Below are positions 1 through 40,995 of a DNA stretch of 40,995 bases, piece by piece. The notes below the pieces were generated by a model. The model did no database searches. It was not told the DNA's origin and saw nothing but the letters and a program-made list of their open reading frames with translations. The stretch lies in IMG/VR virus record IMGVR_UViG_3300002835_000411, positions 1 through 40,995 of that record, one strand, 5' to 3'. The first letter of the stretch is position 1. Each line of letters opens with the position of its first letter. The DNA comes from a virus. The position numbers were made by a program, and so were the translations under genes.

Positions 1-1335
1 ACATTGTTTAATACAATGACTGGATTAACGATAACTGGTGATTTAACTGTTACTGGTGGTGCTTCATCATTATTTAGTGGTAATAGTTCATCTGACCTTG
101 TTAGGGTTACACAAACTGGTACTGGGAATGCATTTGTTGTAGAAGATTCTAATAATCCAGACTCAACACCATTTGTGATTGATGCTAATGGTAGAGTTGG
201 TATAGGTGGAGTAAGTCTATCTGAAAAATTAAATATTGATGGGAATATAAGTTTAATTAGTTCCGCAAGTACAAAAATAAATATAGAATCTGGAGCTGGT
301 GTAAGAACCTATTTAGCGGCAGATGGTCAAGGTTCATCATTTGGGTCTTTAAGTAATCATGATGTTGTATTCTATAGGGGTAACTCTGAATTTGCTCGTA
401 GAACGGCAACTGGATTTGGAATTGGTACGGCAACACCATCTGCTAAATTAGACGTTTCTGGTGATACTAAAATAAGTGGTGGTTTAACAGCGACTACAAT
501 TTCAGCAACAACTTATTATAATTTACCTACAGATGTAACAGTAACTGGTGGTACTTATGCTGCTGGTACAGCTACATTTACTAACAATACTGGTGGTACG
601 TTTAACGTTACTGGATTTAGCACTGGGACAACCACTGGTTTAGGTACCGCTAACTATTTAACTAAATGGACTGGTTCAACTGGTCAAGGTAATAGTATTA
701 TTAGAGATGATGGTACCAATATTGGTATTGGAACAGCACCAGAAGCTGATAATAAATTTTCAATTTTTACAGTTAGTAATAACACTTATGGTTTATGGGT
801 TAGAAACGCTAGTAATATTAGTGGTGCTAAAGGTATATATGGTTTAAGTAATGGTAATGTTGGAACTCAAACTGGTGTGTGGGGTGTAGGAGAAGGACAC
901 CCTACAACTGGTACTAGTATTGGTGTTGATGGTGGTGCTACTGATGGTTTATTGGGGATTGGTGTTAGAGGTACTGTTGGTACTAGTGAATTTGGTTCTA
1001 TGGTAACTGGTATTGGTGGGTATTTTGATGGTAGAGGTGATGGTGGATATGGTTATCCATCAATTTCATATTCCGTACAATTGTTGGATGGTACTGAGGG
1101 TATAAATAAAGTATTGGTATCACAAACAGCGGATGGTAGAGCTAATTGGAGTTCAACATTATCTGGATTAACTACTGTTGCAGCTGCAACAGTTTCTGCA
1201 ACAACATTTATTGGTGATGTTGCAGCCGTAACAGTTTCTGCGACAACATTTATTGGTGATGGTTCACAAATAACAAACATTCCAGTACCATATGGAATTA
1301 TAAGTGCAATTGCAAGTGGTAACTATTTAATTTAA
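1..1335 (+). CDS. Tail fibre / receptor-binding stalk protein (5' partial)
   Basis: The reading frame is open to the left edge, so the N-terminus is missing; the TTG at 4 is not a convincing start. The product is rich in Gly, Thr, Ser and Asn, with short beta-type repeats. Stretches such as VGIG-TATPSAKLDVSG and TTFIGDGSQITNIP are typical of phage fibre stalks and are often found ahead of intramolecular chaperone domains. No S74-type chaperone follows; the protein ends soon after the repeat with SGNYLI. A 14-residue unit (VSATTFIGD core) is duplicated near the C-terminus. It lies just upstream of small structural-type genes and glycine-rich adhesins, so a role in host adsorption at the tail is inferred. 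The exact T4 counterpart cannot be named. Confidence 0.7.
   Translation, partial: TLFNTMTGLTITGDLTVTGGASSLFSGNSSSDLVRVTQTGTGNAFVVEDSNNPDSTPFVIDANGRVGIGGVSLSEKLNIDGNISLISSASTKINIESGAGVRTYLAADGQGSSFGSLSNHDVVFYRGNSEFARRTATGFGIGTATPSAKLDVSGDTKISGGLTATTISATTYYNLPTDVTVTGGTYAAGTATFTNNTGGTFNVTGFSTGTTTGLGTANYLTKWTGSTGQGNSIIRDDGTNIGIGTAPEADNKFSIFTVSNNTYGLWVRNASNISGAKGIYGLSNGNVGTQTGVWGVGEGHPTTGTSIGVDGGATDGLLGIGVRGTVGTSEFGSMVTGIGGYFDGRGDGGYGYPSISYSVQLLDGTEGINKVLVSQTADGRANWSSTLSGLTTVAAATVSATTFIGDVAAVTVSATTFIGDGSQITNIPVPYGIISAIASGNYLI
1177..1260 (+). repeat. Tandem 2 x 42 bp repeat in the fibre gene
   Basis: Copies at 1177-1218 and 1219-1260 differ at only a few positions. Each encodes a 14-residue unit with the core VSATTFIGD. 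This looks like a duplicated fibre-shaft repeat that could expand or contract by slippage. Confidence 0.8.
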
Positions 1336-1371
1336 AAATAAAATAATTATAATATAAATAAAAAATAAATT

Positions 1372-1794
1372 ATGGCAAATACAACATTAAATACAGCCCC
1401 AATATATACAGCATCTGGGGACACACAATGGGTTGTGTCGGCTACAACAGCCAATACAACAAAAGATTTAACAACTGGTACTATTTTTACTGCATTTACA
1501 GCGTCAGCTACTGGTGGTTATGTACAAAGAATTCGTTTTAAACCTCTAGGAACTAACGTTGCAACTGTTGCAAGAGTTTGGATTAATGATGGTGATGCTA
1601 ATGCGGTGGCAAGTAATAACACATTATGGGATGATATTTCTCTTCCACCGACAACAAACTCTGAAGTGTCAGCACAACCAACGTTTGAGCTTCCTTTAAA
1701 TATAGCTTTACCAGCTAACTATAAAATATTAGTAACATTAGGTACGGCAGTTGCTGCTGGTTATACAATAACAGTTATTGGAGGTAAATATTAA
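1372..1794 (+). CDS. Hypothetical small virion-type protein (140 aa)
   Basis: The start ATG follows an A/T-rich leader with no Shine-Dalgarno sequence. The product is Thr/Ala/Val-rich, with alternating hydrophobic segments and almost no charge clusters, consistent with a beta-sandwich. It has no signal peptide or membrane segment. Recognisable local patterns are GGYVQRIRFKPLG in the middle and LPANYKILVTLGTAVAAGYT near the end. It lies between the fibre gene and a run of adhesins, so a capsid- or tail-decorating role is plausible but inferred. I do not recognise a named family. Confidence 0.65.
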   Translation: MANTTLNTAPIYTASGDTQWVVSATTANTTKDLTTGTIFTAFTASATGGYVQRIRFKPLGTNVATVARVWINDGDANAVASNNTLWDDISLPPTTNSEVSAQPTFELPLNIALPANYKILVTLGTAVAAGYTITVIGGKY

Positions 1795-1799
1795 TTGAT

Positions 1800-1979
1800 A
1801 TGAATTACATATTATGTGAATTTGAATATGGGTATGTTGGACAACTATATCAAGAAATAAGTGGTGGGTCAGTTGTTAGATATACTGATTTAGATGGAAA
1901 TACGTTAGAATTAGTTGGTGATTACGGATATCATATTATTGATGCAAATCCACCTACACCAACATGGGTAAATGAATAA
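1800..1979 (+). CDS. Small hypothetical protein (59 aa)
   Basis: A 59-codon frame begins MNYILCEFEYGYVG and ends PTPTWVNE. It fills the gap between the 140-aa gene (stop at 1792-1794) and the first glycine-rich gene (start 1983) with spacers of 5 and 3 nt. That tight packing is the main argument that it is real. It is acidic and aromatic-rich (Tyr, Phe, Trp) with no membrane segment. Function is unknown; an accessory role in the fibre region is a guess. Confidence 0.6.
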   Translation: MNYILCEFEYGYVGQLYQEISGGSVVRYTDLDGNTLELVGDYGYHIIDANPPTPTWVNE

Positions 1980-1982
1980 ACT

Positions 1983-2891
1983 ATGTTGGATGTTTTTAAT
2001 ATAAATAATAGTCTACTTAACCAAGTGTTTTACAATAAAGGTGTTAACGCATGGCAAGTATGGCATAAACCATCTAACTGCAATTTTGTACACTTTTATA
2101 TATTAGGTGGTGGTGCTGGTGGACAAGGTGGCCCAACTGGTGCTGGTTCAACTAGAACTGGTGGTGTTGGTGGTGGGTCAGCTGCGATGTCTTATATTAC
2201 AGTACCAGCGTTTGCTGTTCCAAATATGTTATACGTTCTTGTAGCTTCTGGTGGTACTGGTGGTGCTTCTGGTAGTGGTAGAGGTGGTGTTGGTGGTTTG
2301 TCTTATGTTTCTACACAACCAGATAGTACATTCTCACCTTATACTGTATTAATGCAAAGTGGTATTGGTAATGCTGGTGCTGCGACATCAGCAACAGCTG
2401 GTGCTGTTATAACTTCAGCTAATATAGTTTTAGCTGAAATAGCATTTTTATCAGCGTATGCTGGTCAAACTGGTGGTGCTGGTGGTGTGTCTTCTGGTGC
2501 TGCGGCTAACGTATCACCAAATGGTTTACCTACAACAGCTGGTGCTGGTGGTGCTGGTGTGTCATCAGTTTCTATTTTAGGTACATCTGGTAGTATTTTA
2601 TCAATATTAGATTTCCCTAGAATTGCTGGTGGTACGTCAGCTGCATCTGCTGGTGCTACTCGTGGTGGTGATGGTTTTTCTACTAGACAAAATTTTGTAG
2701 GACCTAATTTTAAATATCCTATGTTTTTTACTGGTGGTGCTGGTGGTGGGTCATCTGACACTGGTGTTGGAGCTAATGGTGGTAACGGTGCGTTTGGCTG
2801 TGGAGGCGGTGGTGGAGGTGCTGGTGGTAACGTAACTGCTGGTTCTGGTGGAAACGGTGGTGATGGACTTGTAATAATAACAGCTAGTTAA
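1983..2891 (+). CDS. Glycine-rich tail adhesin, copy 1
   Basis: The first of three consecutive paralogues. A short N-terminal head (MLDVFNINN, then W-x-KPSN) leads into FVHFYILGGGAGG. About 250 residues of Gly-Gly-X and Gly-Ala-Gly repeats follow, and it ends with GGDGLVIITAS. The pattern fits the glycine-rich domain seen in phage tail-tip adhesins, where polyglycine-II sandwiches display variable loops; T-even gp38 adhesins are a known example. The non-glycine loops differ strongly between the three copies while head and tail are conserved, as expected for receptor-binding loops. Host receptor binding is inferred. Confidence 0.75.
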   Translation: MLDVFNINNSLLNQVFYNKGVNAWQVWHKPSNCNFVHFYILGGGAGGQGGPTGAGSTRTGGVGGGSAAMSYITVPAFAVPNMLYVLVASGGTGGASGSGRGGVGGLSYVSTQPDSTFSPYTVLMQSGIGNAGAATSATAGAVITSANIVLAEIAFLSAYAGQTGGAGGVSSGAAANVSPNGLPTTAGAGGAGVSSVSILGTSGSILSILDFPRIAGGTSAASAGATRGGDGFSTRQNFVGPNFKYPMFFTGGAGGGSSDTGVGANGGNGAFGCGGGGGGAGGNVTAGSGGNGGDGLVIITAS

Positions 2892-2903
2892 TAGATAAAT
2901 AAC

Positions 2904-3887
2904 ATGTTAGATTTTTTTAATATAAATGATGGTAGTGCCAATAAAAGTATTTTTTATGCTAATGGTCCAATGTATGTTACATCATTATCGGCTATAACAC
3001 AAACAGCTTTTCAAATATGGCAAAAACCTAATGGTGTTAAATTTGTTCATTTTTTTGTAATGGGTGCTGGTGCTGGTGGTGGTAATTCTTCAAATGCTAC
3101 TGTTAATGCAAAAGGTGGTGGTGGTGGTGGCTCAGCTGGTCATGTTACTGGTTTATTTTTGGCTAGTGTTTTACCAGATACATTATATATAAATGTTGGT
3201 GTCGGTGGTGTTGGTGGTGGTGGTATTAGTGGTACTCAATCTACTGGAAACGGTGGTGATGGTTCTGGTGGAAACGGTGCTTTATCTTATGTAATGATAT
3301 ATCCAGATACTGGTTTTACTGCGACAAATGTGGTTTTACAAAGTGGTTCTGCTGCTGCGGTTGGTGGGAGAACTGGTGGGTCAGCAAGTACTAATGGTCA
3401 AGCTGGAACTGTATGGACACCTACTGGTAATCTTTTAAGTAAATTAGGTTTAGTTTCCGCTTATGCTGGTCAAGCTGGTGTTGCTGGTGTTACTAGTGGT
3501 GTTGGAGCAAATCTTTTAATATCTGGTATAACAACTGGTGGTGGTGGTGGTGCTGGAACAAGTAGTAGTGTACCTTTTAATGGGGGTAGTATTATAGGTT
3601 ATGGGAATGTAATACCAACAGTATCTGGTGGTACTTCAGCTTCCACACTTACTACTAGTGGTACTAGTGGTTATATGTTATCAATACCTAACACAGTTGG
3701 TATGGCCAATAACCCAATGTTTTTTGCTGGTGGTGCTGGTGGTGCTTCTAGTAGTGTTGCTGGTGGAAGAGGTGGTAACGGTGCGTTTGGTTCTGGAGGC
3801 GGTGGTGGTGGCGGTATTTCATCTGGTAGTAATAAAGGTAGTGGTGGTAGAGGTGGTGATGGTATTGTAATAATAACTTGTTGGTAA
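2904..3887 (+). CDS. Glycine-rich tail adhesin, copy 2
   Basis: Paralogue of the preceding gene, starting 12 nt after its stop. It begins MLDFFNIND, carries W-Q-KPNGVKFVHFFVMGAGAGG about 45 residues in, and ends GGRGGDGIVIITCW. The interior is Gly/Ser/Thr/Ala-rich with long GGG runs. It is slightly longer than copy 1 (327 versus 302 aa) because of an N-terminal insertion (SIFYANGPMYVTSLSAI) and different loops. A tail-tip receptor-binding role is inferred from composition and context. Confidence 0.75.
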   Translation: MLDFFNINDGSANKSIFYANGPMYVTSLSAITQTAFQIWQKPNGVKFVHFFVMGAGAGGGNSSNATVNAKGGGGGGSAGHVTGLFLASVLPDTLYINVGVGGVGGGGISGTQSTGNGGDGSGGNGALSYVMIYPDTGFTATNVVLQSGSAAAVGGRTGGSASTNGQAGTVWTPTGNLLSKLGLVSAYAGQAGVAGVTSGVGANLLISGITTGGGGGAGTSSSVPFNGGSIIGYGNVIPTVSGGTSASTLTTSGTSGYMLSIPNTVGMANNPMFFAGGAGGASSSVAGGRGGNGAFGSGGGGGGGISSGSNKGSGGRGGDGIVIITCW

Positions 3888-3898
3888 TTTTTAATAAA

Positions 3899-4840
3899 AT
3901 GATAGATATATTCAATCTTCCTAGTAATGAACAAAATAGTAAAATATATTATGCTCTTTCTTCTGGTAGTACAAAATGGCAAACATGGCAAAAACCTAAT
4001 GGTGCTAAAATGGTTCACATTTATGTATTAGGTGGTGGTGGTGGCGGTGGCGGTGGTAGAACTGGTGCTGTTAACACTGGTACTGGTGGTGGTGGAGGTG
4101 GTTCTACAGCTATTTCTATTGGTTTATTTCCAGCATGTATGTTACCAGATATATTATATATAAGTGTCGGTAAAGGTGGTGCTGGTGGTGCAGCAAATAC
4201 TTCTGGAACTGCTGGAGAATTATCTTATGTTAGTGTTTCAGCATCAACTCTTAGTGCAGCTACTGTAATGCAAAGTGGTGCTGCTGGTGCTGGTGGTGGT
4301 GGAGCTGGTGGTTCTTCCGTAGCTGGTACTGCTGGTGTTGCTGGTACTATTTGGACATATACTAGCACTATTTGGGCTCAATTGGGACAAATAACACCGA
4401 CTGTTGGTCATGCTGGTACTCTTGGTGGTAGTACTGTTGGTGCTGGTGTTAACTTAACTTTACAAAATGTAGTTTCTGGTGGAGCTGGTGGTGGTGGTGA
4501 ATCTTCAAATGCATCATCTTTTAAAGGTGGTGATATAACTAGTACACTATATGGTTTTACAACACTTAATGGTGGAGTAGCTAACGCTGCTGACTCTACA
4601 ATACATGGTAATCATGGTTACTCTTATTCATTTCCATCTTCTAATTCATTTAGTAGAGGACCAATGTTATTTACTGGCGGTGCTGGTGGTGGTGGTGCTA
4701 ACACTACATCTAGAGATGGTGGTAGAGGTGGTAATGGTTCATATGGTTCTGGAGGTGGAGGCGGTGGTGCAGCTTATGGTGGTACTGGTGGTCGTGGTGG
4801 TGACGGTGGTGGTGGATTAGTGATAATTACTACGTGGTAA
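3899..4840 (+). CDS. Glycine-rich tail adhesin, copy 3
   Basis: Third paralogue. I place the start at the ATG at 3899, giving MIDIFNLPSNEQ, because that aligns with the MLDVFNI and MLDFFNI starts of copies 1 and 2. The in-frame ATG at 3878 would overlap copy 2 and add seven unrelated residues. It carries W-Q-KPNGAKMVHIYVLGGGGGG and ends GGGGLVIITTW. It meets the minus-strand regulator gene tail to tail with one base between their stop codons. Function is inferred as tail-tip receptor binding. Confidence 0.75.
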   Translation: MIDIFNLPSNEQNSKIYYALSSGSTKWQTWQKPNGAKMVHIYVLGGGGGGGGGRTGAVNTGTGGGGGGSTAISIGLFPACMLPDILYISVGKGGAGGAANTSGTAGELSYVSVSASTLSAATVMQSGAAGAGGGGAGGSSVAGTAGVAGTIWTYTSTIWAQLGQITPTVGHAGTLGGSTVGAGVNLTLQNVVSGGAGGGGESSNASSFKGGDITSTLYGFTTLNGGVANAADSTIHGNHGYSYSFPSSNSFSRGPMLFTGGAGGGGANTTSRDGGRGGNGSYGSGGGGGGAAYGGTGGRGGDGGGGLVIITTW

Positions 4841-4841
4841 A

Positions 4842-4994
4842 TCAATCTTCGTCATAAAGACCTTTTTTAGGTTGACATTTCTCCCTAATCAATTTTTCAA
4901 CAAAAGCAAACATTTTAAGACCGTTTTCCTCACAATATTGTTTTAACATTTCGTGAGTTTTTGGCGTAATTTTTAAGTTTTTATCTCGTTTCAT
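4842..4994 (-). CDS. Small ribbon-helix-helix-like DNA-binding protein (50 aa)
   Basis: The only minus-strand gene in the window. It starts MKRDKNLKITPKTHEMLKQ and ends KGLYDED. A short strand (NLKITP) is followed by two predicted helices (KTHEMLKQYCEENG and KMFAFVEKLIREKC), the strand-helix-helix plan of Arc/MetJ/CopG-type repressors. In that family the strand pairs in a dimer to read the DNA major groove. Positive charge at the N-terminus also fits. The intergenic region next to its start contains repeated half-sites, so autoregulation and control of the divergent sheath gene are inferred. The family call rests on pattern only; the product is short and could be another small phage protein. 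Confidence 0.65.
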   Translation of the reverse strand: MKRDKNLKITPKTHEMLKQYCEENGLKMFAFVEKLIREKCQPKKGLYDED

Positions 4995-5010
4995 AACACT
5001 TTTCTCTATA

Positions 5011-5051
5011 AGTATGATAAAAGTATGATAAAATTCATACTAATTCATATT
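5011..5051. promoter_or_regulatory. Repeated operator-like half-sites
   Basis: Two adjacent direct copies of AGTATGATAAA (5011-5021 and 5022-5032) face two inverted copies, ATTCATACT (5033-5041) and ATTCATATT (5043-5051). The central pair forms a perfect inverted repeat, AGTATGA-N6-TCATACT (5022-5041). Half-site spacing is 10-11 bp, about one helical turn. It sits 17 bp upstream of the ribbon-helix-helix-like gene and about 85 bp upstream of the sheath gene, so it is a good candidate binding site for that protein. Confidence 0.6.
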
Positions 5052-5089
5052 TATATTTTTAATTGGCCTTACTTTTGAAAAAAAGTTAA

Positions 5090-5097
5090 TATTTATA
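5090..5097 (+). promoter_or_regulatory. Candidate late promoter element TATTTATA
   Basis: TATTTATA followed by ATAA, 37 nt before the sheath start codon. It matches the motif recurring upstream of other structural genes here. A second TATTTATA at 5048-5055 overlaps the edge of the operator-like repeats. Confidence 0.45.
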
Positions 5098-5134
5098 ATA
5101 AAACGATAAATAACATAAAACAAAAAACAAAATT

Positions 5135-7921
5135 ATGCCAAATAAAGTATTTGTAAGCCCAGGGGTTTATACATCTGAAAAAGACTTATCTTTTGTAACT
5201 AGTCAGATAGGTGTAACTACGCTAGGTTTAGTTGGTGAGACAACTATAGGACCAGCGTTTCAACCTATTTTTATATCTAGTTATGATGAATTTAAAAACT
5301 TTTTTGGACAGTGTAACGCTACAAAGGTTAAAGATAACAACGCTCCTTTATATGAGTTACCATATATCGCTAAAGAATATTTAAATCAATCTAACCAATT
5401 GTTTGTAACAAGAGTATTAGGTTTATCTGGGTTTGAAGCTGGTCAAGCTTGGGGTATCACATTAGATGCTGCATTAGACTTGTCAACGACTGCTACGACA
5501 ACCACTACTTCTTATTCACCATTATTATCATTTACAGCTACATCAGCAAACACTAATGTAACTATTGTTAGTAATGACCCATTATTACAACAAATCATCA
5601 ATAGTGGTGATTTAGATGATACATTAGCTACATTATCACAAGGACCAACTGGTACTACGTATGTTGTTACTGGTAACATTAAAAATAACGGTTTATTCAG
5701 TGGTTTAACAACAACAATGTATCTTAATAATCTAGCTACTGTTGGTGCATTTATTACTGGTACAACAACTGGTGTTACAGTTCATTATACTGGTACTGGT
5801 TATTCAGACACTGAAGATAAATTAGTTGCCTTGTTACGTTCTAGAGGTGGAATTAATGGTGATACTCAATTACCAGCATACGAAATAACTGGAACAACAA
5901 ACGGTCCAACATTTGTTTCTTCAATTACTGCTGCATTAACTGACCCATTAGCAGAATTTTCATTATCTGGTAAATCTAATATTCAAGGAAACTTCAATTA
6001 TTCTTTATCATTAGATAACACTAAGAAAAGTTACTTACCAAAAGTATTAGGTAGAACAAATAATGATGGTAAAACTGCTGTATTCGCTGAAGAATTTTTT
6101 GAGCAAATGTTTGACACATTAGATAAAGCTGGTAAAATCAGAGGTATCAATCAAACAATGATTAAATATGCTAATTCTTTCAATGATTACAAACAAGAAT
6201 ACAAACCAGCTGTTACTCCATATGTTGTTTCTGAATTACGTGGTACGAAAGTATTAAGATTATTCAGATTCTGGACTATTTCTGATGGTAATGCTGCAAA
6301 CGAACAATTTAAAATTTCTATTAGAAACATTAAATTAGATACTAAAGAGTTTGATATTGTTGTAAGAGCTTTTGGTGATAATGATACACAACCTACAGTA
6401 TTGGAATCGTTCTCAAGAGTAACAATGGACCCAACTTCTGTTAACTATGTTGCTAGAAGAATTGGTACATTAGACGGTAACTTCCCTTCAAAATCAAGTT
6501 ATGTTTTGATTGAATTAGATGACACTAATGACACTTCAGAAGCTTTCCCAGCTGGTTTCGTTGGATACCCAATGAGAAATTACCAAGCAGCTAGTAATAG
6601 TGGTGTTGTTTCACCTAACTTATTATTCCAAACTGCTTATGGAGAATTTGATACTTATAGTCAAATAGGTAAAAAGTATTTAGGTTTATCTGACCTTGTT
6701 GGTATTGATGCTGATTTCTTTGACCATAAAGGTGTTGAATTTAGTGCATTAACTAAAGGTTTCCATATGGATGTGGATGCAGCTTCAGCTTTAATTGATA
6801 ACCAAGCGTTCTCTTTTGAAGTAGGTGCATACGAATTTAGAAGTGAAGCTGGTGTGTTAGGTACTAAATATGAAAAAATTAGAGCTCGTAAATTCTCATT
6901 TGTACCATTTGGTGGTTTTGATGGATGGGATATTTATAGAACTAGAAGAAGTAATTTAGATTCATTCTTAATCAACGGTACATTAGGAAGTAAAGGTAAA
7001 ATTAGTGGTGCATTTAAATCTAGAACATTATTTAACGGTGATGCTGCAATAAACTCTGATTACTATGCATACTTAGAAGCAATTTGGACATTCAAAAACC
7101 CAGAAGCTGTTAACGTTAACGTGTTTGCAACTCCAGGTATTGATGTAATGGATAATGGTAACTTAGTTGAAGAAGCAATTGATATGGTTGAAAACGACAG
7201 AGCTGACTCATTGTACATTGTTACAACTCCAGATACTGATAGTGGTGGTGATGTAATGACTGCTGGTGATATTGCTGATTTCTTAGATGGTACTTTTGAT
7301 AGTAACTACACATGTACTTACTGGCCATGGATTCAAGTTGATGACACTGAAAACAATGTTTATATTTGGATGCCAGCGACTAGAGATGTTGTAAGAAACA
7401 TAGCATTTACAGATAAGAAAACAGCTCCATGGTATGCGGTTGCTGGTATCGAAAGAGGTACTGTTAACGCTATCCAAGCTAGAAAAAAATTAACATTAGA
7501 CGAAAGAGATACTCTTTATGATGCAAGAATTAACCCAATCGCTACTTTCACAACTGAAGGTATCAAAATCTGGGGTAACAAAACTCTTCAAATTAAAGAT
7601 ACAGCTCTTAACAGAATCAACGTTAGAAGATTGTTATTACAAGCAAGAAAACTTATTTCTGCTGTTTCTATCAGATTATTATTTGAGCAAAACGATGCAG
7701 CTGTAAGAAACCAATTCTTATCACTTGTAAACCCAATCTTAGACAGTATTAGAAGTCAAAGAGGTTTAACTGATTTCCGTGTGGTGTTATCAAACGACCC
7801 AGAAGATTTCGACAGAAATCAATTGACTGGACAAATATTCTTGAAACCAACAAGAGCATTAGAGTTCATCCAATTAGAGTTCGTAATTATGAATACTGGT
7901 GCGTCATTCGACAACGTATAA
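5135..7921 (+). CDS. Contractile tail sheath protein (T4 gp18-like)
   Basis: Forms the contractile sleeve around the tail tube that drives injection. The N-terminus, VFVSPGVYTSEKD, and the C-terminus, with LTGQIFLKPTRALEFIQLEF ending in FDNV, are typical of myovirus sheath proteins. The conserved C-terminal region also has the expected ARINPIATFTTEGIKIWGNK and LNRINVRRLLL segments (about 790-840). At 928 aa it is much longer than T4 gp18 (659 aa). The extra length appears to be a Thr/Ser/Gly-rich insertion at about residues 115-300, probably a surface domain facing outwards. It opens the tail cluster and is followed by a hairpin terminator. Confidence 0.93.
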   Translation: MPNKVFVSPGVYTSEKDLSFVTSQIGVTTLGLVGETTIGPAFQPIFISSYDEFKNFFGQCNATKVKDNNAPLYELPYIAKEYLNQSNQLFVTRVLGLSGFEAGQAWGITLDAALDLSTTATTTTTSYSPLLSFTATSANTNVTIVSNDPLLQQIINSGDLDDTLATLSQGPTGTTYVVTGNIKNNGLFSGLTTTMYLNNLATVGAFITGTTTGVTVHYTGTGYSDTEDKLVALLRSRGGINGDTQLPAYEITGTTNGPTFVSSITAALTDPLAEFSLSGKSNIQGNFNYSLSLDNTKKSYLPKVLGRTNNDGKTAVFAEEFFEQMFDTLDKAGKIRGINQTMIKYANSFNDYKQEYKPAVTPYVVSELRGTKVLRLFRFWTISDGNAANEQFKISIRNIKLDTKEFDIVVRAFGDNDTQPTVLESFSRVTMDPTSVNYVARRIGTLDGNFPSKSSYVLIELDDTNDTSEAFPAGFVGYPMRNYQAASNSGVVSPNLLFQTAYGEFDTYSQIGKKYLGLSDLVGIDADFFDHKGVEFSALTKGFHMDVDAASALIDNQAFSFEVGAYEFRSEAGVLGTKYEKIRARKFSFVPFGGFDGWDIYRTRRSNLDSFLINGTLGSKGKISGAFKSRTLFNGDAAINSDYYAYLEAIWTFKNPEAVNVNVFATPGIDVMDNGNLVEEAIDMVENDRADSLYIVTTPDTDSGGDVMTAGDIADFLDGTFDSNYTCTYWPWIQVDDTENNVYIWMPATRDVVRNIAFTDKKTAPWYAVAGIERGTVNAIQARKKLTLDERDTLYDARINPIATFTTEGIKIWGNKTLQIKDTALNRINVRRLLLQARKLISAVSIRLLFEQNDAAVRNQFLSLVNPILDSIRSQRGLTDFRVVLSNDPEDFDRNQLTGQIFLKPTRALEFIQLEFVIMNTGASFDNV

Positions 7922-7943
7922 TTAGAATTAAAAATAAAGCAAT

Positions 7944-7968
7944 AAAGCTCTCTTTTGAGAGCTTTTTT
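7944..7968 (+). terminator. Rho-independent terminator after sheath
   Basis: A 9-bp stem AAAGCTCTC / GAGAGCTTT with a TTTT loop, followed by a T run. It starts 22 nt after the sheath stop codon. Confidence 0.85.
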
Positions 7969-7979
7969 GTTTTTATAGA

Positions 7980-7987
7980 TATTTATT
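7980..7987 (+). promoter_or_regulatory. Candidate late promoter element (TATTTATT)
   Basis: One mismatch from TATTTATA, 12 nt after a terminator. It ends only 3 nt before the next start codon, so a transcript from it would be leaderless or begin inside the gene. This makes it a weaker example. Confidence 0.3.
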
Positions 7988-7990
7988 AGT

Positions 7991-8386
7991 ATGAAGATAA
8001 TTAAAATTACGGCAGAGCAATTTAATAGATTACTTTTAAAAGAAGCTAGTGAGAAGAAAGTAACATTTAATTACTCAATTGAGATGATATTGGCTATGGG
8101 TAAAATATTAGGATTAGAATTAAAAAATTATAATCTAGAAGTAGCTAATAAAGAATTAAAACAAGAGTCAACATACACTAAAATCAAACTTATTTTAGAT
8201 GATAAAGAAGAGTTAAATAAGATAATTGAAGATTTAGTAAATAAAGGGTTGATTGATGCCGATAAGAAATTTAAATATGATGCTGAAAAGATTGTAGACA
8301 ATTATAATTCAATATCAAAAGAAAATGGTTTTGAATGTAAACTTAAACATTCTGAAGTAATAAATAATATTTTAAAAAATAAATAA
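7991..8386 (+). CDS. Hypothetical protein with an ITAEQF-type N-terminus (131 aa)
   Basis: Unknown function. The product is Lys/Glu/Asn-rich and probably mostly helical, with no membrane segment. The N-terminus, MKIIKITAEQFNRLLLKEAS, resembles that of the 534-aa protein at 11027 (KIVITESQFKRL...IKEE) although the rest of the two proteins is unrelated. The tag ends in L-K-E/A, which fits the (L/I)-x-E cleavage pattern of T4-type prohead proteases. A virion-targeting or processed leader is therefore conceivable, but this is inference. It lies between sheath and tube genes, with its own upstream terminator and a candidate late element. Confidence 0.65.
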   Translation: MKIIKITAEQFNRLLLKEASEKKVTFNYSIEMILAMGKILGLELKNYNLEVANKELKQESTYTKIKLILDDKEELNKIIEDLVNKGLIDADKKFKYDAEKIVDNYNSISKENGFECKLKHSEVINNILKNK

Positions 8387-8425
8387 TTTTTATAACTAAA
8401 AATAAAAATATTTTAAGTTTTAACA

Positions 8426-8433
8426 TATTTATA
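8426..8433 (+). promoter_or_regulatory. Candidate late promoter element TATTTATA
   Basis: TATTTATA followed by ATAA, 44 nt upstream of the tail tube start, in an A/T-rich gap. It is nearly identical in flanks to the copy at 5090. Confidence 0.45.
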
Positions 8434-8477
8434 ATAAAAAACAACAAATAATAAAATTAAATAAAAACTAGAACATT

Positions 8478-8966
8478 ATGGCTGATTTATTGATGAAAAT
8501 GCCCTTACCATACGAACCTAAGAAAAAGAATCGTTGGTTATTAACTTTCCCAGCAGATTTAGGTATCCAACAATGGTGGTTATCAACTGCTTCTAGACCT
8601 TCAATTACTCAAAATGAAGTTGAGATTCCTTTCTTAAATACTTCTACATGGGTTATTGGTCGTTTTACATGGGAATCAATTGATGTAACTTTCCGTGACC
8701 CGATTGGACCTTCTGCTGCACAAGCAATTATGGAGTGGGTTCGTTTACATTCAGAATCTATTACTGGTCGTCAAGGTTATGCCGCTGGTTACAAACGTCC
8801 AGTTGACTTAGAATTACTTGACCCAACTGGGGTTGTTGTTGAGAAATGGTTGTTAGACGGAACAATGTTAACTAACGTATCTTTTGGTGACTTAGGTATG
8901 GATGATGACGGTATCGCTGAGATTACTGCGACATTACGTTTCGATAGAGCAATATTATTATTCTAA
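8478..8966 (+). CDS. Tail tube protein (T4 gp19-like)
   Basis: Stacked rings of this protein form the rigid inner tube through which DNA passes. At 162 aa it matches T4 gp19 (163 aa). Recognisable features are RWLLTFPADLGIQQWWLSTASRP near the N-terminus, FTWESIDVTFRDPIGPSAAQ in the middle and the strand-rich end LDGTMLTNVSFGDLGMDDDG...ATLRFD. Both the IDVTFRDP and the C-terminal GIAEITATLRFD segments are hallmarks of the tube fold. It is a single-gene unit with a candidate promoter upstream and a strong hairpin terminator downstream, consistent with high-level late expression. Confidence 0.93.
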   Translation: MADLLMKMPLPYEPKKKNRWLLTFPADLGIQQWWLSTASRPSITQNEVEIPFLNTSTWVIGRFTWESIDVTFRDPIGPSAAQAIMEWVRLHSESITGRQGYAAGYKRPVDLELLDPTGVVVEKWLLDGTMLTNVSFGDLGMDDDGIAEITATLRFDRAILLF

Positions 8967-8992
8967 TAAAACAATACGAAAATAAAAACACT

Positions 8993-9017
8993 AAAACCTA
9001 GGAGACTAGGTTTTTTT
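8993..9017 (+). terminator. Rho-independent terminator after tail tube
   Basis: A 9-bp stem AAAACCTAG / CTAGGTTTT with a GAGA tetraloop, followed by T residues. Confidence 0.85.
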
Positions 9018-9029
9018 GGTTATTTAAAC

Positions 9030-9037
9030 TATTTATA
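9030..9037 (+). promoter_or_regulatory. Candidate late promoter element TATTTATA
   Basis: TATTTATA followed by ATT, 13 nt after a terminator and 12 nt before the next start codon. Confidence 0.45.
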
Positions 9038-9049
9038 ATTAAAAATATT

Positions 9050-9319
9050 ATGAGAAGATTTGATAAAAATGTAAATATTGAAAAAGCTAATTTATTGGTT
9101 GAACAAAGATATTTAGAATCTAAAGGTTTAGTTAATGAAGGTCATTTTGCTGATTTTATACCTAAAGGTACTAGGGTTAAAATTAATGGGAGAACTGCTG
9201 AAGTAATCGCTTTTGAAGCTAATCCATATCAAGAAGTATTTTACACTATTAAATACGATGATAACGGTGAAGAAGACCATTTTGTTGGTGGCGACAAAAG
9301 AATAGAAATAATTAAATAA
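9050..9319 (+). CDS. Hypothetical protein (89 aa)
   Basis: Unknown function. An N-terminal helical stretch (NIEKANLLVEQRYLESKGLV) is followed by a short beta-rich domain with FIPKGTRVKINGRTAEVIAF and YTIKYDDNGEED, resembling a small SH3-like barrel. The gene is a separate transcription unit between the tube and gp26-like genes, bounded on both sides by hairpin terminators. The helical leader with repeated Leu and Glu may be a targeting segment similar in spirit to those at 7991 and 11027, but the similarity is weak. Confidence 0.65.
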   Translation: MRRFDKNVNIEKANLLVEQRYLESKGLVNEGHFADFIPKGTRVKINGRTAEVIAFEANPYQEVFYTIKYDDNGEEDHFVGGDKRIEIIK

Positions 9320-9322
9320 CAT

Positions 9323-9350
9323 AAAAACCACTCTTAAAGGGTGGTTTTTT
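9323..9350 (+). terminator. Rho-independent terminator
   Basis: Stem AAAACCACTC / GGGTGGTTTT (one G-T pair) with a TTAAA loop and a trailing T run, directly after the 89-aa gene. Confidence 0.85.
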
Positions 9351-9391
9351 ATTTTATACAAATTCTATTTACAAAAAAACTTATTTATCTA

Positions 9392-9399
9392 TATTTATT
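9392..9399 (+). promoter_or_regulatory. Candidate late promoter element (TATTTATT)
   Basis: One mismatch from TATTTATA, 34 nt before the gp26-like start and 42 nt after a terminator. Confidence 0.35.
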
Positions 9400-9433
9400 T
9401 TTAAAGTTATAACAAATAAAAATAAGTTTTGAT

Positions 9434-10702
9434 ATGGATAAAAAACCAAATGTTTTCCCTCAAAGAGAACAACCACAAGTCAATTTAACTGATGCTGAAA
9501 GAATAGCTAATTTCGAACAAGAAAAAGCTATGGCTACTAATGAAATTTATGAAAATTCAAAAATATCAGATGAATTAAGTTACGCTCACAAAAATGCTGT
9601 TGAAATGATGAAGCAGCGTACCCAAGAACAAATTCAAAGAAAAAATTACGAAGGTATGGTTATTGAACCACAATTATCTGAAAACGCACCTAAAAAAGTA
9701 GATAATAATGCAGATTTAGTACGTAAAAGAGATGAACAGTTAAGAATGAATCAACAACAAACTCAAAATTATCAAAATATGTATGAAGAATCATACAATA
9801 GAGTAAGTAATAATAATAATAATAGTAATATGGAACAACAAAATAGGGTGACTAATACGCCACCGCCACCAACACCGCCATCAGTGCCGCCAGTTAATAA
9901 TTCGTATGAAAACTATGGTCAAAATCCTAGTAATATTGACCCACATATTTATGAATTAAGTCAACCTAATTATAACGCACCATTTGATTTAATTCCTTTA
10001 CCGTCAAGAGGTAAATTATATAGAAGTAAAAAACCTAATATTAAATTAGCTTATATGACTACTGCTGATGAAAATATTTTATCATCACCAAACTTATTAC
10101 AAAGTGGTCAGTTTTTGGAAATATTAATGAATAGAAAAATATTGGAACCAGAAATTAGATATAAAGATTTAACTATTGGTGACAGAAATGCTATCATGTT
10201 ATGGTTAAGAGCGACTGCGTATGGTGAAATGTATCCAGTAACAATTTTAGATGAATTGGGTGACCCATTTGAAACTGAAATTAATTTAAATGAACTTAAA
10301 GAAAATGAATTGGTTGCAGAACCAGATGAAAAAGGTGAATTTTTATTTGAATTACCGATAACTAAAAATGTAATTAAATTTAAATTTTTAACATGTGGTG
10401 ATGTTGATGATATTGAAAGAATATTAGAAAAAGAAAGAGAAAGAAATGTTTTAGTTAATAACGCTTCGACTTATAGATTAGAAAGACAAATTGTTGAAGT
10501 TAATGGAAACAGAGATAAAAGATATATTCAAGATTTTGCTTCATCATTAAGAATTGCAGATGCTAAGGCATTTAATACGTATGTTGAATCAATTGAGAGT
10601 GGCATTGACCTAAATATCAATGTGGCGACCCCAGGGGGAGGGTCTGTCGCTACCTTTCTTCCCCTTAGCGTCACATTTTTTTGGCCTAACATCCGACTAT
10701 AA
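9434..10702 (+). CDS. T4 gp26-like baseplate hub / tail assembly protein
   Basis: Residues 1-180 are charged, Gln/Asn-rich and low-complexity, with NNNNN and a PPPPTPP linker. The folded part starts at LPSRGKLY (189-196). Later segments are LTIGDRNAIMLWLRATAYGE, ELPITKNVIKFKFLTCGD and, at the end, TFLPLSVTFFWPN. This matches the T4 gp26-type baseplate family, although the CxxC zinc ligands common in relatives are absent. Gp26 helps assemble the hub. The gene lies between tail tube and tape measure, where many phages encode paired tail-assembly chaperones with programmed frameshifting, and its 3' end overlaps an open +1/-2 frame (10614-10967). A frameshifted longer product is therefore likely. 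The last 64 bases of overlap are unusually GC-rich. Confidence 0.75.
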   Translation: MDKKPNVFPQREQPQVNLTDAERIANFEQEKAMATNEIYENSKISDELSYAHKNAVEMMKQRTQEQIQRKNYEGMVIEPQLSENAPKKVDNNADLVRKRDEQLRMNQQQTQNYQNMYEESYNRVSNNNNNSNMEQQNRVTNTPPPPTPPSVPPVNNSYENYGQNPSNIDPHIYELSQPNYNAPFDLIPLPSRGKLYRSKKPNIKLAYMTTADENILSSPNLLQSGQFLEILMNRKILEPEIRYKDLTIGDRNAIMLWLRATAYGEMYPVTILDELGDPFETEINLNELKENELVAEPDEKGEFLFELPITKNVIKFKFLTCGDVDDIERILEKERERNVLVNNASTYRLERQIVEVNGNRDKRYIQDFASSLRIADAKAFNTYVESIESGIDLNINVATPGGGSVATFLPLSVTFFWPNIRL

Positions 10703-10967
10703 ACCTATTTTATTAGAAGAGATTTACATATGTACGCAATACTTAAAGAATGTCACATATAATGACGTTTTATCAATGCCTACATATGAAAGAAGATTCT
10801 TTTTAAATATGTTAATAAAAGAGACCAAAGAGAAAGAAGAACAAATTGAAGAATTAAAAGAAAAAGAGACTAATAGTAAAAACACTGGAAAAGGTAGTAG
10901 AGAAACTAGAGTTTCTGGTGAGTCATTAAAAACACAAATGAAAAATGGTATGATACCGTTACAATAA
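10620..10967 (+). CDS. Frame-shifted C-terminal extension of the gp26-like protein
   Basis: This frame is +1 (or -2) relative to the gp26-like gene and overlaps its 3' end. The nominal ATG at 10620 would give MWRPQGEGLSLPFFPLA, which is unlike a natural N-terminus. The convincing protein begins about where the upstream stop lies: YKPILLEEIYICTQYLKN, then VTYNDVLSMPTYERRFFL and a Lys/Glu-rich coiled tail. The xxDVLSMPTYERRFF pattern resembles small T4-type hub-assembly proteins. I infer translation by ribosomal frameshifting from the upstream gene. Independent initiation, or a sequence error fusing two genes, remains possible. A terminator follows immediately. Confidence 0.6.
   Translation: MWRPQGEGLSLPFFPLASHFFGLTSDYKPILLEEIYICTQYLKNVTYNDVLSMPTYERRFFLNMLIKETKEKEEQIEELKEKETNSKNTGKGSRETRVSGESLKTQMKNGMIPLQ
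10625..10682 (+). promoter_or_regulatory. Candidate programmed frameshift signal
   Basis: The segment 10621-10670 is 32/50 G+C, far above the surroundings. It contains a hairpin with outer stem GCGAC (10625-10629) / GTCGC (10646-10650) and inner CCC/GGG pairs. Three slip sites could move ribosomes into the downstream frame: GGG-GGA-G (10634-10640, -2), CCC-C (10661-10664, +1) and a run of seven T (10676-10682, +1 or -2). An in-frame stop just before 10614 in the destination frame and TAA at 10700 in the source frame bound the window. Confidence 0.5.
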
Positions 10968-10968
10968 G

Positions 10969-10991
10969 TCCCCATTTTAATGGGGATTTTT
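10969..10991 (+). terminator. Rho-independent terminator
   Basis: Stem TCCCCAT / ATGGGGA with a TTTA loop and a T run, two bases after the stop codon of the frame-shifted extension. Confidence 0.85.
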
Positions 10992-11002
10992 GTTTTTTGT
11001 AA

Positions 11003-11010
11003 TATTTATA
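11003..11010 (+). promoter_or_regulatory. Candidate late promoter element TATTTATA
   Basis: TATTTATA followed by TAAAAA, 12 nt after a terminator and 16 nt before the next start codon. Confidence 0.45.
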
Positions 11011-11026
11011 TAAAAATAGCTAAAAC

Positions 11027-12631
11027 ATGAACAAAAAAATAGTTATAACTGAATCACAGTTTAAAAGACTTAGAAATCTAATTAAAGAAGAATTATTATT
11101 GGAAGATAAACTTTTCAATCAAATATCTGCTATATTCCGTAATGTTGAAATCAAAAATGAAAATGATGCAAAGACTTTATTGTCTAAGCCAGAAAGCAAA
11201 CCTTTATTTACATACATTGAGAACGCAGTTAATAATTCATTAAATGCTAGAGTACCAAAACAAAAGGCTGAGTACATTAAAACGCTTAAAAATAGGCTAA
11301 AATCTATATTTAAAATGCAACAAAAACCAGATGATGAAGTATTAACTATTCTTGCTGACGTTTTAAATGGTTATGCTAAAATTAAAAATGTTAATAACTT
11401 TGAAAACATTGTTGAAATGTTAAAACAAGCCAACACATCTGGTGACCAATCAACAAAAGCAAAATCAATAGATGATTTACTTAATAGACCAATGGGTCCA
11501 TCTAATCAACAAAACCAAGAACCTAATGATAAGTCAGCTGCTGCAAATGGTGAAGAACCAAAAACTGAAGTTAATCAAATGATTTATGATTTTGTTCAAG
11601 TTTTAAATGAATTAAAAGAAAATGATGTTTTAACTATTAAGTTACCTAGAATGGAAACAATGAAATTAAAATGTGTTGATAATAAATCTAAATACAGCAT
11701 TTTTTTCACTTTAGCTGATAATGAGGACACTGCAACAGAAAAAATTGAGTTTCCTAAAATACCAGAAAAATATAAATTTAACGAAGATAGTCCAGTACCT
11801 AATTTTGATGTTATGTCAGTCGAATATATTAATGATGAAGGTGTTATAACTAAAAAGAAAGAAATGGTTCAAGGTATTTATGAGTGGGATATTGCTGTAG
11901 GTGATGGTGATGAAGAACCGACTGAAGAATTATCAACGGATGAAATTGAAAATGAAATTGAAGACCCAAATGTAACTGTTGAAGAATTTATTGACGATAT
12001 GATGAATGATGATAATAGTGCTAGAAATAGAAGTGCTTTAGCATTATATAATCGAATTAAAAAAGATAGAGACTTTATGGAGGTTCAAGGTGGTAAAAAT
12101 CCTTCATTCTTAAAGTTATTATTCGCTAATTTGGCTGGTAAGAAAGTTGAAGCTAAAAGAGGTAATATCCCAGTTTTAGCTAGTACTGCTCAATTCTTTG
12201 ATGATAGGATAACTAATAAATTAGGAGAAAATTTTATAGAAAACAAAACAGTGTTTTTTAGACCGTTAGAAAACATAGAATTACCATATGTTGAACTTAA
12301 ATACGACTTTACAGATAGAACACGTAAACCAGCTGCTAAAGTTTTCGAGTTAAAAGCTAATTCAGATTATAAATTTAAAGAAGCGGTAAAAGTAAAACAA
12401 TTTTCAATTGATGAGTTAAAGTATGGTGAGTACAGAGTATTGGAAAACGCATATTATCAATTTAGAATTATAGTTAAAGAAAAAGGAACGCAAGAAAATA
12501 CTTTTAATTGTGATGTTTTCAAATATTATAAAGATGGTGGTGGTAATCAAAAAGTTTCAAAAAAATCAAACGTTTTAATAGAATTTTTGGATTCTGATGG
12601 TTATAAAACAAATAAAACTAATACAATTTAA
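11027..12631 (+). CDS. Hypothetical tail-cluster protein with an ITESQF N-terminus (534 aa)
   Basis: Unknown function. The N-terminus, MNKKIVITESQFKRLRNLIK followed by EELLLED, shares its pattern with the 131-aa protein at 7991. Residues about 30-140 look helical and charged. A Gln/Asn/Pro-rich linker (about 150-185) and an acidic region (about 290-325, many Glu/Asp) follow. A more globular, aromatic-rich C-terminal half ends in KTNKTNTI. No enzyme motif or membrane segment is visible. It is cotranscribed with the tape measure gene (start 2 nt after its stop), so a tail-assembly or tube-interior role is likely. The acidic, flexible middle would suit an assembly factor or an ejected protein, but this is inference. 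Confidence 0.65.
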   Translation: MNKKIVITESQFKRLRNLIKEELLLEDKLFNQISAIFRNVEIKNENDAKTLLSKPESKPLFTYIENAVNNSLNARVPKQKAEYIKTLKNRLKSIFKMQQKPDDEVLTILADVLNGYAKIKNVNNFENIVEMLKQANTSGDQSTKAKSIDDLLNRPMGPSNQQNQEPNDKSAAANGEEPKTEVNQMIYDFVQVLNELKENDVLTIKLPRMETMKLKCVDNKSKYSIFFTLADNEDTATEKIEFPKIPEKYKFNEDSPVPNFDVMSVEYINDEGVITKKKEMVQGIYEWDIAVGDGDEEPTEELSTDEIENEIEDPNVTVEEFIDDMMNDDNSARNRSALALYNRIKKDRDFMEVQGGKNPSFLKLLFANLAGKKVEAKRGNIPVLASTAQFFDDRITNKLGENFIENKTVFFRPLENIELPYVELKYDFTDRTRKPAAKVFELKANSDYKFKEAVKVKQFSIDELKYGEYRVLENAYYQFRIIVKEKGTQENTFNCDVFKYYKDGGGNQKVSKKSNVLIEFLDSDGYKTNKTNTI

Positions 12632-12633
12632 TA

Positions 12634-15366
12634 ATGGCTAAAAGTAGAAAACAAATAGAAGAAGAAGCTAGGATAGTCTTGCAGATGCTTGAAAAACAAG
12701 TTAATCTGCAAAATTCAGTAAATAGTAGTTATGACAAATACATTGAAGCTGTTAAGAAATATAAAGATATTCAAGCAACTTTAACGAAATCTATTGAACT
12801 AGAAAGAATTACTAGAAAAAAGATTTTAGACCATCAAAGTGGTGTTAATGTATTGTCAGCTCAACAATTAATTGAAGAACAGACTAAATTAAAAATTTTA
12901 GAAAAACAAAACTTCCAATTATCACTTCAAAGAAAATTATATAAAGATACTTTAAAAGAAGTTAACGCAATGAAATTAGCGTTAGCTGATTCTGTTTTAC
13001 CTACTTTAAAAGCTTTGGAAAAAATTCCAGGACTTTTTAAAGGTGCTTATAGTAATCTTAAAGGGTTAGGGTTATTTGAAATGGACAAGGCGATGAAACA
13101 ATCAGCTTTATCTATGGGTATCCTAAGTAAAGAGTCTGGTGGTTTCAGAGGTTCTATTATATCGGCATCAAAACAAACTGCTATTTTAGGTATTGGTATT
13201 AAAGAATTATCTCAAATACAAGCACAATATAGTGAAGGTGTAGGTACTACAGCTTTAATGTCTGAAAGGACCTTAAAAGCGTTAGGAGAGATGGCTGCTG
13301 CGACTGGGTTAGGTGCTGAAGGTACAGCTCAAATGGCTGTTGATATGAGAAACCAAAACGTTTCTGCTGAAAACACAGCAAAATTTGTGGAACAAACAAT
13401 GAATAGTTCTCATAAATTGGGTGTTGATGCTTCAAAGGTTGTTAAATTAGTTTCTAAAAATATTAAAATGCTAAACAAATATAACTTCAAAGATGGAGTT
13501 AAAGGTTTAGCTAAAATGGCACAAACAATAACCAAATTGGGTGTTGATATGGAATTTGCTGCTGGTTTTGCTGATAAACTTTGGGATGTTGAGGGTGCTG
13601 TTAATATGTCTGCTCAATTACAAGTTATGGGTGGTGCATGGGCTCAATTAGCCGACCCTTTCCATTTAATGTATATGGCTCGTAATGACATGGCTGGGTT
13701 AACGGAAGAAATTGGTAAGGCTGCTGAGCAATCAGTTGTATTTAATAAGAAAACTGGTCAATTTGACATGCCAGCAAAAGAAATGCATAGACTTAAAATT
13801 ATTGCCGAACAAACTGGTATTGCTTATGATGATTTGGTAACTGCTGGTAAGAATGCTAAGAAATTTAGTATGATTAACGCTCAAGTTAATTTTGATTTTG
13901 GTGGTGATAAAGACCTTAAAGAATATGTTACTAATAAATCATTCTTAGATGAAAAAGGTGACGCTAAAATTGTTTTAAATGGTGAGACTAAGTTACTTAA
14001 AACTTTATCTCAACAAGATAAAAACATATTAAAAACACAAATGCAAGAACAAGCTTCATTAAAGGCTAGAGCTCAAGAAGCACAATCATTTGATGAAACA
14101 TTATCAAATTTAATTATGCAATTGAAAATATATTTATTACCTTTGATAACTAAATTAAGCGACCCTAAAAAAGGTTTAGTTGCTAAATTGCAAGATTTCT
14201 CAGAAAAAATAAATAAAAAAGGTGGTTTAGGTGAAACTATCTCTAAATTAGCTGGTATTGTTGGTGATTTCGTGGCTGGTGTTGCTAATTTCATGGTTGA
14301 AAACCCAATGTTAGTTGCTGGTATTGCTGCATTTACTAAATCTATACCGTTGTTGATTGGTGGTATTAAATTATTTGGTGGTCTTTTTAACGCTGTTAAG
14401 TGGTTTATGAATGGTTTGGCACTATCTAAAGGATTTATGGTTGGAACTGGCGGTATGGGAGGTGCTGGTGGTGGCGGTATGAGAGGTGCAATGAATAGTA
14501 TAGGTGGTGGAACTGGTCAAATAGGTGGTGGTTTATTCGGTATGAGAAATGCTGGTGCTATGAGTAGAATGGGATTAGGTACTATGGGTAAAATAGGTGC
14601 TAACTTTAGAGGTGCTGCTGGTTCGGCTGGTGCTATCGGTGGTGGTCTATTGGCTGGTGGTATAGCTGGTTTTGGTGAATATGGTGAACAAAAAGAAAAA
14701 GGTAAAGGTACTGGCGAAGCTGTTGGTAGAGGTGTGTTAAAAGGGTTAGGTGCTGGTGGTGGAGCATGGGCTGGAGCTGCTGCTGGAGCTGCGTTAGGTA
14801 GTGTTATTCCAGTAGTTGGTACTATTATAGGTGGATTATTAGGTGGTGCTATTGGTGGTATGGCTGGTGGTAAATTAGGTGATTTAGATACTTATGGTGT
14901 TGATGATGCTATATTCACAAACCCTATAAATGATGGGTTCAAAGCTACTGGTCCTGGAGAAATGTTATCAAAAGCTATGGGTAAAAAATTTGGTTCTAAT
15001 CATTCAAAAGGTAATGGTATAATGACTAATGGTACTGTAACACCGATACATAACGCTGATAAAGTAAAGGCAATAATGGCTAGTAAACCTGGAGGTGGAA
15101 TTGATAGATATGAACGTGACATGTTTAAAAATTCATCTAATTCAGAACAAAAAGGAGTGAATAATTCAACTAAACATAGTTTTGAACCAATAAATGGTAG
15201 TATAACTGTTGAAATTCCTGGACTAAATAAATCTTTTAGTGTTGAAGATAAAGACGCTATGTTTGAAAGTTTAAAAGAACAATTAAAAAGGAAAGTTACT
15301 GAAGATGTGACAAATACAAGAGTTAAAAATAAAAATGGAGGTAAAACAAAACCAACTTATTCATAA
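12634..15366 (+). CDS. Tail tape measure protein
   Basis: Sets tail length and occupies the tube before ejection. The first 120 residues are a charged coiled coil (KQIEEEARIVLQMLEKQ, then SYDKYIEAVKKYKDIQ). A long helical region follows, then hydrophobic segments at about residues 545-580 (VENPMLVAGIAAFTKSIPLL) and a Gly/Ala-rich stretch at about 605-755 including AGAALGSVIPVVGTIIGGLL. These are typical of tape measures, whose hydrophobic parts may enter the host membrane. At 910 residues, an extended helix would span roughly 135 nm. Location downstream of tube and gp26-like genes fits. No peptidase or transglycosylase motif was seen in it; those lie in the hub protein. Confidence 0.88.
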   Translation: MAKSRKQIEEEARIVLQMLEKQVNLQNSVNSSYDKYIEAVKKYKDIQATLTKSIELERITRKKILDHQSGVNVLSAQQLIEEQTKLKILEKQNFQLSLQRKLYKDTLKEVNAMKLALADSVLPTLKALEKIPGLFKGAYSNLKGLGLFEMDKAMKQSALSMGILSKESGGFRGSIISASKQTAILGIGIKELSQIQAQYSEGVGTTALMSERTLKALGEMAAATGLGAEGTAQMAVDMRNQNVSAENTAKFVEQTMNSSHKLGVDASKVVKLVSKNIKMLNKYNFKDGVKGLAKMAQTITKLGVDMEFAAGFADKLWDVEGAVNMSAQLQVMGGAWAQLADPFHLMYMARNDMAGLTEEIGKAAEQSVVFNKKTGQFDMPAKEMHRLKIIAEQTGIAYDDLVTAGKNAKKFSMINAQVNFDFGGDKDLKEYVTNKSFLDEKGDAKIVLNGETKLLKTLSQQDKNILKTQMQEQASLKARAQEAQSFDETLSNLIMQLKIYLLPLITKLSDPKKGLVAKLQDFSEKINKKGGLGETISKLAGIVGDFVAGVANFMVENPMLVAGIAAFTKSIPLLIGGIKLFGGLFNAVKWFMNGLALSKGFMVGTGGMGGAGGGGMRGAMNSIGGGTGQIGGGLFGMRNAGAMSRMGLGTMGKIGANFRGAAGSAGAIGGGLLAGGIAGFGEYGEQKEKGKGTGEAVGRGVLKGLGAGGGAWAGAAAGAALGSVIPVVGTIIGGLLGGAIGGMAGGKLGDLDTYGVDDAIFTNPINDGFKATGPGEMLSKAMGKKFGSNHSKGNGIMTNGTVTPIHNADKVKAIMASKPGGGIDRYERDMFKNSSNSEQKGVNNSTKHSFEPINGSITVEIPGLNKSFSVEDKDAMFESLKEQLKRKVTEDVTNTRVKNKNGGKTKPTYS

Positions 15367-15391
15367 ATTTTAAAAAAATAATAATAAAAAC

Positions 15392-15422
15392 TTGACTTTG
15401 TAATTTTTTTTTCGTAATTTTA
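15392..15422 (+). promoter_or_regulatory. Candidate Bacteroidota-type promoter for the UVR gene
   Basis: TTGACT (15392-15397), 17-bp spacer, TAATTTTA (15415-15422). This fits TTG-N20-TAnnTTT(G). The nine bases CTTGACTTT recur exactly at the promoter before the gp32-like gene (29692-29700). No TATTTATA late element precedes this gene. Confidence 0.55.
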
Positions 15423-15500
15423 TCTAAAATAAATAATATTATATATAAATAATAATATATAATAATATATAAATAATAATATAATAAATAATTTAATTAA
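15423..15500 (+). repeat. Extremely A/T-rich leader with a 24-bp-spaced repeat
   Basis: Almost pure A/T. A 19-base unit beginning ATATATAAATAATAATATA occurs at 15441-15459 and 15465-15483. It lies between the promoter-like sequence and the start at 15511. It could be an untranslated leader or an easily melted site; nothing else is visible in it. Confidence 0.5.
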
Positions 15501-15510
15501 TTAATTTACT

Positions 15511-15999
15511 ATGAATTTTAATAAAAAACAACCTTTATTTAATTTATTTGATTCTTTCTTTGGAGATAAAGAAAAATATGAATCATTTTATAATCAAATA
15601 ACAAATAAATTAACACCTTCAATAGGTTCAACTAAAAATGAAAGTGGTGTTAATGAAGATGGTTCAAAATGGTATAAAACTACTTTTACATCAAATGACG
15701 GTACTTATACTTCAACTTCTTATGTTTCATCAACAACTGATTTTACTAATAATTGGTTATCAACACCAACTACAACAACTGAAACTACAAATGGATTAGC
15801 AAAGTTAGAAGAAGAGCTAAAAACAGCTATTTCAACTGAAAACTTTGAAGACGCAGTAAAGTTAAGAGATAAAATTAAAAATTATAAGAATAACATTGAA
15901 ACTTATAATGAAAAACAAGAAAAATTAAATTACGCAATTTCAACTCAAAACTTTGAAGAAGCAATTAAATTAAGAGATGAATTGAAGAAATTATCTTAA
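15511..15999 (+). CDS. Protein with two C-terminal UVR motifs (162 aa)
   Basis: The C-terminus holds two tandem copies of the UVR motif at about residues 98-127 (LEEELKTAISTENFEDAVKL) and 134-162 (KLNYAISTQNFEEAIKLRDE). In UvrB, UvrC, ClpC-type ATPases and McsA this helical hairpin mediates protein-protein contact. The N-terminal 95 residues are Thr/Ser/Asn-rich and unfamiliar, with GSKWYKTTFTSNDGTYTSTS. There is no nuclease or ATPase domain, so it probably acts as an adaptor or decoy for a host UvrABC or Clp system; that is inference. It sits between tape measure and baseplate genes with its own sigma-type promoter and terminator, suggesting early expression unlike its neighbours. Confidence 0.75.
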   Translation: MNFNKKQPLFNLFDSFFGDKEKYESFYNQITNKLTPSIGSTKNESGVNEDGSKWYKTTFTSNDGTYTSTSYVSSTTDFTNNWLSTPTTTTETTNGLAKLEEELKTAISTENFEDAVKLRDKIKNYKNNIETYNEKQEKLNYAISTQNFEEAIKLRDELKKLS

Positions 16000-16022
16000 T
16001 TAATTTAAGTTTAAAAATAATT

Positions 16023-16052
16023 AAAGGGTATCAGTATTTGATACCCTTTTTT
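16023..16052 (+). terminator. Rho-independent terminator after UVR gene
   Basis: An 11-bp perfect stem AAAGGGTATCA / TGATACCCTTT with a GTATT loop and T run. Confidence 0.88.
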
Positions 16053-16084
16053 CATTTATTTTTCATAATTTTTAATTATTATAG

Positions 16085-16092
16085 TATTTATA
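16085..16092 (+). promoter_or_regulatory. Candidate late promoter element TATTTATA
   Basis: TATTTATA followed by TAATAA, 18 nt before the start of the large baseplate gene and 33 nt after a terminator. Confidence 0.45.
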
Positions 16093-16110
16093 TAATAAAA
16101 TATTGTTACT

Positions 16111-19100
16111 ATGCCTTTATATCCTACGTATAATACTTCGCCAGCTTCAGTTGTTAACAAAAACACAATAAACAGTGTTATGGCTACTAATCCAGTAAAT
16201 ATTCGTGACTGGTTATTGGTACTAAACTTAGCACCAAAATATCCAGATGCGTTAAAAAAAGCACCGTCAACGGTTAAAATTGGTGAACCAGTAACCGAAT
16301 TATATAATTCAACACCAATTAAATTAATTGACATTGTTGCATATGGTATTGCTAAAAAAACTGAAATTACTTTTTCAAATACATTTAAATCTGATACTCA
16401 AACACCTAACACACAAAAACCTTACGACATACTTCCTTATGTTGCTATTCAAAAGTTTGTTGATTTCGGTAATGTCAATACAACAGATTATCAAGCTTGG
16501 GGTCAATATCCTAAATTTCCAGATACAACTATTGATAAATATGGGTTATTAAGTAAAACTAGTGTTGCTAGTTATGTAAGTGATAATGTGTTTAAAAACA
16601 TTTATTCAGACCCTTCAAAACAAGTTGATGCGTCACCTTTTATAACTACCGAACCGCCTTCGTTAGACCCTACAAAACAAATTAAAGGTTATATTGACGA
16701 TAAAGGTAATTTATTGTTTGCTGGTGGTGGCGGTGGGTCGACACAAACTGCTGATATAATTGGTAGTTTGGTTACTGGACAAGGTGTTGGTTTCACACCT
16801 AATGGAGTTGTTAGTAATTACGATGTTAGGTCATCTTTGGCTGGCAGAGTGTTAGGTGCAACTGGTGCTATTGAAGATACAAAGTTAGGGAAAATAGGTG
16901 GACAACAATTATTATTAGCATTAACAAACAATGCAGCATTCAATGTTCAAGAATCAATTTTAGGTGGATTAAACTTAAAAGAAAACATTTATAGTTTATT
17001 AAAAGGAAAAGGCTTCGCTGGTTTTAGACCAAGTTATAAGATAACGATACCTAAAGGTGGTTTTACTCGTGTTTTAGACGCTGCTGCAACAATCTTAGGG
17101 TTTTCCTTACCTAGAAGTTATATGGACGATGAAGGGTCAATTTTTCAAGCTGAAAGTGGTCTTATTGATAATGTAAGTAGAGCTAATAAATTACTTTTAA
17201 ATACTGGTAAAGGTCAATTATTTGCTTTACTAGAAAATATGAACGCCAACGTAAACGGTACTGCTGATTATGATAGACCTAGTAATTTTGAAGGTTCAAA
17301 AAATCAATTTAGAACTGGTTATAACCCAGGTTATTTAAAAGACAATGAAGACCCAGATGAAAGAATTGATTCTTCAATATATGCATACTCCCAAGAAGGA
17401 TTAATAATTAATTTATTTAATACGGATGACGGAAGTGGTAAAGGTAATAAATATGCCATACCTACACTAAATTATAATAAAAAATTAATTGAAAGTGCTG
17501 GGTTTGTTGATTTTGCAACAAGTGGATTTGATAATTATGAGCAAGTAGATGGAACTTTAACCAATGATATTAAACATTCATGGGTTACAAAAGAAGGTGG
17601 GTTAGTAAACACATTTGATAGTGGATGGCATTCTACCGCTGGTAAAATTCTTAAACCCCTTGATGATGTACCTAATAAAAATATATTAAGAAAAACACAA
17701 ATTCTATTTGATTCCAATGGAATGAAAACTTTAGTTTCAAGAGAAGGTGATTTAACAGTAACGTCAAATCAGACTACAACCGCAAATGGTGGTGGTATTT
17801 CTAAAGGTAGTGCTGTTTTAACTGAGGATATGTATAACAAATCAACTGGTAGATATACAGCAATTAAAGATGCAGAACCAGAATTTGTTTACTGTCGTGC
17901 TTGGATGCCTACTAATAGATATGACCATGGTTATAATAAAATTAGGTCTCACGCTCTTTATACTAGTGATGGTGAAAATTCAGTACCTTATAGATATTAT
18001 ACTGAAAATTCAGTATTAGAAGATAGTGGTCATGTTAAAATTGCACCATACACAACTGATAACATAACTTCTTATAAAGAAGATGTTAAAAAATTCATGT
18101 TTTCTATTGAAAATTTAGCATGGCATGATGAACGAAATAACTTACCTAAAAGTGAACAAGGACCAGGTGATTTAATAGGTGGAAAAAGAGGTAGAATAAT
18201 GTGGTTCCCACCTTATGATATTAATTTTAGTGAAAGTTCATCAGTTGAATGGGAATCTAATAAATTTATTGGTCGTGGTGAATCAATTTATACATATAAT
18301 AACACCGAAAGAAGCGGCCAGTTATCTTTTAAAATAGTAGTTGACCATTCATCATACATGAATACGTTTAGAGGTTTAGATGGTCCAGATGATAATTATA
18401 TAGCATCATTTATGGCTGGTTGTATTGAACCAGATAGTGTATGGACTAACAAATTTACTGTAAAAGAAAGTGTTGAAAATGTAACTAAAGATTACAGAGA
18501 AAAAATACAAAAACCACCAGCTGAAAAAGAAGAAGAACCAACATTAATGAAAGTGTATTTCCCAAATGATAACGCTAATTTTGATGGTGATTTTGCTAAT
18601 TATGAAAATGGTAAATGTAACGGTACACCTATAGATTATACCACAAACCCAGATGGTAAAGATTGTGGTATTCCATCGTATAGAGGTAAATATACATCTA
18701 CCTCGTATTGGGAAGATAGAAATAATTTTGGAACAAATAATGGAGGAGAAAATGCTGTTAAGGTAACACTTATGGATAAAGAATATAAAGGTTATTTTAG
18801 TGAAAATGGGGGTGTTACTTATTACCAAGCATTAACAGAGCATTTAAAACAAAAATGTAAACATTGTAAAGTAGCTGTTATTGGTTATGCTAGTGACCAA
18901 GGTGAAAATACACCTAACGCTAAATTAGCTAAAGATAGAGCAACATATATAAAAAATTTATTGGTTGAAAATGTTGGTAAAAATTTAGGGTTGACTGACG
19001 AACAAATAGCTAAAAAATTTACAGCAAAATTAAGTAAGAGTAAAGAAATTCAACCAACTGGAAGTGAAACTATAAGTTATGTTTATAAAGGCGTAACTAA

Positions 19101-20358
19101 AAAAGTTAAAGTAAAAGTATCGGCTACTGGTTGCTACATATGTCCTAAAACCATTAAAAAAGATGAAAGACGTATTGCATGTCCAGTTGATAATCAAGGT
19201 TGTAAACTAGACCGTTTTGTTGATATTAAATTTACATTTGACCAAGCAGCAGCAGATGCAGAAGTTCCAGATGTTCCAGATAAAATTAAATACCAAGACC
19301 AAAGAATAACAAAAAAGGTTACGGATAAGTTTTATAATGAAAGTAAGTTTTTTGAATATTTAGAAAGAGGTGATAGGTTTGTTTTTGATAAAATTAGAGA
19401 TAAAATTAGATACTTCCACCCTTCATTCCATTCAACAACGCCAGAAGGATTAAATTCTAGGTTAACATTTTTATTACAATGTACAAGACAAGGACCTACA
19501 TTAGAAAACAAAGGTGCTGACAACTTAGCATTTGGTAGAGCCCCAGTATGTATTTTAAGAATTGGTGACTTTTATCACACTAAAATAATCATAGATAATA
19601 TTTCATTTGATTACGAACCTTTGGTTTGGGATTTAAATCCAGAAGGTATTGGTGTGCAGCCAATGATTGCAAATGTTAATATGTCATTTAAATTTATCGG
19701 TGGTGAATCTTTGTATGGCCCAATTAGTAGATTACAAAACGCTGTTTCATTTAATTTCTTTGCAAATACACACGTTTATGATGAAAGAGCTGATATCATT
19801 AAGAATGATGGTGGTGATTTTAGTTTAAAAATGGGTGTAACAGAAGGTTATGGTGAATCAGAATCTTCAGAAACTGTTGAAGATATTGGTGATAAATATG
19901 AAAAAGATGAAAATGGTAATCAAATTGGTGGTCCTTTTGATGATGATTTTTGGGGTAAACCAGAAGAACCAGATGAAACGCAAAACGATATTGAAAAACT
20001 ACAAAGTATTACAATGAAAATAGATAACATTGAAGAAAAAGGGTATACTGGTACTGGAGACAGAACACTTAATGGTATTTATAATTTAAATATAACAACG
20101 TCAAGTGAGTTATCAAAAGAGTATACAGCTAAATTAGTAGCTTATTCATTTGATAATATACCTTTTGGTTTTGGTGATGTCATTACAGTAGGTAAAGAAG
20201 GTACGTCATTAAGTATGAATATAACTATATATTTCGATACTTTTTTCTATAATGACGCTAAAGAACATGTTTATCGTTATGAATTACAATTTGATGATAT
20301 GGATGGTTTTAAAACACCAGGCACGTTTAAAGCTAACTTCCGTAGCAAAAAATTATAA
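16111..20358 (+). CDS. Large baseplate protein with an inserted OmpA-like domain
   Basis: A 1415-aa structural protein. Around residues 665-760 it has RIMWFPPYDINFSESSSVEW and GRGESIYTYNNTERSGQLSF, and after residue 1090 LRIGDFYHTKIIIDNISFDY with DLNPEGIGVQPM. Both are patterns of myovirus baseplate/tube-junction proteins. Between them (about 813-1045) is an OmpA-like fold: first strand KVYFPNDNANF, then VAVIGYASDQGENTPNAKLA, DRATYIKNLL, and the closing strand DRFVDIKFTF. D929 and R943 match the Asp and Arg that hold diaminopimelate in OmpA. Three cysteine pairs (CKHC, CYIC, CPVDNQGC) are inserted. I infer peptidoglycan gripping by the baseplate. It heads an operon with the 105-aa and 2281-aa genes. 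Confidence 0.8.
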   Translation: MPLYPTYNTSPASVVNKNTINSVMATNPVNIRDWLLVLNLAPKYPDALKKAPSTVKIGEPVTELYNSTPIKLIDIVAYGIAKKTEITFSNTFKSDTQTPNTQKPYDILPYVAIQKFVDFGNVNTTDYQAWGQYPKFPDTTIDKYGLLSKTSVASYVSDNVFKNIYSDPSKQVDASPFITTEPPSLDPTKQIKGYIDDKGNLLFAGGGGGSTQTADIIGSLVTGQGVGFTPNGVVSNYDVRSSLAGRVLGATGAIEDTKLGKIGGQQLLLALTNNAAFNVQESILGGLNLKENIYSLLKGKGFAGFRPSYKITIPKGGFTRVLDAAATILGFSLPRSYMDDEGSIFQAESGLIDNVSRANKLLLNTGKGQLFALLENMNANVNGTADYDRPSNFEGSKNQFRTGYNPGYLKDNEDPDERIDSSIYAYSQEGLIINLFNTDDGSGKGNKYAIPTLNYNKKLIESAGFVDFATSGFDNYEQVDGTLTNDIKHSWVTKEGGLVNTFDSGWHSTAGKILKPLDDVPNKNILRKTQILFDSNGMKTLVSREGDLTVTSNQTTTANGGGISKGSAVLTEDMYNKSTGRYTAIKDAEPEFVYCRAWMPTNRYDHGYNKIRSHALYTSDGENSVPYRYYTENSVLEDSGHVKIAPYTTDNITSYKEDVKKFMFSIENLAWHDERNNLPKSEQGPGDLIGGKRGRIMWFPPYDINFSESSSVEWESNKFIGRGESIYTYNNTERSGQLSFKIVVDHSSYMNTFRGLDGPDDNYIASFMAGCIEPDSVWTNKFTVKESVENVTKDYREKIQKPPAEKEEEPTLMKVYFPNDNANFDGDFANYENGKCNGTPIDYTTNPDGKDCGIPSYRGKYTSTSYWEDRNNFGTNNGGENAVKVTLMDKEYKGYFSENGGVTYYQALTEHLKQKCKHCKVAVIGYASDQGENTPNAKLAKDRATYIKNLLVENVGKNLGLTDEQIAKKFTAKLSKSKEIQPTGSETISYVYKGVTKKVKVKVSATGCYICPKTIKKDERRIACPVDNQGCKLDRFVDIKFTFDQAAADAEVPDVPDKIKYQDQRITKKVTDKFYNESKFFEYLERGDRFVFDKIRDKIRYFHPSFHSTTPEGLNSRLTFLLQCTRQGPTLENKGADNLAFGRAPVCILRIGDFYHTKIIIDNISFDYEPLVWDLNPEGIGVQPMIANVNMSFKFIGGESLYGPISRLQNAVSFNFFANTHVYDERADIIKNDGGDFSLKMGVTEGYGESESSETVEDIGDKYEKDENGNQIGGPFDDDFWGKPEEPDETQNDIEKLQSITMKIDNIEEKGYTGTGDRTLNGIYNLNITTSSELSKEYTAKLVAYSFDNIPFGFGDVITVGKEGTSLSMNITIYFDTFFYNDAKEHVYRYELQFDDMDGFKTPGTFKANFRSKKL

Positions 20359-20379
20359 AAAATAAATAATTAATTAATT

Positions 20380-20697
20380 ATGGCTAGATATGTAGATAGG
20401 TATTTACCTTTCAGAGAAGATGGTAAAATCAAACCAATACCTGGGTTAAAACTACCAGATGCAGACACAGATTTGTCTTATGTTTACAAACAAGGTACAA
20501 CAAGACTTGACAAATTGAGTAATATGTTTTATAATAATCCTTGGGGAGGGTGGTTAATATTAGCAGCAAATCCACAATTTGGTGGTTTGGAGTTTAACAT
20601 TCCAGATATGACGCTAATAAAAGTGCCTTACCCATATGAAAATGCTGTTCAAAGATATAGTGAACAAATAAATAAATATAAACAGTTATACGGATAA
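20380..20697 (+). CDS. Small baseplate protein, gp53/LysM-like (105 aa)
   Basis: The conserved core, TTRLDKLSNMFYNNPWGGWL then ILAANPQFGGLEFNIPD and TLIKVPYPYE, resembles the start of T4 gp53 (which has an ...LANAIYGNPQLYWVLL motif). It also resembles the small LysM-like tail proteins found beside the hub in contractile tails. It probably clamps tube, hub and wedge together. It lies between two large baseplate genes, 21 nt after the first and 2 nt before the next, so translational coupling is likely. No catalytic motif is present. The family name is moderately certain. Confidence 0.7.
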   Translation: MARYVDRYLPFREDGKIKPIPGLKLPDADTDLSYVYKQGTTRLDKLSNMFYNNPWGGWLILAANPQFGGLEFNIPDMTLIKVPYPYENAVQRYSEQINKYKQLYG

Positions 20698-20699
20698 TA

Positions 20700-23600
20700 A
20701 TGAGTACAAAAACAAATAGTATAGGTTGTAGTTCTGGTAGGGTGAAAATTGTTGACCCTAATGATTTCAATGGTTTCGATTCAAGTGATAACGTTCCAGT
20801 TGCGTTGGAAGATTTAAACATATCGGTTGCTTTAACTTCTTTTAAGAAAGGTAGAACGGTATTAACCAAAGGTGATAAAATTGATGATGTTAAAGTGTAT
20901 GCACAAACTAGCAAAACATTAAAAGTTAATTTTATTGAAGGTAGTGACATTACTGGTGATGGTAAAAGACATTTAACTACAGCATATACTGATTTAATTA
21001 CATCTAATGTTGATGGTGTGAATGAAGAAACGTTGGGTATTACAAGTATTGACATTGAATTTAACTCATCTTACGCACCATTAATTACAATTAATTTTGT
21101 TGATGTTAGAGGTAGTTCTATTTTTCAAAATGAATACAGAATAAAAAATTCTGAAAGTAAATATACAACTTTTTTCCAATTACCATACCCATTATTTGAA
21201 TTAGAAATTAAAGGGTTTTATGGTCTTCCAGTAAAATACTGTCTTCACATGTATAAGTTTAATTCAAAATTTAACTCTAAAACTGGTAATTTTGAAATAA
21301 CAGCAAACTTTGTTGGTTATACTTATGCTATGCTATCTGATATGTTATTAGGTTATTTAAAAGCAGTAGGTGAGACGACATTAGGTAAAGAAAGATACGC
21401 TGTTTATAATGAAGGTAAAGCAGACCCAGTTCCAACATTGAATGAGTTAGCTACTCAAATAAGTCAAATTAACCCAGGGTTAAGTGATGTTAATAAAGAA
21501 GAGGGTGGTGGTTATCAAGAAGCTTCAGAATCGATTGATATTATAGATGATATATCTGGCCAAATGGATACATTAGGTAGTAACATTGATAAAGATGCAG
21601 CGAATAAAACAGTTTTTGACTTTATTGTTTTGAAAAAAGATGATATTAACAAAGATTTTCAAAAAAGTAAAATAGAAGAAGAATATCAAAAAAAAGTTTA
21701 TAATAAAGACGATGAAGAAAGTTTAGTTTTAAAATTTAACGAAAAATCATCTAGTGATAAAATAGTTACTGCTAACTGGGTATTCAAATATGACACGTCT
21801 GGAGATGGTAATAGAGTTTATAAAGGTTTAACATTAGATAAACTTAACAATGCCACAACTACTGATTTAATTTCTTATTTTGGTAATTATACAACAAATG
21901 ACGATACGTTAAATGATTTAAAAGATTGTTTAAGTAAATACCACACTTCATTAAGTAATAATGAAGTTATTGATGTCATTGATATGCGTTTATTAAAACA
22001 AATCCTTAAATATAAAAAAGATAACGCAATAAACAAACAAAAATCAGAAAAATCTGCATTAGCTGATTCATATAAAGATGCTGTAAAATCAAAATTAGGG
22101 TTTGAACCAACAGCAAGACCAATGATTGAATGTTTTACAGCAGCAATTGAGGTACTATCTGAATGTATTTTTTTAGTTGCACAAGCTACTGGTTCTCATA
22201 CAGAAAGAACAAATGAATTAAAAAAAGCTTTTAAACTTGAAGGTAGTGGTTCTAAAAATAGTGATGTAAAAGGTAGATTCTTATCAGCTAACGATTATTT
22301 ACCATGGCCAGCGTATCAAGAGTATGATGTTGATAAAAAAGCGTATGTTGAAAAATATTTAGGTGCATCAAGTGCTATTGAAAATGTTTCAAACATTGAT
22401 GAACTTGTTTTTATTGACGAATTACATGAAGGGTTTAAAAAGTCGCAACAAAAACAAGAAGAAAATGACGCTAATTTAAATAACGAAACTATAGACGCAT
22501 GGTTTGCTGTTAACCCAATGGATTTAAAAGATTTTTCAGACCAAAAACCATACACTAGATTCAAACCAAAGACAGCCGATGAAGTAAACGCTGTTATGTT
22601 AATAAGAGCAATAACTTTTTTAGGTTACACAAATAACTTCCTTGCATTAAGTGAAGACGAGATAAAAGCGATGGCTAAAATTGAAGCTGAAGCTATTATT
22701 AGAGATATTGAAGATACTGAAGATAAAAAAATTAAAAGAGAGTTAACACAAAAAACAGTAGACACAATTCTTCAAACACAAGCAATTGTGAATAGTAGGA
22801 TTAGACCAGTTTTAAAGGACGTTGGTGGCTCCTATGAATATAATTATTTATATGACCAAACAGATATAAGAGTAATACCAGTTAATAAAGGTTTTATTGA
22901 TGAAGGTTGGGGTAACCCTAATGATGGATTTGATAAGGAACCAAAAAAAATTGTTAAAGTTTTAAGAGAAAATAAATCTGATGAAGGTTATATTTATTTA
23001 ACTAACTACAGTAGTGCCAGTATAAAAAATAAAAGTTTTTATAAGGAAGATGATGGTGGTGTTTATTTAAAAATAATAAAAAAAGAAGACATAACTGCTG
23101 GTCAATTACCTTCAGAAATTATTGGTGAAAATATTATTAATTATGAAGCATTAAAAAAAGACGAAATTACAAATTCTTCAGACGCTCAAGCTGCTGGTTT
23201 TAACTCTTTAGGTAGTCAATACGGCATTCAAGAGTATGTTAATATGAATTTTAATAACGATAATATTCCAATTGAAAATACATTTAAATATGTATTTTAT
23301 AAAACTACTTTTATTGATTCTAAAAATCTAGGTGCTAATATATCTGAACGTTGGGTAGGGTTAGCCTATACTAAAGAAAGTACGTATAAAATTATTAATG
23401 GTAAGGATGGTTCAACAAGTTCGGATAGTAGCTTTGTTAAAAATGAAAGCGAAAAAATACACACTGTAAATACAGAGCCAGCAAACTATATTAATACATC
23501 TAAAGATGGAACTAATTTACATGAAGGTGTAGGTAAGAACAGAACTTTTTTAGCATCAGATAATGACAACATAACTTATCCTTATATTACCGTAGGTAAG

Positions 23601-26600
23601 AATGATGAATCAAAATCTTTATTTGGTTCTTATTTTTATTATGATTTATATCATTCAAAAATATTTGATAATAAAGGTAAGTTTGTCATTAATTGTCAAA
23701 AACAAGCTAGAGCTATGGCTTTTTTGCATTCATTACCTTTTAATGTTACTGGTGACAATCCTTTTGGTTCACCAGCAATAATAAATACATTTAGATATAA
23801 AGGTGGTGTTATACATGCACCTAGACTATGGTGTGCGTATGTTGGTAGTGTCATATGGAGAAATTCAACAAGACTCCCAGTGATTGAAGACGGTAAAATA
23901 GTTGGTGGTGGCTCTGGCAGCAAAGACCCTATATATTGGGGTGATTATGATTGTGGACTTGGTATAGCGTCTACATTGCTTGGTGCACCTTGTTATAAAA
24001 GAAGTGAATATTTTCCTTTTTCTTTAGGTAATAATCCGCAAAGGGATATTGAAGATAATGATGTAATTAATAGATTACCTATACAAGTTAAAAATGAATT
24101 TATAAAAGTTTTTTTAGATTTTGTTACTGGTAACGGACCAACAGACTGGCCTTCGTTAAGAACAGAATTAGAAATTTACGATACAACAAATAATAATGAC
24201 CAATCTGCTGGATTTAGAGCTTTAGTAAAAGATTTAAAAGATAATGACCCTACTTATAATAAAATATTTAGTAAAAATGATGTCAATGGTGATATTATAA
24301 AAAAGAATTATTATATTTTTGCTCTCAATCAATCTGATGGACAAATATGGTTAACATTAAATGACAAATGTGACGCAACTGATAAATTAATAAAAGCACT
24401 TAAAGAAGAAGTAATTATTTTAAATAATAATTATAAAATATGGTCTAGTGATGGCGGTGGTGATACTGAACGTGCTATTGTTAAAGTAGAGCAAAGTCGT
24501 TTAAAAACATATTTAGACCAAGTTGTAGAGGTGTATAAATCAAATGAAGATAGTTTTAATAAAGCTAAAGAAGATAAAAGATTAGACAACACAATATTTG
24601 GAACAAGTAATAAAGATGAAATTAAATTAGGTTTATATAGAACATGTAAAAATATTTATGATAAATGGTTAGCTGGTGCCAATAACGTTGAAGATTTATT
24701 ATTTCAATGTGGTTCTAGAAGTGTTGTTGATGGTTTTTTAGCTAAAAAATATGGTAACAACAGAGCTAGACTAATTGATAGTTTTAGATTTGTCAGCAGA
24801 GCTTTTAGTGATATTGGTGATTTATTATATATTGACCCAACACCAATTAATGAATGGATAGGTAATAATACAAATATGAGTTCATACGAAGCCATCACAT
24901 CAATTTTAGCTTCAAACAACTTTGAATTTATTCCGTTACCTAATTTTATTAATTTTAATGACAAAGAAAATTTAGAATCAATATTTAAACCTTATAATTA
25001 CTCTACAGATAGAGTTAAAAATGGTACATGTGGTCCTTCGTTTGTTTGTGTGTATGCTGGTCAAAGTTCACAACACTTAGATTATTACGACAACGAATAT
25101 AAAGATGATGGTTTTGATTTAAGATGTGATAAAGGCAATATTGACCCTAGTATACCAGAAGATTTCACATCTGAAGTTAATGCTGATTACGAAGAACCTA
25201 TTGGAGCCTTTTCGGTTAAATATAGTCAACAAAACCAAAACCTTTTTAAAGATATTACATTAGACCAAAGTGAATTTACTGAAACTGATGAATCGTTGCA
25301 AATACAAGATGATATAGCACAAAAAGGTAGAGAAAATAATAAAAGTTATATGGGTCAAAACATATATAACGTTTATGCTGTCAGAAGTTATACTGCTGAA
25401 ATTGAAATGATGGGTAATGCCATGATTCAACCAATGATGTATTTTCAATTAGATAATATACCTATGTTCCATGGAGCATATATGATTACATCTGTTTCAC
25501 ATTCCATAATTCCAAACTCAATGAAAACTAAATTCAAAGGGGTTAGAATTAAATATACAAAAACACCATTGGTAACCGCTAAAGAAGTTTATGAGAATTT
25601 AATTGAAAATTCTGATTTTTCAAACTCCGAAAATGGAGGCGGTGGCGGAGGCGGAGGCAAAAGAGCCAGCGGTACTTACGAACCAATAGTAGCAACATTA
25701 ATTGAAAATGGTGTTGAAAATGGTTATATTGATTTTGGTAAAACTTATGGTTGTGTTACCACTAAAAAATTAACTGGAGGTAGTAAAAAATACTTTAACG
25801 TTACAGCAAACCCAGATTATATAATTGCCGAAGGTGCGGTAGCTTTTGATAAAATGCTTAATGATTTTGGTGACTGGATGGTAAAAGAAGGATACAAAAA
25901 GAATTCTGCTGGGTATTTTGGACATATTGGTTCTACGTATAGAAGTTATGCTTCACAAGCAGCAATTAAAGCTGGTAAAAATGGTAAAATAGCAGCAAAA
26001 GCTGGTAAATCATACCATGGATGGGGATTGGCTATAGACTGGGGATGGAATGATAAAAGTGGTAAACAACCATTTACAATTAAAAGTAGTGGTAGTTCAG
26101 ATGATGAATTTAAATTTGATAAAAACCCAGCTTTGAAATGGTTATATGATAACTCTTATAAATACGGGTTTATTAATCCAAGTTGGGCCAGAGACGGTAA
26201 TAGTTATCAAGAAGTATGGCACTGGGAATATCATGGTACATCAGCAATGTGTCTTGTAAAAGCAAGTCCTAACGTAGTTGGTGGTTATAAAATTCCAGTA
26301 CCAGATGATGCTAAATATGACCCTATTGTTAAAAACCCTAAGAAAAGTGATTGTAGTGAAAATGTGTTCGATAAAAATAGTTGTAAAGGGGTTAAAGTTA
26401 AAGGTGATGGTACTGAAGAAGGTGGTTCAATTAAAGGTGCTGTTCAAACTAGTGATGCCGAAACACTTAGTTTCTTTAAAAAAGTATTAAAAAAATTAGG
26501 TGCACCAGAAACAGAAGGTAATTTACTTTTCCTTAAAGCTTTTAGACAAGCTGAAGGTGGTAAAGCAACATGGAACCCTTTAAACACAACATGGAAAAAA

Positions 26601-27545
26601 GATGGTGCTACTAATTATAATAGTATTGGAGTTAAAAACTATAAGACAGAAGAAGATGGAGTTGATGCAACATATGAAACTATATTAAGTAAAAAATTTA
26701 AACTTTACCCAAATTTACTTAAAGCTCTTAAAGATGGTATTGCTGATAAAACAGCAGCTTATAATTTAGCTGTAGAATTACAGAAAAAAAATAAAGATTT
26801 ATGTATATGGAAAAGTGGTAAAGAGGGGTGTGCTGCTAGTTATGGTATACCTAGTAATAAATACGTTGCTGAGATATTAAGCTATAAAAAAATGTCTGGT
26901 GATAATATATGGAAACCAAAAGAAGGTTCAGATAAAAATGAAAAGTCAACACCAGCTAAATCAAAGAATAAACCTAAAACATTAGATTATATTGTTTATG
27001 GTGGTCTTGCCCCATATGGTGCTAAATGGATGGAAGAACAATGGATTGCAGCTGGATTACCAACAGACTCAGTTGTGTTTGAAGAATACAATGGTAGAAC
27101 TGTAGACGCTATACTAAAAACTTATCCAGGAAATAAAAAATGTCTTGGATGTAAGGGAATATTTGGGTTTTCAGCTGGTGGTCAACAAATTTGGGGTTAT
27201 GAATGTACTGCAAATTTTGAGTTTATTGGTTTAATAGACCCTTCAACAAGAGAAAAGGATATTAAAGGGGTGCTTAATTCGCAAGGGGATAATGAAGTGA
27301 GTCTGTTGTGTCATACTAAAATAATGTTTAATCCAACAAACTGGACGGGTAAATATAAATTTATTGGTAATAATTTATTGGAACTTAAAAAAGCAAAATA
27401 CGATAAAAAACGAAAATATGTAAATGAAGAGTACAGAAACAACTTAATTCCAGTTAATGATAAACACATAGACATACCATTAAAATTCTTTAAGAAATAT
27501 AAAGATTTAATAGAAAACGCTAAGAATATAGGTGATACTTGTTAA
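20700..27545 (+). CDS. Giant baseplate hub with peptidase, lysozyme-like and serine-hydrolase-like domains
   Basis: 2281 aa. Residues 1-1640 form the hub: SYAPLITINFVDVRGSSIF, FFQLPYPLFELEIKGFYG and, near 1600, MMYFQLDNIPMFHGAYMITS are typical of gp27/gpD-like hubs. A poly-Gly linker (about 1646-1653) precedes three enzyme-like modules. (1) M15 peptidase, about 1665-1850, with S1771-Y-H1773-G...D1780 and E1838...H1841 as zinc and catalytic residues. (2) A lysozyme-like domain, about 1910-2065, with FRQAEGGKATWNPLNTT (E1952) and NSIGVKNYKTEEDG. (3) An alpha/beta-hydrolase-like domain, about 2090-2281, with GFSAGG (S2158) and candidate D2180 and H2256. Peptide, glycan and perhaps ester-bond cleavage at the envelope is inferred. 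It is last in the 16111 operon. Confidence 0.85.
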   Translation: MSTKTNSIGCSSGRVKIVDPNDFNGFDSSDNVPVALEDLNISVALTSFKKGRTVLTKGDKIDDVKVYAQTSKTLKVNFIEGSDITGDGKRHLTTAYTDLITSNVDGVNEETLGITSIDIEFNSSYAPLITINFVDVRGSSIFQNEYRIKNSESKYTTFFQLPYPLFELEIKGFYGLPVKYCLHMYKFNSKFNSKTGNFEITANFVGYTYAMLSDMLLGYLKAVGETTLGKERYAVYNEGKADPVPTLNELATQISQINPGLSDVNKEEGGGYQEASESIDIIDDISGQMDTLGSNIDKDAANKTVFDFIVLKKDDINKDFQKSKIEEEYQKKVYNKDDEESLVLKFNEKSSSDKIVTANWVFKYDTSGDGNRVYKGLTLDKLNNATTTDLISYFGNYTTNDDTLNDLKDCLSKYHTSLSNNEVIDVIDMRLLKQILKYKKDNAINKQKSEKSALADSYKDAVKSKLGFEPTARPMIECFTAAIEVLSECIFLVAQATGSHTERTNELKKAFKLEGSGSKNSDVKGRFLSANDYLPWPAYQEYDVDKKAYVEKYLGASSAIENVSNIDELVFIDELHEGFKKSQQKQEENDANLNNETIDAWFAVNPMDLKDFSDQKPYTRFKPKTADEVNAVMLIRAITFLGYTNNFLALSEDEIKAMAKIEAEAIIRDIEDTEDKKIKRELTQKTVDTILQTQAIVNSRIRPVLKDVGGSYEYNYLYDQTDIRVIPVNKGFIDEGWGNPNDGFDKEPKKIVKVLRENKSDEGYIYLTNYSSASIKNKSFYKEDDGGVYLKIIKKEDITAGQLPSEIIGENIINYEALKKDEITNSSDAQAAGFNSLGSQYGIQEYVNMNFNNDNIPIENTFKYVFYKTTFIDSKNLGANISERWVGLAYTKESTYKIINGKDGSTSSDSSFVKNESEKIHTVNTEPANYINTSKDGTNLHEGVGKNRTFLASDNDNITYPYITVGKNDESKSLFGSYFYYDLYHSKIFDNKGKFVINCQKQARAMAFLHSLPFNVTGDNPFGSPAIINTFRYKGGVIHAPRLWCAYVGSVIWRNSTRLPVIEDGKIVGGGSGSKDPIYWGDYDCGLGIASTLLGAPCYKRSEYFPFSLGNNPQRDIEDNDVINRLPIQVKNEFIKVFLDFVTGNGPTDWPSLRTELEIYDTTNNNDQSAGFRALVKDLKDNDPTYNKIFSKNDVNGDIIKKNYYIFALNQSDGQIWLTLNDKCDATDKLIKALKEEVIILNNNYKIWSSDGGGDTERAIVKVEQSRLKTYLDQVVEVYKSNEDSFNKAKEDKRLDNTIFGTSNKDEIKLGLYRTCKNIYDKWLAGANNVEDLLFQCGSRSVVDGFLAKKYGNNRARLIDSFRFVSRAFSDIGDLLYIDPTPINEWIGNNTNMSSYEAITSILASNNFEFIPLPNFINFNDKENLESIFKPYNYSTDRVKNGTCGPSFVCVYAGQSSQHLDYYDNEYKDDGFDLRCDKGNIDPSIPEDFTSEVNADYEEPIGAFSVKYSQQNQNLFKDITLDQSEFTETDESLQIQDDIAQKGRENNKSYMGQNIYNVYAVRSYTAEIEMMGNAMIQPMMYFQLDNIPMFHGAYMITSVSHSIIPNSMKTKFKGVRIKYTKTPLVTAKEVYENLIENSDFSNSENGGGGGGGGKRASGTYEPIVATLIENGVENGYIDFGKTYGCVTTKKLTGGSKKYFNVTANPDYIIAEGAVAFDKMLNDFGDWMVKEGYKKNSAGYFGHIGSTYRSYASQAAIKAGKNGKIAAKAGKSYHGWGLAIDWGWNDKSGKQPFTIKSSGSSDDEFKFDKNPALKWLYDNSYKYGFINPSWARDGNSYQEVWHWEYHGTSAMCLVKASPNVVGGYKIPVPDDAKYDPIVKNPKKSDCSENVFDKNSCKGVKVKGDGTEEGGSIKGAVQTSDAETLSFFKKVLKKLGAPETEGNLLFLKAFRQAEGGKATWNPLNTTWKKDGATNYNSIGVKNYKTEEDGVDATYETILSKKFKLYPNLLKALKDGIADKTAAYNLAVELQKKNKDLCIWKSGKEGCAASYGIPSNKYVAEILSYKKMSGDNIWKPKEGSDKNEKSTPAKSKNKPKTLDYIVYGGLAPYGAKWMEEQWIAAGLPTDSVVFEEYNGRTVDAILKTYPGNKKCLGCKGIFGFSAGGQQIWGYECTANFEFIGLIDPSTREKDIKGVLNSQGDNEVSLLCHTKIMFNPTNWTGKYKFIGNNLLELKKAKYDKKRKYVNEEYRNNLIPVNDKHIDIPLKFFKKYKDLIENAKNIGDTC

Positions 27546-27563
27546 TATTCTGTCAAACTTTAT

Positions 27564-27594
27564 TTGTAATTAACTAAATTATTTTGTAATTTTG
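27564..27594 (+). promoter_or_regulatory. Candidate Bacteroidota-type promoter
   Basis: TTGTAA (27564-27569), 17-bp spacer, TAATTTTG (27587-27594), a full match to TAnnTTTG. TTTGTAA recurs three times in this short gap. The element ends 4 nt before the ATG at 27599, so a transcript would be leaderless or start just inside the gene. Confidence 0.5.
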
Positions 27595-27598
27595 TAAC

Positions 27599-28237
27599 AT
27601 GAAGATTGCAAATATAGTTACAAGTAATAAATTAGATATATCAGAACAATTTAACATTGTAGAATCCATGGATAATATTATCCATGGGTTGCCTACATTA
27701 ATTATAGGGTTTGACACTGTTAATAATCTTTATCCAGACTTTGATATTTTAGAAATTAAAGTTGAGGATAACATATATTGGACCTTTAAGAAAAATGAAA
27801 AAAGGGATAAGTATGATGAAGATTTAAATTGGTTCATCCAAAAAGTTTATGATGATTTAGCGAAAAACTGTTCTTATGTATTTGTTGATGTAATACAATA
27901 TAATAAAACTATATTAACAAAAATCATTCGTAAAATAAAATCTTTTAATAAAATAGTAACATACCACACATCTGACATGATGTACATTAATGGCGATAAT
28001 TTCATATTTGGAGTTGATTTGAAACTAATTAAATATGTCGGTTTAGACGAAAGTAAAATAATAAATAAAATTAAATGTCTAAGTAACGTTTTTTTGAGTG
28101 ATAACGAAATAATTATAGAATATAAGAAGTATGTGGAAGACCTAGGGTTGCCTAATAAATACATACCATACCTATACTCTATAACACATGACGAAAAAGA
28201 TATTACTAGCAGCATTTATATTCCCAGAGAGAGTTGA
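27599..28237 (+). CDS. Hypothetical protein (212 aa)
   Basis: Unknown function. It is a soluble, Ile/Lys/Asp-rich alpha/beta-type protein with LPTLIIGFDTVNNLYPDFDI near the N-terminus and CSYVFVDVIQYNKTILTKII mid-protein, alternating strands and helices but no Walker or catalytic signature. It is preceded by a good host-type promoter and lies after the late baseplate operon, so it may be an early gene. Because the promoter element nearly touches the ATG, the true start may be M24 (27668), which lies inside a 22-bp palindrome. Its 3' end overlaps the next gene by 50 nt. Confidence 0.6.
   Translation: MKIANIVTSNKLDISEQFNIVESMDNIIHGLPTLIIGFDTVNNLYPDFDILEIKVEDNIYWTFKKNEKRDKYDEDLNWFIQKVYDDLAKNCSYVFVDVIQYNKTILTKIIRKIKSFNKIVTYHTSDMMYINGDNFIFGVDLKLIKYVGLDESKIINKIKCLSNVFLSDNEIIIEYKKYVEDLGLPNKYIPYLYSITHDEKDITSSIYIPRES
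27666..27687. repeat. Perfect 22-bp palindrome within the 5' coding region
   Basis: CCATGGATAAT followed by its exact reverse complement ATTATCCATGG. It contains an in-frame ATG (27668). Flanking A-T and T-G pairs extend the possible RNA stem. It may be an operator or a translation-controlling hairpin, or an accident of coding. Confidence 0.6.
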
Positions 28238-28589
28238 ATGGTTTTTAAGTTATTTGAAAAATAAATTTAACATTGACAAAAAGTTTGTCTTTTGCTTTAA
28301 GAACTTAGATGATGAATCTAAAGTTATTGTTACGTTTAAGATAACCCTAACTGATGATAAACCATTAGATTTAAAAAACTTATTTCCAAGTGCGTTACCA
28401 ATACATAAAAAAGGTAGTACTATCTATACAATAAATGCTTTAAACAAATTAATCGAAGAAACAAACCCTAATTCTATTGGCAACATAGACTATAAATCTA
28501 TTAAAATAAACTGGGACGACTACAAAGATAAATTCATCTTAACAAATAATAATAAATTAACGTTTTTAAACATAACACGTATTTTTTAG
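28188..28589 (+). CDS. Hypothetical protein (133 aa)
   Basis: Unknown function. It begins MTKKILLAAFIFPERVEWFL, so there is a short hydrophobic N-terminal patch, but no clear signal peptide or full membrane helix. The rest is Lys/Asn/Ile-rich, mixed alpha/beta, with KVIVTFKITLTDDKPLDLKN. The first 50 nt overlap the end of the preceding gene in another frame; no later methionine codon would avoid this. Coupled translation is likely. Confidence 0.55.
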   Translation: MTKKILLAAFIFPERVEWFLSYLKNKFNIDKKFVFCFKNLDDESKVIVTFKITLTDDKPLDLKNLFPSALPIHKKGSTIYTINALNKLIEETNPNSIGNIDYKSIKINWDDYKDKFILTNNNKLTFLNITRIF

Positions 28590-28599
28590 TTTTATTTGA

Positions 28600-28607
28600 T
28601 ATTTATA
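28600..28607 (+). promoter_or_regulatory. Candidate late promoter element TATTTATA
   Basis: TATTTATA followed by ATATAATAA, 32 nt before the ATG at 28640 and 10 nt after the preceding stop. No clear terminator precedes it. Confidence 0.4.
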
Positions 28608-28639
28608 ATATATAATAACAATTGATTAAATAATTGTGT

Positions 28640-28831
28640 ATGGAAACAAATAATAAACAAAACGATAATGAAAAAAATTTAAATACATCATTAGATGCTT
28701 ATTTAAATCAAGGAAACGACCCAAATATGGACTGTAGTTCTGGTGTATGCGTAATCAAAGGAGATAAAAGTTTAGTTGAACGTATCAACAAAAAAATAAT
28801 AACAGAAGACGGCAGACAATTATTATTCTAA
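28640..28831 (+). CDS. Small conserved-type hypothetical protein (63 aa)
   Basis: I use the ATG at 28640 rather than the TTG at 28634. The hydrophilic, Asn/Lys-rich N-terminus is followed by MDCSSGVCVIKGDKSLVERI and KKIITEDGRQLLF. The Cys-x4-Cys segment and the ITEDGRQLL ending look conserved rather than random. It may be a small structural or DNA-associated protein, but function is unknown. The following gene starts 4 nt after its stop, so the two are probably one unit. Confidence 0.65.
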   Translation: METNNKQNDNEKNLNTSLDAYLNQGNDPNMDCSSGVCVIKGDKSLVERINKKIITEDGRQLLF

Positions 28832-28835
28832 TAAG

Positions 28836-29585
28836 ATGATGAAGAAAAAAAATAAATTAAACCCAGAGTTATTAAAAGAAGAACTTAAAAAATTCAGATT
28901 ATTATCTGAATATTCTTTTTATATGGGTGAAGACGAAAAAGTATATGGTTCAGAATTAGATAAACCTATCATTTTAGGTGATGAATCTTACGTAAGTGAA
29001 GCTGATGAAGACCTAGAAACTGATATCCCAGTTGATGATACTGATGTACCTACTGAAGACCCACAAGCTCCACCAGTTGACGATACAGAAGTTCCACCAG
29101 TTGATGATACAGAGATGCCTCCAGTTGATGACGCAGAAATGCCTCCAGTTGAAGATTCAGAGATACCACCAGTTGAAGAACCAGCACCAGCTGGTGATGA
29201 AGTTGAAATTGATGTAACATCTATTGTAAAAGGAACTGAAGAAGCTAAAGCCGCAGCAGAAGCAGCTAACTCTAACGCTGAAACATTATTAAAGAAATTA
29301 GATGATTTAGAATCTAGAATTTCAAACATGGATGCATTGGGTAATAAAATTAGCGAATTAGAATTAGAGTTCAAAAAAAGAAATCCAACTCCAGTTGAAA
29401 GACAACAATTAATTTCTTTAAAAGGGTTTCCTTTCAATATACCTATAAGTGAATATTGGGAAGATAAAGACGAACAAGATGAAAAAGAAAAAGAATACGT
29501 TTTAACACAAAAAGATGTTGATGAATTCAGTGATGAAGACATCAAAAATAGTTTTAACGACTACGATGAAGAAGATATTAAATAA
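28836..29585 (+). CDS. Acidic, proline-repeat protein (249 aa)
   Basis: Unknown function. Three parts are visible: a basic helical N-terminus (residues 1-40: KLNPELLKEELKKFRLLSEY), an acidic Pro-rich repeat region (about 60-120) with 8-residue units PPVDDTE(V/M/I), and a helical C-terminal half with AEAANSNAETLLKKLDDLES plus the compact segment ISLKGFPFNIPISEYWEDKD and an acidic end. This architecture suits an elongated virion or assembly protein. The conserved-looking C-terminal NPTPVERQQLISLKGFPFNI suggests a specific partner. A scaffold role is possible but not shown. A terminator follows 3 nt after the stop codon. Confidence 0.65.
   Translation: MMKKKNKLNPELLKEELKKFRLLSEYSFYMGEDEKVYGSELDKPIILGDESYVSEADEDLETDIPVDDTDVPTEDPQAPPVDDTEVPPVDDTEMPPVDDAEMPPVEDSEIPPVEEPAPAGDEVEIDVTSIVKGTEEAKAAAEAANSNAETLLKKLDDLESRISNMDALGNKISELELEFKKRNPTPVERQQLISLKGFPFNIPISEYWEDKDEQDEKEKEYVLTQKDVDEFSDEDIKNSFNDYDEEDIK
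29070..29183 (+). repeat. 24-bp tandem repeat encoding acidic proline-rich units
   Basis: Four full units at 29070, 29094, 29118 and 29142 plus a partial one at 29166. Each codes PPV(D/E)D(T/A/S)E(V/M/I). Synonymous differences show the repeat is not very recent. Confidence 0.85.
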
Positions 29586-29588
29586 ATT

Positions 29589-29617
29589 AAATCCTCTTAA
29601 CTGAGGATTTTTTTTTA
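29589..29617 (+). terminator. Rho-independent terminator
   Basis: Stem AAATCCTC / GAGGATTT with a TTAACT loop and a long T run. It separates the acidic protein from the gp32-like gene. Confidence 0.88.
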
Positions 29618-29634
29618 TTTTGTTTTAAAAAAAT

Positions 29635-29722
29635 TTGCATTTAGTTAATTAGTGTAGTATATTAGAAACAATAAAATTTATGTTTCAGATACTTGACTTT
29701 TTCAAATTTTGAAGTATATTTA
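29635..29722 (+). promoter_or_regulatory. Tandem candidate promoters for the gp32-like gene
   Basis: Main site: TTGACT (29693-29698), 16-bp spacer, TATATTTA (29715-29722), fitting TTG-N19-TAnnTTT(A). It shares CTTGACTTT with the site at 15391. A weaker upstream site, TTGCAT (29635-29640), 17-bp spacer, TATATTAG (29658-29665), may be a second start. A leader of about 50 nt then precedes the ATG. Confidence 0.5.
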
Positions 29723-29779
29723 ATTTAGATTTTAAAAGTAAAATAAATAAGTAATAACAGTAAAAAAAAAAGAGTAAAA

Positions 29780-30706
29780 ATGAGTAATCAAAAAGACACG
29801 CTATCAGAAATGTTAGCACAGTACGAAAAGAACAATTCGCCTAAGTTCGAAAAAAAGGCTGAAAAGGTTTACGACCTTAAAAATTATTTCAACACTTACA
29901 TCAAAGAAGGTGTAAAAAGTGCAGTTAAAGAAATCAGAATTTTACCTACACAAGATGGTTCTTCTCCATTCGTAGAAGTACATGGTCACAAAGTCTTAAT
30001 TGACGGTGAGTACAAAACTTTTGCATGTTTAAAACATGAGAAAAACGAACCATGTCCATTTTGCGAAGCTTACGATGCGTTAAGAGCAACTGGTAAAGAA
30101 TCTGACAAAGAATTAGCTAAAAAATACAAAGCACGTCAAATGTATGTTGTTAAAGTAATTGACAGAGAACGTGAAGACGAAGGAGTTAAGTTCTGGAGAT
30201 TTAATCATGATTATCGTAAAGAGGGTGTTTATGATAAAATTCATGGAGTTTTAACAGCGTTAAAAACTAACCGTAATTTTACAGACCCAGAAAATGGTAG
30301 AGATTTAGCTATTACAATTAATAGAAATCAAAACAACATTCCAGTAGTATCAGCAATCGTTTCAATGGATGCAACACCATTACACACTGATAATGAAATC
30401 AAAGAAGAATGGTTATCTGACTCAAGAACTTGGGAAGATGTATATTCAGTAAAATCTTATGAATATTTAGAAATCATTGTTAAAGGTGGTATTCCAGTAT
30501 GGGATAAAGATGAGAAAAAATTTGTTGACAAAGAAACTTTGAAAAACAATGCATCCTCTGAAGATTCAAAAATGGAACAAGAATTAACAATGGGAGTTGA
30601 AAATGTAAAAGCTAATATCCAAAGTGCTTCTACAACTAAAGCTGAACCAGTTGTTAATGAAACTGCTGCAACATCTGAAGAAGATGATTATGATTTACCT
30701 TTCTAA
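29780..30706 (+). CDS. Single-stranded DNA-binding protein (T4 gp32-like)
   Basis: Coats single-stranded DNA during replication, recombination and repair. At 308 aa it is close to T4 gp32 (301 aa). The N-terminal region is basic and helical (KFEKKAEKVYDLKNYF). A zinc-binding core is visible with C83, H86, C92 and C95 (FACLKHEKNEPCPFCEAY); H68/H70 are also close. Aromatic residues for DNA stacking follow (VKFWRFNHDY). The C-terminus is acidic and ends EEDDYDLPF, resembling the protein-docking tail of bacterial SSB. It starts the replication block behind tandem sigma-type promoters and ends at a TTCG-loop terminator, consistent with high early or middle expression. Confidence 0.9.
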   Translation: MSNQKDTLSEMLAQYEKNNSPKFEKKAEKVYDLKNYFNTYIKEGVKSAVKEIRILPTQDGSSPFVEVHGHKVLIDGEYKTFACLKHEKNEPCPFCEAYDALRATGKESDKELAKKYKARQMYVVKVIDREREDEGVKFWRFNHDYRKEGVYDKIHGVLTALKTNRNFTDPENGRDLAITINRNQNNIPVVSAIVSMDATPLHTDNEIKEEWLSDSRTWEDVYSVKSYEYLEIIVKGGIPVWDKDEKKFVDKETLKNNASSEDSKMEQELTMGVENVKANIQSASTTKAEPVVNETAATSEEDDYDLPF

Positions 30707-30721
30707 GGTAAACAAAGAATT

Positions 30722-30748
30722 AAAAAGAGGTTTTCGAACCTCTTTTTT
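30722..30748 (+). terminator. Rho-independent terminator with TTCG loop
   Basis: An 11-bp stem AAAAAGAGGTT / AACCTCTTTTT closed by a TTCG tetraloop, then T residues, after the gp32-like gene. Confidence 0.88.
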
Positions 30749-30783
30749 GTTCTAAAATAATAAAGTATTAAAAATTAAAAGTA

Positions 30784-31881
30784 ATGGCTAAAAAACCTAC
30801 AAAAAGTCCTATAGAAAAAAAAGAATTTGATTTAAGTGCATTTAAAAAATCACAAGGATTAGATTTTCAAATAAGAGAAAAAGAATTGGCATGGATTCCA
30901 TTGTCTGAAGCTTTTCATGATGCTGTTAAGGTACCTGGGATTCCAATCGGTTATTTTACTAGTTTTAGAGGTTATTCAAATACTGGTAAATCAACTGCTA
31001 TATATGAAGCTATCGCTGGTTGTCAAAAATTAGGTATTTTACCTATTATTTATGAAACTGAAGGTAACTGGAACTGGACACACGCTAAAAACATTGGTGT
31101 TGAATTTGAAGAAACAGTTGATGAAGAAACTGGTGAAGTAAATTATGTTGGTGACTTCATATTTTTACAAGGACCAGACTTATTAAGAATGTATTCTACT
31201 TACGACCACCAACATAGTAAAATGATGACTAAACCATTAAGGTATGAACCAGTGGTTGAAGACATTTCATTTCACATGAATACTATGATGGATGCACAAC
31301 AAGAAGGTACACTACCTAGAAACGTAGCTTTCTTTTGGGATTCAGTTGGTTCAATTAACTGTTTCAAAGGTGCGACATCTAAAACTACTAACAACCAATG
31401 GACAGCTGGTGCATTAGCGACATGTTTCAAATCGTTAATAAACTATAGAATTCCAGCTTCTAGACGTGAAGATTCAACCTACACAGCAAGTTTTGCTGTT
31501 GTGCAGCAAATTTGGTTAGATAACGAAAATAAAGTTATTAAACACAAAGGTGGTGAAGCGTTTTTCTACTCACCTAGAATGATATTCCATTTTGGTGGTA
31601 TCTTAACTCACTCAACAGATAAATTAAAAGCAGTAAACAAAGGTAGTGAATATCAGTTTGGTGTTGTAACTAGAATCAGATGTGAGAAAAACCAAGTTAA
31701 TGGTGTGGAACAAAAAGGAACTATTGCGTCAACACCACACGGTTATTGGAACCCAAATAAAATTGATGAATACAAAAAAGAATACAAAGATTTCTTGGGT
31801 AGTCATTTAGATATGGGTTATGGTGATTTTGAAATCCAAACCGAAGAGATAGGGTTGAGCAGAGAAGATATGTCTGCTTAA
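30784..31881 (+). CDS. uvsX: RecA-type recombinase (T4 UvsX-like)
   Basis: Forms ATP-driven filaments on single-stranded DNA for strand exchange and recombination-dependent replication. Walker A is GYSNTGKST (residues 63-71, K69). The following IIYETEGNWNW holds the expected catalytic Glu (E91/E93). NVAFFWDSVGSI supplies the Walker B strand and Asp, and a basic/aromatic DNA-binding loop region follows (KGATSKTTNNQW). At 365 aa it is close to T4 UvsX (391 aa). It follows gp32, its usual functional partner, but no promoter was clear in the 35-nt gap after the terminator, so some readthrough is likely. Confidence 0.9.
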   Translation: MAKKPTKSPIEKKEFDLSAFKKSQGLDFQIREKELAWIPLSEAFHDAVKVPGIPIGYFTSFRGYSNTGKSTAIYEAIAGCQKLGILPIIYETEGNWNWTHAKNIGVEFEETVDEETGEVNYVGDFIFLQGPDLLRMYSTYDHQHSKMMTKPLRYEPVVEDISFHMNTMMDAQQEGTLPRNVAFFWDSVGSINCFKGATSKTTNNQWTAGALATCFKSLINYRIPASRREDSTYTASFAVVQQIWLDNENKVIKHKGGEAFFYSPRMIFHFGGILTHSTDKLKAVNKGSEYQFGVVTRIRCEKNQVNGVEQKGTIASTPHGYWNPNKIDEYKKEYKDFLGSHLDMGYGDFEIQTEEIGLSREDMSA

Positions 31882-31910
31882 TCAATTGTTTAACAATTAA
31901 AATTTATGCT

Positions 31911-32963
31911 GTGAATAAAAGACCACCAAGAAATGGTGAAGCGTTAAAAAAAATAAAAAATACATTATTGGTAGATGGCAATGCTCTTTTCAAAAGAGCA
32001 TTTGCTGGTGCCAAAGATGAATACAACGACAAAGGAGAATTTGTTGGAGCTTTATACCAGTTTATCACACTAGTTAGAAAAATGCTAGTGGAAGATTTAT
32101 ACCATCAAGTCTATATATTTTGGGATGGTAAATTAAGCGGCTTAGAAAGGTTTAAAATATACGAGCCATACAAGAGTAACAGAAACAAAGATTTCGTTAA
32201 TCTAACAGAGTCTATTGACGAAGAACAAGCAATACAATTACAAAAAATCTGGTCTTACTTAAATGAATTTTATGTGAGGCAATTTAACTATGACTATATT
32301 GAAGGTGATGACCTAATAGCATATTATTGTCTTAATAAAGAACCAAATGAAAAAATCACTATTTGTACGAACGATACAGATATGGCTCAACTAATCAACG
32401 AAGATATTAAAATTTATTTTCTACATATTAAGAATTATGTTGATATTAACAACTTTTCTTCGTACTTTAGTTATCATGTCGAAAATGCTGCCCTAATAAA
32501 AACAATGATTGGCGACACATCAGATGTGATAAAAGGGATTAAAGGGTTAGGGTTAAAAACATTGCTGCAACACTTCCCACAGTTAAAAGAAGGAGTATTA
32601 ACTTTAAATGAAATAATAGATGAAGCAAAAAAATTGCAAGAACAAAGATTAACAGAAAAAAAGAAACCTTTAACGGTTCTAAACAACATCATTAACGGAG
32701 TTACTGATGGTGTACAAGGCGAAAAGATTTATGAGATTAACAATAGACTTGTAAATTTAAAGTATCCAATGATTTCAGAAAATGCAATAATTGAGTTAGA
32801 AAGATTAAAAAACGGTACTTTGGATGGTACTGGTAGAAACATAAAGAAAATAGCACAATACATGCATGAAGACGGAATTGACAAGATAATAGGTGAAGTA
32901 AGAAATGAAGATTACTTAGTACCTTTTAAAAAATTAATAGAAAGAGAAAAAAACTTAATTTAA
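31911..32963 (+). CDS. 5'-3' exonuclease / RNase H, FEN family (T4 Rnh-like)
   Basis: Removes RNA primers and 5' flaps during lagging-strand synthesis. Metal-binding acidic residues appear in the expected order: LLVDGNALF (D22), YIFWDGK (D72), YIEGDDLIAYY (E131, D133, D134), CTNDTDMAQL (D155, D157) and MIGDTSDVIKGIKGLGLKTL (D202, D205), the last leading into the helix-3-turn-helix that grips DNA. At 350 aa it is slightly longer than T4 Rnh (305 aa). The start is a GTG at 31911; a nearby ATG at 31906 is out of frame. It lies between uvsX and the helicase gene. Confidence 0.88.
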   Translation: MNKRPPRNGEALKKIKNTLLVDGNALFKRAFAGAKDEYNDKGEFVGALYQFITLVRKMLVEDLYHQVYIFWDGKLSGLERFKIYEPYKSNRNKDFVNLTESIDEEQAIQLQKIWSYLNEFYVRQFNYDYIEGDDLIAYYCLNKEPNEKITICTNDTDMAQLINEDIKIYFLHIKNYVDINNFSSYFSYHVENAALIKTMIGDTSDVIKGIKGLGLKTLLQHFPQLKEGVLTLNEIIDEAKKLQEQRLTEKKKPLTVLNNIINGVTDGVQGEKIYEINNRLVNLKYPMISENAIIELERLKNGTLDGTGRNIKKIAQYMHEDGIDKIIGEVRNEDYLVPFKKLIEREKNLI

Positions 32964-32973
32964 AATAGAATAT

Positions 32974-33462
32974 ATGAGCACAGAAAGAGAAAACACTTCA
33001 AAAAAGTTTGAAGAACAAAGATTTGAATTTGTATTGTACATTAATAACAATATAATTTGTCAGAGATATTTTAACATTCGTGATTACAACGAAGAAATAT
33101 TAAAGTCTTTTGAATTAAAAGAGTTAGTAGATAGAATTACTGGCCTTAGTAACGGTGATTTTGGTAGTTTAGGTATTATACCTAAGTATCTTCAAAAGAA
33201 ATCTATGGAATATTTATGGGGTAATTTTAACCCATACATGGTACCTAGTGAAGAGGTAGCAAAACCAACAACTGATAAAGTAGATAATTTCCAATTCGAA
33301 ATTAAAGTTGATAAAAAATCAGTTATAAAAAGTGAGTTCAGCGGCAACTTATTTCCACCTAAAGTTAGGTATTCTGTAGATGTTAGAGAGATTATCCCAT
33401 CAATCATGAATGAGATAAGAGGTTACTTTAGTCAAAAATCATATACGATGGTTGGTGCTTAG
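32974..33462 (+). CDS. Hypothetical replication-block protein (162 aa)
   Basis: Unknown function. It has a strand-rich N-terminus (RFEFVLYINNNIICQRYFNI), a helical middle (KSFELKELVDRITGL) and LGIIPKYLQKKSMEYLWGNF. The second half is strand-rich with KVRYSVDVREIIPSIMNEIR. It starts 10 nt after the nuclease gene and ends in a hairpin ahead of the helicase gene. A helicase loader (T4 gp59 position) or other replication accessory is conceivable from context only; I see no similarity to gp59. Confidence 0.6.
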   Translation: MSTERENTSKKFEEQRFEFVLYINNNIICQRYFNIRDYNEEILKSFELKELVDRITGLSNGDFGSLGIIPKYLQKKSMEYLWGNFNPYMVPSEEVAKPTTDKVDNFQFEIKVDKKSVIKSEFSGNLFPPKVRYSVDVREIIPSIMNEIRGYFSQKSYTMVGA

Positions 33463-33472
33463 GCCAACCATC
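33447..33472 (+). terminator. Hairpin overlapping a stop codon, probable terminator
   Basis: A perfect 9-bp stem GATGGTTGG / CCAACCATC with an 8-nt loop that contains the TAG stop of the 162-aa gene. There is no T run after it, so it may be a weak terminator or an RNA-stability element. Confidence 0.5.
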
Positions 33473-33475
33473 ATA

Positions 33476-33483
33476 TATTTATA
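33476..33483 (+). promoter_or_regulatory. Candidate late promoter element TATTTATA
   Basis: TATTTATA followed by ATAA, 4 nt after a hairpin and 26 nt before the helicase start. This copy lies in front of a replication gene, so the element is not purely structural-gene specific. Confidence 0.4.
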
Positions 33484-33509
33484 ATAACAAGTTTTTAAAA
33501 AATAAAATA

Positions 33510-34928
33510 ATGGCAAAAATAGATAAAAATAGTTTGGCTTATTTGGGTTATGATTATCAGTTAAGATTCATAGCACAAATGTTAACAGATAGACGATTCG
33601 CTAATAACATTTTAGACATAGTAGACCCAAATTATTTTGAAGATGCGTATTTACGTATCGTAGTTGCCACGTTGAAAGAAGCTAAAGACAAAGATGACGT
33701 TATCCCAGATTTTAGTAGTTTACAAATTAGATTATTAGAGGATGTTGATAACGAGCAGCAAAGAAAGTACTTAATATCTCAACTTAGAAAAATACAAGAA
33801 GCTGATTTAAATGATAGTTATAAAATCAAAGATATAGCTATGAAATTTTGTAAGCAGCAAGAAATGAAAAAATCTATTACTGAGATTAATAAAATCATAA
33901 GCAAAGGTAACATCGAAGATTATGAACAATGTGAAGCTATTTTAAGAAAAGCTTTAGAGCATGGTGACAATAAAGACGATGGTATGAACGTTTTTGATAG
34001 TATAGATACAGTTTTAGAAGAAGATTTTAGAAAACCAATACCAACTGGTATTAAAGGTTTAGACGAGATTATGGACGGTGGTTTAGCTAAAACAGAATTA
34101 GCTACCATATTAGCTCCTTTCGGTGTTGGTAAAACAACAATGATTACAAAAATTGCAAATTCAGCTATGAATCAAGGGCTGAAAGTTTTACAAATATTCT
34201 TTGAAGATAACCCAAAAGTTATCCAAAGAAAGCATTTATCATGTTGGTCTGGTTTTGACTTAAATTCATTATCGTTTCACAAAGAAGACCTTATGAAAAT
34301 GGTTGAAGAGATGACAAATGGTAAAGGTCAATTGAAACTTAAAAAGTTTTCAAGTGATGGTACTACTATTCCAGTCATTAGACAATATGTTAGGAAACTA
34401 ATAGCACAAGGTTGGTATCCAGATATTATATTATTAGATTACATAGATTGTGTTGAACCATCTAGAAAGTTTGATGATGTTAATGCTGGTGAAGGCAGCG
34501 TTATGAGACAATTTGAAGCAATGCTCTCTGAATTAGACATAGCTGGATGGACAGCAATTCAAGGTAACAGAAGTTCAATCAAAGCTGATGTTGTTGAGGC
34601 TGACCAAATGGGTGGTTCAATTAAGAAAGCACAAATTGCACACTTTGTTGTTTCTATTGCAAAAACATTAGACCAAAAGAATGATAACACTGCAACTATG
34701 GCTGTTTTGAAATCACGTTTTGGTAAATCTGGTATTATCTTTGAAAATATTAGATTTGACAATGCTAAGATACAAATAGATATGGGTCAAAGTAGTGGTG
34801 CTAAAACACAAACACAACACAAAAACGATAAAACTGTCAACGAAACTAAAAGAGTTGCATCTGTTTTTGATGCTAGTAAAACTAGAGACAATGTGTTAAA
34901 TGCTTTAAATGTTCCAAAAGAAGAATAA
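33510..34928 (+). CDS. Replicative DNA helicase, DnaB family (T4 gp41-like)
   Basis: A hexameric 5'-3' helicase that opens the replication fork and works with a primase. An N-terminal helical domain (1-150) is followed by the RecA-like motor: PTGIKGLDEIMDGGLAKTEL, Walker A APFGVGKTT (about 202-210, K208), Walker B DIILLDYIDCVEP and the sensor/finger region KSRFGKSG. The length of 472 aa matches T4 gp41 (475 aa). The C-terminal tail after residue 420 is polar and low-complexity (SSGAKTQTQHKNDKT), perhaps a partner-docking tail. It is followed after 22 nt by nrdB. No primase is seen in the window. Confidence 0.92.
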   Translation: MAKIDKNSLAYLGYDYQLRFIAQMLTDRRFANNILDIVDPNYFEDAYLRIVVATLKEAKDKDDVIPDFSSLQIRLLEDVDNEQQRKYLISQLRKIQEADLNDSYKIKDIAMKFCKQQEMKKSITEINKIISKGNIEDYEQCEAILRKALEHGDNKDDGMNVFDSIDTVLEEDFRKPIPTGIKGLDEIMDGGLAKTELATILAPFGVGKTTMITKIANSAMNQGLKVLQIFFEDNPKVIQRKHLSCWSGFDLNSLSFHKEDLMKMVEEMTNGKGQLKLKKFSSDGTTIPVIRQYVRKLIAQGWYPDIILLDYIDCVEPSRKFDDVNAGEGSVMRQFEAMLSELDIAGWTAIQGNRSSIKADVVEADQMGGSIKKAQIAHFVVSIAKTLDQKNDNTATMAVLKSRFGKSGIIFENIRFDNAKIQIDMGQSSGAKTQTQHKNDKTVNETKRVASVFDASKTRDNVLNALNVPKEE

Positions 34929-34950
34929 TAATTAAAAAACAAAAAAAAGA

Positions 34951-35904
34951 ATGTATTTAAAAGACAAGACATTAAAAAAAAGGTATTCCATTTTCCCAAT
35001 CATACACAATGATTTATGGGAGATGTACAAAAAAGCTGAAGCACAAACATGGGTGGCTGAAGAACCAGATTTATCTAAAGATAGATTTGATGAATTGAAA
35101 GAAGAAGAAAAAATATACTTAAAAAATATATTAGCTTTCTTCGCAATTTCAGATGGGTTAGTAATTGATAATTTAGCAACAAACTTTTTAAATGAAGTTG
35201 AAATCCTAGAAGCACAATACTTCTATGGTCACCAAGCATTTATTGAGCAAGTACATGCTAATGGTTACTCTTTATTGATTGAGACTTATATCAAGAACTT
35301 AACTGAAAGAGAAGAACTATTTAATTCAATGGAAACAAATCCAGCAGTTGCTAAAAAAGCAGCATGGGCTGAAAATTGGATTAGTCATCCATCATTTGGT
35401 CACAGACTTATTGCTTTTGCTTGTGTAGAAGGAATATCTTTTGCTAGTGTTTTCTCTGGGGTTTTCTGGTACAGAAGTCGTAACAAAATGCCAGGTTTAG
35501 GTGCAATGAATGAATTGATTCTACGTGATGAAACATTCCATTATGAATTTGCACTTAACTTGTATAAAAACTACTTAAAAGATGAATATAAGCTATCAAA
35601 AGATGAACTTAGAAACATTATTTTAAGCTGCTACGAAGCAGAAAAACTATTTGTTGAACAAAGTATGCCAGATGGTTTACAAGGTCTTACAAAGCAAGAT
35701 ATGGTTAAATACGTACAGTATGTTACTGATATCGTTTTGAATGATTTTGGTTGCAAAACTGAGTTCAATGCTAGAAACCCATTAGAATATATGTCTAGAA
35801 TTGGTTTATCATCTAAAAATAATTTCTTTGAGAAAAGAGAGGGTGAATATACTAGAGTTGAGATACCAACAACGATAGATGGAATGTTTAATGAAGATTT
35901 TTAA
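34951..35904 (+). CDS. nrdB: Ribonucleotide reductase small subunit, class Ia
   Basis: Carries the tyrosyl radical used to make deoxynucleotides. Di-iron ligands and the radical residue appear in order: ISDGLVIDNL (D68), FIEQVHANGYSLL (E99, H102, radical Y106), CVEGISFASV (E160) and LRDETFHYEF (E194, H197). The C-terminus, GMFNEDF, resembles the acidic tail that docks to the large subunit. The 317-aa length is typical. The gene lies 11 nt before nrdA and probably shares one transcript, giving balanced subunit synthesis and supplying dNTPs for phage replication. Confidence 0.95.
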   Translation: MYLKDKTLKKRYSIFPIIHNDLWEMYKKAEAQTWVAEEPDLSKDRFDELKEEEKIYLKNILAFFAISDGLVIDNLATNFLNEVEILEAQYFYGHQAFIEQVHANGYSLLIETYIKNLTEREELFNSMETNPAVAKKAAWAENWISHPSFGHRLIAFACVEGISFASVFSGVFWYRSRNKMPGLGAMNELILRDETFHYEFALNLYKNYLKDEYKLSKDELRNIILSCYEAEKLFVEQSMPDGLQGLTKQDMVKYVQYVTDIVLNDFGCKTEFNARNPLEYMSRIGLSSKNNFFEKREGEYTRVEIPTTIDGMFNEDF

Positions 35905-35915
35905 TATAAATTACT

Positions 35916-38072
35916 ATGAGAATAACAAAAAGAGATAAAACAACACAAGCGTTCACACCGAATAAGATTTTAGCTAGAATCAAAACACAAGCCAAAGGGT
36001 TAAAAGTTGATTCAGATATTTTATTCCAAGAAGTGATTCCTTTGATAAACGATAATATCACAACCACTGAGATTGATGAGATTATTGCTTTCAAAGCTGC
36101 TGATAAAATTATACAACATTCCGACTACTCATTATTGGGTGGTCGAATTTTGTTGTCTAGACAATCTAAATTGATTGGTAAAGAATTACAACCAGTTGAT
36201 TTAACTTATGACTTCTTTGCTGCAACTACTTTCTTGACAAAGTATTCAATCAAAGATGAAAATAAAACACCAGTTGAATTACCATCATGCATGTATAATC
36301 GTGTAGCTGGTTATTTACATAATGACAACGAAGAGGATTATTTAGAGTTATTAAATGAAATTACAACCAAAAAAGCAAACTTTGCTACACCGACTTATAC
36401 AAACGCTGGTGTACCAGAAAGAAACGGTATGATTTCATGCAACCTAACACACTTGGAAGATGATTCATTTGAAGGAATCGAAAATACGCTTACTAAGATA
36501 GCTTCTGCATCTAAAGAAGGTTCTGGTATCGGATTACTAATTGACCCTCTTAGAAGCAAGGATAGTATCGTAGAATCGTTTAAAGGTAACGCTGGTGGTG
36601 TCGTAAGATTAGCCGATATGGTACAAGCTAAAATGAGATTCTATAAACAAGGTTCTCGTTCTGGAAGTTGTGCATTATACTTATCAGTATGGCACAGAGA
36701 TATCTTTGATTTCTTAGATTTAACGTTGCCTATTGGTGATGAGCAATTAAGAACTAGAGATTTATTTACTTCTGTAGTAATCAATGATTTATTCATGGAA
36801 AAACTACAAAATAATGAAGATTGGTATTTGTTCTGTCCAAATGACATTAAAAAAGCTGGATTAACACCACTTTATGAGTTGCATGGAGAGGCATTTGAAG
36901 CTGAATATTATAAAGCTGTTGAATTAGGATTGGGTAAAAAAGTTAACCCTAAAGACATCTTTGACTCACTTATCAAATCACAAGTAGAAAGTGGAAAACC
37001 ATACGTTATGTTCAAAGATAATGCGAACAAACGCAACATGCAAAGAAACATTGGTATTATCAAACAATCTAATTTATGTATTGAGATTTTCCAAGCGTCT
37101 AGACCTAAGTATACACCACAATGTACATTGGCATCAATCAATTTGGCTGAACAAGATTCTTTGGAATCAATTGCTAAATCAACCAAAATTTTGGTTAAAG
37201 CATTGAACAAAGTTGTTGATAAAAACAAATGGTCTGATGATTGGAGTGAAGCTGCTGGTATGGACCAAAGAGCATTGGCTATTGGTGTTGCTGGTATGGC
37301 TGACTTCTTTGCTAAAAGAAAAATTTCTTATGAGAGTGAAGAAGCTAAACAATGGAACAAAGATATCACTGAAACAATGTATAAAGCATTCGTTGAAGAG
37401 TCAATGAGATTGGCTATTGTAAAAGATAAAAACTATCCATCATGGGAAGATAGTCCGTATTCAAAAGGTGAAACTTACATCGAAGGTTGGTCACCACTAC
37501 CAGAAGGGCAGCCAATTCCAATGTTAAACAGTTTAGGTTTAGGATTTATGCCAACAGCGTCTTCTGCAATATTATTGAGTGTGTTTGAATCATTTGAACC
37601 AGCAACTGCTAACTTATTTACTAGACGTGTAGGTCAAGGAGAATTTTTGGTTGTAAACAAATATTTGGTAAATGAATTAATTTCATTAAACTTATGGTCG
37701 CCAGAAATAATTGATAAATTAATTGCCAACCAAGGTAGTGTTCAAAATATTGTTGAGATACCAGAAGACGTTAGATACAGATACAAAGATGTTTGGGAAA
37801 TCCCTCAAAGAGTATTATTAGATTTAGCGATAATCAGAAACAAATTTGTTGACCAATCACAGTCGTTGAACTTATATCACTCTGACGCTAAATATGGTAA
37901 GATTGCTAGTGCACTTATGTATGCGTGGAAAGGTGGATTAAAAACTGGTGTTTATTACACTAGAACTAAATCTAAATTAGAAGCAAATTCAAAATTAGCG
38001 TCTAATCAAATTATACAAAATGCTGATAAACCAAAAGACAGTCAATTCGAGTGTTTTGGGTGTTCAGCTTAA
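35916..38072 (+). CDS. nrdA: Ribonucleotide reductase large subunit, class Ia
   Basis: Reduces ribonucleotides to deoxyribonucleotides. An N-terminal ATP-cone-like region (KRDKTTQAFTPNKILARIKT) provides allosteric control. Active-site residues are C175 (ISCNLTH), N386/C388/E390 (SNLCIEIFQ) and C403 (PQCTLASINL). The radical-transfer pair Y680-Y681 lies in GVYYTRT, and the redox-active C-terminal pair C713/C716 is ECFGCSA. All catalytic positions are present, so it should be active. It is 718 aa, close to T4 NrdA (754 aa). A hairpin terminator follows, ending the replication/nucleotide block. Confidence 0.96.
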   Translation: MRITKRDKTTQAFTPNKILARIKTQAKGLKVDSDILFQEVIPLINDNITTTEIDEIIAFKAADKIIQHSDYSLLGGRILLSRQSKLIGKELQPVDLTYDFFAATTFLTKYSIKDENKTPVELPSCMYNRVAGYLHNDNEEDYLELLNEITTKKANFATPTYTNAGVPERNGMISCNLTHLEDDSFEGIENTLTKIASASKEGSGIGLLIDPLRSKDSIVESFKGNAGGVVRLADMVQAKMRFYKQGSRSGSCALYLSVWHRDIFDFLDLTLPIGDEQLRTRDLFTSVVINDLFMEKLQNNEDWYLFCPNDIKKAGLTPLYELHGEAFEAEYYKAVELGLGKKVNPKDIFDSLIKSQVESGKPYVMFKDNANKRNMQRNIGIIKQSNLCIEIFQASRPKYTPQCTLASINLAEQDSLESIAKSTKILVKALNKVVDKNKWSDDWSEAAGMDQRALAIGVAGMADFFAKRKISYESEEAKQWNKDITETMYKAFVEESMRLAIVKDKNYPSWEDSPYSKGETYIEGWSPLPEGQPIPMLNSLGLGFMPTASSAILLSVFESFEPATANLFTRRVGQGEFLVVNKYLVNELISLNLWSPEIIDKLIANQGSVQNIVEIPEDVRYRYKDVWEIPQRVLLDLAIIRNKFVDQSQSLNLYHSDAKYGKIASALMYAWKGGLKTGVYYTRTKSKLEANSKLASNQIIQNADKPKDSQFECFGCSA

Positions 38073-38096
38073 AATAAAATAAACATTAAAAAAAAT

Positions 38097-38122
38097 AAGG
38101 GGCTATTACGGTCCCTTTTTTT
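38097..38122 (+). terminator. Rho-independent terminator after nrdA
   Basis: Stem AAGGGGC / GTCCCTT (one G-T pair) with a 7-nt loop and T run. Confidence 0.8.
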
Positions 38123-38160
38123 TATTTACCATATTTACTTATAAAAATTTTTAGTTATTA

Positions 38161-38176
38161 TATTTATCTATAAATA
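38161..38176 (+). promoter_or_regulatory. Candidate late promoter element with inverted repeat
   Basis: TATTTATC, one mismatch from the recurring motif, 29 nt before the gp25 gene. TATTTAT-CT-ATAAATA forms a perfect 7-bp inverted repeat, so the opposite strand also reads TATTTAT. Confidence 0.4.
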
Positions 38177-38197
38177 ATGCATTAAAAATATATAAAG

Positions 38198-38578
38198 ATG
38201 GCTAAGTATATCAACATAAATTATCCATTCAAAGACAGTAAAAAAGGTTTTTTGTTAGATTTGAATGAAGACCCAAATCAAGCTTTAAAAGCTGATTTGC
38301 TACATTTACTATTAACTCAAAGAGGGCAAAGACTATACATGCCAGATTTTGGGACAAATTTATTAAAATTTATATATGAACCAAATGATGAATTAACTTA
38401 CGCTGGTATTCTGGAAGAAATAAGAACAGTTACAAAAAAATTCATGCCAAAATTAACTTTCACTGAATTAAAAATTGAACAATCTGATGAAAGTGAATAT
38501 GCTGCTGTTGTAACAATGCAATATGTAATAACTGAAGGTGTTTTTGAAACAACCGATATAATAGTAATTAAATTATAA
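38198..38578 (+). CDS. Baseplate wedge protein (T4 gp25-like)
   Basis: A sheath-initiating wedge component at the baseplate periphery. At 126 aa it matches T4 gp25 (132 aa). The diagnostic segment, LLTQRGQRLYMPDFGTNLLK followed by FIYEP, is the EPR-type core of the GPW/gp25 family (QRGxRxxxPxFGxxLxxxxFEP). It starts a new unit after nrdA and is followed 4 nt later by the gp6-like gene, its structural partner. Confidence 0.93.
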   Translation: MAKYININYPFKDSKKGFLLDLNEDPNQALKADLLHLLLTQRGQRLYMPDFGTNLLKFIYEPNDELTYAGILEEIRTVTKKFMPKLTFTELKIEQSDESEYAAVVTMQYVITEGVFETTDIIVIKL

Positions 38579-38582
38579 TTTT

Positions 38583-40394
38583 ATGCCAAATGTAAATTAC
38601 GACTCTAGGAACTTTGTCGATATTAGAACAGACCTAATTAATTATGTAAAACAATATTATCCAGATATCTATGCTGACTATAATGATGCATCTGTAGGTC
38701 AGATGTTAATAGATTTAAACGCTGCTGTTGGGGATATGTTATCCCATAATACAGACAGAATGTTTGCTGAAACACAAATAGATTATGCACAAGAAAGACA
38801 TTCGTTGTTATCATTAGCTAGAACATTTGGATTAAACATTCCAAATAAGCGTGCTAGTTCAACAATTGTAGATGTAAGTATTACAATACCAGTATTTGGT
38901 GATACTTTTGATGTATCATATGCTCCATTGCTTAGAGCTGGGTCACAATTTAATGGTGCTGGTAAAGTATTTGAATTGCTTTATGATACAGACTTTTCAA
39001 GCCCATTTAATAAAAATGGTATCCCTAATAGAATAGTAATACCTAATATCAATGCTAACGGTACAGTATTAAACTATACGTTAACAAAAAGAGAAATGGT
39101 TGTTAATGGGGCGACAAAAATATTTAAAAGAGTCTTAACAACACAAGATGTTATTCCTTTTTTAGAAATTATATTACCAGATAATAACGTTACTGAAGTA
39201 TTATCATGTATTACATTACCAGGTACAAATTTACAAGGTCAACCAACAAATTCACAATTCAACAATAGTAATATTAGATGGTATGAAATGTCATCATTAT
39301 CTGAAGATAAAGTTTTTATCACTGATAACAATAGAGTGACTCAAAATACTACAGTTACGCCAGGTAAATGGATGTCTACATCTAAAAAATTTATTAAAGA
39401 ATATACTGATTTAGGTTTTACAAAAATAACTTTTGGTGCTGGTTCACAAAATATAAGTAGTTTATGTGATTTTAACGTTGACCCTAGTTTAGTTAATCAA
39501 ATAGGAAACTTTATAAACAACATGGCATTAGGTGAAATACACACAGCAAATACAACATTATTCATAAAATATCGTGTTGGTGGTGGTAGTGATACTAATG
39601 TAGGTCCAAATACAATTACTAATTTAGGACTTTTAGATATGGTAATTAATGGACCTTCTGCTACAATTAATCAAAGTGTTAAAAAGACATTAAAAGTAAA
39701 TAATATTTTACCAGCTGTCGGTGGTAAAGACGCACCTACAGTCGAAGAAATAAGATACATGGTTAAATATAACTTTGCCTCACAAAATAGAGCTGTAACA
39801 ATTAAAGACTATCAAACTAGGATTGCACAAATGCCAGGTAATTTTGGTACTCCATTTAGAAATGGTATTTTTGAAGATAGAAATAAAATTGCTGTTTATA
39901 TTTTAACATTAGATAGAAATGGTAGGTTGTCTAACGAATCAAACACTACATTAAAAGAAAATATATCTAATTATTTAGCTGACTACAGAATGTTAAATGA
40001 TTATGTTCATATAAAAGACGGTAGGATTATTAATTTAGCAATTGATTACGATGTCATGATTGATGCCAAAGTACCACAATCACAAATTATATCTGAAATT
40101 ATTAATAAGACTAAGGAGTATATGGATATTAATAAATTTGATATGGGTGATAATATTTATTTATCTCCATTGATTGAAGTTATAAATAATATTGGTGGTG
40201 TACTAAACGTAACAAACGTTTCAATTTATAATAAAGTTGGTGAAAATAAATATAGTTTAAATGAAATTTCGCAGCCTTATTTAGATGATGAAACAAGATT
40301 AATTGACGTAAGTGCAGATTACACTTTGTTTGGTGAACCTACATCAATGTTTGAAATTAAATTCCCAACAGATATTAGAGTAAGGGTTAAATAA
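38583..40394 (+). CDS. Baseplate wedge protein (T4 gp6-like, baseplate J family)
   Basis: Forms the ring of wedges that triggers sheath contraction. The N-terminus, NFVDIRTDLINYVKQYYPDI followed by DYNDASVGQMLIDLNAAVGD, is typical of baseplate J/gp6 proteins. The middle has APTVEEIRYMVKYNFASQNR and AVTIKDYQTRIAQMPG, the conserved region of the family. The C-terminus ends FPTDIRVRVK. It is 603 aa (T4 gp6 is 660). It follows gp25, matching the usual gene order in contractile tails. Confidence 0.93.
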   Translation: MPNVNYDSRNFVDIRTDLINYVKQYYPDIYADYNDASVGQMLIDLNAAVGDMLSHNTDRMFAETQIDYAQERHSLLSLARTFGLNIPNKRASSTIVDVSITIPVFGDTFDVSYAPLLRAGSQFNGAGKVFELLYDTDFSSPFNKNGIPNRIVIPNINANGTVLNYTLTKREMVVNGATKIFKRVLTTQDVIPFLEIILPDNNVTEVLSCITLPGTNLQGQPTNSQFNNSNIRWYEMSSLSEDKVFITDNNRVTQNTTVTPGKWMSTSKKFIKEYTDLGFTKITFGAGSQNISSLCDFNVDPSLVNQIGNFINNMALGEIHTANTTLFIKYRVGGGSDTNVGPNTITNLGLLDMVINGPSATINQSVKKTLKVNNILPAVGGKDAPTVEEIRYMVKYNFASQNRAVTIKDYQTRIAQMPGNFGTPFRNGIFEDRNKIAVYILTLDRNGRLSNESNTTLKENISNYLADYRMLNDYVHIKDGRIINLAIDYDVMIDAKVPQSQIISEIINKTKEYMDINKFDMGDNIYLSPLIEVINNIGGVLNVTNVSIYNKVGENKYSLNEISQPYLDDETRLIDVSADYTLFGEPTSMFEIKFPTDIRVRVK

Positions 40395-40461
40395 TTGTTT
40401 ACTTATATTAAAATAAATGATATTTTTAATTTCAAATAATAAGTTTTAAAAAATAGAAAAA

Positions 40462-40845
40462 ATGGGATGTAATTGTAAAAATGACAAAAACAACATGCTT
40501 AATAAGCAAGATGAATTAAATGGTAATGATATTAATCACGATGAAGAAATAAAAAATTTAAGTTTACCGTATAAGGTAATTTATTATGGTGTTAGAACCT
40601 TTGGTTTTATACTTTCATTATTATTGATTCCGATAATTAATATAGTAGCTATTTGGTTTTTATTTAAAACATTAGTTTTAAACAAAAAAGTTAATGTACT
40701 AAGTCTAACAAAAACATTAACTAGATGGAAAAAAATGAGAGAACTAGAAGAGAAGGAAAAAGAAGAAAAAGAATATAAAGATTTTGAAGAAGCTGAAAAC
40801 AAATACTTATACCCAGTTAACAAAATAAAATCTACGATTGAATAA
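40462..40845 (+). CDS. Small membrane protein with MGCNCK N-terminus (127 aa)
   Basis: Unknown function. It starts MGCNCKNDKNN, which is cysteine-rich, hydrophilic and not a canonical lipoprotein signal. A hydrophobic region (about residues 40-75: TFGFILSLLLIPIINIVAIW) gives one long or two short membrane helices. A strongly charged coiled coil (RELEEKEKEEKEYKDFEEAE) follows, then a short tail. A position between gp6 and another tail-type gene suggests a virion or lysis-related membrane protein; this is inference. No candidate TATTTATA is seen in its 67-nt upstream gap. Confidence 0.65.
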   Translation: MGCNCKNDKNNMLNKQDELNGNDINHDEEIKNLSLPYKVIYYGVRTFGFILSLLLIPIINIVAIWFLFKTLVLNKKVNVLSLTKTLTRWKKMRELEEKEKEEKEYKDFEEAENKYLYPVNKIKSTIE

Positions 40846-40853
40846 AGTTATAT

Positions 40854-40995
40854 ATGTCAAAAACTATTAGAATAAGAACAACACCTAACGGTGGTGATAA
40901 CTATTTAAAAGTAAAAATAGACCAAGAGTTTGATTACTTAGAAACACTTAGTTTAAAAATTTCACAAGAAGAAGCTTATAGAAATTTTTGTTCTG
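40854..40995 (+). CDS. Hypothetical tail-region protein (3' partial)
   Basis: The ATG at 40854 opens a frame that runs off the window edge. The visible 47 residues begin MSKTIRIRTTPNGGDNYLKV and continue with FDYLETLSLKISQEEAYRNF. The alternating basic start resembles small baseplate-associated proteins, but too little is visible to name it. It starts 8 nt after the preceding stop. Confidence 0.65.
   Translation, partial: MSKTIRIRTTPNGGDNYLKVKIDQEFDYLETLSLKISQEEAYRNFCS

What the first reader, a model, noticed from the sequence alone, without database searches (positions are those of the whole stretch)
10614..10702. Probable programmed +1 or -2 frameshift between tube and tape measure genes
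Seen: the gp26-like frame ends in an overlap with a +1/-2 frame that lacks a believable start but continues as conserved-looking protein (VTYNDVLSMPTYERRFF). The overlap is 64% G+C over 50 nt in an AT-rich genome, with a GCGAC/GTCGC hairpin and three slip sites (GGGGGAG, CCCC, T7). Known: tail-assembly chaperones at this map position commonly use programmed frameshifts, and -2 shifts on G runs are known in Mu. It would be unusual for a T4-type gp26 relative.
Basis: partly seen in the sequence, partly recalled or inferred. Interest (0 to 1): 0.72.

Follow-up and report, generated by a model that had tools for sequence, protein, structure and literature searches.

The report
Tail-chaperone frameshift in T4-like phages
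A phage gene needed to build the tail appears to make two proteins, a short one and a longer one, because some ribosomes skip one base at a run of seven Ts; the same skip is conserved in about 150 related phages, whereas T4 itself is thought to make its two versions from separate genes.

Summary
The gp26-like ORF (9434-10702) ends in an 86-nt overlap with a +1/-2 frame (10614-10967) that is real coding sequence. In 158 of 161 relatives the same +1 frame stays open past the gp26 stop (17 of 364 other long ORFs do so), and the extension is conserved. The other three use the -1 frame at the same T-run.

The slip site is the T-run 10676-10682 (ACA TTT TTT TGG), not the G-run, the CCCC or the hairpin. 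Relatives have TTT TTT T, TTT TTT C, TTT CTT T or TTC TTT C; all allow cognate or near-cognate +1 re-pairing, and the interrupted runs disfavour -2 shifts and polymerase slippage.

The products would be a 422-aa short form and a 510-aa long form. The long form aligns across the junction with PHROG_150, and T4 gp51 is a natural continuous long form. This is therefore a tail-assembly-chaperone pair.

RNA-level selection is strong. The base before the T-run is almost never T (2/127; about 75% expected), removing the -1 heptamer, and the Gly codon at -3 is GGG (77/101; 7% expected), like RF2's Shine-Dalgarno element. The window's own clade lacks that GGG.

Known kind (chaperone frameshift), new variant (+1, T4-type). 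Expression is untested.

The parts
9434..10702 (+). short form: gp26-like tail assembly chaperone, 422 aa (frame 0), ends ...TFFWPNIRL
   Evidence: PF12322 T4_baseplate 25.1 bits (cut-off 24.5) and PHROG_150 baseplate hub; AF2 pLDDT 88.8 for residues 173-422, nearest solved fold HK97 tail assembly chaperone 2ob9, Z 4.8
10614..10702 (+). overlap of frame 0 and the +1/-2 frame
10676..10682 (+). slip site T7, read ACA TTT TTT TGG in frame 0; after a +1 slip reading resumes at GGC (10683)
   Evidence: T-run variants in 155 relatives, independent-locus counts 63 TTTTTTTGG, 40 TTTTTTCGN, 14 TTTCTTT
10683..10967 (+). +1-frame extension (94 codons + stop): gp51-type C-terminal domain GLTSDYKPILLEEIY...NDVLSMPTYERRFFLNMLIKE; long form 510 aa
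   Evidence: conserved in 158 of 161 relatives; extends the PHROG_150 match from 22-216 to 22-282; AF2 helices pLDDT about 93 over residues 11-60
10625..10674 (+). G+C-rich stretch just 5' of the slip site (64% against 31%)
   Evidence: also rich in the window clade (0.43-0.58 against 0.26-0.37 in the gene)
10621..10675 (+). predicted upstream hairpin ending at the slip site, -22.9 kcal/mol; role unproven
   Evidence: z -1.3, not conserved as a helix
8478..8966 (+). tail tube protein (upstream neighbour)
   Evidence: phrog_4542 2.4e-26
12634..15366 (+). tape measure protein (downstream neighbour)
   Evidence: phrog_794 6.6e-10

Best explanation
This is the tail assembly chaperone (TAC) locus of a T4-type contractile phage. 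Most ribosomes read gp26 to its stop at 10700-10702 and make the 422-aa short form. A fraction, with peptidyl-tRNA-Phe on UUU in the T-run 10676-10682, slip one base forward (UUU to UUU) while the next codon (UUU or UGG) waits, and go on in the +1 frame to make a 510-aa long form carrying a helical gp51-type C-terminal domain. By analogy with lambda gpG/gpGT, the short form would coat the tape measure protein and the long form would recruit tail tube subunits. Shown: conserved dual-frame coding, the slip-site position, and RNA-level selection in relatives. Inferred: that slippage happens, its efficiency, the +1 rather than -2 step, and the chaperone role. In most relatives an SD-like GGG 3-6 nt upstream probably pushes the ribosome forward as in RF2. 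The window's own clade lacks it, so its stimulator is unknown; the G+C-rich, hairpin-prone stretch ending at the slip site is a candidate.
For: (1) The +1 frame is open at least 120 nt past the gp26 stop in 158 of 161 relatives, against 17 of 364 other long ORFs. (2) 14 loci have a +1-frame stop 2 nt before the T-run, and the frame-0 stop lies mostly 18-24 nt after the T-run starts, which leaves only the T-run as a slippery candidate. (3) 35 of 155 loci have no ATG/GTG/TTG in the +1 frame. (4) Every slip variant allows +1 re-pairing, including TTC TTT C (L065, L090), TTT CTA (L010) and TTT CTT T. (5) The base before the T-run is T in 2 of 127 independent loci (75% background, P about 1e-42), which avoids the -1 heptamer; codon -3 Gly is GGG in 77 of 101 (7% background, P about 1e-67). 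(6) The joined product extends the PHROG_150 match to the profile end (39.1 against 31.0 bits for the window; 55.9 against 42.6 for L052). (7) T4 gp51 matches PF12322 and has a similar tail. (8) W against L003: in 50 extension codons, 11 of 12 differences are at third positions of the +1 frame.
Against: No expression data. -2 is not excluded for pure T7 or T6C sites. The window clade lacks the GGG, and no stimulator is proven there. L006, L039 and L059 lack the T-run although the +1 frame is kept. The PDB fold match is weak (Z 4.8). The T4 gp51 tail match is weak (hhalign probability 10%). Codon statistics are not corrected for phylogeny beyond removing loci over 85% identical.
Confidence: 0.88

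Rival explanations
1. A -2 frameshift on the T-run (or on the upstream G-run as in Mu) gives the same frame with one extra residue.
For: T7 and T6C both allow UUU re-pairing two bases back; a -2 shift is known in Mu (PMC5009743).
Against: TTC TTT C and TTT CTA sites would need a mismatch at -2. The +1 frame of L010 is open only 41 nt and many loci have a stop just 5' of the T-run, which excludes the G-run. The SD-like GGG has short spacing of the RF2 type, known to drive +1 (PMC8710568).
Confidence: 0.07
2. Two separate genes: the extension is translated on its own from an internal start or by re-initiation.
For: ATG 10620 lies in the +1 frame; 53 of 80 cyanophage-type loci have an ATG near the gp26 stop in the extension frame, and annotators call it gp51.
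Against: 35 of 155 +1-class loci have no ATG/GTG/TTG there. ATG 10620 precedes the slip site and would give an unconserved N-terminus. The conserved part of the extension starts at the slip site.
Confidence: 0.03
3. RNA polymerase slippage on the T-run makes mRNAs with changed length.
For: T7 here and T9 in L025, L028, L040.
Against: Many relatives have interrupted or 6-base runs (TTTCTTT, TTCTTTC, TTTTTTC) with the same frame relation; codon-level signals 5' of the run point to the ribosome.
Confidence: 0.015
4. A sequencing error or a decayed gene.
For: None beyond the frame break.
Against: Identical in contigs L001 and L002 and conserved in 158 relatives from many samples.
Confidence: 0.005

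Closest known systems
Lambda gpG/gpGT tail assembly chaperones
   Same: Short and long proteins sharing an N-terminus through a frameshift, encoded between tail tube and tape measure genes; the C-terminal part adds a small domain
   Different: Lambda shifts -1; here the extension is in the +1 frame at a T-run; the proteins are of the T4 gp26/gp51 family
T4 gp26 / gp51 (baseplate hub chaperones; PF12322, PHROG_150)
   Same: Family match; gp51 resembles the long form, gp26 the short form
   Different: T4 has two separate genes, and a 2022 paper (Vladimirov et al., known here only by its title and citations) argued for a mechanism other than frameshifting in T4-like phages
Cyanophage, pelagiphage and KVP40 gp26 plus small gp51
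   Same: Same chaperone pair, overlap at the same end, T-run slip site
   Different: -1 frame, U UUU UUC heptamer (80 of 80 loci), SD-like GAG GGN about 10 nt upstream, downstream hairpin; poly-T -1 signals of T4-like TACs are credited to Vladimirov et al. in PMC12846349
RF2 (prfB) +1 frameshift, including Flavobacterium
   Same: YUU U slip, SD-like element a few nt upstream in most relatives
   Different: [quoted passage not shown] the window itself lacks the SD-like GGG
Mu tail -2 frameshift
   Same: Reaches the same relative frame
   Different: G-run slip; here the G-run is excluded as the general site

Membership tests
Tail assembly chaperone pair (G/GT type) | short ORF plus overlapping extension between tail tube and tape measure genes | tested here: met
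   tube 8478-8966, gp26-like 9434-10702, extension to 10967, tape measure 12634-15366; a 534-aa ORF lies between extension and tape measure
Tail assembly chaperone pair (G/GT type) | conserved frameshift site joining the two frames | tested here: met
   (sequence level only)
Tail assembly chaperone pair (G/GT type) | chaperone fold | tested here: inconclusive
   HK97 TAC 2ob9 ranks first, Z 4.8, 79 residues, but Foldseek E 2.9
Tail assembly chaperone pair (G/GT type) | both products made in a set ratio; binding to tape measure and tube | not testable with these tools
   needs infection or reporter experiments
T4 gp26/gp51 family | PF12322 / PHROG_150 match | tested here: met
   PF12322 25.1 bits over cut-off 24.5; PHROG_150 1.1e-6 short form; long form 1.1e-9 to profile position 282
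Canonical -1 programmed frameshift | X XXY YYZ heptamer and open -1 frame | tested here: not met
   A UUU UUU in frame; -1 frame closed 14 nt past the stop
RF2-type +1 frameshift | YUU U slip with SD-like element a few nt upstream | tested here: inconclusive
   slip met; GGG at codon -3 in 77 of 101 Gly-bearing independent relatives but absent in the window clade
Mu-type -2 frameshift | G-run slip site giving the frame | tested here: not met
   G-run lies outside the permitted shift region in relatives

The most novel reading that the evidence does not exclude
The T4-type chaperone locus keeps one T-run slip site but flips frameshift direction between lineages. A large clade including the window shifts +1, with an RF2-like SD-like GGG close to the site in most members and the preceding U removed. 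Cyanophage-type phages shift -1 at U UUU UUC, with a distant SD and a downstream hairpin. A small group (L025, L028, L040) inside the +1 clade has switched to -1. T4 replaced the shift by a second gene. The direction would then be readable from the base before the T-run and the SD spacing.
Probability: 0.65. Interest if true: 0.72.

Novelty: new variant of a known kind. Interest (0 to 1): 0.62.

Why it matters
T4 is described as the exception among long-tailed phages, without the G-T frameshift (PMC5009743). If the present reading is right, T4 itself may be the derived case, and a large clade of its relatives makes the same chaperone pair by a +1 shift for which I found no report. It would correct annotation of many phage genomes, in which the extension is missed or called a separate gene. 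It also gives a natural series of related sites with opposite shift directions, in which the roles of the preceding base, SD spacing and downstream structure can be tested directly.

Tried and rejected
G-run or CCCC as slip site: outside the region permitted in relatives. GCGAC/GTCGC hairpin: lost in L003 and others; the consensus fold gives only 6 pairs and no covariation gain. Downstream structure in the +1 class: mean z -0.2 to -1.0, none. Upstream structure as a conserved stimulator: mean z -0.65 in the window clade, not significant. The extension alone had no hit in the phage collection by tblastn and no Pfam or PHROG family over threshold. The long form could not be folded, since the structure tool does not take that four-letter word; the two halves were folded apart. 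The extension model had no match at E <= 0.001 in the viral library; a cyanophage Gp51 appears at rank 8 (E 1.1, TM 0.77 on the target), suggestive only. Vladimirov et al. 2022 is not held, so its content is known only through citations.

Full report
WHAT IS THERE. The gp26-like ORF 9434-10702 (422 aa) and a +1/-2 frame open 10614-10964 overlap by 86 nt. The -1 frame is closed. The locus lies between a tail tube gene (8478-8966) and a tape measure gene (12634-15366), with a 534-aa ORF (11027-12631) in between. The stretch 10625-10674 is 64% G+C in a 31% window, which only 0.07% of 50-mers reach.

RELATIVES. The window protein found 7 viral loci and 6 phage records. An alignment of six proteins found 80 more loci, and an alignment of three immuto-like proteins another 80. 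Microcystis phage Mel-JY01, Flavobacterium immuto phages and a 484-kb uncultured phage genome show the same overlap. Over 161 loci that are not truncated at this point, 158 have the +1 frame overlapping by at least 20 nt and open at least 120 nt past the gp26 stop; 17 of 364 other long ORFs in the same loci do. The other three (L025, L028, L040) have the -1 frame open instead, at a T9CCC run in the same place.

THE SLIP SITE. In frame 0 the relatives read TTT TTT TGG (76 loci), TTT TTT CGN (47), TTT CTT TGG (17) and rarer forms. Fourteen loci have a +1-frame stop 2 nt before the run, and the frame-0 stop mostly follows 18 or 24 nt after its first base, so the shift must occur on or just after the run. 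That excludes the G-run 10634-10642 and the CCCC as general sites. Independent loci (under 85% identical): 63 TTTTTTTGG, 40 TTTTTTCGN, 14 TTTCTTT, 2 TTCTTTC, 1 TTTCTATTC. Every form allows +1 re-pairing of tRNA-Phe, or of tRNA-Leu as in RF2. TTC TTT C and TTT CTA do not fit -2, and the interrupted runs do not fit polymerase slippage. The codon analysis of these sites is direct sequence reading; the tRNA pairing statements are established decoding rules.

RNA-LEVEL SELECTION. The codon before the run ends in T in 2 of 127 independent +1-class loci, although T is 75% of T+C in comparable two-fold codons of the same genes (P about 1e-42); a T there would make the -1 heptamer U UUU UUU. The codon three before the run is Gly in 101 of these loci, and GGG in 77 of them, against 7% GGG in the rest of the genes (P about 1e-67). 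Complementarity to the anti-SD peaks there. In RF2 the SD-like element sits next to the P codon and promotes +1 slippage; Flavobacterium johnsoniae keeps the same site (PMC8710568); an upstream hairpin next to the slip site can mimic it (PMC6321510). These P values treat loci as independent apart from the 85% filter.

THE WINDOW ITSELF. Its clade (W, L003, L013-L022) lacks GGG at codon -3. It has a G+C-rich upstream stretch, and in the window a predicted hairpin of -22.9 kcal/mol ends at the T-run (10621-10675), but z is only -1.3 and the helix is not conserved. The stimulator in this clade is therefore open.

THE PRODUCTS. The short form matches PF12322 (25.1 bits, cut-off 24.5) and PHROG_150. 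Joining the frames at the T-run raises the PHROG_150 score from 31.0 to 39.1 bits and carries the match from profile position 216 to 282 of 282; for L052 from 42.6 to 55.9 bits. W and L003 differ at 12 nucleotides in the first 50 extension codons, 11 of them at third positions of the +1 frame, with one amino-acid change. AF2 gives a confident short form (pLDDT 88.8), whose best-ranked solved structure on re-alignment is the HK97 tail assembly chaperone (2ob9, Z 4.8, 79 residues); Foldseek alone gives it E 2.9, so this is supportive, not proof. The viral library returns T4-type baseplate hub proteins. The extension folds as helices.

RELATION TO T4 AND CYANOPHAGES. T4 gp26 and gp51 both match PF12322, and the last about 40 residues of gp51 resemble the extension (weak). 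P-SSM2, S-PM2, HTVC008M, phiM12, KVP40 and phiW-14 have a homologous extension in the -1 frame, at U UUU UUC or U UUU UUU; the match is significant for the first five and weak for phiW-14. RM378 has TTT TTT TGG and an open +1 frame. Eighty S-PM2-like viral loci all have U UUU UUC next to the gp26 stop, GAG enriched at codon -5 (18 of 29 against 26%), and strong downstream structure (z -2.7), for example a 14-bp hairpin in S-PM2 and a different 11-bp one in P-SSM2. A tree of the N-terminal part separates these from the +1 clade and places L025, L028 and L040 inside the +1 clade (T4 and RM378 are long branches whose place is unsure).

WHAT IS KNOWN. A 2016 review states that the G-T frameshift is widespread except in T4, and that -1, -2 or +1 is used in different phages (PMC5009743). 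Vladimirov et al. 2022, by its title, argues for another mechanism in T4-like phages; it is cited both for separate short and fused long genes (PMC10885494) and for poly-T -1 signals in T4-like chaperone genes (PMC12846349). The -1 class may therefore be known already. I found no report of the +1 class in the open library, which is not the whole literature.

VERDICT. A real, widely conserved programmed frameshift of the tail-chaperone kind, most likely +1 at the T-run; a new variant of a known kind. Expression, efficiency and exact junction are untested.

Noticed in passing
L180, L181, L183-L186 and L191-L270: Cyanophages, a pelagiphage, KVP40, phiM12 and phiW-14 have the gp51-type extension in the -1 frame at U UUU UUC or U UUU UUU next to the gp26 stop; the cyanophage-type loci show an SD-like GAG GGN upstream and a downstream hairpin. 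The small gp51 is annotated as a separate gene in P-SSM2 and KVP40.
   Followed up: partly
L025, L028 and L040, around the gp26 stop (4802, 4811, 4742): Inside the +1 clade these three have a T9CCC run at the same place and the extension in the -1 frame: a switch of shift direction.
   Followed up: partly
L006:4842-5096, L039 and L059 near the gp26 stop: The +1 frame is kept but there is no TTTTTT run; only TTT CTT further upstream looks slippery. Shift site unresolved.
   Followed up: no
7991-8386 and 11027-12631: Two ORFs start with a similar motif (KIIKITAEQFNRLLLKE / KKIVITESQFKRLRNLIKEE); meaning unknown.
   Followed up: no
1983-4840: Three tandem ORFs with like N-termini (MLDVFNIN, MLDFFNIN, MIDIFNLPS), apparently paralogues.
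   Followed up: no
10968-10997: A hairpin TCCCCATTTTAATGGGGA followed by T-rich sequence just after the extension stop looks like an intrinsic terminator; read by eye only.
   Followed up: no
L009 (MW353176.1 150607-150717) and L008 (PP395634.1 35980-36216): Public annotations call part of the +1 extension a separate hypothetical protein, one of them starting well inside the conserved domain.
   Followed up: partly

Follow-up and report, generated by a model that had tools for sequence, protein, structure and literature searches.

A single intact open reading frame in the 40,995-nucleotide stretch of viral DNA analysed here (hereafter the window) encodes a protein of 2281 amino acids that carries three consecutive enzyme-like domains at its C-terminus. 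The best explanation as a whole, to which we give a probability of roughly 0.6, is that the protein forms the baseplate hub of a contractile phage of T4-like type, probably with a host in the Bacteroidota, and that it bears an exchangeable payload made up of an M15 peptidase, a probable glycan cutter and a small serine hydrolase. What is surprising is not so much that two wall enzymes are carried on a hub, but that the enzyme cassette is swapped rapidly between related phages.

Organization and integrity of the protein

The open reading frame (20700-27545, + strand) begins with an ATG at 20700 and ends with a stop codon at 27543-27545. From N- to C-terminus the protein comprises a hub-like core, a glycine linker, an M15/VanY peptidase, a helical domain in which one glutamate is invariant, and lastly a small domain containing the sequence GFSAGG. 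The core (residues 1-1640; 20700-25619) ends in YMITSVSHSI...FKGVRIKY, and is joined to the payload by a linker (25620-25676) that includes a run of eight glycine residues beginning at residue 1646 (25635-25658). The peptidase occupies slot 1 (25677-26369) and the helical domain slot 2 (residues 1917-2061; 26448-26882). A second linker, rich in lysine, asparagine, proline and serine (residues 2062-2095; 26883-26984), leads to the small domain in slot 3 (residues 2096-2275; 26985-27524). The candidate active-site residues picked out in the first-pass annotation, i.e. H1773, D1780, H1841, E1952 (within QAEGG), S2158 (within GFSAGG), D2180 and H2256, are all present at those positions.

The C-terminus is identical in contigs L002 and L003, which derive from different metagenomes, and the three domains occur in the same order in two further relatives (L004 and L005), the cores of which are 70% and 56% identical to that of the window. 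Since the C-terminus is letter-identical in the first two and the order is retained in the others, the tandem arrangement is neither an assembly chimera nor the product of chance. The origin of the window in a metagenomic contig, and the variability of payload boundaries across the hub family, might suggest an assembly artefact or a decayed fusion devoid of function. We regard this as very improbable, given that L002 and L003 are independent yet identical, that L004 and L005 keep the domain order and that dN/dS is below 0.55 in every domain.

Genomic context and probable host

The genes encoded in the window are those of a contractile-tailed phage. They include a tail sheath (5135-7921), a protein identified by PHROGs as a baseplate hub subunit (9434-10702), a tape-measure-like protein (12634-15366) and a baseplate wedge protein (38583-40394), together with a ribonucleotide reductase, gp32, a RecA-like protein, a 5′-3′ exonuclease and a DnaB-like helicase. 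The sheath is 928 amino acids in length, and its last third alone matches most known sheaths.

Directly upstream of the long open reading frame lies the gene for a 105-amino acid protein (20380-20697, + strand) resembling the small baseplate wedge protein gp53. In hhalign comparisons it gave probabilities of 75 with gp034 of the Flavobacterium phage vB_FspM_immuto, 36 with T4 gp53 and 15 with a 111-amino acid protein of phage Mel-JY01, while unrelated controls did not exceed 1.6. The gp53-like gene is followed by the hub in the window, just as 53 is followed by 5 (the hub/lysozyme) in T4, and gp034 by gp033 in immuto. We therefore infer from the gene order (i.e. the gp53-like neighbour, the sheath upstream, the wedge downstream and the immuto gp033 counterpart) that the window protein is the baseplate hub of a T4-like contractile phage. 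When the core was compared directly with gp27 and gp5, hhalign picked up no similarity (probability <1); it matched no profile and no solved hub in the PDB. Searching named phages by tblastn gave no match to the hub, and none that was credible for its middle or third domain. A 2255-amino acid protein of Mel-JY01 was considered as a counterpart of the hub by virtue of its size and was rejected; its ending is not hub-like, and a 671-amino acid protein encoded behind the gp53-like gene of that phage fits instead.

A large protein encoded upstream of the hub (16111-20358) contains an OmpA-like peptidoglycan-binding stretch at residues 912-954 (PF00691, E = 3e-4, below the Pfam cut-off). This could possibly provide a wall anchor beside the wall enzymes.

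Related hubs are found in contigs binned as Bacteroidota (metagenome-assembled genomes, L127-L130) and in one Prochlorococcus single cell (L126), and for other tail genes of the window immuto is among the few named relatives, or is the best of them. The host is probably a member of the Bacteroidota. The Prochlorococcus relative of the hub has no recognized enzyme payload.

The peptidase domain

M15 enzymes cleave the stem peptides of peptidoglycan. Residues 1737-1846 (25908-26237) match the Pfam VanY family PF02557 with an E-value of 9.9e-11, above the curated cut-off (a score of 42-45.6 bits compared with 25), and a search of PDB profiles matched the carboxypeptidase YodJ (E = 5e-4). The zinc-binding and catalytic motifs SxHxxGxAxD and ExxWH are both present. 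The hub-borne M15 domains that were aligned, 25 in number, all share H1773 (26016-26018), D1780 (26037-26039), E1838 (26211-26213), W1840, H1841 (26220-26222) and E1843. E1838 is the glutamate of ExxWH, and was absent from the residues listed in the first-pass annotation; the M15 assignment made there is upheld by a Pfam match at ~1e-10 and by zinc and catalytic residues that are invariant in 25 relatives. The sequence of slot 1 firmly indicates an M15 zinc peptidase.

The middle domain

The helical domain in slot 2 recurs in phage tails. It is shared by other hubs and by further large phage proteins, and two of the carriers that are not hubs are tape-measure-like, judged by their endings. E1952 (26553-26555) is invariant in all 21 aligned sequences, tape-measure-like proteins among them. 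The family has the motifs WNPxNTT and VKNY, with the glutamate at the end of a helix and WNPxNTT following it. AlphaFold2 predicts a helical domain with confidence (pLDDT 84), in which E1952 is placed at the end of helix 2 (helix 23-36).

The segment had initially been assigned to the lysozyme superfamily, but the match expected from this was absent from Pfam, from PDB profiles and from Foldseek. The domain has no match in Pfam or among PDB profiles, and its alignment by hhalign to GH24 and Phage_lysozyme2 was not significant. A Foldseek comparison of the pLDDT 84 model with the PDB returned no lysozyme but only MltF, with an E-value of 8 and a TM score of 0.32. For these reasons we do not file the domain as a lysozyme. 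The invariant glutamate at the end of a helix, together with the context of the slot, nevertheless points to a lysozyme-like mode of working, and the domain is probably a glycan cutter of the lysozyme or transglycosylase type with E1952 as general acid. A confident model that lacks a lysozyme-like match in the PDB, and the lack of a Pfam match, might be expected of a structural or wall-binding helical domain, leaving the M15 enzyme alone to cut peptidoglycan. That seems to us unlikely. It would leave unexplained a glutamate kept at a helix end, ahead of WNPxNTT, in 21 diverse sequences; sister hubs hold GH24, Phage_lysozyme2 or Hydrolase_2 domains in the same slot; and the weak, non-significant alignment with Phage_lysozyme2 sets E1952 on the glutamate of the NixxES motif of that family.

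The third domain

The domain in slot 3 was found in three lineages only, i.e. the window, L004 and L005. Scans of viral sequences with each of the three relatives revealed no fourth lineage, and a pattern scan of bacterial genomes revealed no relative. The domain has no match in NCBIfam, and the window did not match the Pfam Abhydrolase_6 or Ser_hydrolase models; neither the middle nor the third domain was recognized by any profile library searched.

S2158 (27171-27173), D2180 (27237-27239) and H2256 (27465-27467) are invariant in all three lineages, the domains of the other two being 43-57% identical to that of the window. S2158 and H2256, proposed at the outset as nucleophile and histidine of a serine hydrolase, thus do not vary freely in homologues but are fixed in three distinct relatives. 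The nucleophile elbow is GFSAGG or GFSGGG in each lineage and D2180 lies in LIDPST; both stretches are among the best kept. For this domain the dN/dS ratio is ~0.36 in the comparison with L004 and ~0.49 in that with L005, the corresponding values for the core being 0.28 and 0.36. The third domain is constrained but evolves faster than the core, and is the fastest-evolving of the four regions (43-57% identity, compared with 58-72% for the core).

An AlphaFold2 model calculated from the three sequences only (pLDDT 70, pTM 0.75) has alternating strands and helices. The serine is located right after the strand 58-62 and the aspartate right after the strand 80-84, although the helix expected to follow the serine falls in a stretch of low confidence. 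The acid D2180 is found after strand 6 rather than at the commoner position after strand 7, where there is an asparagine; the spacing of 22 residues between serine and aspartate fits an acid at the former position. An acid after strand 6 is a feature of pancreatic-type lipases. Foldseek comparison with a viral library gave alpha/beta, serine or putative hydrolases at ranks 1-4, with a best E-value of 0.05 that is not significant. Against the PDB, PurE ranked first and RBBP9, lipase and thioesterase domains were matched with E-values of 0.2-0.6, none of them significant. As a calibration, the profile of the domain was compared by hhalign with 38 proteins of E. coli K-12 encoded in five stretches of the chromosome, each of them surrounding a known alpha/beta hydrolase. 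These five enzymes took ranks 1, 2, 3, 5 and 6 of the 38, with low probabilities; the chance of this under random ranks is ~8e-6. Note that the ranking is driven mostly by the short GxSxG stretch of the nucleophile elbow. The sequence and model point, with moderate confidence, to an alpha/beta hydrolase with S2158, D2180 and H2256 as putative catalytic residues. The initial reading of the hub C-terminus stands for the M15 peptidase, the domain with the invariant glutamate and the putative Ser-Asp-His hydrolase, all of which are under purifying selection, but not for the identity of a lysozyme, which finds no support in Pfam, PDB profiles or Foldseek.

A sister hub (L048) ends (...YKPK) in the stretch matching the start of the second linker of the window, so that the third domain looks to have been appended to an existing two-enzyme payload. 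In a tree of hub cores the window groups with L004 and L005 in a single clade (support 100), and the domain was therefore most simply gained once and then kept.

Payloads across the hub family

Relatives of the hub core are encoded in 245 IMG/VR stretches, of which 80 were kept; the payload counts are based on 56 that are non-redundant. The Pfam families represented are VanY (25 payloads), Hydrolase_2 (11), Phage_lysozyme2 (10), DUF2272 (7), M23 (6) and Phage_lysozyme (4), with GDSL lipase, M74, SLT and CHAP in fewer. Using local profiles, at least two recognized enzyme domains were found in 43 of the 56, usually with a peptidase type first and a glycan cutter second. Slot 1 mostly holds an M15, M23, DUF2272 or M74-like domain, or one that is SLT-like. 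Slot 2 holds Phage_lysozyme2 (to which the L007D2 payload group belongs), GH24, Hydrolase_2, the middle domain of the window, SGNH or an unnamed group. Three tandem domains are present in just three payloads, those of the window and its two relatives. The fusion had been described as unusual; a pair of wall-degrading domains is in fact normal in this family (43/56), whereas the third, serine hydrolase-like, domain is rare (3/56).

An SGNH esterase-like domain is carried by five of the 56 hubs (L026, L041, L043, L079 and L049). It always adjoins a glycan cutter (SLT-like in four cases and Phage_lysozyme2 in one) and never an M15 domain. That of L026 matches Pfam Lipase_GDSL with 23.9 bits compared with a cut-off of 23.6 (E = 5.4e-5), while that of L049 is unmatched.

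Several groups of payload domains have no clear match in Pfam, comprising those in slot 2 of L006/L018/L037 and of L014/L033/L042 (with L031 standing alone), and also L013 and L068. Two of the unmatched groups, L006D2 and the NPGNLR group, are recurrent. Such groups are possible undescribed wall enzymes. In L051 (269922-270713 of the 345-kb contig G016) the hub ends prematurely, and a payload of DUF2272 type is found in a separate frame of 370 amino acids; hub and payload may have become two proteins, or the gene may be frameshifted.

Exchange of cassettes between sister phages

Closely related hubs can bear unrelated payloads. L026 (SLT and SGNH) and L047 (DUF2272 and Phage_lysozyme2) have cores that are 99.6% identical over 696 amino acids, and between them the whole C-terminal cassette of the hub has been cleanly replaced (14983-16238 in L026, 13941-15115 in L047). 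The cores of L018 and L059 are 95.6% identical; the M15 domain is common to both and the second enzyme is different. The remaining swapped pairs have core identities of 93.7% (L043/L067), 91.5% (L064/L070) and 86.6% (L014/L015). In all five pairs the DNA sequences diverge either in the linker or between slot 1 and slot 2, and they match again from a point no more than ~25 bases away from the last sense codon. The junction lies inside the linker that corresponds to the glycine linker of the window in several sister hubs, and some pairs exchange only the second half of the cassette. A tree of 57 hub cores requires a minimum of 39 changes in the architecture as a whole, with minima of 22 for slot 1 and 31 for slot 2.

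Switching of cassettes inside one genome was also considered, and is unsupported. Searching for one whole cassette and for the VanY family in 24 related contigs of up to 368 kb revealed no second, silent copy inside a hub, and the exchange is therefore between phages.

We suggest, tentatively and at somewhat less than even odds, that the hub C-terminus is a hypervariable payload site at which whole cassettes are swapped at a fixed junction, and that the third slot supplies an envelope-de-acylating or lipid-cleaving activity directed against modification of the host wall. If this were so, the chemistry of wall penetration would be a fast-evolving determinant of host range in addition to receptor binding, and the wall-cutting enzymes may become adapted to the host at the same pace as the receptor-binding parts.

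Proposed mechanism

Delivery of the hub on contraction of the sheath is established for T4. In the window phage, contraction would carry the hub and its C-terminal payload into the envelope to reach the periplasm, where the M15 zinc peptidase would cut the peptidoglycan stem peptide and the middle domain would probably cut the glycan strand. The third domain, acting through S2158, D2180 and H2256, would most likely de-acylate an envelope glycan, taking off O-acetyl or another ester-linked group, and this could let the peptidase and the middle domain work. A lipid ester would be the second choice of target. De-O-acylation of glycan is our first choice because O-acetylation of MurNAc blocks lysozymes and transglycosylases alike (PMC6174289), and because the SGNH module of sister hubs always accompanies a glycan cutter. 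If the third domain is active, one virion protein would cut peptide, glycan and ester.

The first-pass annotation had proposed that an ester or lipid bond may be cut, with outer membrane and wall under attack together. On this reading the third domain would be a hydrolase of lipase or phospholipase type by which the outer membrane is opened. The GFSxGG elbow of the putative alpha/beta hydrolase and its acid in the position used by pancreatic-type lipases would be in keeping with this, as would the weak Foldseek matches to a lipase and thioesterases. Mycobacteriophage LysB, moreover, is a phage esterase that opens the mycolate outer membrane (PMC6116005). On the other hand the domain is small (~180 amino acids), and neither a lid nor a hydrophobic segment is obvious in it. 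No lipase profile matches it, it is placed behind the two wall enzymes rather than ahead of them, and a contractile tube penetrates the outer membrane in any case. We consider the lipase doubtful, though of the alternatives it has the best claim, and de-O-acylation of an envelope glycan to be at least as plausible as a joint attack on outer membrane and wall. Less likely again is a non-catalytic relative of the alpha/beta hydrolases that binds an envelope polymer of the host. Binding modules evolve rapidly, as does this region, and an asparagine stands where the acid is usually found, but the serine, aspartate and histidine are all retained in three lineages at identities of 43-57%, with GFSxGG and LIDPST among the best-kept stretches. 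A catalytic domain acting on an ester of the envelope glycan remains our preferred reading.

Comparison with known systems

Virion lysins with two enzymes (PMC5380687) and a baseplate Tal protein with an SGNH domain (PMC4876445) are already known. In the open-access papers searched we found no report of a hub with a peptidase, a probable glycan cutter and a serine hydrolase-like domain in tandem, nor of payload swapping at a fixed junction in a hub family.

The window hub resembles T4 gp5 in that its gene follows that of the gp53-like protein, and in bearing a wall enzyme on the central baseplate hub; the Phage_lysozyme (GH24-type) domain of T4 is itself present in the sister hubs L015, L059, L064 and L067. 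However, T4 has one lysozyme inside gp5 and a separate gp27, while the window protein has a core of 1640 amino acids with the enzymes at its C-terminus, numbering two or three in the family. Immuto gp033 (annotated as a carboxypeptidase, 938 amino acids) is likewise encoded behind a gp53-like gene and has a hub-like core and a C-terminal VanY M15 domain (Pfam E = 6.6e-10) preceded by a proline-rich linker. It differs in having a single enzyme, and in a core that cannot be aligned with the window hub family.

In Staphylococcus phage phi11, gp44 (Tal) is a baseplate hub protein with an esterase-like domain (PMC4876445). It has an endopeptidase-like N-terminus and an SGNH C-terminus of putative activity, as in the window, but the fold is SGNH, the phage is a siphovirus of a Gram-positive host and there is neither an M15 nor a middle domain. 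Gp49 of the same phage (amidase and lysozyme) combines a peptide-side enzyme and a glycan cutter in one tail protein (PMC5380687); virion lysins of this type have two enzymes without a hydrolase, and differ from the window-type hub core. LysB of mycobacteriophages, a phage-encoded esterase, is directed like the proposed third domain against an ester of the envelope, in its case mycolyl-arabinogalactan (PMC6116005). Unlike that domain, LysB is a free lysis enzyme acting at exit, and no sequence match to the window domain was found.

Tail lysins are mostly portrayed as an unchanging accessory to the hub. The present family resembles instead a natural combinatorial library, with at least eight recognized enzyme families in two or three slots and swaps between cores that are 87-99.6% identical. 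Near-identical cores with swapped enzymes make possible a direct test of whether tail wall enzymes restrict host range, and the same library allows a test of what the rare ester hydrolase-like modules do.
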